Below are positions 1 to 64,000 of a DNA stretch of 64,000 bases, in pieces (positions within the stretch are counted from its first letter, which is position 1; every line of letters starts with the position of its first letter). The stretch comes from Halosimplex halophilum. Lineage in GTDB: Archaea > Halobacteriota > Halobacteria > Halobacteriales > Haloarculaceae. The stretch is from positions 434,001 to 498,000 of the forward strand of contig NZ_SRHV01000005.1 in NCBI RefSeq assembly GCF_004698125.1, read 5' to 3'. The position numbers were made by a program, and so were the translations under genes. Under the pieces are notes generated by a model. It ran no database searches. It saw only the letters and a list, made by a program, of their open reading frames with translations, and was not told where the DNA came from.

Positions 1-900
1 GTCGTCGACGACGTGCTCGAGGACGACGACTGGGAGCGCTACCGGAAAGACGCGCTGACCTATGGCTTCCGGTCGATCGCCGTCGTCCCGGTCTGCCGCG
101 GCGACGCGGTCGATTGCGTGCTCGTCGTCTACGCGGAGGCGGCCGACACGTTCGACGGCGAGGAGCGGCGCGTCCTCGAAGAACTGGGCGACACGGTCGG
201 CTACGCGCTCCGGAACGTCCGGCGAACCGACGCGGTCCACCCCGAGGCGAACACGGAGGTCGAGCTGACGGTCGGGACGGAGCGGCTGTTCGCGAACCGC
301 CTCTCGGCCGAGCTGGGCGCGACCGTCGAGTTCGTCGGCGCGATCGACGGCGAGGACGGCGCGATCCGGGCGTTCTTCAGACTCGACGGGGAGTCGGTGG
401 AGCCGGACCGGCTGACCGACTTCGAGTTCGTCCGCTCGGTCCAGCCGCTCTCGGTCGACGACGCGCCGGGCCTGTACCAGCTGACGCTCTCGACGCCGCC
501 GCTGTTCGCGACGCTGCGGGCCGACGACGCCCAGCTGCGGGCGCTGACGGCCGAGAACGGGACGACGACGCTCACCGTCGTCCTCACCGGCGATGTCGGC
601 GTGCGTCCGTTCGTGGACGACGTGCAGTCGATGTACCCGGAGACGGAACTGCGTGCGCGCCGGGAGGACCCCGAGCCGGTCGAGACCAGGCAGCTGTTCC
701 GCGAGAACATCGTCGAACGGCTCACGGAGCGACAGTTCGACGCGCTCAGAGCGGCTCACTACGGCGGGTTCTTCGAGTGGCCGCGCGTGAGTTCGAGTTC
801 AGAACTCGCCGAGACGCGCGACATCGCCGCGTCGACGTTCCAGTACCACCTGCGCGCCGCCGAGCGGAAGGTGATCGACGCCGTCCTCGGGTCGACCTGA
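1..900 (+). CDS. Bat-like bacterioopsin-activator family regulator, C-terminal part
   Basis: The reading frame is open from the first base, so the true start lies upstream of the window. The first ~75 residues look like the end of a GAF sensor domain. The middle matches the bacterioopsin-activator GAF/HTH-associated domain, and residues ~235-295 form an HTH_10 domain (LTERQFDALRAAHYGGFFEW, then a helix with STFQYHLRAAERK). The family consists of haloarchaeal DNA-binding regulators that often carry PAS/GAF sensors. A perfect inverted repeat TCTAG-TCAC-CTAGA follows 10 bases after the stop. The sensed signal cannot be read because the N-terminus is missing. Confidence 0.85.
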   Translation, partial: VVDDVLEDDDWERYRKDALTYGFRSIAVVPVCRGDAVDCVLVVYAEAADTFDGEERRVLEELGDTVGYALRNVRRTDAVHPEANTEVELTVGTERLFANRLSAELGATVEFVGAIDGEDGAIRAFFRLDGESVEPDRLTDFEFVRSVQPLSVDDAPGLYQLTLSTPPLFATLRADDAQLRALTAENGTTTLTVVLTGDVGVRPFVDDVQSMYPETELRARREDPEPVETRQLFRENIVERLTERQFDALRAAHYGGFFEWPRVSSSSELAETRDIAASTFQYHLRAAERKVIDAVLGST

Positions 901-910
901 GCCGGCCACC

Positions 911-924
911 TCTAGTCACCTAGA
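911..924. repeat. Short inverted repeat TCTAG-N4-CTAGA
   Basis: TCTAGTCACCTAGA is a perfect 5-4-5 palindrome between the Bat-like gene and the signalling operon. It could be an operator for the downstream operon or part of a 3' end structure. Its short arms make either reading tentative. Confidence 0.35.
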
Positions 925-992
925 CTGGGTCGCCGTCGCACTACCACGTATGTACACAGTACCGACAGGCCGTTCGAGACCAGTGATCGCCC

Positions 993-1307
993 ATGGCGGA
1001 TACGGATCACGCCGAGGTCGAACGTCGGGTCCACCACGACTGGGACGGCGATACCTCGCTCACGACGACGATCGTCGACGCGATCGCCGGTCTCGACGAC
1101 GACTACCTGTCCGGTGATAAACATCTCTACCAGCGAATCGACCCCGACGCGCTCGAACGCCTGTTCGTCTCGCGGTCCGGGATCCCGCGGTCGGAGGGGC
1201 GTGTTTCGTTCCCGTTCGGCGGTTGCCAAGTGACCGTCCACGCGTCGGGCGACGTTCTCGTCCGACCGCGGACAGGGAGGGCGGTCAGCCGTGACGAGTC
1301 CGCATGA
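993..1307 (+). CDS. HalOD1 output-domain protein
   Basis: A 104-aa acidic protein that is almost entirely one HalOD1 domain: SLTTTIVDAIAGL near residue 22, then IDPDALERLF and a C-terminal beta hairpin GGCQVTVHASGDVLVRP. HalOD1 is a haloarchaeal output module usually found alone or next to two-component genes; its biochemical role is unknown. It heads a six-gene operon: its TGA overlaps the ATG of the next gene (ATGA at 1304), so translation is probably coupled. It may carry the response of the regulator encoded next to it. Start ATG 993 is the first good start and fits the domain. Confidence 0.85.
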   Translation: MADTDHAEVERRVHHDWDGDTSLTTTIVDAIAGLDDDYLSGDKHLYQRIDPDALERLFVSRSGIPRSEGRVSFPFGGCQVTVHASGDVLVRPRTGRAVSRDESA

Positions 1308-1930
1308 CAGGGTCGAACGAGGTCGTCCTCGTCGTCGAGGACGACCCCGAGATCGCCGCGCTGTACGCGCGCTGGCTCTCCGAGGAGTACCAAACCCGGG
1401 TCGCCCACGGACCGGACGAAGCGCTCGACCGGCTCGACGAGTCGGTCACGGTCGTCCTGCTGGACCGGCAGCTATCGGAGGGCGATGGCGAGTCGGCTCC
1501 CGACAGCGAGTCGGCACCCGACGGCGAGTCGGTACTCGACGCGATCGCAGCCTCCGAATACGACCCCTCGGTCGCGCTGGTGACGGCCGTCGAACCGGAC
1601 TTCGACATCGTCGACATGGATATCGACGCGTATCGCCTGAAACCGCTCACCCGGACCGAGCTCCTGGAGCTCGTCCGGTCGCTGCGGCGCAGGGCCCGCT
1701 ACGACGCGTCGCTCTCCGAACTGTTCTCGCTCGTGTCCAAGCGGGCGGCGCTGATGGCCAGTCGGTCCGACGAGGAGCTGCGGGACAGCGACGAGTACCG
1801 CGAGCTCGTCGCGCGACTCCAGACGGTCAACGCACGGACGGACGACCTCGTCCGCGGGCTGAGTGCGCGGGACGTGGAGACGCTGTTCCGCCAGCTGGAG
1901 ACGCGACGGGGAGGGCCGGGCGGTGACTGA
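1304..1930 (+). CDS. Response regulator with C-terminal HalX domain (first copy)
   Basis: A 208-aa two-component receiver. The acidic pocket is E12-D13-D14, the phosphoacceptor is D54 (VVLLDRQL), and a Lys lies near residue 112 (YRLKPL). Residues ~135-200 form a HalX domain, a helical haloarchaeal module of unknown output role. Between the phospho-Asp and the next helix there is an unusual acidic insert made of three 18-bp tandem units (residues 61-78). No DNA-binding domain is present, so signalling is probably by protein contact, for example with the HalOD1 or KaiC-like neighbours. It overlaps the upstream gene by 4 bp and the downstream gene by 8 bp. Confidence 0.88.
   Translation: MTGSNEVVLVVEDDPEIAALYARWLSEEYQTRVAHGPDEALDRLDESVTVVLLDRQLSEGDGESAPDSESAPDGESVLDAIAASEYDPSVALVTAVEPDFDIVDMDIDAYRLKPLTRTELLELVRSLRRRARYDASLSELFSLVSKRAALMASRSDEELRDSDEYRELVARLQTVNARTDDLVRGLSARDVETLFRQLETRRGGPGGD
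1484..1537 (+). repeat. Three 18-bp tandem repeats inside the receiver gene
   Basis: Units 1484-1501, 1502-1519 and 1520-1537 all read GAY-RGC-GAG-TCG followed by two varying codons (Asp-Gly/Ser-Glu-Ser-Ala/Val-Pro/Leu). The repeat keeps the frame and lengthens the loop after the phosphorylated Asp54. This is visible directly; the functional effect is unknown. Confidence 0.8.
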
Positions 1931-3386
1931 CGCCGGCGACGAGCGGATCTCCACCGGGATCGACGGGCTCGACCGGGTACTCCACGGCGGGCTCGTACCC
2001 CAGCGGGGGTACATGGTCACCGGTCGACCGGGGACGGGCAAGACGATCCTCGGTCTTCACTTCCTAACCGCGGGCGACGACGGCGCCCGGCTGTTCGTGA
2101 ACCTGGAGGAGTCCGAGGCGGATATCCGGACCAACGCGGCGAAGCTCGGGTTCGACCTCGACGACGTGGCCTTTCTCGACCTGAGCCCGGGTGCGGACGT
2201 CTTCACCGACGGCCGGCAGTACGACATCTTCGAGCCCGACGAGGTCGAGGGTCCGACCGTCTCCGAATCCATCGCCGACCGGGTCCGGGAAGTCGACCCC
2301 GATCGGGTGTTCATCGACCCGCTGACGCAGCTGCGCAACCTCGCGCCCGACGACTACCAGTTCCGCAAGCAGGTCAACGGCCTCACGCAGTTCCTCCGCC
2401 AGCGGGACGCGACCGTCCTGTTCACCTCGCAGGCGACCGAGCGGGCGCCCGACGACGACCTGGAGTTCATCAGCGACGGGGCGCTGAAACTCGCCCGCGA
2501 CGACGCCGGGCGGACGCTCTCGGTCCCGAAGTTCCGCGGCTCGGACACCGAGTCCGGCGCCCACTCGGTCCGGATCACCGACGAGGGGATGGTCGTCTTC
2601 CCCGTCCTGCTCCCGGAGGCACACGGCCGGACGTTCGCGGCCGAGTCCATCTCCTCGGGCGTCCCGGAGATCGACCAGATCCTCCACGGCGGGATCGAAC
2701 GCGGGACCGTCACGATCCTGAGCGGCCCGACCGGCGTCGGGAAGACGACGCTCGGCACGCAGTTCATGAAAGAGGCCGCGGGTCGCGGCGAACGGTCGGT
2801 CATCTACATGTTCGAGGAGAACACGGAGACGATGATCGCCCGCTCGAAGGCGGTGAACATCCCGGCCGAGCGGATGGTCGAGCGCGGGACGCTGGCCGTC
2901 GAGGAGGTTGAGCCGCTGGAGAAGTCCCCCGCCGAGTTCGCATCGATGGTCCGGGCCGAGGTCGAGGAGCGCGACGCGGAGATCGTCATGATCGACGGCA
3001 TCGACGGCTACCGGCTCTCGCTCCGGGGCGACGAGTCCGACCTCGAACGGGAGCTCAACAGCCTCGGCCGCTACCTCAAGGACATGGGCGTCGCGGTGAT
3101 CCTGGTCGAGTCGACCAACGCGATCACCGGCCAGTTCCAGCCGACCAACAGCGGTCTCAGCTACCTCGCGGACAACATCGTCTTCCTGCGGTACCTCGAG
3201 ATGGAGGGCGAACTCCGGAAGGCGATCGGCATCCTCAAGAAACGGACGAGCGACTTCGAGCGCGCGCTCCGGGAGTTCGAGATCACCGAACACGGGATCA
3301 CCGTCGGGGACCCGCTCACCGGCCTCCGCGGCATCCTCAGCGGGACGCCCGAGTTCACGGAGTCCCGGTCGCCGCCGGATCGATGA
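1923..3386 (+). CDS. KaiC-like (RAD55/RecA-superfamily) double-domain ATPase
   Basis: Read from GTG 1923, which overlaps the previous gene, the protein has 487 aa; an earlier in-frame ATG at 1863 would add an implausible basic extension. Two KaiC modules are seen: CI-like with Walker A GRPGTGKT, an EE pair (NLEESEAD) and Walker B VFIDPLTQL; CII-like with Walker A GPTGVGKT, an EE pair (FEENTET) and Walker B IVMIDGIDGY, ending in the KKRTSDFERALREFEIT element typical of KaiC C-termini. In cyanobacteria KaiC is the clock ATPase/autokinase; archaeal homologues are mostly two-component partners. No KaiA or KaiB is present. The gene lies between a response regulator and a histidine kinase, so a role as signal integrator is inferred. 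Confidence 0.88.
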   Translation: MTDAGDERISTGIDGLDRVLHGGLVPQRGYMVTGRPGTGKTILGLHFLTAGDDGARLFVNLEESEADIRTNAAKLGFDLDDVAFLDLSPGADVFTDGRQYDIFEPDEVEGPTVSESIADRVREVDPDRVFIDPLTQLRNLAPDDYQFRKQVNGLTQFLRQRDATVLFTSQATERAPDDDLEFISDGALKLARDDAGRTLSVPKFRGSDTESGAHSVRITDEGMVVFPVLLPEAHGRTFAAESISSGVPEIDQILHGGIERGTVTILSGPTGVGKTTLGTQFMKEAAGRGERSVIYMFEENTETMIARSKAVNIPAERMVERGTLAVEEVEPLEKSPAEFASMVRAEVEERDAEIVMIDGIDGYRLSLRGDESDLERELNSLGRYLKDMGVAVILVESTNAITGQFQPTNSGLSYLADNIVFLRYLEMEGELRKAIGILKKRTSDFERALREFEITEHGITVGDPLTGLRGILSGTPEFTESRSPPDR

Positions 3387-4978
3387 CGGGTCGCACCGGT
3401 GGCCCGGCCGAGACGGACGCGACCGACCCCACCGGAGCGGTCGGCCGGGACCGGCCGCGCGTGCTCGTCTGGCTTGCACACGAGGAGAACAGGCGACTGC
3501 TCACCGGGTGGCTCTCGGCGTCCTACGCGGTGTCGACGGTCGAGACGCCCGAGGGGCTCCCCGACGAGTTCGACCTCTGTCTCGTCGACGAACCCACTTT
3601 CGCCCGGCATCGCGACGCGCTCGTCGAATCCGGGGCGCGCGTGGACTCGGCATTTCGCCCGTTCCTGCTGGTCAGGTCGGCCGACGGCTCCGAGCTCCCT
3701 CCCGCGGTCCGGCGCCACGTCGACGAGGTGATCGACGCGCCCATCAGACAGGCCGAGCTGCGGATGCGGATCGAGGGACTGCTGGACCGCCGCCGGCAGT
3801 TCGTGGCGCTCCGGCGACGGAACGAGCTGATCGAGGCGCTCCACGCGGCGACCCAGGAGATGAGCGCCGTGGGCGAGCCCGGGCGGGTCTGCGATATCGC
3901 CGTGAACGCCGCACAGCGGGCGCTCGACCTCCCGCTGACGGCCGTCTGGCTCGCCGACGACACCGGAACGCGCCTGGAGCCGGCCGCGGAGACGGCCGAG
4001 AGCGAGCGCGTCTTCGAGGGCCTGCCGACTTTCCGGGCCGACGGGGACAGCCTCGCCTGGCACGCGTTCGAGACCGGCGAGACGATGGTGTTCGACGACC
4101 TGCGCGAGGAGGTCCCCGACGAGCACCTCTTCGACCCGGAGACACCGATCCGGAGCGAGCTCGTTATCCCGCTGGGTGAGTTCGGCGTCCTGATCACCGG
4201 CGCGACGGTCCCGCGGTCGTTCGGGGACAACGACATCCACGGGGCCGAGCTGCTCGGCACGGCCACGACCAGCGCGCTCGAACGGGCCGACCGCGAACAG
4301 ACCCTCGCACAGCGAACGTCCCAGCTTGAGTTCTTCAACAGCATCGTCCGCCACGACGTGCTCAACGGGATGACGGTCATCCAGTCCCGGGCGGACCTGC
4401 TCGCGGAGCAACTCCCAGACGACCACCACCGCCAGTACGCCCGGACGATCCGGGAGTGGTCGGACGATGTCGTCGCCGTGGTCGAGCGCGTCGGGTCGGT
4501 CCTCGAGACGCTGACCGGCGGGGCCGTCGCCGACCGCGAGCCGGTCGACCTCTCGGCGACGCTGGAGCGCGAACTCGAGGCCGTCCGGACGACCTATCCC
4601 GACGTGACCGTCGAGACATCCATCCCGGCGGGCGTGACGGTCCTGGCGGACCAGCTCCTCGCGGAGGTACTCGGGAACGTCGTCCGGAACGCGGTTGAGC
4701 ACAACGACCCGGCCGACCTCGCGCTCGCGGTCACCGTCGAAGAGGGGTCGGAGTTCGTGACCGTCCGGATCGCCGACACGGGGACGGGGATCCCCGACGA
4801 CCGGAAGGAGTCGGTGTTCAGACGCGACGAGACCGGCCACGCGAAGTCGACCGGCACGGGGTTCGGGCTCTTCTTCGTCGATACGATGATCGACGAGTAC
4901 GGCGGATCCATTCACGTCGAGGACAACGACCCGACTGGCGCGGTCTTCGTCATCACCCTCCGGACGTGTGACTCATGA
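3383..4978 (+). CDS. Sensor histidine kinase with receiver-like N-terminus and GAF domain
   Basis: A 531-aa soluble kinase. Residues ~25-135 look like a degenerate receiver (an HTR-like N-terminus without the acidic pocket), ~150-310 are a GAF sensor domain, then a HisKA helix with phosphoacceptor H324 (FNSIVRHDVLNGM), and an HATPase with N box (GNVVRNAVEHND), G1 (ADTGTGIPDD) and G2 (STGTGFGLFF). No transmembrane helix is seen, so it senses a cytoplasmic cue. It overlaps both neighbours by 4 bp (ATGA at 3383 and 4975). The likely partners are the two HalX receivers encoded on either side. Confidence 0.9.
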   Translation: MTGRTGGPAETDATDPTGAVGRDRPRVLVWLAHEENRRLLTGWLSASYAVSTVETPEGLPDEFDLCLVDEPTFARHRDALVESGARVDSAFRPFLLVRSADGSELPPAVRRHVDEVIDAPIRQAELRMRIEGLLDRRRQFVALRRRNELIEALHAATQEMSAVGEPGRVCDIAVNAAQRALDLPLTAVWLADDTGTRLEPAAETAESERVFEGLPTFRADGDSLAWHAFETGETMVFDDLREEVPDEHLFDPETPIRSELVIPLGEFGVLITGATVPRSFGDNDIHGAELLGTATTSALERADREQTLAQRTSQLEFFNSIVRHDVLNGMTVIQSRADLLAEQLPDDHHRQYARTIREWSDDVVAVVERVGSVLETLTGGAVADREPVDLSATLERELEAVRTTYPDVTVETSIPAGVTVLADQLLAEVLGNVVRNAVEHNDPADLALAVTVEEGSEFVTVRIADTGTGIPDDRKESVFRRDETGHAKSTGTGFGLFFVDTMIDEYGGSIHVEDNDPTGAVFVITLRTCDS

Positions 4979-5652
4979 CAGAACATTCGAACGACAACCC
5001 GAACACTGGCACGGATACGGACCCACTGGTACTGATCGTCGAAGACGAACCGGATGTCGCCACCTCCTACGAGCTGTGGCTCCGCGACGCGTACGGGATC
5101 TGCCGGGCCGAGACCGGCGAGGAAGCCCTCGAGATACTCGACAACCGCGACGTCGATGTCGTGCTCCTCGACCGGATGCTGCCCGGGATCTCGGGTGACG
5201 AGGTCCTCGCGGCGATCCGCGACCGGGGGCTTGACTGCCGGGTCGCGATGGTGTCGGCCGTCTCGCCCGGTATCGAAGTCGCCGAAATGGGCTTCGACGG
5301 ATACGTCACGAAACCGCCCGGCCCCGACGAGTTGCGCAACACCGTCGAGCGGCTGGTCGACCGGGGAACCCTCGACGACGACCTGCAGGAGTACTACTCG
5401 CTGGTCGCGCGTCGGTCCGCGCTCGAAACCGAGTTCGGTCACGCCGAACTAGTCCACCACGAACAGTACAGGGCGCTCGTCGACCGGATCGAACGACAGC
5501 GGGCGAGCGTCGACGCGTCGATGGACGACCTGGACGACGCCGCCGGCTTCGTCGGCGCCGTCCGCGCGATCGATCCGACCGACGGCGAGTTGCCGAACGA
5601 TGGGACGGACGGTGGGACCGACGACGGGACGAACGACAGGAGGTTCGAGTGA
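4975..5652 (+). CDS. Response regulator with HalX domain (second copy)
   Basis: A 225-aa receiver: acidic pocket at residues 23-25 (VEDEPD), phosphoacceptor D66 (VVLLDRMLPG), conserved Lys in YVTKPPGP, then a HalX domain at ~130-185 (LQEYYSLVARRSALE). Unlike the first receiver of this operon it has no repeat insert, but it ends in a Gly/Thr/Asp-rich, probably disordered tail. With one kinase and two HalX receivers in one transcript, a branched or buffering phosphorelay is likely (inference). Confidence 0.88.
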   Translation: MTEHSNDNPNTGTDTDPLVLIVEDEPDVATSYELWLRDAYGICRAETGEEALEILDNRDVDVVLLDRMLPGISGDEVLAAIRDRGLDCRVAMVSAVSPGIEVAEMGFDGYVTKPPGPDELRNTVERLVDRGTLDDDLQEYYSLVARRSALETEFGHAELVHHEQYRALVDRIERQRASVDASMDDLDDAAGFVGAVRAIDPTDGELPNDGTDGGTDDGTNDRRFE

Positions 5653-5658
5653 GTTCCG

Positions 5659-6309
5659 ATGGGCGACACTGACCGCGTCCTGTCGGGCGATTCGCTCGCG
5701 AGCCTCGACCCGGGGACGAACGTGCTGATACGCGGCCCGTCGATGGTCGGCAAGCGGGAGGCCACGCTCGGGCTCCTGGCGACCGGGCTCGATACCGGCG
5801 ACGGGCTGGTCTACGCGGCCACGGACGAGAGCGCGGACTCGGTCGTCGCGTATCTCTCCCGTGACCGCCCGTCGTCTCACCTCGACCGCGTAGGGATCAT
5901 CGACTGTTCAGGCCGAGGCCGTTCGCGCGTCTCGGACCGCGTCGCGGTGGAGTCCGTCTCCGCACCGAGCGACCTCACCGGGATCAGCATCGGAACGGCG
6001 AAACTCGTCGCGCGCCTCTCGAACGGCGGCGTCCCGTCGATCCGCTACGGCGTCCACTCCGTCTCGACACTGTTGCACTATCTCGACACGCCGACCGTGT
6101 TCAAGTTCCTCCACATCTACACGGCTCGCATCAGGAAGACGGACGGGATCGGCGTGTTCACGCTCGAGTCGTCCGCTCACGACAGCAAGACGGTCCACAC
6201 GATCGCCAGCGAGTTCGACGGCGTGATCGAACTGCGCGAGGGCGACGACGGCCGCGAACGCCGCGTCTCCGGCCTGGCCGGTGCTCCGGACGGGTGGCAC
6301 CCGTTTTGA
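5659..6309 (+). CDS. DUF7504-like RecA-superfamily ATPase, degenerate KaiC relative
   Basis: A 216-aa protein with a P-loop-like sequence GPSMVGKRE near residue 25 in which the usual final Thr/Ser is Arg, a beta strand GDGLVYAATDES after it, and a RecA-like core ending near DGVIELREG. It resembles the haloarchaeal DUF7504 family found near HalX and KaiC-like genes. The altered Walker A and the lack of a clear acidic Walker B suggest reduced or no ATP hydrolysis. It is the last gene of the operon, 6 bp after the second receiver; T-rich stretches follow from 6302. Confidence 0.7.
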   Translation: MGDTDRVLSGDSLASLDPGTNVLIRGPSMVGKREATLGLLATGLDTGDGLVYAATDESADSVVAYLSRDRPSSHLDRVGIIDCSGRGRSRVSDRVAVESVSAPSDLTGISIGTAKLVARLSNGGVPSIRYGVHSVSTLLHYLDTPTVFKFLHIYTARIRKTDGIGVFTLESSAHDSKTVHTIASEFDGVIELREGDDGRERRVSGLAGAPDGWHPF

Positions 6310-6529
6310 ACTGAGTCGTTTTCAGCCGATGTGTCGACGCGCGACCGTTCGCTGGGGTCGGCCGCGTAGCAGGTCCCGCTCTGGACTGCCCGGAACAGTG
6401 CGCCTGCGTATCCCCTCGACCGCAGGTTAGCCGCGTCTGGCCGACCAGCCGCTGCTGTCGGACGACTGCAGCCTCCTCAGAAAACCCAGACCGATCCGAC
6501 AGTTCGGATCGGCCCGTGGTCGGTGTGAG

Positions 6530-7132
6530 CTATTCCACCTGGACGGTCGGCTCCATGTCGTGAGCCAGCCGCATCAGGTTCCACACGGGCGACCGCTGCG
6601 CACCCGCAGCCAGGATCTCGGCGTCCTCGTCCGAGAGGTCCTCGCCGCTGACCGCGATCTCGATGCGGATGTCGTCGAAGCTCTCGTCGGAGCGGTCCAC
6701 GTCGTGGATCATAAAGATCACCCGCGGATCGAAGTCGAGGCGGACCGTGGTTTCGAGCCCCTCCAGTTCGATGTCGTTGGCCAGCGCGGTCACGCCGACG
6801 GCGACGTTCACGCACCCGGTGAGCGCCGCGAGCGCGACCTCGATCGGTTCCATCCGGTCGGTCGGACCGACGAAGCCAGTCGCCTCCTCGACTTCCTTCC
6901 AGGCACCCAGCGGGAGCGTGTATTCGCGTGTCTCGCGTTTGATCTCTTCCCCGCCCAGCGAATACGCGTCCACCTTCGCCAGACTGTGGAAGAGTCGCCC
7001 CTCGTAGAGCGCACTGGCACCGAGTTCGAACGCGACTTCCTCCGGGTTCTCGCTCGCGTACTCCACGAACTCGTGGAACGCCTCCAGATCTACTCCATGC
7101 TTCACTGATTCTTTCGGTTGGGTTGTTGCCAT
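6530..7132 (-). CDS. OsmC family protein
   Basis: A 200-aa protein with the OsmC fold: a basic/acidic N-terminal helix, central beta strands, and the helix with the peroxidatic-type Cys (ALTGCVNVAVGV). The second motif reads RSPVWNLM where thiol peroxidases have Cys-Pro-Val, so the resolving Cys is missing. Such one-Cys members may bind or process small molecules rather than detoxify peroxides. It stands alone and convergent with the signalling operon; about 220 bp of featureless sequence separates them. Confidence 0.85.
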   Translation of the reverse strand: MATTQPKESVKHGVDLEAFHEFVEYASENPEEVAFELGASALYEGRLFHSLAKVDAYSLGGEEIKRETREYTLPLGAWKEVEEATGFVGPTDRMEPIEVALAALTGCVNVAVGVTALANDIELEGLETTVRLDFDPRVIFMIHDVDRSDESFDDIRIEIAVSGEDLSDEDAEILAAGAQRSPVWNLMRLAHDMEPTVQVE

Positions 7133-7715
7133 TGGGACCCTCCTGGTTCGAACCGGACCCCACCACCTAGCGTGTAAATCCCCAGACAGGGGAGTGGTTG
7201 AACCGTATTCCTATAGATCGTTCGTGACGTTAGCCGTTGTCGCCGGCTAGTAGACCGATGGCTGTCGAAGAGCTACAGGTTCTCTACAGATGAGCAAGGC
7301 GAGTGTTTCGGGCGGTTGACCCCCGAGGTAAGCCGACACTCGGACGTGTCCTGCTCGTTCGAGTTCCACACCCCCTCGACGGCGAGTACGTCACCTTCCA
7401 AGCGAAATTCACCGGCGGACAACGAATCGAGATCTCCCACAGCGACTGACCCCGTGGCTGACGAGAGACGCGGAACGGCTCGTCCGCTCCGAAGCCGGCT
7501 TCGACCCGTCGTGTCACCGCTTTTTCGACGGTTCAGTCCTCCGCAAACACACCGTCGCTCTCTCGGTGCTACGACCCCACGAGATCCGCATTCTCGCGAG
7601 CCATCTTCGCCACCGAAGACGCCCGGTACGGATTCACTAGGATAGTACGAACTATATTTGGAAATATCCGAACCCAGGCGTACGATTAAATAATTTACTC
7701 GCCCACAATTCGACA
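7133..7715. other. 583-bp spacer with promoter of the GH42 gene
   Basis: No convincing gene: open frames on both strands here have basic, Ser/Arg-rich translations unlike the acidic proteome. The right end holds a TATA-like TTAAATAA (7686-7693), 26 nt before the GH42 start, and a TTTGGA-N4-TCCGAA site 25 bp upstream of it. Confidence 0.6.
7657..7672. promoter_or_regulatory. Putative operator TTTGGA-AATA-TCCGAA before GH42
   Basis: An imperfect 6-4-6 inverted repeat (one mismatch). Its centre lies ~25 bp upstream of the TATA-like element of the GH42 gene. The same layout is found at 16554-16571 and 20672-20687, which supports a shared regulator, probably acting as an activator given the position upstream of TATA. 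Confidence 0.6.
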
Positions 7716-9845
7716 ATGTTCGCGTACGGCGCTCAGTACTATCGTCCGCCGAATCCGCCGTCGGACGCCTGGGCCGACGACCTCTCTCAGATGGCCGATC
7801 TCGGGTTCAACACGGTGAAGCTGTGGGCGATGTGGAACCACGCCCACCCGAGCGAAGACGAGTTCGACTTCGCCGAGCTCGACGAACTGGTCGAACTCGC
7901 CGGTGAGCGCGATCTCGATGTCGTCATCTCGCTGATCCTGGAGAACGCGCCCCACTGGCTGGTCGACCGGCACCCCGAAGCCCGCTACGAGGACCACGAC
8001 GGCGGGAAAGTCGACGTGCGGGCGCGGCCGAACACGCCCGGGGGCGGGTGGCCCGGACTCTGCCTGAACCACGACGCGGTCCGCGACCACGCCGAGCGGT
8101 TCACGCGACGGCTGGCCGGCCGCTACTCGGACGACCCGACGGTCACCTCTTACACGACGTGGGACGAAGCGTTCTTCGAGCCGAACCTCCACTTCCCGGA
8201 CAAGCGGTTCTGTTACTGCGAAGCCTGCAGGGACAAGTTCGAGGACTGGCTTCGTGATCGATACGGTGCCATCGACGGCCTGAACGAGGCCTGGGAGACG
8301 CGATACACGTCGTGGTCACAGGTCGAACCGCCGAGGTACCACGGCGGGTACCCCCGGTATCTGGACTGGCTGCGGTTCCGCCTCGACTCCCAGCAGGGAC
8401 ACATGCAGTGGCGGGCGAGCGCCCTGGGCGAGGGCGACGCGACCGCGTCGGTCCGCGCACACGGCATCTCCGGCAATCTCGGCGACCTGCCCCACCGGTT
8501 CAACGACGACTGGCGGTCGGCCGATACCGTCGACGAGTGGGGAACGACGACGTTCCCCCACTGGGGGCCCGACCACCCCGACATCACGACCGACGCCGAG
8601 CGCCAGACGCTCGACCACCACCTGATGCTCGACGTCGCCAGGGGCGCCGCCGGCGAGAAACCGTTCTGGCAGACGGAACTCCAGGGCGGACACGTCCGGA
8701 GCGGCAACAGTATCGACCCCATGGGACTGACGCGAGGCCCCGATCCCGATCCGGAGTCGATGGCGCTGTGGAACTGGAACGCGCTCGCCGGGGGGGCGAC
8801 CGGCCTGCTCTACTGGCAGTACCGGCCGGAGCTGCTCGGCCACGAGAGCCCCGGGTTCGGCCTCGTCCGTCGGGACGGGTCGCGAACGGAGCGCACCGAG
8901 GTCGCCGCCTCGTTCGCCGACCTCGTCTCGGAGCGGCCCGTTCTCGAGGCGTCGGAACCGGTTCGCGGGGACGTCGCCATCGGCACGCTCGCGGAGGCGC
9001 CCCTGTTCAACTACGTCGCCGAGAAGGACACCGAGCAGTTCGCGACGGCCGTTCGCGGTGTCTACCGGGCGATGTGGGCGACCGACTACCAGGTCGACTT
9101 CGCCAAACCCCACCAGTTCGACGGGTACGACGCCGTCTACCTCCCCTTCCCGCTCCTGCTCGAACCGTCGACCGTCGAGGCTATCGAGGCGTACGTCGAC
9201 GGGGGCGGCACGCTCGTCACCGGCGGTGCGCCCGCCGTCTACGACGAGAACGGTCGATGCCTCCGTGAATCGCCCGGCCACGACCTGGACGAGGTCTTCG
9301 GCACGCGCCTGCGCACCACCCGGTACGCGGACGGCGAGACGCTGGAAGTCGCTGACGCGCGAGCGGCAGTCTCGGCCGACGGCGGAACGCCCGGCGTACA
9401 GGCTGCGCCGGCGGCCGCGAGACGCGACGTCTTCGACCCCACGACCGCGACCGCGCTCGGTCGCTGGAGCGACGGTGGCGTCGGCGCGACGGTCGACTCG
9501 CACGGCGACGGGACGGCGATGGCCGTCGGCACCCTTCTCGGCCGCGCGGCAACCGACGATGACGCGCTCGACGCGGTCCGGTCGACGCTCTCGCACCTGT
9601 TCGACCGGGGCGGGGCGAGCCCGACCGTCCGGTGCTCCGACGGGGCGGTCCAGACGCGACTCCACGCGACCGACGACGGCTGGTTGCTCTACGTGCTCAA
9701 TCCCACCGACGAATCCCGTACCGTCGACGTGCAGTGCAGTAAAACTGGGAGTGTCCAGGAGGCGCTCGGGGACCTCCGCGTCGACGCGGCCGACCCGCTC
9801 CGCGTGACGGTCGACGACCGCGCCGGCGGCGTCCTCCTCTTCTGA
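7716..9845 (+). CDS. GH42 family beta-galactosidase-like enzyme
   Basis: A 709-aa GH42-type enzyme (beta-galactosidase or alpha-L-arabinopyranosidase class). The barrel begins GAQYYRPP and WADDLSQMADLGFNTVK. The acid/base candidate is E151 (TTWDEAFF) and the nucleophile candidate E321 (FWQTELQGG), spacing close to Thermus A4 beta-galactosidase. The four zinc Cys of that family are visible: C116 and C166/C168/C171 (CYCEAC). The residue before the acid/base is Asp where clan GH-A usually has Asn. The C-terminal half has a trimerisation (GATase-like) domain and a final beta domain. No signal peptide, so hydrolysis occurs in the cytoplasm. The start fits a leaderless promoter. Confidence 0.9.
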   Translation: MFAYGAQYYRPPNPPSDAWADDLSQMADLGFNTVKLWAMWNHAHPSEDEFDFAELDELVELAGERDLDVVISLILENAPHWLVDRHPEARYEDHDGGKVDVRARPNTPGGGWPGLCLNHDAVRDHAERFTRRLAGRYSDDPTVTSYTTWDEAFFEPNLHFPDKRFCYCEACRDKFEDWLRDRYGAIDGLNEAWETRYTSWSQVEPPRYHGGYPRYLDWLRFRLDSQQGHMQWRASALGEGDATASVRAHGISGNLGDLPHRFNDDWRSADTVDEWGTTTFPHWGPDHPDITTDAERQTLDHHLMLDVARGAAGEKPFWQTELQGGHVRSGNSIDPMGLTRGPDPDPESMALWNWNALAGGATGLLYWQYRPELLGHESPGFGLVRRDGSRTERTEVAASFADLVSERPVLEASEPVRGDVAIGTLAEAPLFNYVAEKDTEQFATAVRGVYRAMWATDYQVDFAKPHQFDGYDAVYLPFPLLLEPSTVEAIEAYVDGGGTLVTGGAPAVYDENGRCLRESPGHDLDEVFGTRLRTTRYADGETLEVADARAAVSADGGTPGVQAAPAAARRDVFDPTTATALGRWSDGGVGATVDSHGDGTAMAVGTLLGRAATDDDALDAVRSTLSHLFDRGGASPTVRCSDGAVQTRLHATDDGWLLYVLNPTDESRTVDVQCSKTGSVQEALGDLRVDAADPLRVTVDDRAGGVLLF

Positions 9846-9871
9846 CCCACAGCCGCGGAGCTGTTTTACCG

Positions 9872-10123
9872 ATGGACGACGAAACTGAATCGATGGACGA
9901 GGGGATCAACTTCTGGACCGTCACGCTGGCGATGGGGGCGACGCTCGCCCTCCTGCTCGCGTTCTCGCTGCTCTACGTCGAGCCGGGGAGCGCCGCGGCG
10001 GTCGCCGTCCAGCTGAGCGTCGCCTTCCTCCTGATCCCCGTCGTGGGATCCCTGATCATCATCTACGTCGGGTGGCGCCCCTTCGAGGACGACCAGGACG
10101 ACGAGGAGAGCGTCTTCGATTGA
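9872..10123 (+). CDS. Small two-helix membrane protein
   Basis: 83 aa with an acidic N-terminus, two hydrophobic segments (~15-35 and ~45-67) and a very acidic tail (EDDQDDEESVFD). I do not recognise the family. It starts 26 bp after the GH42 stop, in the same direction, so it may be co-transcribed, though a T-rich stretch (ctgtttta) lies between and could belong to its own promoter. Confidence 0.65.
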   Translation: MDDETESMDEGINFWTVTLAMGATLALLLAFSLLYVEPGSAAAVAVQLSVAFLLIPVVGSLIIIYVGWRPFEDDQDDEESVFD

Positions 10124-10326
10124 ACCGGGAGTGACGAAGACACGTCGGCTTCGACGGTGGAGACCGGATACCGGTCACGAAATGGACCCGCGAGTGAAGC
10201 CACCGCTCTGCTGGGATTCACGACACCGGACGAAATCCAGGCAGCACGTCGACCGCGCCGCGGGAAAGCGGCCCGTTCCTGCGTACCGGCCGGGCGACGA
10301 ATCGGCCGTCGACGAGCGCGGGACCG

Positions 10327-11391
10327 CTAGTCGTCGAGTTCGGGGCTCGACCAGTACCGGTGGGTATCGTCGTCCCGGAAGCAGGCCGCGGCGTGGCCGC
10401 CGTCGTCACCGAGCGACGGGTGCTCCTCGCGGCAGGCCTCCCTGGCGACGGGACAGCGCGTGTGGAACCGACAGCCGCTCGGGGGGTCGGTCTGGTCGGG
10501 GATGTCGATGTCCCGGACCGGGGGCTCCTCGACCTGGACGTAGTCCGGGTGGAGGTTGGCGGTCGCCCACTTGAGGACCCGCGTGTAGGGGTGTTTGGGG
10601 TCCTGCAGGACCTCCTCTGCGGGGCCGACCTCGACGAGTTCGCCCATGTACATGATACCGATCCGCCCGCCGGCGCGCTTGGTCAGATACCGCGCGTTCG
10701 AGAGGTTGTGGCTGATGAACAGGAAGGAGGTGTCGAACCGGTCCTGCAGCTCCAGCATCAGGTCCATCATCTCGACGCGCAGGGAGACGTCCAGCGCGGA
10801 GACGGCCTCGTCGGCGAGGATCACGTCCGGGTTCATCAACAGGGCGCGGACGAGCGCGACGCGCTGTTTCTCGCCGCCGGAGAGCTGGTGGGGATACCGC
10901 TCGGCGTAGTCCGCCGGCGGCTCCATCCCGACGGTCTCGAGCATCCCGAGGATGCGAGCGCGGCGGTCCTCCCGCGAGAGGTCGTCGTACCAGCGCTTCA
11001 GCGGCGCGGCGAGCGTCGCCATCACCGTCTGGTTGGGGTTGAGCGACGACCCGGGGTCCTGGTGGACGATCTGCAGGGACCTGCGGATATCCGCCGCGTC
11101 GACCGACGCGTCGCCGGCTCCGTCGAAGGCGTCCCAGACGTCCTGTCCGCGGTACCGTACCTCGCCGTCGGTCGGCCGCTGGAGCCCGATCGCCGCCTTC
11201 CCGAGCGTGGTCTTCCCGCAGCCGGACTCGCCGACGAGCGCGACGACGTCGTTCTCCTCGATGTCAAGCGAGACGCCGTCGACCGCCCGGACCGGGGCCT
11301 TGCCGTCCCCGCGGAGTCGGTCGACCAGCCCCTCGTTCTGGTCGAAGTGGACCTCGACGTCCGACAGCGAGACGACCGGCTCCGCGCTCAT
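10327..11391 (-). CDS. Dipeptide/oligosaccharide-type ABC transporter ATPase (DppF-like)
   Basis: 354 aa from ATG 11391. Walker A GESGCGKTT, signature LSGGEKQRV, Walker B VILADEAVSALD, H-loop FISHNLS and a C-terminal oligo_HPY domain with GCRFHTRCPV. It powers import together with the ATPase encoded upstream; the two genes overlap by 4 bp. Genes of this class are named for peptides, but in archaea and Thermotoga many carry oligosaccharides; the surrounding glycosidases favour that here. It is the last gene of a five-gene operon running from 16508 down. Confidence 0.9.
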   Translation of the reverse strand: MSAEPVVSLSDVEVHFDQNEGLVDRLRGDGKAPVRAVDGVSLDIEENDVVALVGESGCGKTTLGKAAIGLQRPTDGEVRYRGQDVWDAFDGAGDASVDAADIRRSLQIVHQDPGSSLNPNQTVMATLAAPLKRWYDDLSREDRRARILGMLETVGMEPPADYAERYPHQLSGGEKQRVALVRALLMNPDVILADEAVSALDVSLRVEMMDLMLELQDRFDTSFLFISHNLSNARYLTKRAGGRIGIMYMGELVEVGPAEEVLQDPKHPYTRVLKWATANLHPDYVQVEEPPVRDIDIPDQTDPPSGCRFHTRCPVAREACREEHPSLGDDGGHAAACFRDDDTHRYWSSPELDD

Positions 11392-12509
11392 GGCCACTCC
11401 GCCTCCTCCTCGGGCGCGTGGTCCTCGATGTCGAACGGGACGCCCTCGGCCGCGTCCTCGTGGTGGAAACAGGCGACGTGGTGGTCGGTGCCGGCCGCCC
11501 GGAACTCCGGATCGGAGACCAGACACTCCTCGGTCGACAGCGGACACCGGGGGTGGTAACTGCACCCCTCCGGCGTGTTCACCGGGTCCGGGGCCGACCC
11601 CTCGATCGCCCGCATCTCGTCGAGTGGGATGTCCAGGTTCGGGACCGACCGCAACAGCGCCCTGGTGTAGGGGTGGGCGGCGTCGAGCACCGTCTCGCGG
11701 GCCGGCCCGACCTCGACGAGTTCGAAGGCGTACATCACGGCCAGGCGGTCGGCCAGCCCGGCGACCAGCGGCAGGTCGTGCGTGATGAACACGACGGTCA
11801 GGTCGTATTTCTCCTGCAGCTCGTTCAGCAGGCTCAGGATGGACCGCTGCATCAGGAGATCCAGCGCCGCCGTCGGTTCGTCCATCACCAGCACGTTCGG
11901 TTCGAGCACGAGCGACAGCGCGATGAGCGCCCGCTGTTGCATCCCGCCCGACAGCTCGTGGGCGTAGGAGTCGAGCACCCGGTCGGGGTCCATGTAGAGG
12001 TCCGAGATGAGGTCCCTGGCCCGACGGAGCCCCTCGTCGACGTCGTAGTCGTGGGCTTTCAGCGTCTCGACGAAGTGGCCCCGGACCGACAGCGTCGGGT
12101 TGAACGACGACTGGGCGCCCTGGAAGACCATGGCGATCTCCTCCCAGCGCAGGCGCTTCAGGTCGGACTCGGAGAGGCCCAGCACGTCGATCTCCGTGTC
12201 GGGGTCGGGGCGGTAGACGATCTCCCCCGAGAGCCGTCCCGGGTCGACGACGGCGTCGAGCAGCGCCGAGGCGAACATGGACTTGCCCGACCCGGACTCG
12301 CCGACGACGCCGAGTATCTCCTGTCTGGCCACGTCGACGCTCACGTCGTCGAGCACGCGGGACACCCCCCGGCTCATATCGAACGTGACGTTCACGTCCC
12401 GTAGTTCGAGGATCGGGTCGTCCGCCGTGGGTGTCGACGTTCCCGGGCCGGCGACTCCCGTCTCGTCTCGGTCCGTCTGGGTATCGGCAGTTGGGTCTGT
12501 TCGTGACAT
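11388..12509 (-). CDS. Dipeptide/oligosaccharide-type ABC transporter ATPase (DppD-like)
   Basis: 373 aa from ATG 12509. After a ~30-aa Thr/Asp-rich N-terminus come Walker A GESGSGKSM, Q-loop, signature LSGGMQQRA, Walker B VLVMDEPTAALD, H-loop FITHDLP and an oligo_HPY domain (GCSYHPRCPL). It pairs with the DppF-like ATPase (ATGA overlap at 11388-11391) and the two permeases encoded just upstream. An open frame continues past the chosen start but overlaps the permease gene and has no family match. Confidence 0.9.
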   Translation of the reverse strand: MSRTDPTADTQTDRDETGVAGPGTSTPTADDPILELRDVNVTFDMSRGVSRVLDDVSVDVARQEILGVVGESGSGKSMFASALLDAVVDPGRLSGEIVYRPDPDTEIDVLGLSESDLKRLRWEEIAMVFQGAQSSFNPTLSVRGHFVETLKAHDYDVDEGLRRARDLISDLYMDPDRVLDSYAHELSGGMQQRALIALSLVLEPNVLVMDEPTAALDLLMQRSILSLLNELQEKYDLTVVFITHDLPLVAGLADRLAVMYAFELVEVGPARETVLDAAHPYTRALLRSVPNLDIPLDEMRAIEGSAPDPVNTPEGCSYHPRCPLSTEECLVSDPEFRAAGTDHHVACFHHEDAAEGVPFDIEDHAPEEEAEWP

Positions 12510-12511
12510 GG

Positions 12512-13642
12512 TTACGTTCGAGTCGCGGTCGTAGCGGCCTGGCCGTCGCTCGGTTCCTCGTCGTCGTCGACCGTCGACGCGTGTTTGGCTCGCACGCGCG
12601 GGTTGAACAGCCGGTCGCAGCCCTGGGCGAACAGGATGAGCCCGAACGAGAGGAACACGACGGTGAACAGCGGGGCGAGCAACCAGTGGCGCAGCGAGTC
12701 GGAGTACAGCGCCCCGGAGTTGTACGCCCGGGTTATCATGACGCCCCAGTTCAGGTTCGAGAACGGGAGCACGCCGAGGAAGTACAGCCCCACGGAGCCG
12801 AAGATGACCCCGCGGGCCGCCCCGACGAAGTTCACCAGGATGTACGGCATCAGGTTCGGGAGGACGTCTCGCCCGAGGATGGTCGGTACGCCGAGTCCCA
12901 TCGTCCGCGACGCCTCGACGTACGGGGCGTTGCGGATCGTGAGCACCTGCGAGCGGACGGCTCGGGCCAGCCCGGCCCACGCGTTGATGGAGACGAGCAC
13001 GCCGACCACGATCGGGCTCTCGGGCTGGACGATCGCCGCCACCACGATGATGAGCGGCAGGCCCGGGATGGTCATCATGATGTCCGTGATCGTCATCAGG
13101 ACCGTCTCGGTCCACCCGCCCTTGTAGCCGGAGACGATCCCGATGACGGTCGCGACGATGATCGAGAAGACGGCACCGCCGAGGATCATCTTCAGCATCA
13201 CGGGCGTCGCGTGGACGACGCTGGCGAAGACGCCCTGGGCCTTCGGGTCGGTCCCGAGGGGGTACGCCCAGTTCTGGAACGGCGCGAGCAGTCGCGGTCC
13301 GGTGTTGGGCTCGGGGTACCGCACGAGCAGCGGCCCCACGGTCCCCATGAGGACGAACAGGAGGATGATGGCCGCGCCGGCGCGGGCCCGCCAGTCCGAC
13401 CACACGATGCGGGCGGGCGCGAGCAGCCAGAGGTCGACGAGCTGGCGGAGCCGGTCGGTCCCCTCGACGCTGTCGTCGGCCACGCGTTCGAACGGCGAGA
13501 CCGACCCCGCCGCACCGCCGTCGGTCGAGACCGCCCGAGGGTCCGACGACGAGGGGTCGTCCCCGCCCGACGCGGCGAACGACTGAAAGCGCTCGTCGCT
13601 GTCCCCGTCTTCGTCGCCGGTCCGGTCGTCAGTACGCTTCAT
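12512..13642 (-). CDS. ABC transporter permease (DppC-like)
   Basis: 376 aa from ATG 13642 (an in-frame ATG at 13651 would add three residues). A long acidic cytoplasmic N-terminus (~75 aa) precedes the first membrane helix; six helices in all, with the BPD_transp_1 loop (EASRTMGLGVPTILGRDVLP) that contacts the ATPases. The N-terminus overlaps the DppB-like gene by 14 bp. The domain forms the inner channel with DppB. Confidence in family is high, substrate unknown. Confidence 0.88.
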   Translation of the reverse strand: MKRTDDRTGDEDGDSDERFQSFAASGGDDPSSSDPRAVSTDGGAAGSVSPFERVADDSVEGTDRLRQLVDLWLLAPARIVWSDWRARAGAAIILLFVLMGTVGPLLVRYPEPNTGPRLLAPFQNWAYPLGTDPKAQGVFASVVHATPVMLKMILGGAVFSIIVATVIGIVSGYKGGWTETVLMTITDIMMTIPGLPLIIVVAAIVQPESPIVVGVLVSINAWAGLARAVRSQVLTIRNAPYVEASRTMGLGVPTILGRDVLPNLMPYILVNFVGAARGVIFGSVGLYFLGVLPFSNLNWGVMITRAYNSGALYSDSLRHWLLAPLFTVVFLSFGLILFAQGCDRLFNPRVRAKHASTVDDDEEPSDGQAATTATRT

Positions 13643-14636
13643 CGCTCTCACCTCCGGCGCGGGGGTCGAGTTTCCCGTAGGTCAGGTCCGCGATGAGGAC
13701 GCCGATGACGACCGCGACCGTGATGAGGATGAACCCGCCCATCATCAGCGGGTAGTCGCGCGACGATATCGACTTGAACACGTAGTAGCCGACGCCCTGG
13801 TAGGCGAAGATCTTCTCCAGGATGACCGACCCGCCGAACATCGTCCCGATGGAGATCATGATGCCCGTGTACATCGGGAGGATGGCATTGCGGGCGACGT
13901 ACCGGAGCGCGATCCGGCGCTCCGGCAGCCCGCGCAGGCGCGCCACCCGGAGGTAGTCCTCGCCGAGTTCGCTGATCGCGTTGCCCCGCATGGTGATGGC
14001 CTTCCCGCCGAATCCGGTCACGACCAGCGAGAGCACCGGCAGCGCCGCGTGGGTCAGGACGCCGACGACGAACGGGAGGTTGAGCCCGACGCTCGTCTGC
14101 GGGTTCATCCGGCCGGCCGTCGGGAACACCGACCACTCGAACCCGAGCAGGTACAGCAGGAGGATGGCCGCGATGTAGTAGGGGACCGAGTTCGCGACGA
14201 TCGACAGGAGCGTCGAGGCCGTGTCGAACCGGCTGCCCTCGCGGTAGGCCATGAACGCGCCCATCGAGACGCCGATCGCGAACATCAGACACAGCGAGAT
14301 GGACATGTACAGGACCGTCCACGGGACGGCGCTTCCCAGCAGGCCGGCGACGGGCTCCGCGTAGAAGATGGACCGCCCGAAGTCGAACTGCGCGAGCGCG
14401 GCCATGTATTCGACGTACTGTTCCCACATCGGCGCGTCCGTCTCGATGTTGGTGTAGAGAGCGATCTTCTGCTGGATCTCCTCCTGGTTGAGGTTCTGTC
14501 GCATGTACTGCGCCCGGAGGTAGTCGATCGGTCCCCCGGGCATCAGTCGAATGAGGACGAACGAGAGCGTCACGACGGCGTACACCGTGACGAAGGACTG
14601 CCCGATTCGTTTCGCGTAGTAACGGTTACTTGCCAT
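13629..14636 (-). CDS. ABC transporter permease (DppB-like)
   Basis: 335 aa; the N-terminus RIGQSFVTVYAVVTLSFVLI and the RLMPGG motif are typical of DppB/OppB. Six membrane helices and a cytoplasmic coupling loop (RVARLRGLPERRIALRYVAR). It lies 21 bp downstream of the solute-binding protein gene and overlaps the DppC-like gene. Confidence 0.9.
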   Translation of the reverse strand: MASNRYYAKRIGQSFVTVYAVVTLSFVLIRLMPGGPIDYLRAQYMRQNLNQEEIQQKIALYTNIETDAPMWEQYVEYMAALAQFDFGRSIFYAEPVAGLLGSAVPWTVLYMSISLCLMFAIGVSMGAFMAYREGSRFDTASTLLSIVANSVPYYIAAILLLYLLGFEWSVFPTAGRMNPQTSVGLNLPFVVGVLTHAALPVLSLVVTGFGGKAITMRGNAISELGEDYLRVARLRGLPERRIALRYVARNAILPMYTGIMISIGTMFGGSVILEKIFAYQGVGYYVFKSISSRDYPLMMGGFILITVAVVIGVLIADLTYGKLDPRAGGESDEAY

Positions 14637-14657
14637 GATGAGTGACGGGCGACCGCG

Positions 14658-16508
14658 CTACTTGGTCCGGGCCTGGATCTCGCCCATCCGGTCGGCCCAC
14701 CAGTGGGGTTCGCCCTGTTGCATGAGCTCGCCGTCGAGCGGGGGGAGCTCCCAGTTTTTGGTGTCGAAGAGGTTGATGTCGTGTTCGACGGTGATCGGCA
14801 TCTTCGGCAGCGTCATGTTGTACAGCCACGCGGCCTTCCGGTTGAGACGCTGTTCTTCCGCGGGGTCCTGCGCCGTCGAGAGGTCCTCGAACAGCTGGGC
14901 GACGTCGACCGTCTCGGTCGAGCCGTTCGGGTCCCCGACGGGCATCGGAACGTCGATCTGTTCGGGGTAATTCGTCTGGTCCGCCCACCAGCCCAGCGTC
15001 ACGGCGCGGATGTGGTAGCCGGGATAGCCGGCCTGGAACCACACGCCGGACCACCAGTCGCCGATGACGTCGAAGTTCCCGTTCGGGACGATCTCGCCGT
15101 ACATCTGCGTGTGTCCGACCTTCTGGAGTTCCGCGTCGACGCCGAAGTTGCCCAGCTGACTGGTGACGTTCTGCCCGATAGACACCCAGTAGCCGCCCCG
15201 CCCTTCCTTGATGGTGGGGGCGAACGGCTCCCCGTCGGGCTTCTGCCAGGTGCCGTCGGACTTCGAGAAGCCCGCGTCGCGCAGGAGCTGCGCCGCTTTC
15301 TCCCGGTCTTTCTCGTAGGTGAGGTACTGGTCCTGGGCGTCGCCGAGGTACGTGTCGAGCATGCTGTTCGAGACGCCGCAGGGGATCTCGATAGCGTCGC
15401 GCTGGTACGCGCCGGAGGTGTTCTCGGCCACGAGCCCGAAGTCGATGGCGTAGAGCATCGCCTGGCGGACCCGGCGGTCGTCCCAGGGCTCCTTGTTGAA
15501 GTTCGCGACCAGCCCGTAGCCGTTGTACAGCGGGACCTTGTTCCAGTCGACGGCGTCGGGTTGCTGTTCGATCTGGGACTGAGTCGGGTGGGTCTTCGTC
15601 CAGTAGTCGATCCTGTCGTTCGCGAGCGCGAGCGACCGCTTGGACTTGCTCGGGACGTAGCGCCAGCCGGCCTGGCTGAAGTTGCGCTCGTCGGCGCTGA
15701 AGTGGCCGTTGTCGTAGTCTTCGTAGAGTTCGAAGGTCCACTCCTGGTTCGAGGCGCTCTTGAACTGCCAGGGGCCGTTCCCGATGGGGTGTTTCTCGGC
15801 CCCGAACTGCAGCTCCATCTCCTGGAGGTCGGTGATGACCGCCTGCTCCTCCTCCTCGCTCTCGGCGTTGCGCGCTCGCTCGGCGAACTCGCCGTAGATG
15901 CTCGTCTTGGCCTGGAGCCGACGGCTGAGGATCTGGTTGAGGACCATGAACTCGTTGGCCGGTTTGCTCAGCGAGAACTCCATGCTTCGCTCGCCCGTCT
16001 TCTCGTAGGATTCGACGGTGTCGAACGGGGATCCGAGCAGCGATTCGATGTCCAGCTGCGTGACGAGGTCGTCGGCGGTCACCGGGTCGCCGTCGTGCCA
16101 GGTGTACGTGTCCCTGAGCTGGAGCGTCGCGGTCGTCCCGTCGACGCTCCAGTCGTCCGCGACGAACCCGACGAACTCGTGGTTGTTCCCGTGGTACCGG
16201 CCCAGGTGGTCGTACAGGAAGAACCCGTCGAAGTTGTAGTTCTTGCCCCAGGGGTTGTGCTGGCCGTCCTCGCCGGGTTTCGTGAGGACGCCCTTCCAGG
16301 TGGATTCGACGGGCTCGGGGGACGGGGTATTCTCACTACTGGTACCGCCGTCACCGCCGTCACCGCCGTCGCCCGCACCGTCAGTGCCGTCACCACCGCC
16401 GCCGTCGGTGTCGCCCGAACAACCCGCGAGACCGAGCGTGACACCGGTCAGCCCGATGCCTTTCACCACTCGACGCCGCGAGTAGGCGTTGCGATCATGA
16501 GGTTCCAT
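14658..16508 (-). CDS. ABC transporter solute-binding lipoprotein (SBP family 5)
   Basis: 616 aa. The N-terminus carries a twin-arginine lipobox signal (SRRRVVKGIGLTG, then LAGC), so it is exported folded and lipid-anchored outside the cell. A Gly/Asp linker follows, then the SBP_bac_5 fold (~70-610). It is first in the operon and captures the substrate for the Dpp-type channel. Its TATA-like element (TTTATAA, 16537-16543 on the opposite strand) lies ~32 nt before the ATG; a perfect TTTGGA-N4-TCCAAA palindrome sits just upstream, shared with the divergent Gfo/Idh gene. An oligosaccharide ligand is inferred from context. Confidence 0.9.
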   Translation of the reverse strand: MEPHDRNAYSRRRVVKGIGLTGVTLGLAGCSGDTDGGGGDGTDGAGDGGDGGDGGTSSENTPSPEPVESTWKGVLTKPGEDGQHNPWGKNYNFDGFFLYDHLGRYHGNNHEFVGFVADDWSVDGTTATLQLRDTYTWHDGDPVTADDLVTQLDIESLLGSPFDTVESYEKTGERSMEFSLSKPANEFMVLNQILSRRLQAKTSIYGEFAERARNAESEEEEQAVITDLQEMELQFGAEKHPIGNGPWQFKSASNQEWTFELYEDYDNGHFSADERNFSQAGWRYVPSKSKRSLALANDRIDYWTKTHPTQSQIEQQPDAVDWNKVPLYNGYGLVANFNKEPWDDRRVRQAMLYAIDFGLVAENTSGAYQRDAIEIPCGVSNSMLDTYLGDAQDQYLTYEKDREKAAQLLRDAGFSKSDGTWQKPDGEPFAPTIKEGRGGYWVSIGQNVTSQLGNFGVDAELQKVGHTQMYGEIVPNGNFDVIGDWWSGVWFQAGYPGYHIRAVTLGWWADQTNYPEQIDVPMPVGDPNGSTETVDVAQLFEDLSTAQDPAEEQRLNRKAAWLYNMTLPKMPITVEHDINLFDTKNWELPPLDGELMQQGEPHWWADRMGEIQARTK

Positions 16509-16553
16509 GACATCCCAAACAAGCGGTTTATGGTGATTTATAATTTAGCGACT

Positions 16554-16571
16554 CTTTGGATACATCCAAAG
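16554..16571. promoter_or_regulatory. Perfect operator palindrome CTTTGGA-TACA-TCCAAAG
   Basis: A perfect 7-4-7 inverted repeat in the 126-bp divergent region between the solute-binding protein and Gfo/Idh genes. Its centre is ~22 bp upstream of the transporter's TATA and ~42 bp upstream of the weaker TTAAG element of the Gfo/Idh gene. It is the best copy of a motif also found before the GH42 gene and the HTH gene. Confidence 0.75.
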
Positions 16572-16634
16572 ACGTTTTGTCGCTATCAAACACTCGCGTA
16601 CCGTTAAGCCCGCACCGCGCGCTCTTCGACGCGT

Positions 16635-17681
16635 ATGCAACGCGAGATCATGATCGACTCGCCCGACGAGGGCGTAGACGAGGACACCCTCCGGGTCGGG
16701 GTCATCGGCACGGGTGCGATCGCCCAGCGGTTCCACCTGCCCGGGTACGCCGACCACTCCGACGCCACGGTCACCGCGGTCTGTGACGTCGAGGAACGGA
16801 AAGCGCGCGCCGTCGCCGACGAAGTCGGCGCCGAACACACCTTCACCGACACCGGCGACCTCGTCGAGTCGGGGACCGTCGACGCGGTCAGCGTTTGTCT
16901 CCCGAACCACCTGCACGCGGACGCGGTCACCGCGGCGCTGGCCGAGGACCTGCACGTCCTCTGTGAGAAGCCGATGGCGACGACGCTGGCCGAGGCCGAC
17001 GAGATGGTCGCGGCCGCGGACGCGAGCGACGGCATCCTGATGATCGACCAGTCCGAGCGCTTCGCCCCGGTCTACCAGAAGGCGATGTCGGTGCTCGAGA
17101 GCGGTCTCGTCGGCGACGTACAGACGGTCCGCGCGCGGTTCAGCCACAGCGGTCCCGAGGGGTGGGCCCCGCGGTCGACCTGGTTCACCGACGCCGAGGC
17201 GTCGGGCGGCGGCGCGATGGTCGACATCGGCATTCACAACGCCGACCTCGTGCTGTCGCTCGCCGGCGACGTCGAGTCCGTGACCGCCGAGACGGCGACG
17301 CTCGCGATGGACGCCGACGTGGAAGACACCGCCGTCGCGACGATGCGGCTGGCCGACGGCGGGCTCGGCACCTTCGAGGTGTCCTGGACGACCGATCCCG
17401 AACGGATCGAGACGCAGGTCGTCGGGACCGAGGGAGTCCTCACCGTCGACAAGGTGGCCGGCGAACTGACCGTCGACCTCGACGGCGACCGCGGGCGCGT
17501 CGACGTCCCGGTCCCCGAGTATCGGAGCCCCATCGCGCGGTTCGTCGACGCCGCGCTCGACGGCGAGGAACCGCCGGTGACTGCCCGCGAGGGACGGGAC
17601 GCGCTGGAGCTCGTCCTGGCGATCTACCGGGCGGCCGAGGCGCGCCGCCCGGTCTCGTTGCCGCTGGAGGGGGACACGTGA
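16635..17681 (+). CDS. Gfo/Idh/MocA family NAD(P)-dependent oxidoreductase
   Basis: 348 aa. The N-terminal Rossmann fold starts at RVGVIGTGAIAQRFHLPGY; the family EKP motif with the catalytic Lys is CEKPMATTL; the C-terminal domain has GGGAMVDIGIHNADL with the catalytic His. The family oxidises or epimerises sugars and inositols. A TATA-like TTAAG lies ~30 nt before ATG 16635, so the short N-terminal extension is kept. It overlaps the next gene by 4 bp (GTGA at 17678), so the two enzymes probably act in sequence on one sugar. Confidence 0.9.
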   Translation: MQREIMIDSPDEGVDEDTLRVGVIGTGAIAQRFHLPGYADHSDATVTAVCDVEERKARAVADEVGAEHTFTDTGDLVESGTVDAVSVCLPNHLHADAVTAALAEDLHVLCEKPMATTLAEADEMVAAADASDGILMIDQSERFAPVYQKAMSVLESGLVGDVQTVRARFSHSGPEGWAPRSTWFTDAEASGGGAMVDIGIHNADLVLSLAGDVESVTAETATLAMDADVEDTAVATMRLADGGLGTFEVSWTTDPERIETQVVGTEGVLTVDKVAGELTVDLDGDRGRVDVPVPEYRSPIARFVDAALDGEEPPVTAREGRDALELVLAIYRAAEARRPVSLPLEGDT

Positions 17682-18463
17682 AACTCGCCTGTTCGAGCTA
17701 CTCCTACCACGACGCCTTCGAGCGCGGCGACCTCGACGTGTTCGGCTTTCTCGAGCGCGCCGGGAGCGACCTCCCGGTCGAGGGCGTCGAACTCATCGAG
17801 GAGCACCTCCCCGGTGGGGACGAGGCGACGCTGGGCGAGGTCCGCGACGCGGCGGCCGACCACGGGGTCGAGGTCGCCTGCCTCTCGGTGTTCTACAACG
17901 ATTTCGCCAAACCTGACCGCTCGGACCGCCGGGAAGACGTCGACCACGTCACCGCGTGGACCGACCGGGCGGACGTGCTGGGCGCCGATGTCGTGCGCGC
18001 GTTCACCGGCTTCCCCGCCCTCCACGACCGCGAACACGGCGACCCCGCGGTCTGGCGCGACGTGGGACGGTGCCTGCAGGAGTGTCTCGACCACGCCCGC
18101 ACCTGCGAGGCGACTCTCGCCGTCGAGAACCACAACCACGACGGCCTGATCCGTACCGCCGACGACATCTTCGGCGTCCGCCGCCGGGTCAACGGCGACC
18201 TCGGGTTCGTCCTGGACCTGGCGAACTACGTCGACGGTCGCCCGTCGATCGAGCGGACCCGCCACCTCGCCGACCACGTCCACGCCGCCTACGACGCGGT
18301 CGACGAGCGCGGTCGCGACCCCGAACACCCCTACTACGCCGAGGAACTGGACTCGCTGGCCGCCGCCGGCTACGACGGGTACGTCACGCTGGAGTGGGAG
18401 GGCGAAACCGACGACGAGACGGCCGTGCCGCGGGCGCTGTCCTATCTCGACGACTGCCGCTAG
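17678..18463 (+). CDS. Sugar phosphate isomerase/epimerase (AP endonuclease 2-like TIM barrel)
   Basis: 261 aa from GTG 17678, which overlaps the Gfo/Idh stop. The barrel has the metal-site pattern of the family: a Glu in GVELIEEHL, AVENHNHDG, FVLDLANY, HVHAAYDA and a final Glu in TLEWEGE. Members isomerise or epimerise keto-sugars or inosose intermediates. Pairing with a Gfo/Idh dehydrogenase is a well-known arrangement for oxidation-epimerisation of sugars. Substrate not determined. Confidence 0.87.
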   Translation: MKLACSSYSYHDAFERGDLDVFGFLERAGSDLPVEGVELIEEHLPGGDEATLGEVRDAAADHGVEVACLSVFYNDFAKPDRSDRREDVDHVTAWTDRADVLGADVVRAFTGFPALHDREHGDPAVWRDVGRCLQECLDHARTCEATLAVENHNHDGLIRTADDIFGVRRRVNGDLGFVLDLANYVDGRPSIERTRHLADHVHAAYDAVDERGRDPEHPYYAEELDSLAAAGYDGYVTLEWEGETDDETAVPRALSYLDDCR

Positions 18464-18496
18464 CGAGGGCCCCGTTTCGGGACGGCCGTTCCGCGA

Positions 18497-19525
18497 CTAA
18501 CTCCCGGGACGGACCAGATACCGATACCCCTCGCCGGCGCGCATCCGGTCGAACGCCTCCGTGATCCCCGAGAGCGGCAGGTCCTCCGAGAGGAGCGCGT
18601 CGACGGTGACGCGGCCCGTCCTGAGGAACGATACCGCCCGTGCGAAATCGTCGGGCGTCAGCGAGTACGACCCGGTGAGCGTCCGCTCGTGGAAGAACAC
18701 GTCGAACGGGTTCACCTCGACGGTCGCGTCCTCCTCGGGCACGCCGAAGACGAGCGTCGTTCCGCCCTTGCGGGTCGCGTCGTAGGCCTGCTGGATGGTC
18801 TCCGGGAGCCCGATGGCCTCGACGGCCGCCGCGACGCCACGGCCGTCCGTTGCCCGTTCGACGGCGGCCACGGGATCGACATCGGCGGGATCGATCCCGG
18901 CGGTGGCGCCGTGGTCGAGCGCGAGCTCGCGACGGTCGTCGCGGGGCTCCGAGACGACGATGCGACCCGCCCCGAGCGCGTCGAACGTCTGGACGAGCAA
19001 CTGTCCCATCGGGCCGGCGCCGACGACGAGCACGTCGTCGCCCGCCTCGACACCGGTTCGGCGAACACCGTGGAGGCTACAGGCGAGCGGTTCCGCGATC
19101 GCCGCCGGGCCGAACGGGAGGTCTCCCACCGGTTCGACGTTCCCGGCCGGGACCCGAACGTACTCGGCGAACGCGCCGTCGCGGACCGTCTCCGCGGCGC
19201 CCCCGAGCGACGTGTTCCGCTCGCAACGCTGTTCGTGCCCGGCCTCGCACTGGCGACAGCTGTTGCAGGGGACCGTCGGGTTGACCGCGACGCGAGTTCC
19301 CTCCGGCACCACGTCGGGACGGTTCGACGCGACCACCTCGCCCGCGGCCTCGTGGCCGGGCACCAGCGGCGTCTCGACGCCGAACGACCCCTCGTAGAGG
19401 TGAATATCTGTCGTACAGACGCCGCAGGCCTCGACGCGTACGAGGACGTCCTCCGGGCCAGGGGTCGGACGGTCGCGCTCCCGAACGGCGAACGATTCGG
19501 TGCCAGTGAGGACAGCGGCTCTCAT
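18497..19525 (-). CDS. Zinc-dependent medium-chain dehydrogenase (sorbitol/threonine dehydrogenase type)
   Basis: 342 aa from ATG 19525. Catalytic zinc ligands lie in EACGVCTTDIH and PGHEAAGE; the structural zinc loop is CNSCRQCEAGHEQRC; the cofactor site is VVGAGPMGQLL. It oxidises a polyol or sugar alcohol with NAD(P). Its ATG overlaps the stop of the upstream hydrolase-like gene by 4 bp, so the two form an operon; the product of that hydrolase is a plausible substrate source (inference). Confidence 0.9.
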   Translation of the reverse strand: MRAAVLTGTESFAVRERDRPTPGPEDVLVRVEACGVCTTDIHLYEGSFGVETPLVPGHEAAGEVVASNRPDVVPEGTRVAVNPTVPCNSCRQCEAGHEQRCERNTSLGGAAETVRDGAFAEYVRVPAGNVEPVGDLPFGPAAIAEPLACSLHGVRRTGVEAGDDVLVVGAGPMGQLLVQTFDALGAGRIVVSEPRDDRRELALDHGATAGIDPADVDPVAAVERATDGRGVAAAVEAIGLPETIQQAYDATRKGGTTLVFGVPEEDATVEVNPFDVFFHERTLTGSYSLTPDDFARAVSFLRTGRVTVDALLSEDLPLSGITEAFDRMRAGEGYRYLVRPGS

Positions 19526-20598
19526 CGTCCCTTCAGATCGGCGAGACCCTCGAACGACTCCTCGACGACGCTCCACTGGTCGTCGGTGAGCCGGCCGATG
19601 TTCGCGCCGGCCGAGAACAGGCTCACGCCGGCTGCTCCCCCGTGGAGGGCCATCTGGATGGCCGTGAGGAGTTCGCCCTGACTCAGGTGATCGCCCGGGT
19701 CGTCGCTGCTGGCGGTCCGGATCGACGGGACGATCGGTTTCCCGACGGCGTCGCGAAGAGAGCGCGTGACGTCCCGGATCCACAGCGGGTGGACGCCCAT
19801 GTCGACGTGGGCCGTCCGCGGCGAGAGCGTGTCGACGTGTTCGGCGAGCCGTTCGATGTCGAGCCCGAGCTGCTCGCGGCTGTCCCGGAGCGTCGACTCC
19901 ATGTCCGAGTATACCTCGAACTGGAGGTTGACCATCTGCTCGTCGTCGAACGGCGCAGCCAGCGACGCCAGGAGGTCCGTCGTCGTCGAGACGCGGTGGT
20001 CGATCCACTCGCCGTGGTCGCGCTGGGCCGTCTCGTCGCCGTCCTCGATACCGAGACACTCGTCGCAGTAACAGGAGAGGTAGTCGCTCTCGCCGTTGCG
20101 GATGGGCTGGTACTCGAGGTGCTGGAAGCGGATCCCGTCGATGTCGTACTCGCTTATCTCCTCCGCGAGCGCCAGGAGGTGGTCCCTGACCGCCTCGCGG
20201 CTGGGACAGACCCAGTGCATCCACTCGAAGGAGACGTTGGGATACCGGATGGCGGTCCCGTCGCGGGCCACCTGGACGAACTCCGAGTGCTGTTCGAGCA
20301 GGTACTTGTCCGTGAGCGCGAGAAAGACGGGGACGACCCTGAGGTCGCGCCGCTCGGCCGCCGCGACGAACTCCGCCAGCAGGTCGCGTTCGGGCACCTG
20401 GTTCGGGACGGTGTCCGAGTCGTAGAACACCCGACCGTCGCTCTCCTTGCAGATCACCATCACGGTGTTGACGTTCCGCTCCGCCAGGTCCGCGAGCACC
20501 GAATCGACGTCCATCGTCGCCCAGGGGTAGAGCGTCACCGCTCGAACACCCTCCGTCTCCCACCAGCCGCGGGCGTCCCCAGTGGTCATTACTGACAT
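19522..20598 (-). CDS. TIM-barrel glycoside-hydrolase-like protein with CxCxxC motif
   Basis: 358 aa. The sequence runs like a clan GH-A barrel (EGVRAVTLYPWATMDVDSVL; AERRDLRVVPVF; YDIDGIRFQHLEYQ; AGVSLFSAGANI), without signal peptide. CYCDEC near residue 185 resembles the CYCEAC zinc motif of the GH42 enzyme encoded at 7716. I cannot assign a GH family; it resembles uncharacterised hydrolase-like barrels (GHL/family-10-like groups). Candidate acids include the Asp/Glu of IDGIRFQHLE. A TATA-like element ~24 nt upstream supports ATG 20598 over ATG 20589. Confidence 0.65.
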   Translation of the reverse strand: MSVMTTGDARGWWETEGVRAVTLYPWATMDVDSVLADLAERNVNTVMVICKESDGRVFYDSDTVPNQVPERDLLAEFVAAAERRDLRVVPVFLALTDKYLLEQHSEFVQVARDGTAIRYPNVSFEWMHWVCPSREAVRDHLLALAEEISEYDIDGIRFQHLEYQPIRNGESDYLSCYCDECLGIEDGDETAQRDHGEWIDHRVSTTTDLLASLAAPFDDEQMVNLQFEVYSDMESTLRDSREQLGLDIERLAEHVDTLSPRTAHVDMGVHPLWIRDVTRSLRDAVGKPIVPSIRTASSDDPGDHLSQGELLTAIQMALHGGAAGVSLFSAGANIGRLTDDQWSVVEESFEGLADLKGR

Positions 20599-20671
20599 GA
20601 TAGCGTTCGTCTCTCCTAAATGTAGTGAAGTACCAAAGCCGCACCCGTTCCATCGGATTCATCAAACTATA

Positions 20672-20687
20672 TTTGGATAAATACGAA
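20672..20687. promoter_or_regulatory. Putative operator TTTGGA-TAAA-TACGAA before HTH gene
   Basis: A degenerate 6-4-6 copy (two mismatches between arms) of the TTTGGA-N4-TCCAAA site. Centre is ~24 bp upstream of a TATA-like acatttttga (20698-20707), the same geometry as at the GH42 gene. It lies between the divergent hydrolase-like gene and the HTH gene and would allow autoregulation. Confidence 0.5.
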
Positions 20688-20739
20688 CAACACCCCTACA
20701 TTTTTGATTGCCGCTAGAGAAGCGTGGGTCAGTGTCACA

Positions 20740-21084
20740 ATGAGCGGCCAGAACAACTTCACGAGACGGATGCCGACGGCGACCGGCGCCGACGACGGAG
20801 GCGTCGAACTGTCGGTCGAGGACGAGGACGTGTTCGCGGTCGCCGACGCGATCGGCTCCAAACCGCGGTGGCGGTTGCTGCGGACCGTCGCCGAGGAACC
20901 CCACACCATCGACGAACTCGTCGACGCCCTCGACCTCTCGAAGGGGACCATCTCGGTCCACATCTCGAAGTTCGAGGACGCGGGGATCTTCGAGGCGAAC
21001 TACGCGGTCAGCGACGACGGCGGCGTGAAAAAAGAGCTCAGGCTCGCCGTCGACGAAGTGACGCTCGACCTGGCGTCCCTGTGA
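20740..21084 (+). CDS. Small winged-HTH regulator (ArsR/TrmB-like)
   Basis: 114 aa from ATG 20740; an upstream ATA codon is not needed. Residues ~25-100 form a winged helix: VFAVADAIGSKPRWRLLRTV, then TIDELVDALDLSKGTISVHI as the recognition region, and a wing KKELRLAV. No sensor domain. It is followed after 2 bp by the large hydrolase-like gene and preceded by a TTTGGA-type site. It is the best local candidate for the regulator of that motif, or it may only control its own operon. Confidence 0.8.
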   Translation: MSGQNNFTRRMPTATGADDGGVELSVEDEDVFAVADAIGSKPRWRLLRTVAEEPHTIDELVDALDLSKGTISVHISKFEDAGIFEANYAVSDDGGVKKELRLAVDEVTLDLASL

Positions 21085-21086
21085 CG

Positions 21087-23660
21087 ATGACGGGAGCGGA
21101 TTCGGTCGCGGTGACTGCGGACGAACCCGGGCGCGCGGTCGCTCGAACCGGGGCGTTCGCGGTCACCGTCGATCCCGACGACGACTGCGTGGAAATCCGA
21201 CGGCGACCCGACGACGGGGGCTCCGCTCCCGGCGGCACGCTGACGCTGTCACCCGGCGGTCCCGACGACGGCCCGCTCTCGGCCGGCTCCGTCGCGCAGG
21301 TGACGGCCAGGACGGACGCGGGCGACGTGCACGTCGCCGTCGAGGGGACGCTCGACGGAGCGCCGTACACCCTCTCGCTGGTCCTCCCGGCGGACTACCC
21401 GGGGACGGTCTCCTACGAGGTGACGATGCGACCCGACGACGCGGCGGCGCTCCCGACGGCCCGCTGGGACCCGGAACTCGGTGTTCGCGCCGCCACGGGC
21501 GACGCCGACGCCGACGCGTTCACCTCGTATCTCGACGGGACGCCCGGGAGCAACCCCGCAGCGGGGACGAGCGACCTGAACCAGTTCGTCTACGCGGGCG
21601 TCGACGCGCTCGACGCGACGTGTCTGTACCTCGCCGACTGGCCCGCGCTCGACGAGTACTTCCGACGCACCGGGACGACCATGCGCGGGACCGTCACGGA
21701 CTCCGCCGAACGGGTCGGCTACGTCCCTCCCGAGCCGTCCGAAACGTCGTCGGGCGACGCTCCCGGTGACGACCCGCTGACGGTCCACGGCGCGACGCTC
21801 GTCCTCACCCCCGACGCGCCGCCGGTCGACGCCCCGGACGCGTACTGCGACCGGTTCGTCACCGACCTGGCGGCCATCTACGACCGGCTGGACCGACCGG
21901 ACCCAGAACGGGTCGACTGGCCGGCGGTCAGCGAGGACACCCTCGACGCCGTCCGCGCCCCCGAGAACCGCTACGAGTACGACGGGCAGTTCCACCCGGG
22001 GGGCGTCGAGCTCGTGACCGTCCTGAGTATCGTCACCCCGTTCCGGGCCTACGCCGAACGGTTCGACGACGACGCGGCCGCCGACCTGGCCGCGGACGTG
22101 GCCTCGCTCGTCGAGACCTACTACGACCCCGACTACGAGGACGCGGCCGGCAACACCGGCATGATCGGCAACTCGCCGGCCCCGCTGACGCTGACCCACG
22201 TCGACGCGTGGTACCTCTTCTGGCCGGTCGTCCAGGCCGCCGAGTTCGCCATCGCCTTCGACGACGACGCCGTCGCGGAGATGGTCGTCGACACCGCCGA
22301 CGTGATGGTCGACGTCGGCCGGGCGCTCGACTACGAGTTCCCCATGTGGCTCGACGTGGATTCGCTGTCGGGCCACGAGCCCGAGGACCGACAGTGGGAC
22401 GGCTACCAGTACGACTGCACCGGCGCCTACGCCTACCTGATGTTGCAGTACCACGAGCTGACCGGCGAGCAACGCTACGTCGAGGAGGCCGAGGCCGCCG
22501 CCGAGCGGTTGCTCGACTACGGGTTCGAACTCTCCTACGAGTTCACCACGACCCCGCTGACCCCGCTGGCGATGGCGCGACTGGCCGACCGGACCGACGA
22601 CGACCGATACGTCGAGGCTTCCTACATCGGGCTGGCGAACGTGCTCCGACACGCGTACTTCTTCGACCCCGAGTACGGCTCGTTCGCGGGCCGGAACGTC
22701 TTCCTCCTGAACGAGGCGATGCCGCCGGAGGGCTACGAGGGGAACTTCTTCGCGAACGCCCTGGAGGAGTGGTCGCTGCTCTACTACCTCGACCGCTACC
22801 TCCGCGAGGCCGGGGACGCCCTGACCCCGGAGGCCCGCCGGCTAACCGGCGAACTCCTGCGACACAAGGGTTCGTCGCTCGCTGATTCGCTGGCGCGTTT
22901 CCAGCCCGATCCGTCGCTGGTGTTCGACGGCGTTTCCCCCCAGTCGGGCCGCAGGGTCAACCACGACTGGGCGCTCCCGCTCGAACCGTTCGGCGCGCTG
23001 GAACCGATGTTCGAGACGCTCGGCGCGGTCGGACAGGACCTCTACGGCGCCGGGGCCTACCCGGAGGTGGCGACCCAGCAGTACCACCCGCTCGACGACG
23101 ATGTCCGACTGTTCGTCGACGGTCCGACGACGGTCGAACGGGTTGGCGAACACACCTGGCACGTCACGACGCTCGGTGCCGAGGAGACCTACGACGCTCG
23201 GCTCACCGGGGAAACCAGTACGCTCGTCGACTGGTCCGTTCGTCGCCTCGACACGAGCGACGCCGGCGAGCGACTCGGCGAGGACGTCACCGCGCAGTTC
23301 GACCACGACGCCGACGAACCCGCGTACGACCTCGCGCTCGACGCCGGGGATACCTTCGCGGTCAGGCGAACGGTTCCCAAACGGGCTATCGTCGTCGAGG
23401 ACTTCGCCGTCGAACGCGAGCGGATCGCGACCGACGATCGGACGACCGTGTCACTGACCGTGGTCAACACGGCCGGGGTCGAGGGGACCTACGAGGTGCC
23501 GCTCTCGGTCGGCGCCGAGACCGCGACCCGGACAGTGGCGCTCTCGGCTCACGACCGTAAACCCGTGACCTTCGAGATCGGCCCGGACGAGCCCGGCACC
23601 TACAACGTCCAGATCGCCCACGAGAACCGGGCTCTGCACGTCGAACCGACGGCGGATTGA
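21087..23660 (+). CDS. Large unrecognised protein, helical-barrel glycosidase-like
   Basis: 857 aa from ATG 21087 (an in-frame GTG at 21081 overlaps the upstream stop and is an alternative). The first ~270 residues are beta-rich. Residues ~280-640 are helical with repeated pairs typical of (alpha/alpha) toroids (DAWYLFWPVVQAAEFAIA; WDGYQYDCTGAYAYLMLQYH; YVEEAEAAAERLLDYG; YYLDRYLREAGD). The last ~110 residues form an Ig/CARDB-like domain (TVSLTVVNTAGVEGTYEVPL). No signal peptide. I do not recognise a named family; context and architecture suggest a glycoside hydrolase, lyase or lipid-linked sugar enzyme. Co-transcribed with the HTH regulator. Confidence 0.7.
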   Translation: MTGADSVAVTADEPGRAVARTGAFAVTVDPDDDCVEIRRRPDDGGSAPGGTLTLSPGGPDDGPLSAGSVAQVTARTDAGDVHVAVEGTLDGAPYTLSLVLPADYPGTVSYEVTMRPDDAAALPTARWDPELGVRAATGDADADAFTSYLDGTPGSNPAAGTSDLNQFVYAGVDALDATCLYLADWPALDEYFRRTGTTMRGTVTDSAERVGYVPPEPSETSSGDAPGDDPLTVHGATLVLTPDAPPVDAPDAYCDRFVTDLAAIYDRLDRPDPERVDWPAVSEDTLDAVRAPENRYEYDGQFHPGGVELVTVLSIVTPFRAYAERFDDDAAADLAADVASLVETYYDPDYEDAAGNTGMIGNSPAPLTLTHVDAWYLFWPVVQAAEFAIAFDDDAVAEMVVDTADVMVDVGRALDYEFPMWLDVDSLSGHEPEDRQWDGYQYDCTGAYAYLMLQYHELTGEQRYVEEAEAAAERLLDYGFELSYEFTTTPLTPLAMARLADRTDDDRYVEASYIGLANVLRHAYFFDPEYGSFAGRNVFLLNEAMPPEGYEGNFFANALEEWSLLYYLDRYLREAGDALTPEARRLTGELLRHKGSSLADSLARFQPDPSLVFDGVSPQSGRRVNHDWALPLEPFGALEPMFETLGAVGQDLYGAGAYPEVATQQYHPLDDDVRLFVDGPTTVERVGEHTWHVTTLGAEETYDARLTGETSTLVDWSVRRLDTSDAGERLGEDVTAQFDHDADEPAYDLALDAGDTFAVRRTVPKRAIVVEDFAVERERIATDDRTTVSLTVVNTAGVEGTYEVPLSVGAETATRTVALSAHDRKPVTFEIGPDEPGTYNVQIAHENRALHVEPTAD

Positions 23661-24363
23661 GCGGGAGCACGTTGTCACTTGCGAGCGGCGGTCTGACACG
23701 GGACAGATCGTTCTCGACGAGGGGACGATGGCCACGAGTCCGCCGAGCCCATCGCGACGGTCGTCGACCCGACCGCAGAAGTCGCCGGCCGGCCGTGGCC
23801 GTTCCACAACCCGGAGACGCTGGAGTAACCGGTTTCGCGGACACCGCCGATCCAGCTTGACTTCTCGCCCTCACAGACACCCAGCACGACTGCAGGTGTC
23901 CTGCTCGATCCAGGCGACACAACTGCGATCAGTAGACAGCGATACGACATTTTCACACCCGGTCAGATGATTATACTTCGAAACAATAACGAATTTGTAA
24001 TAATCGGCACTCTTCACAAATGTCGTAATAAAAATTGGACTGTGAATCCTATAAAAATGCGCATGACGCACTCTGAGCCGTCTTTGGGAGAAATATGATA
24101 TAAATTTGTTGTTTTCGCGAGGATCGACAAGCCAGTTCGACGGGCGATATATCGAGGTATGGCCAGTGAACAGCATGATCGATCGGTGACCTACCATTTA
24201 ATTCGAATACATATTCTATCTATCTATGAAAGATATTGTATGTGATGTGCGAGAATCGTCTGAAAGGTACGCACCCCGTGTCGCTGGTCGCAGTCTCCAT
24301 CGAACGGGAACGCGTTCCAGCAGCGACACAAGAGTTAACTAAAGTTGCGCACTGAGTACGCTC
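23661..24363. other. 703-bp spacer with AT-rich core
   Basis: No convincing gene. Bases ~23940-24250 are far richer in A/T than the rest of the window and have stops in all frames. The right end has a TATA-like AACTAAAG centred ~26 nt before the ATG at 24364. It may be a remnant of transferred DNA or a junction between modules; I see no terminal repeats. Confidence 0.55.
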
Positions 24364-24909
24364 ATGGAATTGACACGCCGCGACGCGGTAGCGGCGCTTG
24401 CGGCTATCGGTATCGGCGGAGGCGTGGTGTACGGTGCGTTCGAGTTCGCAGACCGCGGCGTGTCCGACGGAACGCCGTCGGGGACGGAGGACCCCGACTC
24501 GCTGCTGGAGACGACGGTGGCGCTCGCCGAGGTCGTCTACCCTCCGGAGGTTACCGAAGTCGAACCGTTCGTCCGGGAGTTCGTGTCCGGGCGGATCGAG
24601 GACGACGACCGACACACGGCGATGGTCGACGCCGCGGACGCGCTTGACGCCCGAGCGCGCTCGGAGTACAGCGCGTCGTTCTACGAACTCGACCCCGAGG
24701 AGGGGGACGCGCTCCTCGAAACGCTGGGGATGTCGGAGGTAGACCCCGACCCCGAGGGCGACGAGCGCGAGCGGATCCGGTACTACCTCGTCAACGAGTT
24801 GCTCTACGGCCTGCTGCGCTCACCGAAGGGCGGGCAACTCGTGGGGCTCGAAAACCCACCGGGCCACCCCGGCGGACTGGAGGCCTACCAGCAGGGTCCC
24901 GACCGATGA
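24364..24909 (+). CDS. Gluconate 2-dehydrogenase subunit 3 (gamma) family protein
   Basis: 181 aa. The N-terminus has a twin-arginine-type signal (ELTRRDAVAALAAIG), followed by the helical gluconate_2-dh3 domain (ETTVALAEVVYPPEVTEVE; YYLVNELLYGLLRSPKGG). In bacterial membrane-bound gluconate or sugar dehydrogenases this subunit escorts the FAD subunit through Tat. The FAD subunit is the next gene (ATGA overlap), and no cytochrome c subunit is nearby, so the electron acceptor is unknown. Leaderless promoter. Confidence 0.88.
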   Translation: MELTRRDAVAALAAIGIGGGVVYGAFEFADRGVSDGTPSGTEDPDSLLETTVALAEVVYPPEVTEVEPFVREFVSGRIEDDDRHTAMVDAADALDARARSEYSASFYELDPEEGDALLETLGMSEVDPDPEGDERERIRYYLVNELLYGLLRSPKGGQLVGLENPPGHPGGLEAYQQGPDR

Positions 24910-26504
24910 GCGCGACCGACCGGGCGCCCTCCGAACGAGTCGACGTCTGCGTCGTCGGCGCGGGGCCGGCCGGCGGCATCGTCGCCCACTCGCTGGCCGA
25001 GCGCGGCCACGATGTGGTCGTCCTCGAAGCCGGCCCTCGCGTCCCGCTCGACGAGCGCCTCGAACGCATGGAGCGCCACCAGCGCCCCGCCCACGACTGG
25101 ACGGAGGTCTGGGGGATGGGCGGCGACCGCGACGCCTACACGTCGACTGGCGATGTGGACTACCCGCTCAACTCGACGCGCATCAAAGGCGTCGGCGGGA
25201 CGACGCTACACTGGATCGGGTACACCCCCCGACTCCACCCGAAGGACTTCGAGATGGAGAGCCGCTACGGTCTCGCGACCGACTGGCCGATCGCCTACGA
25301 CGACTTGCGGCCCTACTACGCCGAGGCCGAATCGGCGATGGGCGTCGCCGGCGCCGAGGACAACCCCTTCGCGCCACCGCGCGAGGAGCCGTTCCCGATG
25401 GAGGCGTTTCCGCCGAGCCACTCCGACTCCATCCTCGACGCGGCCTGCGAGCAACTGGACATCGATGTCCACTCGGTGCCCCAGGCGCGCAACAGCGAGG
25501 GGTACGACGGCCGCAGCGCCTGCGTCGGCTACGGTACCTGTCATCCGGTCTGCCCGTCCGGTGCGAAGTACGACGGGTCGGTCCACATCCGCAAGGCCGA
25601 GTCCGAGGGCGCCCGCGTGCTCGACCGCGTTCCGGTCCAGCGACTCGAACACGATCCGGAGGGCGAGCGCGTCGAGGCGGCCGTCTACGCCACCCCCGAC
25701 GGCACCGAACACCGTCAGGAAGCTCGCCAGTTCGTCGTCGCATGCGGCGCTATCGAGACGCCGCGCCTGCTGTTGCTCTCGAAGTCAGACATCTACCCCG
25801 ACGGGCTGGCCAACTCCTCGGGAGCCGTGGGCCGGTATCTGATGGACCACCTGCTGTACCTCGTCACCGGGCGACTCGCCGAACCCACGGGGCAACACCA
25901 GGTCGGGTTCTCCACGTCGGTCACCCACCAGTTCTACGACCACGAGGAGTCGACACCGGGGAGCTTCTTCGTCGGCTTCCTCAACTACGCCGGCCCCTCG
26001 CCCGTCGAGGCCGCGCTGGGAGATGGCGGGTGGGGCGACGACATCACAGCGGCGATGGAGCGCTCCTACGGTGGTCACATCGGGACGGAGGCGCTCGTCG
26101 AACAGCTCCCGGATCCCGATAGCCGCGTCACGCTCGACCCCTCGGAGACCGACGACCACGGCAACCCCGTCCCACAGATCCACTGGACGGTCGGCGACCA
26201 CGGGCGCGCGACGGCCGAAAAGGCCATCCGGACCCAGCGGGACATCCTTGAGGAGGCCGGCGCGAGCGTCGACTACGCCACGCCCGCTCACAGCCCGCTG
26301 TCGGGGAGCCATCCGATGGGGACGACGCGGATGGGCGACGATCCCGATGAGAGCGTCGTGGATCCGCGGCTTCGGACGCACGACCTGGAGAATCTCACCG
26401 TCGCCTCCAGCAGCGTCTTCCCGACCGGCGGCGCGATGAACCCGACACTCACCATCGCCGCGCTCACGCTGAAAGCCGCCGAACACGTCGACGCGGACCT
26501 CTGA
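24906..26504 (+). CDS. GMC oxidoreductase (first copy), FAD subunit of a sugar/sugar-acid dehydrogenase
   Basis: 532 aa. The FAD dinucleotide fold is at residues ~11-45 (VCVVGAGPAGGIVAHSL, ending VVLEAGP); the GMC signature region follows (GVGGTTLHWIG); a Cys-containing HPVCPSGAKY segment is typical of gluconate-dehydrogenase-like members; the C-terminus has GSHPMGTTRMG and GGAMNPTLTIAALTLKAAEH, holding the catalytic His/Asn. No own signal peptide, consistent with export bound to the Tat-carrying gamma subunit encoded just before. It is closely related to the gene at 32238. Confidence 0.9.
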   Translation: MSATDRAPSERVDVCVVGAGPAGGIVAHSLAERGHDVVVLEAGPRVPLDERLERMERHQRPAHDWTEVWGMGGDRDAYTSTGDVDYPLNSTRIKGVGGTTLHWIGYTPRLHPKDFEMESRYGLATDWPIAYDDLRPYYAEAESAMGVAGAEDNPFAPPREEPFPMEAFPPSHSDSILDAACEQLDIDVHSVPQARNSEGYDGRSACVGYGTCHPVCPSGAKYDGSVHIRKAESEGARVLDRVPVQRLEHDPEGERVEAAVYATPDGTEHRQEARQFVVACGAIETPRLLLLSKSDIYPDGLANSSGAVGRYLMDHLLYLVTGRLAEPTGQHQVGFSTSVTHQFYDHEESTPGSFFVGFLNYAGPSPVEAALGDGGWGDDITAAMERSYGGHIGTEALVEQLPDPDSRVTLDPSETDDHGNPVPQIHWTVGDHGRATAEKAIRTQRDILEEAGASVDYATPAHSPLSGSHPMGTTRMGDDPDESVVDPRLRTHDLENLTVASSSVFPTGGAMNPTLTIAALTLKAAEHVDADL

Positions 26505-26623
26505 GCCGGCGGGTCGTTCGCCGGGTCGCCGTTTTCGTCCGAGCGAGCGAATCGAATTTCGGCGTCCGCGCGAACGGAGCGAGCGCGGATCCGGGTGAGG
26601 GGTATTGCGGGGCGCGCCGGCCG

Positions 26624-27343
26624 TCAGCCGGCGTACTCGGCGGACCCGGAACGGTCCTCGGCGCCGCTGACCAGTTCGGCCTCGGGGACGAACAGCGGCT
26701 CCAGCAACCTCGTGTGGAACCAAGCGGCGGCCGCCGGGAACACGAGCACGAACGCGACAGTGAGCACGAGCGACAGCGCCAGCAGCAGACCGGTGAGCAA
26801 CAGCATCGAGAGCGCGGCCACCGAGTGCGAGATGGTCCACCGGTAGCTCGTCCTGATGGCCTTCGCGAGCGGGACGCCGGCGGCCAGCCCGACGAACGTC
26901 GGGACCAGCACCAGCACGAGGTGGACGGTCACGTACAGGCCCGCGACCCCGAGGACGCCGGCGACGGTCGCCTCCGTCCGCACGAACTGGGCCACGTAGA
27001 GGAGGCTGACACCGGCTATAATGACGACGACTCCCCCGAGCAAGACGGCATCGAGGGCGTGCTCGCGCACCGTCTTCCGGACCGCACCGATGTCGACGGA
27101 TCCCTGCTCGCGCACCGAGGCGACCGCGGCGTAGGCGCCCAGCGTCGCCGGGCCGACGGTGACCAGCGGGAGCGACGCCAAAACCCACGCGAGACTCACA
27201 CCGACGACCGAGAGCGCGTTCCTCGCGAGGAACCCGAACGTCGCGCTGAAGGCTCCGTGGACCGCCTCGATGCCGACCTCGGTGTCGTCGCTGTCGGCGT
27301 CGGCGTCGTCGACGGCGTCGGACGCGGCTCGAGCGTCGTTCAC
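26624..27343 (-). CDS. DUF624 (YesL-like) membrane protein
   Basis: 239 aa with about five membrane helices and the family pattern ASLPLVTVGPATLGAYAAV near residue 60. DUF624 proteins are usually encoded with CUT1 sugar ABC transporters and may assist them. Here the gene is the last of the minus-strand sugar ABC cluster, 217 bp after the permease gene; the gap contains no evident gene. Confidence 0.8.
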   Translation of the reverse strand: MNDARAASDAVDDADADSDDTEVGIEAVHGAFSATFGFLARNALSVVGVSLAWVLASLPLVTVGPATLGAYAAVASVREQGSVDIGAVRKTVREHALDAVLLGGVVVIIAGVSLLYVAQFVRTEATVAGVLGVAGLYVTVHLVLVLVPTFVGLAAGVPLAKAIRTSYRWTISHSVAALSMLLLTGLLLALSLVLTVAFVLVFPAAAAWFHTRLLEPLFVPEAELVSGAEDRSGSAEYAG

Positions 27344-27560
27344 GGGTCGCCCCCTCTCGCGAGTCGAACAGCGGGGCCGGGGTCGGTCATGTGCGACACT
27401 GCGGGACCGACCCGCCTCCGTCGTTCGGTCCCGGCCAAACTTGCTGTGTCCGATCCGCCGTGGCTGGCGCGGTCGGCGGCCGAACGGGCCGTCGTCGCGA
27501 CTCGGCGGCGGTGAAACGGGGAGAACGGATCGACTGGACAGCGGTCCGAGGAGCAGGGAG

Positions 27561-28448
27561 TCACTCGGTGACGCCCTGCATCTCGACGGCCTGCACGAGG
27601 TACCGCTGGAGCAGGAGGAAGACCAGGAGCAGCGGTATCGACGCGATGAGCGCCGCGGCCATGGTGCGGCCCGGGCGGTAGATCTGGGCGTTGAGCAGCG
27701 ACACGAGCCCGATCGGGAGCGTGAACGCCGCGTTGTCCTGCAGCACGACGAGCGGCCACAGGAACGCGTTCCAGTTGAAGACGAACTGGAACAGCGCCAG
27801 CGCGGTCAACACCGGCCGCGAGAGCGGCAGGATGAGCCGCGTGAAGATCTGGAACGTCGAGAACCCGTCGAGGCGTGCGGCCTCCTCGTACTCGTCGGGG
27901 ATGTCCTTGAAGAACTGGTAGAGCAGGAACACCCCGAGCGGGCTCGCCGCCGCGGGCAGGACGACGCCCCAGTAGCTGTTGACGAGTCCCAGGTCGGCGA
28001 TGATCGTGAACAGCGGCACGATGTTCAGGTAGTACGGGACCATGAAACTGGCGACGATGATCCCGAGGATGGTCGCCTGCCCGGGCCAGCTCAGCCGGGA
28101 CAGCGAGTAGGCGATCATCGAGTCGACGACTAGGATCAGCAGGGTCGCCCCGCCCGCGATGATGAACGTGTTGATCGTCCAGTCGACGATGAGTGAGTTC
28201 TCGAACAGGTACTGGTAGTGTTCGAGCGTGAACTCCGGCGGGATCCAGTACGGGATGCCGTCGATCGCGGTGCTCCGGGGCTGGAACGACAGCGTCAGCA
28301 TGTAGAGATACGGGAGCAGGAAGATCAGCGCGACCCCGTAGAGGAACGCGTGGACGCCCACGCTCTCGAGCGTGAGGTTGCTCGTCAGTCCGTCGAACGA
28401 CCGCGAGGCGCGGCCGGCTATCGAATCGTCGGGGCGTGCGTCACTCAT
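27561..28448 (-). CDS. Sugar ABC transporter permease (MalG/UgpE-like, CUT1)
   Basis: 295 aa, six membrane helices, coupling motif EEAARLDGFSTFQIFTRLILP (start EEAARLDGFS). It forms the inner-membrane channel with the permease encoded upstream, with an 8-bp overlap between the genes. CUT1 systems import mono- and oligosaccharides. Confidence 0.92.
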   Translation of the reverse strand: MSDARPDDSIAGRASRSFDGLTSNLTLESVGVHAFLYGVALIFLLPYLYMLTLSFQPRSTAIDGIPYWIPPEFTLEHYQYLFENSLIVDWTINTFIIAGGATLLILVVDSMIAYSLSRLSWPGQATILGIIVASFMVPYYLNIVPLFTIIADLGLVNSYWGVVLPAAASPLGVFLLYQFFKDIPDEYEEAARLDGFSTFQIFTRLILPLSRPVLTALALFQFVFNWNAFLWPLVVLQDNAAFTLPIGLVSLLNAQIYRPGRTMAAALIASIPLLLVFLLLQRYLVQAVEMQGVTE

Positions 28449-29379
28449 TGTCTCCTCCGATGACGTAGTAGTTCACGAGCGATATTATGACCAGAATGGC
28501 GAACAGGATGTACCCGATCGCCGCGGCGTAGCCGAACGACTGCTGGTTGAACGCCGACTGGTAGAGGTAGTAGACGATCGTCCGCGTGGACTGGTCCGGG
28601 CCGCCGCTGGTCATGACGTAGGGCTGGCCGAAGACCTGGAACTGGTAGATGAACTGGATGATGACGACGAACAGCAGGGCGTTTCGCATCTGCGGGAGCG
28701 TGATGTCCCGGAACTGGCGCCAGGTGCTGGCGCCGTCCAGCCGTGCGGCCTCGTACAGCCGCTCGGGGACGTTCTGGCGGGCTGCGAGGAGTATCACGAA
28801 GTTGAACCCCAGCAGCCACCAGACCGTCGTCATCGCCAGTGACGGCATCGCGAGCAGTTCCGAGGTCAGCCACTGGGGCCGGATCCCGAGGAACATGTCG
28901 AGGTAGTAGTTGATCGGCCCGAAGTCCGTCGACAGGAACTCCAGCCAGACGATCGCCACGACCGCGATCGTCAACACGTAGGGGCTGAAGTAGATGGTCC
29001 GGAGCGCGGTCTTGCCCTTCACGTTGCGGTTGACGCCCAGCGCGAGGACCAGGCTCAGGACCACCATCGGAGCCACCGTCAGGACCACGAAGTATAACGT
29101 GTTCCAGAGGGCGCCCCAGAAGAACGGGTCGTTCAGGAGCTCCACGTAGTTCTGGATCCCGATCCACTCCGACTCCGAGGGGAGCAGCGGGTTCCAGTCG
29201 TGGGCGCTCATCCACAGTCCCTTGGCCAGGGGCCACAGGAGGAACACGGCGAACGCGGCCAGATACGGCAGGGCCCAGAGATAACCCTCGAGAGTTTCCC
29301 GGCTGACCGGGCCGATGGTCTGGCGCTTGTGGCCCTCCTCCGTCCGAGTCAGGCCTGACAATCGGTTACGTATCGACAT
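28441..29379 (-). CDS. Sugar ABC transporter permease (MalF/UgpA-like, CUT1)
   Basis: 312 aa; cytoplasmic N-terminus of ~30 residues, then six helices (YLWALPYLAAFAVFLLWPLA first) and the coupling motif YEAARLDGASTWRQFRD. It sits 24 bp after the solute-binding protein gene and overlaps the partner permease gene. Confidence 0.92.
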   Translation of the reverse strand: MSIRNRLSGLTRTEEGHKRQTIGPVSRETLEGYLWALPYLAAFAVFLLWPLAKGLWMSAHDWNPLLPSESEWIGIQNYVELLNDPFFWGALWNTLYFVVLTVAPMVVLSLVLALGVNRNVKGKTALRTIYFSPYVLTIAVVAIVWLEFLSTDFGPINYYLDMFLGIRPQWLTSELLAMPSLAMTTVWWLLGFNFVILLAARQNVPERLYEAARLDGASTWRQFRDITLPQMRNALLFVVIIQFIYQFQVFGQPYVMTSGGPDQSTRTIVYYLYQSAFNQQSFGYAAAIGYILFAILVIISLVNYYVIGGDNE

Positions 29380-29403
29380 GATAGTAGTGTGGGGCCGGGG
29401 AAG

Positions 29404-30801
<1,398 letters not shown>

Positions 30802-30822
30802 AGAGAACGATATAGAACGACC

Positions 30823-30855
30823 ACGTATAAGAATTTTGTATCTATTTATACATTT
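30823..30855 (-). promoter_or_regulatory. AT-rich promoter region of the SBP gene
   Basis: Within the 117-bp gap before the SBP gene, the sequence contains TGTAT-CTATTT-ATACA (a 5-6-5 inverted repeat) and TATAAG-like stretches. A TATA box for the minus-strand gene is likely here. No TTTGGA-type site is present, so this transporter is probably not in the same regulon as the Dpp-type one. Confidence 0.45.
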
Positions 30856-30918
30856 ACGCCGCGGCGAAACGAGAACACGTGAGAGGGATCGAGGGCGATC
30901 GGACGGCGGGGAGCGCGG

Positions 30919-32085
<1,167 letters not shown>

Positions 32086-32120
32086 ATCGCTCCATTAGCC
32101 GGGACCTCTTAAAATATCTT

Positions 32121-32134
32121 TGGGCATCCGCCCA
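32121..32134. promoter_or_regulatory. Palindrome TGGGC-ATCC-GCCCA in a divergent promoter
   Basis: A perfect 5-4-5 inverted repeat between the sugar ABC ATPase and the second GMC gene, ~15 bp upstream of the ATPase TATA-like element. It shares spacing (N4) but not sequence with the TTTGGA sites, so it may bind a different regulator. Confidence 0.4.
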
Positions 32135-32178
32135 CTCCCGGCGAAACAGTTAACACCACCATCCAGATATCGAAGGGT

Positions 32179-32241
32179 ATGCGCTCCGAGAGAGCGACCG
32201 GTCGCGGGACCGCGGCGGCCGTGCGTCGAGGTGGACAGTGA
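32179..32241 (+). CDS. Possible 20-codon leader frame before the second GMC gene
   Basis: ATG 32179 opens a 20-aa frame (MRSERATGRGTAAAVRRGGQ) whose TGA overlaps the GTG start of the GMC gene (GTGA), an arrangement typical of translational coupling. The position matches that of the gamma-subunit gene before the first GMC copy, but no clear similarity is visible. It may be a leader peptide, a vestige, or chance. Confidence 0.3.
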   Translation: MRSERATGRGTAAAVRRGGQ

Positions 32242-33833
32242 CCGGGCCGCGGACGCCGTCCGACCGCGTCGACGTCTGTATCGTCGGGTCGGGCCCCGCC
32301 GGCGCTGTCACCGCCGCCGCACTCGCCGAGCGCGGCCACGAGGTGATCGTCCTCGAGGCAGGCCCGCGGTTCGATTTCGCCGACCGACAGCACCGGATGG
32401 AGCGCCACCTGCGCCCCGCACACGGCTGGACCGACGTCTGGGACATGGGCGGACCGCGGGACGCCTACACGTCGAGCGGCCCCGTCGACTACCCCCTGAA
32501 CACGACCCGCGTGAAAGGCGTCGGCGGGACAACGCTGCACTGGCTGGGACTCACGCCCCGCTTTCACGAGAAGGACTTCGAGATGGAGAGCCGCTACGGG
32601 CTCGCGACCGACTGGCCGATCGCCTACGACGACCTGCGGCCCTACTACGCCGAGGCGGAGACCCAGATGGGCGTCGCCGGCGCCGAGGACAACCCCTTCG
32701 CCCCACCCCGCGAGGAATCGTTTCCCATGGAGCGGTTCCCCCCGAGCTACTCGGACTCGCTGTTCGCCGAAGCCTGCGAGGAACTCGACATCGCGGTCCA
32801 CTCGGTGCCCCAGGCGCGCAACAGCGAACCGTACGACGGCCGGTCGGCTTGCCAGGGCTGGGGCACCTGCGCGCCGGTCTGTCCCTCGGGTGCGAAGTAC
32901 GACGCGACCGTTCACGTCCGGAAAGCCGAGCAAGCGGGCACACGGGTCATCGACCGGGCGCCGGTCCAGCGGCTCGAACACGATTCGGAGGGCGAGCGCG
33001 TCGAGGCCGCCGTCTACGCCACCCCCGACGGGACGGAACACCGCCAGGAGGCTCGCCAGTTCGTCGTCGCCTGTGGCGGCATCGAGACGCCGCGTCTGTT
33101 GCTGCTCTCGCAGTCCGAGACGTACCCCGACGGGCTGGCCAACTCCTCGGGAGCGGTCGGTCGCTACCTGATGGAACATGCCTTCGCGGGCACGAACGGG
33201 CTCCTGCTGGAGCGGACCGAACAGCACGAGACCGGGTTCATCACCAGCGAGTCCCACCAGTTCTACGACCACGAGGACTCGACCCCGGGAAGCGTCAAAC
33301 TCGAGTTCTTCAACTACGCCGGCCCGTCGCCGCTGGATATCGCGCTCGGGGACGGGCGGTGGGGTACGGACCTCTTGGAGGCCGTCGACTTCGAGTTCGG
33401 CAACCGCCTGCAGATAGGCGCCCTCGTCGAACAGTTGCCCGACCCGACCAACCGCGTCACGCTCGACACCGACGAGACCGACGACCACGGCAACCCCGTC
33501 CCGGACGTCTCCTGGGGCGTCGGTAACCACGCCATCGCGGCGATGGAGCACGCCCAGGAGATTCAGCGACGAATCCTCACCACGATGGGCGCGCGTGTCA
33601 CCGGACAGACCGATGTCCACGACCCCGGCCCGGCACGCCACCCGATGGGGACGACCCGGATGGGGACCGACCCTGCCGAGAGTGTCGTCGACACACGGCT
33701 TCGGACACACGACCTCGAAAACCTCTCGATCGCCTCCAGCAGCGTCTTCCCGACCGGCGGCGCGATGAATCCGACACTCACCATCGTCACGCTCGCGCTC
33801 AAAGCGGTCGAACACATCGACGCGGACCTGTAG
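32238..33833 (+). CDS. GMC oxidoreductase (second copy), orphan
   Basis: 531 aa from GTG 32238. Same architecture as the first copy: FAD fold VDVCIVGSGPAGAVTAAALA, GVGGTTLHWLGL, APVCPSGAKYD, RHPMGTTRMG and GGAMNPTLTIVTLALKAVEH. By eye the two proteins are roughly three-quarters identical, but identity is uneven: near-perfect around residues 95-170 and 205-280, weak around 310-400 (the likely substrate cap). No gamma subunit or signal peptide precedes it, so it may borrow the other gamma subunit or act in the cytoplasm. Confidence 0.9.
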   Translation: MTGPRTPSDRVDVCIVGSGPAGAVTAAALAERGHEVIVLEAGPRFDFADRQHRMERHLRPAHGWTDVWDMGGPRDAYTSSGPVDYPLNTTRVKGVGGTTLHWLGLTPRFHEKDFEMESRYGLATDWPIAYDDLRPYYAEAETQMGVAGAEDNPFAPPREESFPMERFPPSYSDSLFAEACEELDIAVHSVPQARNSEPYDGRSACQGWGTCAPVCPSGAKYDATVHVRKAEQAGTRVIDRAPVQRLEHDSEGERVEAAVYATPDGTEHRQEARQFVVACGGIETPRLLLLSQSETYPDGLANSSGAVGRYLMEHAFAGTNGLLLERTEQHETGFITSESHQFYDHEDSTPGSVKLEFFNYAGPSPLDIALGDGRWGTDLLEAVDFEFGNRLQIGALVEQLPDPTNRVTLDTDETDDHGNPVPDVSWGVGNHAIAAMEHAQEIQRRILTTMGARVTGQTDVHDPGPARHPMGTTRMGTDPAESVVDTRLRTHDLENLSIASSSVFPTGGAMNPTLTIVTLALKAVEHIDADL

Positions 33834-34630
33834 GGGCGAGGCCCACGGCGTCGCCCGGAGAGTCGCGGACGGACCGAAGCAGCTCGGGCGCCCAGCTACC
33901 GCGCAGGTGCGGGTCTCACTGGGTGGAGATGCCCGTAACCCTTGCGGGCCCGGCGTCTATGGGTGGGTTCTTGCCGTCGACAGACACGTCGAGAGTTCGG
34001 ATTCGAGACGGTCGCTACCCGCTTCCGGACGTCGTCCGCGTCTAGCCTGCGAGTCCACCCGCCGCCGATACTGTCCCGGGCCGACCGGTCGGTGGCCGCC
34101 AGCTGTCGGCACGTACTGACGCTCAGCGGTATTTCGCCGCCACGTCCGGAGATCGCTGGGGTGTGTCCGTCGGTGATGACGTACTCCCGAAGTCTGGTTC
34201 CGACACTATCGGAACTGGTGTGCCACGAGTTCCCACCACGACCGATCAGGCGTCCGGTGTAATTCGGCGTATTTCAGAAATATAATCGAATATACTTGAC
34301 AATTTCTGTATGTATCTCGATCGTCTGTGATGGACTGTCGCAAACGTACTATCCCGGTTTTGTAGATTCCTGTCACAGACCATTATTCATTAAGGAGCTT
34401 CTACATTACGATCTTATGACTGTAATCGACTGCCACCGATTTGGTCGCCATCACCGAGCGACAGTAAGTTCGACTATCTCGGAACGGACCTCGTTGCACA
34501 GAACGAACGTGTCTTCCCGGCGGCGGCATCGGATCCGCAGACGGGATTTCGGCGGCGGCGAACGTCGGCCGGCAATGCCGGAGACGCGGCAAACTATTTA
34601 TTCCGGACAGCAGATATCGAAGGTGGACGT
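33834..34630. other. 797-bp spacer with AT-rich stretch
   Basis: No supported gene: short frames here have Cys- or Arg-rich translations unlike the proteome. Bases ~34262-34440 are AT-rich. The end carries a TATA-like CTATTTAT (34594-34601), ~33 nt before the start of the FAH-family gene, with a CCGGC-AAT-GCCGG inverted repeat at 34569-34581 upstream of it. Confidence 0.55.
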
Positions 34631-35491
34631 ATGAGATATTTCCAGACCAGCGACGGGAGGGGGCGGGCTGTCGTCGTCGAGCGGGACGACGAGCTGTTCG
34701 ACCTGAGCGAGACCGAGGCGCGGATCGACTCGTTCCGGGAATTCGCGCGGGCCGCGGCGATCGCAGACCGCTCGCTGGCCGACCTGACGGCCGCGCTGTG
34801 TGAAGAAGCGCCCGCGGTCGAGCGGGCCGGAGTCCGGAGCGACCTGCTGATGCCGGTCCGACCGGACGAGATCTGGGGGGCCGGCGTGACCTACGCCATC
34901 AGCCAGGAGGACCGCCAGGCGGAGGGCGGGCTCGGCGAGACGTACCTGGATGCCTACGAGGCCGAGCGCCCGGAAGTGTACTTCAAGGCGACGCCCACGC
35001 GGACGGTCGGCCCCGGGGAGGCCGTCGGCATCAGGGGCGACTCCGAGTGGAACGTCCCGGAGCCGGAACTGTCCCTCGTCCTGCTCGACGGCGAAATCGT
35101 CGGCTACACCGTCGGCAACGACATGTGCAGCCGCGAGATCGAACGCGAGAACCTGCTGTATCTCCCCCAGAGCAAGATCTACGACCGGAGCTGTGCGGTC
35201 GGCCCCGCCGTCGCGCTCGTCGACGACCCGCACGACCTGGAGATGTCGATGACCATCGAACGTGACGGCGAGACGGTGTTCGCCGACTCGACCTCGACCG
35301 GGGAGATGGTCCGCACCTGCGAGGAGCTGGCCTCGTACTTCAGACGGCACAACTACGTGCCCGAACTGACCGTACTGCTCACCGGCACCTCCATCATCCC
35401 GCCGACCGACGTGACGCTCCACGAGGGCGATACGGTGGCGATCACCATCGAGGACATCGGGACGCTCGAAAACAAGGTCGTCGAAGTCTGA
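34631..35491 (+). CDS. FAH-family 2-keto-3-deoxy sugar-acid dehydratase (XacE-like)
   Basis: 286 aa. The C-terminal fumarylacetoacetate-hydrolase fold carries metal-site acids in PEPELSLVLLDGE and GYTVGNDMCSREIE, plus KIYDRSCAVGP and GTSIIPP. In haloarchaea members of this family convert 2-keto-3-deoxy-pentonate to the semialdehyde in pentose oxidation (XacE in Haloferax). The IclR-type gene follows 111 bp downstream, as expected for a sugar-acid pathway, but xylose dehydrogenase, xylonate dehydratase and semialdehyde dehydrogenase are not in the window. Substrate could also be a hexonate or uronate derivative. Confidence 0.8.
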   Translation: MRYFQTSDGRGRAVVVERDDELFDLSETEARIDSFREFARAAAIADRSLADLTAALCEEAPAVERAGVRSDLLMPVRPDEIWGAGVTYAISQEDRQAEGGLGETYLDAYEAERPEVYFKATPTRTVGPGEAVGIRGDSEWNVPEPELSLVLLDGEIVGYTVGNDMCSREIERENLLYLPQSKIYDRSCAVGPAVALVDDPHDLEMSMTIERDGETVFADSTSTGEMVRTCEELASYFRRHNYVPELTVLLTGTSIIPPTDVTLHEGDTVAITIEDIGTLENKVVEV

Positions 35492-35602
35492 CGCCCGCGC
35501 TTGTCGGCCCCGGACGGCGTTCCTCCTTGTCCATGCCGACTCGGACGGCACGTGTCCGATATAGCCGGAACTATTAATAGCATCGGATTCGACTTCCCAG
35601 AT

Positions 35603-36367
35603 ATGGACGTGCGCCGTGAGCCGAAGATACGCTCTACTGCGGTGAGCTTCCGTATCTTCGACAAGATCAGGGACCACGACGGGCTGACGCTGACCGAACT
35701 CGTCGAGGAACTGGACAGGCCGACGAGCACGGTCCACGACCACCTGCAGACGCTGACGGACCTGGGGTATCTGGTACGGGAGGGCGACGAGTACGTGGTC
35801 AGCATGAAATTTCTGGATCTGGGCGGGTACGCTCGCTCGCGCTCGCGCCTGTGTCGGATCGCGGAGTCGGAGATCCGGGACCTCGCGCTGGACGCCGGCG
35901 ACCACGCGAACCTCATGGTCGAGGAGCACGGCCTCGGGGTGTTTCTGCTCAAGCGGAAGGGCGACGAGGCGCTCCCGCTCGACACGTACGAGGGCAAGCG
36001 CGTCCCGCTCCACACCACGGCGCTGGGGAAGTCGATGCTCGCCTACATGGACGACGAGCGGGTCGACGGCATCATCGAGCGCCACGGCCTCCCGGAGGCG
36101 ACCGAGCACACGATCACCGACGAGGACGAACTGCGGACGGAACTGGAGGCGATCCGCGAGCAGGGCTACGCCACCGACGACGAGGAGCGACTCGAGGGGA
36201 TCCGCTGCGTCGCCGCGCCCATTCGGACGGCCGACGACGAGGTGGTCGGCGCCGTCAGCGTCTCGGGGATCAAAAGCCGGATGCGGGGCGACCACTTCCA
36301 CGAGCGCGTCCCCCAGAAGGTCCTGAGCACCGTGAATGTCATCGAGGTCAACATGCGCCACCAGTAG
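35603..36367 (+). CDS. IclR family transcriptional regulator
   Basis: 254 aa from ATG 35603; a TATA-like ACTATTAATAG at ~35569 supports this start over earlier codons. Winged HTH at ~8-65 (LTLTELVEELDRPTSTVHDH), then the IclR effector domain (GKRVPLHTTALGKSMLAYM; GIRCVAAPI; VGAVSVSG). Haloarchaeal relatives include XacR, which controls pentose oxidation. It probably controls the adjacent FAH-family gene and other sugar-acid genes nearby (inference). Confidence 0.9.
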   Translation: MDVRREPKIRSTAVSFRIFDKIRDHDGLTLTELVEELDRPTSTVHDHLQTLTDLGYLVREGDEYVVSMKFLDLGGYARSRSRLCRIAESEIRDLALDAGDHANLMVEEHGLGVFLLKRKGDEALPLDTYEGKRVPLHTTALGKSMLAYMDDERVDGIIERHGLPEATEHTITDEDELRTELEAIREQGYATDDEERLEGIRCVAAPIRTADDEVVGAVSVSGIKSRMRGDHFHERVPQKVLSTVNVIEVNMRHQ

Positions 36368-36461
36368 CCCGTCGCCAGTTCACCGGAGCCGGTCCCCAAC
36401 GGCCCGGAAGGAGGTATCCACGGCGGACGCCGCGCTGGCAAGACCGGAACGCGGGCGCCGA

Positions 36462-36920
36462 TCAGCGGTCGTCCGAGCGGACGAAGGTCACGGGACAGGA
36501 CGCGTCGAGCATGACCGACTGGGCGGTCGAGCCGAAGACGGCCTTCCCGGTCGGCGACCGTTTGCGACCGCCGATGAGGATCCGGTCGGCGTCGATCTCC
36601 TCGGCGACTTCCGTGATCCGCTCGGCGGCGTCGCCGACCGCCCCGAGCACCTCGTAGTCGACGCCGGCGTCGTCGAGCTGGGAAGTCACTTCCTGAACGT
36701 AGGCGAGACGCCGAGCCACCGCCTCCGGCGTGACCCCCTCGCCGTCGCGGTCGAAGTCCAGTCGGTCGATGGCGTTGTCCAGCCCGGACTCGGTGAACAC
36801 GTGCAGGACCGAGACGGTCGCGCCGGTCGGCCCGGCGACCGCGACCGCCTCCGCGACGAGCCGGTCGGCGCGGTCGCTGTCGTCCAGTCCGACGGGTAAC
36901 AGGACTGATTCGATCGGCAT
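36462..36920 (-). CDS. UspA universal stress family protein
   Basis: 152 aa from ATG 36920; an in-frame upstream codon would add a non-family N-terminus. Starts MPIESVLLPVGLDDSDRADRL, and has the nucleotide-binding pattern ILIGGRKRSPTGKAVFGSTA near the C-terminus, so it belongs to the ATP-binding Usp type. Single-domain. Convergent with the IclR gene and divergent from the SDR gene. Confidence 0.88.
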   Translation of the reverse strand: MPIESVLLPVGLDDSDRADRLVAEAVAVAGPTGATVSVLHVFTESGLDNAIDRLDFDRDGEGVTPEAVARRLAYVQEVTSQLDDAGVDYEVLGAVGDAAERITEVAEEIDADRILIGGRKRSPTGKAVFGSTAQSVMLDASCPVTFVRSDDR

Positions 36921-37003
36921 ACTGCCTATACCGTTTCGTCCGATCCCATATAAAATGACGGTGTGATCGGGGGTCTTAGGTGAGGGCGGTTCCACGTGCT
37001 CGT

Positions 37004-37891
37004 ATGTCCGAGACAGTCGTCGTCACCGGCGCGCTCGGCGGCGCCGGAAGCTGGGTCGTCGAGGAACTCCGTTCCGACTACGAGGTGGTCGCGGTCGACC
37101 TGTCGCTCCCGGAGACGACCGGGGTCGATGGCGTCGACTTCCGGGCCGTCGACCTGACCGAGCAGGGGCCGGCCTGGGAGACGATCGTCGACGCGGACCC
37201 GACCGCAGTCGTCCACTTCGGCAACATCCCCCACGAGGAGGACAACGCCGGCGGCGACGTGTACGAGAACAACGTCCTGAGCACGTATCACACGCTGGAG
37301 GCGGCCGGCCGCGCGGGCGCCGACGTGGTCTGGGCCTCCAGCGAGACGGTGTACGGGACCCACTGGACGGAACCGGAACTCCCCGACTACCTCCCCGTCG
37401 ACGTGGAACACCCGGTGCGACCCTGGAACGGCTACGAGACGTCGAAACTCGCGGGCGAGGCCGCGGCCGAGCGCGTCGTCAACCGGTTCGGTGTCTCGGT
37501 CGCCTCGATCCGTCCCTCGTGGATCCAGTACCCCGGGCGCTACCAGATCACCGCTATCCGCGAGGCGTTCGACTTCGAGAGCGCGGGCCGGTTCGGCAAC
37601 CTCTGGTCGTACGTCGACATCCGCGACGTGGTGTCGCTCGTCACGGCCGCGCTCGACGCCGACTTCGAGGGCCACGAGGTGTTCAACGCCTTCGCCGCGG
37701 ACAACTTCCTCGGCGTCGACACCGCGGCCGCGGTCGAGGCCGGCTTCGGCGACCTACCGGCCGACTGCGACCTCGACGGCGACGAGTCGGCGTTCTCGAC
37801 GGCCCACGCGAGGGACCTGCTCGGCTGGGAGCCGACCCACTCCTGGGAGACCGCCGAGGACGAGTCCGTCGAGGGCCCGTCGTTCGCCTGA
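37004..37891 (+). CDS. NAD-dependent epimerase/dehydratase (extended SDR), uronate-dehydrogenase-like
   Basis: 295 aa from ATG 37004. Cofactor motif VTGALGGAGSWV, acidic residue VVAVDLS that selects NAD, catalytic Ser in WASSETVYG and YETSK (Tyr-x3-Lys). The short C-terminal part and context of sugar-acid enzymes suggest a sugar or uronate dehydrogenase rather than a nucleotide-sugar epimerase, but this is not certain. TATA-like sequence before it is weak. Confidence 0.82.
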   Translation: MSETVVVTGALGGAGSWVVEELRSDYEVVAVDLSLPETTGVDGVDFRAVDLTEQGPAWETIVDADPTAVVHFGNIPHEEDNAGGDVYENNVLSTYHTLEAAGRAGADVVWASSETVYGTHWTEPELPDYLPVDVEHPVRPWNGYETSKLAGEAAAERVVNRFGVSVASIRPSWIQYPGRYQITAIREAFDFESAGRFGNLWSYVDIRDVVSLVTAALDADFEGHEVFNAFAADNFLGVDTAAAVEAGFGDLPADCDLDGDESAFSTAHARDLLGWEPTHSWETAEDESVEGPSFA

Positions 37892-37946
37892 CCCAGCGCA
37901 GACGCCGGCGGCCGTACTCGCCTCGTCTTCGCGGTGAGCGGGACCG

Positions 37947-38903
37947 CTACTGCAGCCCGCCGAGCGTCTCGATGCTGTTCAGCCGTTCCATCTCGGCGTC
38001 GGTCAGCTCCAGTTCCAGCGCCGCGAGGTTCTCCTCGAGCTGTTCGACGGAGCTACAGCCGACGACCGGGATCGTCGGCGGGTCGCGCTGGGTCAGCCAC
38101 GCGAGGACGACCTGGTTGCCCGAGGCATCCTTGCGCTCGGCGATGTCCTGTACTGCCTCCATCTTCAGGCGGTTCTCCGTGGTGACGTATCCTTCGGGGA
38201 TCCGGCGGTCGTCGCGGCCGTAACAGCCCCCCAGGAGCGGCGAGTACGGCAGCATCGTCAGGTCGTGGTCGTCGCAGTACGTGACGAGTTCGTCGGTGGC
38301 CGGTCGCTGCGGTGCGAAGTCCGCGTTCCGGTGGGGAACGAGATACGAGAAGCGCGGCTGGACGCAACTGAATTTCGTCAACCCGCGCTCCTCGGCGAGC
38401 GTGTTCGCGCGGGCGAGGCGCCACCCGTGGTAGTTGCTGGCGCCGACGTGGCGGACTTTGCCCGACTCGACCAGCCGGTCGAAGGCCTCCATTGTCTCCG
38501 CGAGGGGCGTCTCGCGGTCGTCGACGTGGGCGTACAGCAGGTCGACGTAGTCGGTGCCGAGTCGGTCGAGGCTCTTCTCGACTTCCCGCTCGATCAGGTC
38601 GGGCTCCAGCGACTGCGGAACCTCCCCGTAGTCGAACCCGACCTTGGTAGCGAGGAACAGTTCGTCGCGATTGCCGCGGTCGGCCATCCACTCGCCGAGG
38701 AACGGCTCGCTCGCGGGCTCGTCGTGACCGTCGACCCACGTCGCGTAGATGTTGGCCGTGTCGAGGAATCGCCCGCCCGCCTCGTAGTAGCGGTCGAGGA
38801 TCGCCCGCGAGGTCTCCGGGTCGGTCCGGCTGCCGAAGTACATCGCGCCGAGACAGACCGGACTGACCGTCTCTCCGGTCGTTCCGAGCGGGAGTTCGTC
38901 CAT
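37947..38903 (-). CDS. Aldo/keto reductase
   Basis: 318 aa. Catalytic tetrad positions can be read: Asp and Tyr in RFLDTANIYATW, Lys in LFLATKVGF, His in DLLYAHVDD. The C-terminal cofactor loop is PPTIPVVGCSSVEQLEENLAA. It probably interconverts a sugar or its aldehyde and alcohol with NAD(P)H. Convergent with the SDR gene (56 bp apart) and co-directional with the cupin gene. Confidence 0.9.
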   Translation of the reverse strand: MDELPLGTTGETVSPVCLGAMYFGSRTDPETSRAILDRYYEAGGRFLDTANIYATWVDGHDEPASEPFLGEWMADRGNRDELFLATKVGFDYGEVPQSLEPDLIEREVEKSLDRLGTDYVDLLYAHVDDRETPLAETMEAFDRLVESGKVRHVGASNYHGWRLARANTLAEERGLTKFSCVQPRFSYLVPHRNADFAPQRPATDELVTYCDDHDLTMLPYSPLLGGCYGRDDRRIPEGYVTTENRLKMEAVQDIAERKDASGNQVVLAWLTQRDPPTIPVVGCSSVEQLEENLAALELELTDAEMERLNSIETLGGLQ

Positions 38904-38969
38904 ATCGGTCTCTCGGTGTCGCGGACAAAAGCACTGGTGGTCCGACCGGTCGATCCCACAGCGACCGGA

Positions 38970-39383
38970 TCAGTCGTCTCGCGTCGGCGCCTCGCCGGGC
39001 GGAACGATCTCCGACTCCGGTGCCTCGGCGAGTTCGGCTTCGGGCCCCGGCGGCGCGTAGACGGCGAGCAGTTGTAGCGGTTCCCAGCCGGTGTTGAACG
39101 TCCCGTGTTCGACGCCCTCCGGAATGAACACCATCTCGCCGGTGCTGATCTCCCGCGTGTCACCGTCGACGGTCTGCTCGCCCTCTCCCTTGATGACGTA
39201 GAGGATCTCGTCGCTGTCGGGGTGAGTGTGCAGGTCGTGGCCCTTCCCCGGTTCGAGGTTGACGACGCCGGCGCTGAACCGCTCGCAGTCGTTCACCTCG
39301 GGCGAGGCCATCCACTTGAGTTTCCCCCAGTCGAACAGTTGCGTCGGCACGCCGTCACCCTGAACGAAGTTCTCGTCTGCCAT
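38970..39383 (-). CDS. Cupin-domain protein
   Basis: 137 aa from ATG 39383. Cupin motif 1 is GKGHDLHTHPDSDEILYVIKG (metal ligands His, His, Glu), motif 2 GEMVFIPEGVEHGTFN (His). Single-domain, metal-binding beta barrel. The Pro/Glu-rich tail is probably disordered. In sugar-acid clusters such cupins may be isomerases or small-molecule sensors; the role here is open. Confidence 0.87.
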   Translation of the reverse strand: MADENFVQGDGVPTQLFDWGKLKWMASPEVNDCERFSAGVVNLEPGKGHDLHTHPDSDEILYVIKGEGEQTVDGDTREISTGEMVFIPEGVEHGTFNTGWEPLQLLAVYAPPGPEAELAEAPESEIVPPGEAPTRDD

Positions 39384-39525
39384 GGGTACACGTCGGTCAT
39401 GTCTCGTCAGCGCATTAACTGTATCCCACCGCCTCGCGACTCGGGACTCCTCGCTCACTGTGGTCGCTGCGGGGGCCCCGGCCGAGGGGATGGGTTTGAA
39501 GACCCGAGCGTGAGATGTCAACCAC

Positions 39526-40359
39526 ATGGAGTTCACACGCGAGGAAACACTCGATCGACTCGAACGGACAGTCGCGGACGGGGACCCGGTCATCGGGGCC
39601 GGCGCCGGCACGGGGATCTCGGCGAAGTTCGCCGAGCGCGGCGGGGTCGACCTGCTGATAATCTACAACTCCGGCCGCTACCGGATGAACGGTCGGGGGT
39701 CGCTCGCGGGGCTGCTCCCCTACGGCGACGCCAACGAGATCGTGGTCGAGATGGGCCACGAGGTGCTGCCGGTGGTCGAGGACACGCCGGTCCTCGCGGG
39801 GGTCAACGGGACCGACCCGTTCCGGCAGATGGACGTGTTCATCGAGGACCTCAGGCGCCGCGGGTTCTCGGGCGTCCAGAACTTCCCGACGGTCGGACTC
39901 ATCGACGAGGACAGCGGGTTCCGGCAGAACCTGGAGGAGACCGGGATGGGCTACGACAAGGAGATCGAGATGATCAGCGAGGCGGCCGACCAGGGGATGC
40001 TCACCTGCCCGTACGTGTTCAGCGAGGAGCAGGCGCGGCGGATGACCGAGGCGGGCGCCGACGTGATCGTCTCGCACATGGGGCTGACGACCTCGGGGGA
40101 CATCGGCGCGGAGACGGCGCTGGACCTCGACGAGGCGGCCGAGCGGGTGCAGGCCCACCACGACGCCGCGAAGGAGGTCGACGAGGACGTCATGGTGATC
40201 TGCCACGGCGGGCCGATCGCCTGGCCGGACGACGCCGAGTACGTCCTGCACAACACCGAGGGCGTCGTCGGCTTCTTCGGCGCCTCCAGCATCGAGCGCC
40301 TCCCGACCGAGGGGGCCATCCAGGAACAGGCCCGCGAGTTCAAGGACATCGAATTCTGA
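39526..40359 (+). CDS. PEP-hydrolase-like TIM-barrel protein (Tm-1 C-terminal-domain homologue)
   Basis: 277 aa, one TIM barrel of the phosphoenolpyruvate-hydrolase-like family: GAGAGTGISAKFAERGGVDL, YNSGRYRMNGRGSLAGLLPY, GFSGVQNFPTVGLIDE, MVICHGGPIA. The tomato resistance protein Tm-1 fuses this domain to a UPF0261 domain; here the two are separate genes 1 bp apart, which supports a functional complex. The reaction is not established for the family. Confidence 0.85.
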   Translation: MEFTREETLDRLERTVADGDPVIGAGAGTGISAKFAERGGVDLLIIYNSGRYRMNGRGSLAGLLPYGDANEIVVEMGHEVLPVVEDTPVLAGVNGTDPFRQMDVFIEDLRRRGFSGVQNFPTVGLIDEDSGFRQNLEETGMGYDKEIEMISEAADQGMLTCPYVFSEEQARRMTEAGADVIVSHMGLTTSGDIGAETALDLDEAAERVQAHHDAAKEVDEDVMVICHGGPIAWPDDAEYVLHNTEGVVGFFGASSIERLPTEGAIQEQAREFKDIEF

Positions 40360-40360
40360 G

Positions 40361-41587
40361 ATGAGCGTCGTCATCGTCGGGACGCTGGACACGAAAGCGG
40401 AAGAGATCGGCTTCGCCAGAGACGTGATCGCCGCGCAGGGCGTCGACGTCCACGTCGTCGACGTCGGCGTGATGGGCGAACCGGGCTTCGACCCGGACAC
40501 CGCCGCGGGCGAGGTGGCCGAGGCGGCGGGCACGACGCTCGAATCCCTGCGCGAGGAGGGCGAGCGCGGCGAAGCGATGGAAGCGATGGGCGAGGGGGCG
40601 GCCGCAATCGCACAGCGACTGCACGAGGAGGGAACCCTCAAGGGCGTGCTCGGACTCGGCGGGTCGGGCAACACCTCTATCGCGACGACGGCGATGCGCG
40701 CCCTGCCAGTGGGGGTTCCGAAGCTCATGGTGTCGACGATGGCCTCGGGCGACACCGAGCCCTACGTCGGCGCGAAAGACGTGACGATGATGTACTCCGT
40801 CGCGGACATCGAGGGGCTCAATCGACTCTCGCGGCGAGTGATCGCCAACGCCGCGCTGGCGATGGTCGGTATGGTGACCAACGACGCCGACGTGGACGTG
40901 GACGAGCGGCCGACGGTCGCGCTCACGATGTTCGGCGTGACGACGCCCTGCGTCCAGACCGCCCGAGAGTGGCTCGAAGAGCGGGGCTACGAGACGATCG
41001 TCTTCCACGCGACGGGGACCGGCGGCCGCGCGATGGAGGCGTTGATCCGACAGGGCGTCGTCGACGGCGTCCTCGACGTCACGACGACGGAGTGGGCGGA
41101 CGAACTCGTCGGGGGCGTCCTCGCCGCCGGCGAGGACCGCCTCGACGCCGCCGCCGAGACGGGAGTCCCGCAGGTCGTCTCGGTCGGCGCGCTCGACATG
41201 GTGAACTTCGGCCCGCGGGACTCAGTCCCGGAGGAGTTCGAGGGGCGGCAGTTCCATATCCACAACCCGCAGGTGACGCTGATGCGGACGACGCCCGAGG
41301 AGAACGCGCAACTCGGTGAAATCGTCGCCGGGAAGCTGAACGACGCGACCGGGCCGACGGCGCTGGCGCTCCCGCTGGGCGGCGTGTCGATGCTCGACAC
41401 CGAGGGCGAGGACTTCCACGACCCCGACGCCGACGCGGCGCTGTTCGACGCGCTCCGGGACAACCTAGACGACGATGTCGAACTGATCGAGTACGACGGG
41501 AACATCAACGACGACGCGTTCGCCGAGCGGATCGCGGCGACGCTCGACGAGTACATGCGCGAGGCGGGCGTCGGCCCGTCCGAGTGA
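40361..41587 (+). CDS. Tm-1-like ATP-binding (UPF0261) protein
   Basis: 408 aa. Two alpha/beta subdomains: VVIVGTLDTKAEEIGFARDV at the N-terminus, LGLGGSGNTSIATTAMRALP, and FGVTTPCVQTAREWLEERGY opening the second half, then FHATGTGGRAMEALI and LPLGGVSMLD. The family binds ATP. The start is fixed by the neighbour's stop 1 bp upstream. The pair occurs in bacteria, fungi and archaea next to sugar or aromatic catabolic genes; its substrate is unknown. Confidence 0.88.
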   Translation: MSVVIVGTLDTKAEEIGFARDVIAAQGVDVHVVDVGVMGEPGFDPDTAAGEVAEAAGTTLESLREEGERGEAMEAMGEGAAAIAQRLHEEGTLKGVLGLGGSGNTSIATTAMRALPVGVPKLMVSTMASGDTEPYVGAKDVTMMYSVADIEGLNRLSRRVIANAALAMVGMVTNDADVDVDERPTVALTMFGVTTPCVQTAREWLEERGYETIVFHATGTGGRAMEALIRQGVVDGVLDVTTTEWADELVGGVLAAGEDRLDAAAETGVPQVVSVGALDMVNFGPRDSVPEEFEGRQFHIHNPQVTLMRTTPEENAQLGEIVAGKLNDATGPTALALPLGGVSMLDTEGEDFHDPDADAALFDALRDNLDDDVELIEYDGNINDDAFAERIAATLDEYMREAGVGPSE

Positions 41588-41644
41588 TCCGGCGTCAGCG
41601 GGAGCGCGGTCGACCCGGCCCGCCGTCGGATCCGCTCTGCGGTG

Positions 41645-44308
41645 CTACAGCTCTCTCAGGAGCCGGTCGACCAGCGCCGTCGCGGTCGGGTGTTCGCCGT
41701 AGCGGTCGGTGACGCGGAACGTGCAGGAACAGAGCCGGCCGTCACCGCGGTCGCGGACCACGAGTGGACTGCCCCAGTTGGCGATCCAGCCCTCGACAGA
41801 CCCGACGTGGATCTCGTCGGCCGACGGATCCAGATCTTCGACTAGGTCGTGGGGGAAGAGATCCTCGAACGCCCAGCCGACGCGGGTGTCGGAACACAGG
41901 TCGCCGACGAGGTCGCTGTCCTGGTAGAGCAGCGACGAGACGAGGTTCCAGCTCTCGCCCGCGGGGAGGTTCCGGTAGTCGAAGGCGTCGGACTCGGCCA
42001 TCCGCCCGCCGGGTTCGGGGACGACCAGCGCCGCGCCGCCCGCCTCGACGAACTCGGAGACCGCCGCGTCGACCGCGGTGACTGCGGCCACGTCGGCCTC
42101 GTCGAGGTCGTCGGTAACGTCGACGCCCCCGGTTTCCAGTGCAGCGGCCAGCGGTTCGTCCGCGTAGACCGTCCGGTCGGGCGTTTCGCTCTCCGCGACG
42201 AACACCGGTTCCTCGTTCGCGACGTCCCGGTCATCAGTCTCGAAGGTCACGTCGAGCGTGTGAGCGCCACTCCCGGCATCCGCACCGGGGGATAGCGTGA
42301 TCGCCCCCTCGACGGTCGTCGTCCCGAAGCCGTCGACGGTGACCGACTGCGATCCCTCCGCTCCGGGACCCCTCCACCGGAGTTCGCCCTCCAGCGTCTC
42401 GGTCGTGTCGTTGACGATGCGGAGGGTGACAGCCACCTCGTCGCCGGGCGCGAGGACGTGCGTCCCGGGGTCGATCGCGACCAGTACCTCGCCGTTGACG
42501 GTGGCGAACTCGTCGGCGAGGTTTTCCTTCGGGTCGCGGAGGTAGTCGAGAACCCCGTTGAACTCCCACTCGATGTCGGAAAACTCGGTGACGACGTAGC
42601 CCGCGACGGCCTCGTGGGTCCGCATCTCCTCGATGACGCCACGGAGCGAGACAGCCTCCCGGCGCTGCCACGCTTCCGCGAGGTCGTCGTAGTCGTCGAA
42701 GACGTCCGGGAGGTCGGTCGCTTCGTAGCGCTCGTCGACGCCCTCGGGCCGCTTGAGCGGGTCCTCGAGGAAGTCGTGGGAGAACCACGACGGGTCGCCG
42801 CCGTAGTGCTCGCGGAGTTTTGGGAGGTCCGGGAAGCCCCACGTCCCGAATTCGGAGATGAGGATGGGCGCGTCTTCGGCCGGCGTGTTCTCGGTCGCGT
42901 AGTTGTCCCCGGGATTCGCCGCGATCTCGTCGAGGGCATCTGCCCACGGTTCCGCGCGGTCGGGACTGACGTAGTACTCGTGGTAGTCGTTGAGGTCGGT
43001 GGCGACGTGGGCCCACCCGGAGTTGTCACAGACGAGCCGCGTCGGGTCCCACTCCTTGGCCTCGTGGAAGAGTTCGGTCAGGTAGTCCTGTTTCTCTTCG
43101 TCGTTCCAGAGGCGCCCGTCGTGCATGGAGTAGTCCTCCTGGTCGAGGCCGATCCCCCACTCCTCGTTGTAGAGGCTCCAGGCGACGACGCTCGGGCTGT
43201 TGTAGTCGCGGTCGATCAGCCCGCGTGCCTGCTCGCGGACCTCCCGCTTCGAGCGCTCGGAGTAGACCGTCGGGTTCGCGGGCTCCTGCCAGACGAGGAT
43301 GCCGAGGCGGTCGGCGGCCTCGACGAAGTCGGGGTGAGCCGGCTTGATGTGTTTGCGGAGCATGTTGAACCCGAGTTCCTTCGCGGTCCGGATCTCGTAC
43401 TCGAAGAGGTCGTCGTCGAAGGGTCGATAGAGCGTGTCCGGGTAGTACGCCTGGTCGAGCGCGCCGCGAACGTACAGCGGCTCGCCGTTGAGGTAGAGCC
43501 GGTCGCCGTCGGCGTCGACGCTGCGCATCCCGAAGTACGTCTCCGTGGCGTCGATCGGCTCGTCGCCGTCCCGCAACTCGACGCGCACGTCGTACAGCGC
43601 CGGGTCGTCCGGCGTCCAGTAGTCGGCGTCGGGGATCGAGACCTCGCAGACGCCCTCGCCATCGCCGATTTCGCAGGTCCCCGTTGCCACTTCGTCGCCC
43701 TCGCGGGAGACGATGATCGCGGCGTCGAGGTCGCCGGCGTCCCCGTCGACCGTCACGTCCACTCGCGCGGTGTCGTCGTCGAGGTCCGGCGTGACGCGCA
43801 CGTCCTCGACGAACCGTTCGGGGCGGGCTTCGAGGGTGACCGACTGCCAGATGCCGCTGATCCGGGTGTACCACGGCGCGCCCTGCTTGCCGTGGGGGAT
43901 CTCGGAGAGGTCCGCGGGGTCGGTCACCTCGACGGCGACGACGCTCTCGCCGGGCGAGAGGGCGTCGGTCACCTCCACTTCGAAGGGGAGGTACCCGTCG
44001 CGGTGCGTGCCGACCTGCTGGCCGTCGACGGAGACGGTCGCCTCGTAGTCGACGGCGCCGAACCGCAGGAAAACGCGGTCGCCGGTCCCGTCGTACTCGA
44101 ACGTCCGGCGGTACCACGCCGTCCCCGTGTACTCGCGATAGCTGGCCGCTTCTTGCCAGGCGTGCGGGACGGTCACGCGCTGGGCGTCCGACCAGTCCGC
44201 CGCCGGGTCCGCGAGCGCGCGCTCCTCGCTGTCGTCGGGTTCGGGCAGGAACAGCCACTCGCCGTCGAGCGCTTCCGTGACCCGCCACTCGTCGTTCGCT
44301 GACTCCAT
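41645..44308 (-). CDS. GH2 family beta-glycosidase (beta-galactosidase/beta-glucuronidase type)
   Basis: 887 aa. N-terminal jelly-roll (WYRRTFEYDGTGDRVFLRFG; MRSVD-containing Ig domain ends near 270), TIM barrel with NMLRKHIKPAHPDF, acid/base candidate E382 (WSLYNEEWG) and nucleophile candidate E486 (ISEFGTWG). After ~640 an Ig-like domain and a GATase-like domain follow. No signal peptide, so it acts on imported oligosaccharides. A TATA-like element centred ~26 nt before the ATG gives a leaderless transcript. Galactosidase versus glucuronidase specificity cannot be settled; the nearby sugar-acid genes leave glucuronides possible. Confidence 0.9.
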   Translation of the reverse strand: MESANDEWRVTEALDGEWLFLPEPDDSEERALADPAADWSDAQRVTVPHAWQEAASYREYTGTAWYRRTFEYDGTGDRVFLRFGAVDYEATVSVDGQQVGTHRDGYLPFEVEVTDALSPGESVVAVEVTDPADLSEIPHGKQGAPWYTRISGIWQSVTLEARPERFVEDVRVTPDLDDDTARVDVTVDGDAGDLDAAIIVSREGDEVATGTCEIGDGEGVCEVSIPDADYWTPDDPALYDVRVELRDGDEPIDATETYFGMRSVDADGDRLYLNGEPLYVRGALDQAYYPDTLYRPFDDDLFEYEIRTAKELGFNMLRKHIKPAHPDFVEAADRLGILVWQEPANPTVYSERSKREVREQARGLIDRDYNSPSVVAWSLYNEEWGIGLDQEDYSMHDGRLWNDEEKQDYLTELFHEAKEWDPTRLVCDNSGWAHVATDLNDYHEYYVSPDRAEPWADALDEIAANPGDNYATENTPAEDAPILISEFGTWGFPDLPKLREHYGGDPSWFSHDFLEDPLKRPEGVDERYEATDLPDVFDDYDDLAEAWQRREAVSLRGVIEEMRTHEAVAGYVVTEFSDIEWEFNGVLDYLRDPKENLADEFATVNGEVLVAIDPGTHVLAPGDEVAVTLRIVNDTTETLEGELRWRGPGAEGSQSVTVDGFGTTTVEGAITLSPGADAGSGAHTLDVTFETDDRDVANEEPVFVAESETPDRTVYADEPLAAALETGGVDVTDDLDEADVAAVTAVDAAVSEFVEAGGAALVVPEPGGRMAESDAFDYRNLPAGESWNLVSSLLYQDSDLVGDLCSDTRVGWAFEDLFPHDLVEDLDPSADEIHVGSVEGWIANWGSPLVVRDRGDGRLCSCTFRVTDRYGEHPTATALVDRLLREL

Positions 44309-45101
44309 GGCCCTCCCGTTGCGCCCGACGGGGCAAAATACTACCGTCCGTTTCGGTCGGACGCGCCCGCCGGCGGGACGACGGCGCTGCTGTTCGCGCC
44401 CGTCCCTGCGGGCGACAGCGCTACCTACACCGCGCGACTAGAAGCCGTTCGGATCGACGAGGCCGCGCTCGTCGGAACCCACAACTAAAACAAGAATCAC
44501 ATAACTACATACTGTCTATTACGCAATATCATATATTTTATTATGTTTAGTGCCAGAATCGAACGGTCGTAGCGATCTCGTGAAGCTTACGATGCGTTCA
44601 GGGACCGGAAGACGTCTGATTCTGCAGTTAGATGGGATATAATCCGATTTTTGCCGGGTTTCGACAGATACGACACCACAGACATCACGGATCGGATGGA
44701 TCGGCGGCAGCGATCGATCGGCACTACTCGCCGGCGGATCAGACCGTGCCCCAGCAACTACAGAAACTTCTGTATAGGCCGACAGCGGCCGTGATAGCCG
44801 ATTCTAATAGTTTCGAGCTGTCGGACACCTTACCGGATCCGCTGCGGGCAAGCTTCGGAAGGGAGCATTCCGAACTATCGGCTTTCCGCCGATAATATCA
44901 ATTCTTACTGTATTATTAGAATCTGTGGTAAATGCGATATCCGATGCTGTGGCCGCACTCGATATCGGACAGTTGTACACGACCGTTGGTCCCTGATCGA
45001 TCACTCCCGACGCGGTGCTCGGTAGAACGGGTCACGGCTCCCACCAGCCGGTCCGTCGTCGGCCCTAACTCGAGTGCGGGTCGGTCACCATCGAAGCGCG
45101 G
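44309..45101. other. 793-bp spacer, AT-rich in the middle
   Basis: Bases ~44480-44640 and 44890-44950 are AT-rich. Short frames on both strands (for example an 87-codon frame from 44632) match nothing I recognise and lack the acidic bias. No terminal repeats or transposase motifs seen. Confidence 0.55.
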
Positions 45102-45386
45102 CTACCCGATCCCGACCTCAAGCGAACTCCCGTCGTCGAACTGGAGCGTGACGACGAGGTCGGCCTCCGGGCTCGCGGGGCCGACGAACTCGCCAACGCC
45201 GAGGTCGCCGCTCCCGGTGATATCGCGGAGGGCGACCTCGAACTCGCAGGACACTTCAGTCGGGACCGACGAGCCGCCGATCGTCGTGTCCTGTTCGTCG
45301 TACTCCCGGTCGGCGAGGTCGTTCCCCGTCCGTACCGAGATCCCGGTGACCGTGACCGACCGGTCCGCGCTGAGCGAGAAGGTCAC
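45102..45386 (-). pseudogene. Fragment resembling the C-terminal beta domain of a secreted protein
   Basis: From GTG 45386 this reads 94 aa with an acidic, beta-rich pattern (VTVTGISVRTGNDLADREYD; DLVVTLQFDDGSSLEVG) typical of haloarchaeal pilin-like or secreted domains. The same frame stays open upstream to ~45530 (TVDSANIGGQNRGREVTFSL) but has no ATG and runs into the dpsA promoter, and no signal peptide is present. It is best read as the remnant of a longer gene; a short functional protein is not excluded. Confidence 0.4.
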
Positions 45387-45497
45387 CTCGCGGCCGCGGT
45401 TCTGCCCGCCGATGTTCGCGCTGTCGACGGTCCCGCCGACGGTCCCGACCGCGGTCGGTCGCGGCCGACCGGACCCCCGATCCCCCGACGGCGCCGG

Positions 45498-45513
45498 TTT
45501 AGGTCGTCCGAAA
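45498..45513. promoter_or_regulatory. Putative operator TTTAGG-TCGT-CCGAAA upstream of dpsA
   Basis: One mismatch from the perfect palindromes TTTAGG-N4-CCTAAA at 46467 and 48103. It lies ~30 bp upstream of the dpsA TATA-like GTTATAAG (45533-45540). TTAGG half-sites resemble those of DtxR/IdeR/SirR-type metal regulators, and dps genes are classic iron-linked targets. Confidence 0.5.
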
Positions 45514-45532
45514 AATGTCTGGATCTTGAAAA

Positions 45533-45540
45533 GTTATAAG
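45533..45540 (+). promoter_or_regulatory. TATA box of dpsA
   Basis: GTTATAAG centred ~31 nt before the ATG at 45568, giving a leader of only a few bases. Confidence 0.65.
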
Positions 45541-45567
45541 TGGTTCAGGCGCGTAGCACCGAGTGCA

Positions 45568-46113
45568 ATGAGCACCCAGAAGACCGTTCGACAGGAGGCT
45601 GGGACAGTCGGCGAGAACCCGGTTCGCCTCGACGAGGAGAAGGCCGAGCAGGTCATCGAGGCGCTGAACGCGGACCTGGCCGACGCGTACGTGCTGTACC
45701 ACCAGCTCCACAAGCATCACTGGAACGTCGAGGGCGCGGAGTTCCGCGACATCCACGTGTGGCTGCAGGAGGCCTACGAGGACGTCGAGGAGGCCGCCGA
45801 CGAACTCGCCGAGCGACTGCAGGCGCTGGGGGGCGTCCCGCACGCGAGCATGACCGCGCTCTCCGAGAACGCCACCGTCGAGCCGGAGGACGAGGACGTC
45901 TACGACATCCGGACCTCCTTCGAGAACGACCTCGAGATGTACGGCGACATCATCGAGAGCTACCGCGAGCACATCGAGCTCGCCGAGGGCCTCGGCGACC
46001 ACGCCACCGCCGAGATGCTCCGCGAGCAGCTCGAGGACCTCGAGGAACACGCCCACGTCATCGACCACTACCTCGAGGACGACACCCTCGTCACCGACGC
46101 CGCGATGGACTGA
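45568..46113 (+). CDS. dpsA: DpsA, ferritin-like DNA-protection/iron-storage protein
   Basis: 181 aa from ATG 45568; the open frame upstream is not part of the family. A four-helix ferritin-like fold: LNADLADAYVLYHQLHKHHW, then VEGAEFRDIHVWLQEAYEDV with the dinuclear iron site His and Asp/Glu at the subunit interface, and the last helix EMLREQLEDLEEHAHVIDHY. Dps proteins oxidise Fe(II) with peroxide and store iron in a 12-mer. A T6 run at 46148-46153 after the stop is a probable terminator. A putative TTAGG-type operator lies upstream. Confidence 0.93.
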   Translation: MSTQKTVRQEAGTVGENPVRLDEEKAEQVIEALNADLADAYVLYHQLHKHHWNVEGAEFRDIHVWLQEAYEDVEEAADELAERLQALGGVPHASMTALSENATVEPEDEDVYDIRTSFENDLEMYGDIIESYREHIELAEGLGDHATAEMLREQLEDLEEHAHVIDHYLEDDTLVTDAAMD

Positions 46114-46147
46114 CCGGGTTTCGGATACCCACCGTTCGTAGAAGCCG

Positions 46148-46153
46148 TTTTTT
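46148..46153 (+). terminator. T-tract terminator of dpsA
   Basis: TTTTTT 34 bp after the dpsA stop; archaeal RNA polymerase terminates at such T runs. Confidence 0.5.
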
Positions 46154-46290
46154 CGTCGATCCGTCCGGGAGCGCCCGCTCCGTCCCGTCTCCGGAGCGAG
46201 TCACCCACTGCAGGTCGGTCCGCCCTCCGGAACAGGTCCACACTCTGGAGGTCGGTCCGCACTCGGGAGGGGGTTCCGTGCCTGCGGTCG

Positions 46291-54813: not shown

Positions 54814-56004
54814 TCACCCGCGAACGTCCGCGAACAGCTCCTCCAGCCGGTCGGTCACGGCCGCCCAGGTGTAGCCCTCGTCCAGCACGTACGCCCGGCA
54901 GGCCTCGCCCGCGGCCGCCCGCTGGTCCGCGGACAGCCGCGCCCACGCGGCCAGCCGGTCGGCGAGCGGGTCGGCTTCCCCCGGCGGGACCAGCAGCGAC
55001 TCGGGGACCGCCGAACGGTCGGCCAGCGGGCCGAGGATCTCCGGCGTCGCCCCCGCGGTCGTGCCGACGACCGGGGTCCCCGCGGCCAGCGCCTCCAGCG
55101 TCGCGAGCCCGAACCCCTCCAGTTCCAGCGTCGGCAGGACGAACACGTCCGCGCCGGCGTACAGCCCCGGCAGGTCGTCCTCGGGGACGTACCCCAGGAA
55201 GGTCACGTCCGACGCGACGCCGAGCCGCTCGGCCCGCGCGACCAGGTCTTCCCGGAGCGGCCCGTCGCCGCCCACGTACAGGTGCGCGTCGAGTCCGCCC
55301 CCGACCGCCCGCGCGAACGCGTCGAGCAGCGTCTCCAGCCCCATCCGCGGCGTGAGCCGCCGCACCGTCAGGACCGAGAGGTCCTCGTCGCCGAAAGTCC
55401 CGGGGGCCGGCCCGTCGAGCGGCGCGAACCGGTCGACGTCGACGCCGCCCGGGACCACGCGGATCGGCGGCGCGTCCGGGTGGTGGTCCCGGACCCGCTC
55501 GCGCATGAACTCGCTCAGCACGACCGTCGCGTCGCTGCGGCCGACCACGCGACCCTCGATCCGGTGGCGCAGCCGCCGGTTGAGCCAGTGCCACGGCGCC
55601 GCCCACGGGCTCGGGTCGACCAGCCGGTCGCGGTACTCCACGCCCCACAGCCCGTGGACCGTGTACGTCCGCGGGACGGCGTCGGGCATCGCCCGGTCGA
55701 CGCCCAGCGAACTCAGCGCCCCGTGGAAACTGACCAGGTCGACCGGCTCCGTCGCCCGGACCGACTCGACGAGCCGGCCGAGTTCCCGCAGCGTCGCCGG
55801 GAGCTTCGGGACCGACGCGCCGTAGCGGTACACGTCCATCCCGGCGACGGTCTCCCGTGCCGGGGTGTCCCCGCGCTGTCTGGTGATCACCGACACCCGG
55901 TGTCCCCGCTCGACGAGCCGGCGGCCGACCTCGTAGTTGTACCGCCCCGAGCCCGTCGCCGACGGGTCCGGATAGAGGTTGTTCGTCGCCGCGAGGACGT
56001 GCAT
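54814..56004 (-). CDS. Glycosyltransferase family 4 (second)
   Basis: 396 aa from ATG 56004; a longer open frame upstream crosses the hairpin-rich spacer and is not coding. Begins MHVLAATNNLYPDPSATGSG with the GT-B acceptor domain; the donor domain has VLTVRRLTPRMGLETLLDAF and E-x7-E in LELEGFGLATLEAL. Probably part of the same surface-glycan pathway as the other GT genes, although separated from them by TFB. Confidence 0.9.
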   Translation of the reverse strand: MHVLAATNNLYPDPSATGSGRYNYEVGRRLVERGHRVSVITRQRGDTPARETVAGMDVYRYGASVPKLPATLRELGRLVESVRATEPVDLVSFHGALSSLGVDRAMPDAVPRTYTVHGLWGVEYRDRLVDPSPWAAPWHWLNRRLRHRIEGRVVGRSDATVVLSEFMRERVRDHHPDAPPIRVVPGGVDVDRFAPLDGPAPGTFGDEDLSVLTVRRLTPRMGLETLLDAFARAVGGGLDAHLYVGGDGPLREDLVARAERLGVASDVTFLGYVPEDDLPGLYAGADVFVLPTLELEGFGLATLEALAAGTPVVGTTAGATPEILGPLADRSAVPESLLVPPGEADPLADRLAAWARLSADQRAAAGEACRAYVLDEGYTWAAVTDRLEELFADVRG

Positions 56005-56054
56005 ACCCCCGACTGTTCCGCCGCACGGAATGAGCGTTACGAACCATCTTTTTC

Positions 56055-56105
56055 CCGGAGGGGTTTCCTCGGTCGCCAGAGGCGACCTGCGGGGAACCCC
56101 TCCGG
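56055..56105. repeat. Long imperfect hairpin
   Basis: Arms CCGGAGGGGTTTCC and GGGGAACCCCTCCGG enclose an inner pair GTCGCC-AGA-GGCGAC. One mismatch in the outer arms and a short internal asymmetry. A T-run precedes it on the + strand at 56048-56053. Confidence 0.7.
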
Positions 56106-56126
56106 CGAAAACATGGGTGAAAACAC

Positions 56127-56146
56127 CGTCAGAGCACGCTCTGACG
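56127..56146. repeat. Perfect 9-bp-arm hairpin
   Basis: CGTCAGAGC-AC-GCTCTGACG, a perfect inverted repeat with a 2-nt loop. Confidence 0.75.
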
Positions 56147-56338
56147 AGGTCTCGTTCGCCACTCTCACGAGACAGGCCGGACGACTCGGTCGCTTCGCTC
56201 CCTCGCGTCCCGCGAACCGGCGCTCCGCGCCGGATGCTATAGGCACTGAGCAACCGCGGTGGCGACGCCGGAGTGCGCGTTCGTTCACGCGACGGAACCG
56301 CGCGAGGTCTGTGGGCGACCCGGGTGCCCACCGGGCGG

Positions 56339-56369
56339 TCCGATCGCTCGGGTGGCCCGAGCGATCGGA
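56339..56369. repeat. Perfect 14-bp-arm hairpin
   Basis: TCCGATCGCTCGGG-TGG-CCCGAGCGATCGGA, a perfect inverted repeat with a 3-nt loop; the longest perfect stem I found in the window. Confidence 0.8.
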
Positions 56370-56573
56370 TGTCTCTCGCTGTCTTCGCGAGCGCGGCGAG
56401 GGCGTTCACCGCACCGGTGACTGCGGCGGCGATCCCGGCTAGCGACCGGGCCGACACGAGACAACCACTGCGGGAGATCGCAGGACTGCGGCCGGACACC
56501 GCCGGTCGTCAGACGCGCGTCGGGCGCTCGTCTGCCCCGTCTTTTTCCGCGGGCGACACCTCGGTCCGGAGGC

Positions 56574-56990
56574 ATGGCCGCGAACGCCGACCCACCAGAA
56601 CAGGGGGAACTCTACCCATGCACCGACCGCCAGTCGGCGGGCGAGTCGTGCGGCCACTCGACGACCGACGCCGGACCGACCGGCCGAGCCGACGCCGGAG
56701 CGGCCGACCGGACCGCTCTCACGGTAGACGAGCGACCCGAGACGTTCTACCTGGCGAAGATCGCCCTGCTGGAAGCCAGAGTCGAGACGCTCGAACGCCG
56801 CCTCGAATCGCGCGAGGCCGACCTCCAGCACGTCGTCGACCGCTACGAACGCGTCCTCCGGGGACGCGACGCCTGCCGCGACGAACCACTCGTCGCCGAC
56901 GAGTTCGACCTCGAAGCCGGCGACACCGCGGACGACGAGCGCGACCGCCCGACCGGCGCGCTTGACCGCCTCCGCGGGCTACTGAGATAG
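56574..56990 (+). CDS. Small coiled-coil protein
   Basis: 138 aa. A polar, Cys-containing N-terminus (YPCTDRQ; ESCGHS) is followed by a coiled coil at ~60-95 (KIALLEARVETLERRLESRE, with Leu/Val at heptad positions) and an acidic tail. It resembles short haloarchaeal coiled-coil proteins of unknown role. Convergent with serA. Confidence 0.7.
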   Translation: MAANADPPEQGELYPCTDRQSAGESCGHSTTDAGPTGRADAGAADRTALTVDERPETFYLAKIALLEARVETLERRLESREADLQHVVDRYERVLRGRDACRDEPLVADEFDLEAGDTADDERDRPTGALDRLRGLLR

Positions 56991-57063
56991 TCGCGGCCGT
57001 CGCGTGGGGAGGATCTCCGTTTTCGAGAACAACGAGACGCAGCGCCGACGAGCGTGAGCCCCG

Positions 57064-58653
57064 CTACTGCCCGTTGAGCGAGATCTGCGTGATGTCGATG
57101 ACGCGCTCGTCGTCGAGCAGCCGCGCGACGGTGTCGTCGGGGACGGGGTCGTCGAGGTTGTAGACGGTGAGCGCCTCGCCGCCGATGGTCTCGCGGCCGT
57201 TGAACATCCCGGCGATGTTCACGTCGGCCTCGCCCAGCACCGTGCCGATGAAGCCGATGACGCCGGGCACGTCCTCGTTGCGGGCGACGAGCATGTGGCC
57301 GTGGGGGACGGCGTCGACGCGGTAGCCGTCGATGCGGACGATGCGGGCGTCGTCGCCGGCGAACTGCGTCCCGGAGACGCTGACCGAGTCCTCGCCGTCG
57401 GAGACGGTGACGGTCACGAGGCTCTGGAAGTCCTCGGCGGAACTGGTCTTGGACTCGGTCACGTCGATGCCCCGCTCCTCGGCGATGCGCTCGGCGTTGA
57501 CGGCGTTGACCTGCGTCTCGACCACGTCCTCGAAGACGCCCTTCAGCGCGGTCGCGGTGACGATCTCGGTGTCGTGCTCGGCGATGTCGCCGGCGTAGGT
57601 GACCTCCACGTCGGAGACGTGGCCGCCGAACAGCTGGACGGCGATCGTCCCGGCGGTGTCGGCGAGTTCGAGGTACGGCTCGACGGCGGGGAACGCGCTC
57701 TCGTCCATCGAGGGGGCGTTCAGGGCGTTGATGACCGGCTCGCCGTTGAACGCGGCGAGGATCTGGTCGGCGGTGGAGGTGGCGACCGACTCCTGGGCGG
57801 CCTCCGTGGAGGCGCCGAGATGGGGCGTGACGACCACGTCCTCGACGTCCAGCAGCGGGTTGTCGGGGTCGACCGGCTCGTCGGCGAACACGTCGATTGC
57901 GGCGCCCTTGAGGAGGCCGTCCTCGACGGCCTCGGCGAGCGCGGGCTCGTCGACGATGCCGCCGCGGGCGCAGTTGACGACGTAGCCGCCCTCCAGCTGG
58001 GCGAGCTCCTCCTCGCCGATCATGTTGGCCGTCTCGTCGGTCAGCGGCGTGTGGATGGTGATGAAGTCGGCCCGTTCGAGACACTCGTCGAGGGAGTCGA
58101 CCAGGTCGGCGCCGAAGCGGTCGGCGCGCTCCTGGCTGATGTAGGGGTCGTAGGTGACGAGATCCATGCCCAGCGCGTCGAGGCGCTTGGCGACCTCCTG
58201 GCCGACGCGGCCGAAGCCGACGACGCCCAGCGTCTTCTCGTTGAGTTCGGTGCCGAGGAAGTCGCCCTTGGCCCACTCGCCGTCGCGGAGGCGGTTGTGG
58301 GCCTGGGGGATCGAGCGGGCGGTGGCGAACGCCATCGCGACGGAGTGTTCGGCGGCGGCGCGGACGTTCCCCTGGGGAGCGTTCGCGACGATGACGCCGT
58401 GGTCGGTGGCGGCCTCGATGTCGATGTTGTCGACGCCGATGCCGGCGCGGCCGACGATCTGCAGGTCCGGCGCGGCGGCGAACACCTCGGCGGTGACCTC
58501 CGTGCCCGACCGGACGACCATCGCGTCGGCGTCCGCGACGGCGTCCAGCAGCGCGTCGCCCTCCACGTCGTAGGCTGTCTCGACCTCGTGGCCCGCATCG
58601 CGTAACCGGTCCAGACCCGCGTCCGCGATCGGGTCCGTGACGAGTACCTTCAT
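57064..58653 (-). CDS. serA: D-3-phosphoglycerate dehydrogenase
   Basis: 529 aa, the long form. Substrate domain starts MKVLVTDPIADAGLDRL; NAD site LGVVGFGRVGQEVAKRL; catalytic residues in VNCARGGIVDE (Arg), ADEPVD (Glu) and VTPHLGAST (His). After ~315 comes the intervening domain and a C-terminal ACT domain (MLVARNEDVPGVIGFIGTVL), implying serine feedback. First step of serine biosynthesis in the cytoplasm. Confidence 0.96.
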   Translation of the reverse strand: MKVLVTDPIADAGLDRLRDAGHEVETAYDVEGDALLDAVADADAMVVRSGTEVTAEVFAAAPDLQIVGRAGIGVDNIDIEAATDHGVIVANAPQGNVRAAAEHSVAMAFATARSIPQAHNRLRDGEWAKGDFLGTELNEKTLGVVGFGRVGQEVAKRLDALGMDLVTYDPYISQERADRFGADLVDSLDECLERADFITIHTPLTDETANMIGEEELAQLEGGYVVNCARGGIVDEPALAEAVEDGLLKGAAIDVFADEPVDPDNPLLDVEDVVVTPHLGASTEAAQESVATSTADQILAAFNGEPVINALNAPSMDESAFPAVEPYLELADTAGTIAVQLFGGHVSDVEVTYAGDIAEHDTEIVTATALKGVFEDVVETQVNAVNAERIAEERGIDVTESKTSSAEDFQSLVTVTVSDGEDSVSVSGTQFAGDDARIVRIDGYRVDAVPHGHMLVARNEDVPGVIGFIGTVLGEADVNIAGMFNGRETIGGEALTVYNLDDPVPDDTVARLLDDERVIDITQISLNGQ

Positions 58654-58904
58654 GGGCGTCCGATCCCCTCGCCGGGGTATAACGCTTGTTTTCTCCGGAC
58701 GCGGTCGAGGACACTATCGACACCGTCGACATAGTCTCGGCGCGACCGGCGGTTCCGGTCGACCGGACGAAACTGGCGGCCAGCGACTACAGCCGGTCCC
58801 ACGGGCGACCGCAGTCACGGATCGTGAGAATCGGACGGCGCGATGCGCGGAACCGGACCGACTCGGCGCCGGGCGACCGGGGGCGAGTCAGAACGGGGCG
58901 GTCC

Positions 58905-59072
58905 TTACCGCCACTCCGGGAGGGTGGCGGCGTCGGCCAGCGGCGCTGTGAGATAGGCGTCGTCGCAGCTGATGTCGGCGATCACGAGCGTCTCGGTGGG
59001 GCCCTCCTCGACGGAGGCCATGACTTCGGCGTTCGTTTCCACCTCGGCTTCAGCGACCATATCCGGCGCCAT
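58905..59072 (-). CDS. 55-aa small protein, unrecognised
   Basis: ATG 59072 to TAA 58905; begins MAPDMVAEAEVETNAEVMAS and ends DAYLTAPLADAATLPEWR, one Cys (ISCDDAY). Acidic, codon use typical of real genes, and the Ala/Pro/Leu-rich ending with P-E-W-R resembles a conserved haloarchaeal small-protein type (DUF7556-like). TATATA at 59097-59103 lies ~27 nt upstream, giving a leaderless start at 59072 rather than the in-frame ATG at 59084. Confidence 0.75.
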   Translation of the reverse strand: MAPDMVAEAEVETNAEVMASVEEGPTETLVIADISCDDAYLTAPLADAATLPEWR

Positions 59073-59279
59073 GTGTGACAACATGTAGCAACCACCTATA
59101 TACCTGTCGGAACGATTCTCACGGATTGAAAACCCGGTGTCAGACGGCCGTCAGACGGCCGAACGACGCGGGACCGGTCGCTGCAAAAACTGCCGGGACT
59201 ATTTCAGCGGGTGGGGCGCGAGTAGGCCCGGTGGATCTGCCCTCGGGACGGTCCGAGGAGTCGGCCCTCGGGGCGCGAG

Positions 59280-59957
59280 TCAGGCCTCGATAGCCTCGCC
59301 GATCGCGGCGATGCGGTCGTCGCCGGCCGCGGCGAACCCGCCGTGGTAGCAGAGGACGCCGTCGACCGCCAGGCTCGCGAGGCGCGCGACCGACTGCCCG
59401 GCCTCGGCCATGTCCAGGGTGAAGTGCTCGCTGGGTCCCTGCAGCTGTCCGTCGGCGGCCGTCAGCGCGTCCGCGGCCAGCAACAGTCGCTCGTCGGGCA
59501 GGTACAGCGAGACGTGACCCGGCGCGTGACCCGGCGTGTAGACCACCCGCATCGGCCCCGCCCTCGTCCGGAAGACCTCCTGGTCGACGAGTTCCACGTC
59601 GACCGGGACCGGCGGGTAGCGCTCGCCGTCGCCCTTGATCGGCTCCTCGCGACCGTCGACGTAGGGGGCGCAGGCCTCGTGGGCGAACACGACCGCGTCG
59701 GTCTTCTCCCGCACGCTCGCGAGCGCGCCCGCGTGGTCGCCGTCCTGGTGGGTTATCAGGACCGCCCACACGTCCGCCCAGTCGAAGCCGGCTGCCTCGA
59801 TCTCCGCGCCCAGGGCGTCGGCCTGCCCGGGAAGCCCGGCGTCGACGAGCAGCAGGCCCCGCTCGGTCTCGACCGCCGCCGGGTGGAACGCCCGCTCGCC
59901 CTCGTCGGTCTCGATTGTCTCGGTGAAGGCGTAGACGCCCTCGGTGAGTTCCTCCAT
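59280..59957 (-). CDS. MBL-fold metallo-hydrolase
   Basis: 225 aa from ATG 59957. Metal motif THQDGDHAGA: the usual HxHxDH has Asp in place of the second His (HxDxDH), a known subfamily variant. Further ligands lie in VVYTPGHAPGHVSLY (His), LLAADALTA (Asp) and LCYHGG (His). Soluble; could hydrolyse lactones, thioesters or glyoxalase-type substrates. Divergent from the small membrane protein gene. Confidence 0.88.
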   Translation of the reverse strand: MEELTEGVYAFTETIETDEGERAFHPAAVETERGLLLVDAGLPGQADALGAEIEAAGFDWADVWAVLITHQDGDHAGALASVREKTDAVVFAHEACAPYVDGREEPIKGDGERYPPVPVDVELVDQEVFRTRAGPMRVVYTPGHAPGHVSLYLPDERLLLAADALTAADGQLQGPSEHFTLDMAEAGQSVARLASLAVDGVLCYHGGFAAAGDDRIAAIGEAIEA

Positions 59958-60058
59958 ACCCGAATTGCGGGAGCGAGTCACAAAGTTGGTCGGGCCGCGG
60001 CGGGCCGCACCGCGACGGCCGGAGGAATTTTGACGGGGCGGAGCCACACTGTCGCGGT

Positions 60059-60268
60059 ATGGACGACGACGCCCTCCAGGCGCGACTCCGCCGCATCGAG
60101 CGCCGACAGAACCTGGTCCTCGCGCTGCTCGTCGTACTGTATCTCGTCGCCGCGGCCGAACTGTTCGGCTACTGGGTCACCACCGTAGCCGCGACCGCGC
60201 TCGCGCTCGTCGGCTTCGCCTACGTCGTCGTCAGCCGCAGGCGCCGCCGGGACACGATCCAGACGTGA
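60059..60268 (+). CDS. Small two-helix membrane protein
   Basis: 69 aa: charged N-terminal helix (MDDDALQARLRRIERRQN), hydrophobic segments LVLALLVVLYLVAAAELF and VAATALALVGFAYVVV, basic tail. Common type in haloarchaea, function unknown. Confidence 0.7.
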   Translation: MDDDALQARLRRIERRQNLVLALLVVLYLVAAAELFGYWVTTVAATALALVGFAYVVVSRRRRRDTIQT

Positions 60269-60338
60269 GTCGGCCCGAGACGCCGCCCGCTTCGCCCGGG
60301 ACCGACGAATCTTTGCCGAGCGGTCCGTACGCTCGCCC

Positions 60339-60998
60339 ATGCGGTACGTGACGCTGCTGGTGAGTCCGACGGAGGGCCAGGGATTTCACCCCGTCGGCGA
60401 GCGGATCGCTCGCGACCCGGACGTGACCGGCGAGGCGATCCACCGGATGGACGACCTGGGCGACGGGACGGTGACGCTGCTGACCGAGATATCCGGCGAC
60501 ATCGACCGCTACCGGGCGATCATGGCCGAGACGCCCGAGGTCCGCGAGTTCACCGCCGCCGCGGGCGAGGAGGGCCGCGGGTGGGGCTACTCCCGCGTCG
60601 AGACGAACGACCTCGTCGAGTACATGCTCGAACGCGACCGCAAGCTCGAACTCGTCCGCGACATGCCCATCGAACTCACGGAGCGGGGCGACCAGCGGGT
60701 GACGCTGATCGGCACCGAATCGGCGTTCGCCCGCGCCATGCAGTTCCCCGAACCCGAGGGCTACGAGGTCACCGTCGAGAAGACCGGCGAGTACCACCCC
60801 GAGAGCGGCCGCCTGCTCGACGCGTTGACGGGCCGCCAGCGGGAGGTGCTGGAGGCGGCGGTCGCCGTCGGCTACTACGAGGCGCCCCGCGAGGCGACCC
60901 ACGAGGACGTGGCCGAGGCCGTCGGCTGCTCGCCCGCCACCGTCGGCGAACACCTCCAGAAGGTCGAACGGGCGGTGTTCGGGGCACTCGTGGGGTGA
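60339..60998 (+). CDS. HTH_10 (Bat-type) transcriptional regulator
   Basis: 219 aa. N-terminal sensor-like domain (VTLLVSPTEGQGFHPVGERI) and a C-terminal HTH_10 region: LTGRQREVLEAAVAVGYYEA, then VAEAVGCSPATVGEHLQKVE. Haloarchaeal regulator of unknown signal; single gene. No receiver or PAS domain. Confidence 0.88.
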   Translation: MRYVTLLVSPTEGQGFHPVGERIARDPDVTGEAIHRMDDLGDGTVTLLTEISGDIDRYRAIMAETPEVREFTAAAGEEGRGWGYSRVETNDLVEYMLERDRKLELVRDMPIELTERGDQRVTLIGTESAFARAMQFPEPEGYEVTVEKTGEYHPESGRLLDALTGRQREVLEAAVAVGYYEAPREATHEDVAEAVGCSPATVGEHLQKVERAVFGALVG

Positions 60999-61088
60999 CG
61001 GCCGCGACCGCTCGCCCCGATCGCTGTCCGCATCGACGAGACCAGTCAAACCAGAACACATATAGCCGTACTGTCGTAACTATCGGCC

Positions 61089-62198
61089 GTGCCCGTTCGT
61101 CAGCTCCTGTCTCGCTCGACTCTCTCGACATACGGCGCCGGTCTCGTCGTCTGTCTCGTCCTTGTCGCCGGCCTCGGGACGCTAGCGGTGCTGGGGTCGC
61201 CGTCACAGTCCGCGTCGGAAGCGACGGGGACGCCATCGACGGCCAGGCTCCAGGCGACTGCGGCGGGGGGAGACGCCGCGGATGTCTGCCCCGGTCCGGT
61301 GTCCGGCGACAGCGCGGACGCGATCCGTACCGCGGACACCGACGACGCGGGCGACGGTGCGGTCGAAGTCAACATGACGCGGCCGCGTGATTGGAACGTG
61401 GTGTTTCAGTACAACTCCCACGACCCGGTGGTCTTCCGGACGAGCGACGGACCGTATCTGCTCGTCCACGTCGCCGACGACCGGCGGTTCCTCTTCGAGG
61501 GGACCAGCTCGTTCCCCGGGCCGACCGGCGGGAGCTGGAAACCCGTCGATGCGGACTTCATGAGCGGCGTCACCGGTTCGTCCGTCGACACGGGACTCAG
61601 GGTCGGCGACCGATATTACGCCTACCGCGACGGGAGGGTCCACGTGACATCCGACCTGACAGCCGACGGGTGGACGGTGTGCAACACCCTCTCCTTCCCG
61701 AGGGATCCCGGCGTGTTCTACGACGACGCGACCGACCGGTTCCACATGTTCTACGAAGCAGGGCCGAAATCCAACCACTCCGGAGCGCAGATCGGCCACG
61801 CGTCGAGTCCCAACGGCGTGACGAACTGGACGGTCCACGGGCCGGTGTACACCGCACCGCCGGAGTACGGCGTCGGTGACTTCACGGTGGCCGAGCACGA
61901 CGACCGCTACGTGATCCTGGGGGACTACGTCCGCGAACACCCCAACTACAGCGTCGCCGCCTGGACGACGACCGCCCTGGGCGCGAACCTCACCTTCCAG
62001 GGGACGGTCCTCGAACCCCGCCGGAACGACTCGACCGCACGCGACAGCCTGGGTGTGCAGGACCCCGAAATTGAACACCTCGTGGGCGACAGGTATGCCG
62101 TCTTCGCCCACGGTCACGTCGGCCGGCGCGCGCCCCGGTGGCTCCACTACTACGAGGCCACGATATCGATCGGGGCGAACGATTCTAACAGCAAATAG
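61089..62198 (+). CDS. Exported five-bladed beta-propeller protein (GH43/GH32-like)
   Basis: 369 aa from GTG 61089; TATA-like CATATAG ~26 nt before supports this start. One N-terminal hydrophobic segment (YGAGLVVCLVLVAGLGTLAVL) is a signal or anchor. Propeller blades can be read with SHDPVVFRTSDGPYLLV, RDPGVFYDDATDRFHMFYE, GVGDFTVAEHDDRYVILGDY and VQDPEIEHLVGDRYAVFAHG. The repeated DP motif is typical of GH43/32/68 propellers, whose acids could be these Asp residues; a catalytic Glu is not evident. May act on an exposed polysaccharide. Confidence 0.72.
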   Translation: MPVRQLLSRSTLSTYGAGLVVCLVLVAGLGTLAVLGSPSQSASEATGTPSTARLQATAAGGDAADVCPGPVSGDSADAIRTADTDDAGDGAVEVNMTRPRDWNVVFQYNSHDPVVFRTSDGPYLLVHVADDRRFLFEGTSSFPGPTGGSWKPVDADFMSGVTGSSVDTGLRVGDRYYAYRDGRVHVTSDLTADGWTVCNTLSFPRDPGVFYDDATDRFHMFYEAGPKSNHSGAQIGHASSPNGVTNWTVHGPVYTAPPEYGVGDFTVAEHDDRYVILGDYVREHPNYSVAAWTTTALGANLTFQGTVLEPRRNDSTARDSLGVQDPEIEHLVGDRYAVFAHGHVGRRAPRWLHYYEATISIGANDSNSK

Positions 62199-62374
62199 CG
62201 TCGACTCACAGAAGCGAACAGGGTCGAGGCCGCAGACTTCGCCCGCCTATCTTCCCGGGCCGTTCCCCTCCGCTCGTATCGTCGGAGACGCTCCCTTCGT
62301 TCGCGTTTCGCTCCTCTTCACGGCTTCCTGCGGTCGCCGCTCGGTTCAGTGACCGTCGCGTCCGGTCAGGCAAC

Positions 62375-63457
62375 TCACTCCTCGAACACGAATGTCCCGT
62401 CTTCCTGCACGCGCTCGCCGTCGACCTCGATATACGACTCCTCGCTCATGTCGACGATCATGTCGACGTGGACCGCGGAGTCGTTCTGCTCGTTGCCCTC
62501 GCCGACGGTGTCGTCGTAGGCGCGCCCGACCGCCATGTGGACGGTGTCGCCCATCTTCTCGTCGAACAGCATGTTGTAGGTGAACTCGTCGATGGCGCGG
62601 TTCATCCCGATGCCCAGTTCGCCCAGGCGGTTCGACCCCTCGTCGGTCTCCAGCACGTTCGTCAGGACTTCTTCGTTCTTCCCGGCGGAGTGTTCGACGA
62701 CCTCCCCGTTCTCGAACTTGCAGTACACGTCCGTCACCTCGCGGCCCTGGTGGTAGAGCGGCTTGTCGAAGTGGACCTCGCCCTCGACGGAGTCGGGGAC
62801 GGGCGCGGTGAACACCTCGCCGCCGGGGAGGTTGCGCTCGCCGTAGTCGTTGAGGGTGGGGTTGCCGGCGACGCTCATGGTCACGTCCGTCGCGTCGCCC
62901 GAGACGATCCGCACCTCCTCGGCGTCGTCCATGATCTCGACCATCTGAGCCTGGAACTCGCGCTGTTCGTCCCAGTCGCGGACGATGGCGTCCCAGACGA
63001 AGTTCTCGTAGCCCTCCGTGCTCTGCTGGGCGAGCTGGGCGTTGGCCGGCGCGGGGTACTGGGTGAGACACCACCGCTTCGACAGGCGCTCGTTCAGCAG
63101 GTCGCGGGTGGCCGACTCGTAGGCGGTCGAGACCTCCGGGTCCACGTCGCTGGTCTGGGTGACGTTGTCGCTGCCGCGGATGACGATGTACACGTCCATC
63201 TCCTCGTACAGCGCCATCTGGTGAGCGGGCTGCTCGAAGTCGCCGTCGTGGTTGCGCAGGAACGCCCGACGGAAGCGCTTGCCCGTGCGGTCCTGGATGA
63301 CCAGCGGCCGGGCGCCGCGGTCGGCGATGACCTCGTGCAGCGCCGTCACCAGGTCCTCGGCTTCGGGGTGGGCGTCGATGACGACCTCGTCGCCTTCCTG
63401 CAGGTCGACGGAGTGGTCACAGATGATCTCGGCGTGTTCGCGAACGCGTGCGTCCAT
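62375..63457 (-). CDS. M29 family aminopeptidase
   Basis: 360 aa from ATG 63457 (a start at 63514 would lie upstream of the expected start site given the TAATAAAA element near 63521). N-terminal domain MDARVREHAEIICDHSVDLQ, then VVIDAHPEAEDLVTALHEV; metal and catalytic residues in EVVEHSAGKNEE, NRLGELGIGMN, HMAVGRAYDD and VHVDMIVDM. Cytoplasmic cobalt/zinc exopeptidase acting on N-terminal residues of peptides. Confidence 0.9.
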   Translation of the reverse strand: MDARVREHAEIICDHSVDLQEGDEVVIDAHPEAEDLVTALHEVIADRGARPLVIQDRTGKRFRRAFLRNHDGDFEQPAHQMALYEEMDVYIVIRGSDNVTQTSDVDPEVSTAYESATRDLLNERLSKRWCLTQYPAPANAQLAQQSTEGYENFVWDAIVRDWDEQREFQAQMVEIMDDAEEVRIVSGDATDVTMSVAGNPTLNDYGERNLPGGEVFTAPVPDSVEGEVHFDKPLYHQGREVTDVYCKFENGEVVEHSAGKNEEVLTNVLETDEGSNRLGELGIGMNRAIDEFTYNMLFDEKMGDTVHMAVGRAYDDTVGEGNEQNDSAVHVDMIVDMSEESYIEVDGERVQEDGTFVFEE

Positions 63458-63546
63458 GCCCGAGTCGTCGGCCGCGCGCGTGAAACCGGTTTCGTCGTCC
63501 GGCGGTCGGGACACGTTTTATTACAGTCTGCGTTACATCTGTGTCC

Positions 63547-64000
63547 ATGAGTCGCAGTCGGACCCCCTCCGTTCGCGCCCGCCGCGGCGTCGACCCGCGC
63601 GCGGTCGTCGCCCACCTGGCTGTCGTCGTCGTGCTGCTGGTCGCGCTCGAAGCGTACGTGAACCTGACCGACGCCGCCGTCAGGCCGGTTCAGGACCTCG
63701 TCGCCGCGTCGACCGGCATCAACCCACACCTGATCCGCGCGGTCGTCCAGAGCCTGCTCGTGCTGGGCGGGCTGGGCGCGCTCGCCGCCGTCGCCGTGTC
63801 CGAGCGCGACCTCCGGTTCCCGCTGTCGGTCCCCGAACGGGACGCCGCGGGTCTCGTCGGCGTCGGGGCGCTCGGGGCGGCCGTCCTCGCGGGACTCCAG
63901 ATCCTCCCGGCCGTCGTCACCGGTGCGCTCTCGGGCGGGAACGTCGCGGCGGCGGTGGCGGGACTCCCCGGGCAGCTGGCCGGCCGGACGCTGGTCTTCC
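63547..64000 (+). CDS. Membrane protein, 5' part (possibly CPBP-type)
   Basis: ATG 63547; the frame runs off the window after ~151 codons. A basic N-terminus (SRSRTPSVRARRG) precedes hydrophobic segments (VVAHLAVVVVLLVALEAYVN; AVVQSLLVLGGLGALAAVAV; GLVGVGALGAAVLAGLQIL). The order of helices and a PERDAAGLVGVG step resemble haloarchaeal CPBP intramembrane protease-type proteins, but the catalytic EExxR region would lie beyond the edge. Confidence 0.5.
   Translation, partial: MSRSRTPSVRARRGVDPRAVVAHLAVVVVLLVALEAYVNLTDAAVRPVQDLVAASTGINPHLIRAVVQSLLVLGGLGALAAVAVSERDLRFPLSVPERDAAGLVGVGALGAAVLAGLQILPAVVTGALSGGNVAAAVAGLPGQLAGRTLVF

Follow-up and report, generated by a model that had tools for sequence, protein, structure and literature searches.

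A palindromic operator in the promoters of a haloarchaeal sugar/glycoside cassette and its ArsR-like candidate regulator

In the stretch of Halosimplex halophilum DNA analysed here (64 kb, hereafter referred to as the window), three inverted repeats of related design are present in the promoters of a gene cassette, and these are very likely the operators of a local sugar/glycoside-utilisation regulon. Their reader would be the product of the ArsR-like winged-HTH gene at 20740, probably an activator. The evidence consists of features observed in the sequences, viz. that the sites exist, that they are conserved at matching promoters, that they keep a spacing from TATA elements and that they co-occur with the regulator gene. 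The putative regulon crosses family lines and is probably horizontally mobile; the label 'glycan' given to it denotes an inferred substrate class.

Operator sites and genes of the cassette

The genes of the cassette in the window are as follows:

7716..9845, plus strand: GH42 glycoside hydrolase gene (Pfam PF02449, 1.1e-54)
10327..16508, minus strand: Dpp/Opp-type importer operon (Pfam and NCBIfam; syntenic in the sister MAG)
14658-16508, minus strand: solute-binding protein of the Dpp operon (Pfam and NCBIfam)
13629-14636 and 12512-13651, minus strand: permeases of the Dpp operon (Pfam and NCBIfam)
about 11388-12395 and 10327-11397, minus strand: ATPases of the Dpp operon (Pfam and NCBIfam)
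16635..17681, plus strand: Gfo/Idh/MocA oxidoreductase gene, gfo (Pfam; 57-59% identical in Haladaptatus cassettes)
17678..18463, plus strand: xylose-isomerase-like (XI-like; sugar phosphate isomerase/epimerase) gene (61-63% identical in Haladaptatus cassettes)
19522..20598, minus strand: GHL6 or 'family 10 glycosylhydrolase'-type gene (Pfam PF14871), divergent from the HTH gene
20740..21084, plus strand: candidate regulator gene, encoding an ArsR-like winged-HTH protein of 114 aa (Pfam HTH_5)
21081..23660, plus strand: gene for an 859-aa protein not assignable to a known family (61% identity in the sister MAG)

The XI-like gene overlaps gfo by 4 bases, and its orthologue in Haloarcula sp. JP-L23 is annotated as being of the sugar phosphate isomerase/epimerase type. 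In the Haladaptatus cassettes (53-55% identity) and in JP-L23 the GHL6 gene has the same location. The gene for the 859-aa protein overlaps the HTH gene by 4 bases and is part of the same operon; no match to its product was found in Pfam, NCBIfam or, by profile search, the PDB, and its AlphaFold model has a mean pLDDT of 36. One genomic match to this protein (in G082) was rejected as another cassette because it is a C-terminal fragment only; it lies directly after genes whose translations resemble an IS200/IS605 transposase pair. For the GH42 protein, no match at E<=1e-100 was detected in 141 other genomes of the family, so the comparison of orthologous promoters below bears on the sites other than operator 1.

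The operator sites identified in the window are:

7657..7672, plus strand: operator 1, TTTGGAAATATCCGAA, upstream of the GH42 gene; 1 mismatch to TTTGGA-N4-TCCAAA; rank 2 within the window by PWM from other lineages
16554..16571, no strand assigned: operator 2, CTTTGGATACATCCAAAG, a perfect palindrome in the dppA/gfo divergent promoter; rank 1 by the same PWM
16575..16590, plus strand: second, weaker operator-like site, TTTTGTCGCTATCAAA; rank 4 by the same PWM
20672..20687, plus strand: operator 3, TTTGGATAAATACGAA, upstream of the HTH gene; 2 mismatches; rank 3 by the same PWM

The three inverted repeats that the initial annotation had reported were all found at these positions, whereas the weaker site had been missed. 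The perfect core of operator 2 (16555-16570) extends to the 18-mer listed above. A single design had been ascribed to the three repeats, but the third is a poor palindrome with the right half TACGAA, and the support for it comes from conservation rather than symmetry. The statement that the repeat is lacking from the sugar ABC operon (26.6-32 kb) is correct: the best match in that region, at 30835, is a weak and AT-rich one in an unsuitable position, and nothing comparable to the operators is present.

Conservation and rarity of the operator

The genes for the HTH, Gfo, XI-like and GHL6 proteins form a recurring cassette, which is also present in a MAG of the same genus (the sister MAG), in four Haladaptatus genomes and on a Haloarcula plasmid. 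An orthologue-promoter comparison found versions of the operator at the matching promoters of the cassettes in this MAG, the four Haladaptatus genomes and Haloarcula sp. JP-L23. Among these genomes, G156 conforms only in part: no site could be recognised at its gfo, and that at its malK deviates from the core at three positions. In the sister MAG the sites are at aligned positions, with operator 3 aligned with TTTGGCTGTATTCAAA (and with TTTGGCTATTATCGAA in Haladaptatus), and TTTGACCAGAGTCGAA is present at the same 20-bp offset as the weaker site at 16575-16590. The four Haladaptatus cassettes and that of Haloarcula contain a CUT1 sugar importer in place of the Dpp importer, and in these the sites precede malK, the HTH gene, gfo and malE. 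A de novo motif search carried out without the window sequence recovers the same operator. The sites other than those of malE had been located using the pattern from the window and hence are not fully independent. TTTGG-type matches within the Haladaptatus malE coding region (25380 in G108 and 25461 in G194) were discounted as coding sequence. DppA homologues from elsewhere (30-36% identical) are not orthologues and were left out of the comparison; a scan of genome contigs with an alignment of the solute-binding protein gave the sister MAG as its sole match.

It was also considered whether the repeats are simply chance AT-rich inverted repeats in promoters. The promoters are AT-rich, and a search of the window allowing 3 mismatches found 4 sites versus 4.5 expected, which is no excess, the pattern being too loose to inform. 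Across the order, perfect palindromes are present in 17 of 293 genomes compared with 4 of 293 for a control pattern; this enrichment is only weak, and the signal belongs to the cassette rather than to the order as a whole. However, only two sites with at most 1 mismatch to TTTGGA-N4-TCCAAA exist in the whole 4.47-Mb genome, both of them in the window; the relaxed pattern TTTGGA-N6-CRAA occurs at four places in this genome, three of which are the window operators; and all three matches to TTTG-N8-CNAA in the 64-kb window are inside the three operator promoters. This rarity is weaker in the Haladaptatus genomes, which are AT-richer and contain dozens of chance matches. In a 16-mer common to the three promoters 12 columns are identical in all three, while the best of 2500 dinucleotide shuffles of these AT-rich promoters gave 11. 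Random DNA of matching composition thus does not contain the motif as often, and the idea has passed both of the refutation tests set for it in the initial annotation, the other being conservation upstream of orthologous genes. Further, with a leave-lineage-out PWM trained on the Haladaptatus and Haloarcula sp. JP-L23 sites only, the window operators rank 1, 2 and 3 in the 64 kb, with about twice the next score. A chance origin, which would also have to account for sites kept at matching promoters in three lineages, is rejected by the genome rarity, these ranks and the shuffles, and we consider its probability negligible.

Promoter geometry and the candidate regulator

The TATA elements associated with these sites are:

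7685..7696, plus strand: TATA-like element ATTAAATAATTT in the GH42 promoter; the centre of operator 1 is 23-25 bp away
16536..16546, minus strand: TATA element of the dppA promoter, ATTTATAATTT in plus-strand letters, 21 bp from the centre of operator 2; conserved in the sister MAG
16603..16608, plus strand: TATA-like GTTAAG of the gfo promoter, within the conserved GTACCGTTAAG; identical in the sister MAG
20698..20706, plus strand: TATA-like ACATTTTTG in the HTH promoter; the centre of operator 3 is about 23 bp (23-24) away

A uniform spacing of about 22-25 bp between operator centre and TATA element had been proposed earlier. The distances at the GH42 and HTH promoters agree with this and that at dppA (21 bp) is close to it, but it fails for gfo, where the perfect site is 43 bp from GTTAAG; the weaker site, which is 20 bp from operator 2, lies 23 bp upstream of this element. 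At the sites of the window and the sister MAG the centre-to-centre spacing is 21-25 bp, and the malE operator is 24 bp from the TATA box in five genomes (four Haladaptatus and Haloarcula sp. JP-L23); in the Haladaptatus malK and gfo promoters no clear TATA element was found at 21-25 bp.

The operator approximates the palindrome TATTTGG-N6-CCAAATA, with half-site centres 10 bp apart, and its most probable binding partner is a homodimer of the 20740 protein, both DNA binding and dimerisation being predicted for this protein. At the window sites and at malE of the related cassettes, the operator has its centre about 21-25 bp upstream of TATA and its end just upstream of BRE, and this constant position makes activation, most likely by aiding the loading of TBP/TFB, the preferred mode of action. 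Where tandem sites lie 20 bp apart between divergent genes, each of them probably serves one of the two directions, the protein would control its own gene, which sits behind an operator copy, and the inducer would be a glycoside.

The initial annotation had named the HTH protein as the leading candidate regulator, and this choice is reinforced by the presence of its orthologue in all seven cassettes (the window and six others), in each case behind a copy of the site; the one in Haloarcula sp. JP-L23 is G9465_19425. Among the sampled genomes of the order, close orthologues of HTH and of Gfo are present in the same five genomes, and a Gfo orthologue without HTH, which was wanted as a negative control, was not found. 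The protein matches Pfam HTH_5 with 35.2 bits (cutoff 22), and LSKGT-SVH is invariant among its orthologues. Because it contains no cysteine in its 114 aa and scores 29.9 bits against the NCBIfam metalloregulator model (cutoff 55), it is not assigned to the ArsR/SmtB metalloregulators. The TrmB domain PF01978 is absent from its Pfam matches up to E 0.01, and the Pfam search of this short protein gave no IclR match. A literature search, with most subscription journals outside its coverage, found no description of this regulator or motif.

Many ArsR-type proteins are repressors. The site and the HTH protein may therefore belong together with the protein acting as a repressor that is released by an inducer, and the closest solved relatives of the protein by sequence are ArsR-type, the nearest being an arsenic-responsive repressor, although only at E 4e-6. 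The operator before the HTH gene in all cassettes also fits repression, as autoregulation is common for repressors, and the operator nearly touches BRE, where some hindrance is possible. However, its place upstream of BRE/TATA at a constant spacing is that seen for the activating TrmB-family regulators and TK0271, and we regard repression as rather unlikely, with activation distinctly favoured over it. A different possibility is that the operator is real but is read by a protein encoded elsewhere, such as a global regulator of the TrmB or IclR type, with the HTH gene as one of its targets. The known haloarchaeal sugar regulators are of the IclR (XacR, GacR, RhcR, MscR), GfcR and TrmB types (PMC11519228; PMC4158304), and binding of the site by the 20740 protein is a prediction. 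Nevertheless, the confinement of the strong sites to the cassette in the 4.47-Mb genome is unlike a global regulator, the motif of Halobacterium TrmB (TACT-N7-8-GAGTA) differs (PMC4158304), and among regulator genes only HTH recurs in all the cassettes of three lineages, which together make a reader encoded elsewhere improbable.

For the preferred reading in its fullest form, viz. that a 114-aa one-domain ArsR-like protein is the BRE-proximal activator of a mobile sugar/glycoside cassette, the regulator/operator pair keeping control of the Gfo, XI-like and GHL6 genes through an exchange of importers (Dpp versus CUT1) and the recruitment of the GH42 and 859-aa proteins, we judge the chances to be even. 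If true, such an activator would constitute a new class beside the IclR, TrmB and GfcR sugar regulators. The results tie a specific operator to a specific small candidate regulator. Few pairs of this kind are known from haloarchaea, and the culturable hosts Haladaptatus and Haloarcula make this one directly testable. The importer exchange under a kept operator suggests how a mobile catabolic cassette retains control while swapping its parts, and the regulon provides a handle on the substrate of the uncharacterised Gfo/XI-like/GHL6 pathway and on the 859-aa protein.

Comparison with known systems

The TrmB-family regulons are based upon other palindromes (the TrmBL1/Tgr TGM, TATCAC-N5-GTGATA, and the Halobacterium TrmB motif given above), activation in them goes with a site upstream of BRE/TATA, and autoregulation has been proposed for Tgr (PMC4158304). 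The present system is similar in having a palindromic operator at sugar-transport and sugar-metabolism genes upstream of BRE/TATA, but it differs in its motif and in its candidate, which matches ArsR/HTH_5 with no TrmB model reported. XacR, GacR, RhcR and MscR (IclR family) and GfcR are activators of haloarchaeal sugar catabolism (PMC11519228), and the candidate resembles them in being cassette-local, beside ABC importer and dehydrogenase genes, with activation here presumed; in contrast to them, it belongs to another protein family, its 114 aa forming a winged HTH in which no ligand-binding domain is recognised. TK0271 of Thermococcus kodakarensis recognises TGGACA-N8-TGTCCA, activates in vitro and has its sites upstream of BRE/TATA (PMC6737238). 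Palindromic sites in this position at several operons, including the regulator's own, are common to both systems, whereas TK0271 governs aromatic amino acid synthesis and has another motif.

With the ArsR/SmtB-type regulators the candidate shares the HTH_5 match above the Pfam cutoff and its closest solved chains, but the lack of cysteine, the sub-cutoff metalloregulator score and the sugar-gene cassette set it apart. Lastly, the 3-keto-glycoside operon of Agrobacterium tumefaciens encodes GlycDH, a Gfo oxidoreductase, and a sugar phosphate isomerase-like eliminase and hydratase (PMC10628242). Although that operon is bacterial and the GMC oxidoreductase and small partner in the window (24364-26504) are without an operator, the presence of this GMC pair nearby and the combination of Gfo and XI-like genes are features in which the two resemble each other.

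Operator sites and their genes in the window

The three inverted repeats of the TTTGGA-N4-TCCAAA type reported in the initial annotation were confirmed by direct reading at 7657-7672, 16555-16570 (perfect, and 18 bp long with its flanks) and 20672-20687. The genes around these sites are:

7716-9845, plus strand: GH42, behind the first site
16508 to 10327, minus strand: Dpp/Opp importer operon
16635-17681, plus strand: Gfo/Idh
17678-18463, plus strand: xylose-isomerase-like (XI-like) partner of Gfo
minus strand: zinc alcohol dehydrogenase
19522-20598, minus strand: GHL6-type protein
20740-21084, plus strand: ArsR-like HTH protein
21081-23660, plus strand: 859-aa protein, no family assigned

The HTH gene overlaps the gene for the 859-aa protein by four bases, so that the two are probably a single operon preceded by the third site. 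The 859-aa protein, whose central part has a helical look as judged from its sequence, had no match in Pfam, NCBIfam or PDB; outside the window it was found only in a same-genus MAG (the sister) and, elsewhere, as a fragment. A C-terminal fragment of it, 57% identical, lies on contig G082:C3 (L054 10681-11451) right after a transposase pair of IS200/IS605 look, and it looks like the remnant of a lost copy of this gene in another family.

A search of the window allowing three mismatches yields a loose count that gives no information on chance. With at most one mismatch, two sites are present in the whole 4.47-Mb genome, both in this stretch, and with two mismatches there are 18 genome-wide (versus 11 for a control pattern), three of them within this 13-kb stretch. 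The relaxed pattern TTTGGA-N6-CRAA has four occurrences genome-wide, and the window sites make up three of them. Because the promoters are AT-rich, shuffling was carried out on the promoters themselves with dinucleotides kept; the best 16-mer common to all three has 12 identical columns, a value reached in none of 2500 shuffles (maximum 11). By both genome counts and promoter shuffles, the motif is thus not equally common in random DNA of like composition. The GH42 and HTH promoters (7648-7664 and 20665-20681; CGAACTATATTTGGAAA / CAAACTATATTTGGATA) are alike at 15 of 17 bases in a stretch that reaches beyond the operator core on its upstream side, a likeness that would fit one promoter being a copy of the other.

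Conservation of the operator in related cassettes

The sister contig (G339:C12) carries a cassette syntenic with that of the window, with proteins 61-83% identical. When up to three mismatches were allowed, its 20 kb gave just two matches, both at positions aligned with window sites: the dppA/gfo gap contains TTTAGATGTATTCAAA, and TTTGGCTGTATTCAAA lies ahead of the HTH gene. These two promoters have 15 of 17 bases in common at the sites, which was equalled by one of 2000 shuffles.

With a profile of the HTH protein, orthologues were detected at E 1e-32 to 1e-34 in four Haladaptatus genomes, a genus that belongs to another family, two of the four being H. pallidirubidus and H. caseinilyticus; a fifth is present on plasmid CP050015.1 of Haloarcula sp. 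JP-L23. All five have the same cassette, consisting of malK, GHL6, HTH (divergent), malG, malF, malE, XI-like and gfo. In Haladaptatus, the operator is found ahead of malK (TTTGGAAATATCCAAA in H. pallidirubidus, G194; TTTGGAAATAACCAAA in G171 and G108), HTH (TTTGGMTATTATCGAA) and gfo (TTTGGAAACNATCSAA), and the same three promoters carry it in JP-L23, with TTTGG or TTTGA half-sites. The weakest case is the Haladaptatus genome G156, where the malK site has three mismatches and no recognisable site was seen in the gfo promoter. An additional variant lies upstream of malE in all five of these CUT1-type cassettes (L129 24721-24736; gaps in L124/L126/L128 and L121). It reads TTTGAYGCAAATCAAA in all four genomes of Haladaptatus, TTTGTCTCTAATCAAA in JP-L23, and in each of the five a canonical TATA box, TTTATA or TTTATT, lies 24 bp away. 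All four matches to TTTG-N8-CAAA within 40.3 kb of JP-L23 fall in cassette promoters, of which there are four; when these were shuffled 5000 times, no more than one promoter ever had a match. The operator is thus conserved upstream of orthologous genes in the sister, Haladaptatus and JP-L23. On another replicon of H. pallidirubidus (G194:C2:214316-214331, L159), there is a near-copy of the Haladaptatus HTH operator, TTTGGATAATATCGAA, which is possibly a further regulon member, or due to chance.

Since the sites other than those of malE were found using the window's pattern, their independence was checked in two ways. In the first, 45,056 designs of inverted repeat were searched de novo in nine promoters, taken from JP-L23 and two of the Haladaptatus genomes; TATTTG-N8-CAAATA came out best, and this is the same operator seen in an outer frame. 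In the second, with a palindromic PWM built from Haladaptatus and JP-L23 sites alone, the three window sites took ranks 1, 2 and 3 in the 64-kb window (24.8, 23.9 and 23.6 bits). The fourth-ranked site (16575-16590; 12.2 bits), missed in the initial annotation, is a weaker operator-like sequence 20 bp from the perfect site and at the usual spacing (23 bp) from the gfo TATA-like element. A similar site lies at this 20-bp offset in the sister too (L051 12823-12838), and site pairs 20 bp apart are also present in the HTH/GHL6 gap of Haladaptatus genomes.

Candidate regulator and direction of control

The proposal that the HTH protein at 20740 is the leading candidate regulator is strengthened by the presence of its gene in every cassette, with an operator ahead of it in each, and by the occurrence of close HTH and close Gfo orthologues in the same five genomes among those sampled from the order. 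By Pfam it is an ArsR-type winged HTH; it has no cysteine and scores under the metalloregulator cutoff, and neither TrmB nor IclR was among its reported matches. Its LSKGT-SVH segment is invariant in all six aligned sequences, and the 10-bp distance between half-site centres would fit a winged-HTH dimer.

The operator centre is 21-25 bp from the TATA-like element in the window and sister, and this spacing (24 bp for malE) places the operator end just upstream of the BRE. In the TrmB family, activation is associated with sites upstream of BRE/TATA and repression with downstream sites (PMC4158304), and TK0271 likewise activates from upstream sites (PMC6737238). As the operator position here resembles these activating sites, activation by a regulator bound just upstream of the BRE appears the better guess, and we consider it appreciably more probable than repression. 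The malK and gfo promoters of Haladaptatus have no clear TATA at the 21-25 bp spacing, and repression is the less probable alternative.

Content of the probable regulon

The constant core across cassettes consists of Gfo, XI-like and GHL6. Under the conserved operator, the window (10327-16508) and the sister have a Dpp-type importer, and the other five cassettes (L121-L130) a CUT1-type one. Additions to the core are GH42 in the window and the 859-aa protein in the window and sister. In agreement with the earlier reading, the PWM scan found no comparable site for the window's own CUT1-type sugar ABC operon (26.6-32 kb). The interpretation that a shared operator defines a candidate regulon is supported, with the additions described above, and we regard the system as a local sugar regulon of archaea, which has an operator of its own and, probably, a cognate regulator.

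The window also contains a GMC oxidoreductase with a small Tat-signal-like partner (24364-26504), a pair without the operator, and a second GMC-type oxidoreductase at 32238-33833. The Gfo, XI-like and GMC set of the window recalls the bacterial 3-keto-glycoside route (PMC10628242), a likeness that provides a lead rather than a test.
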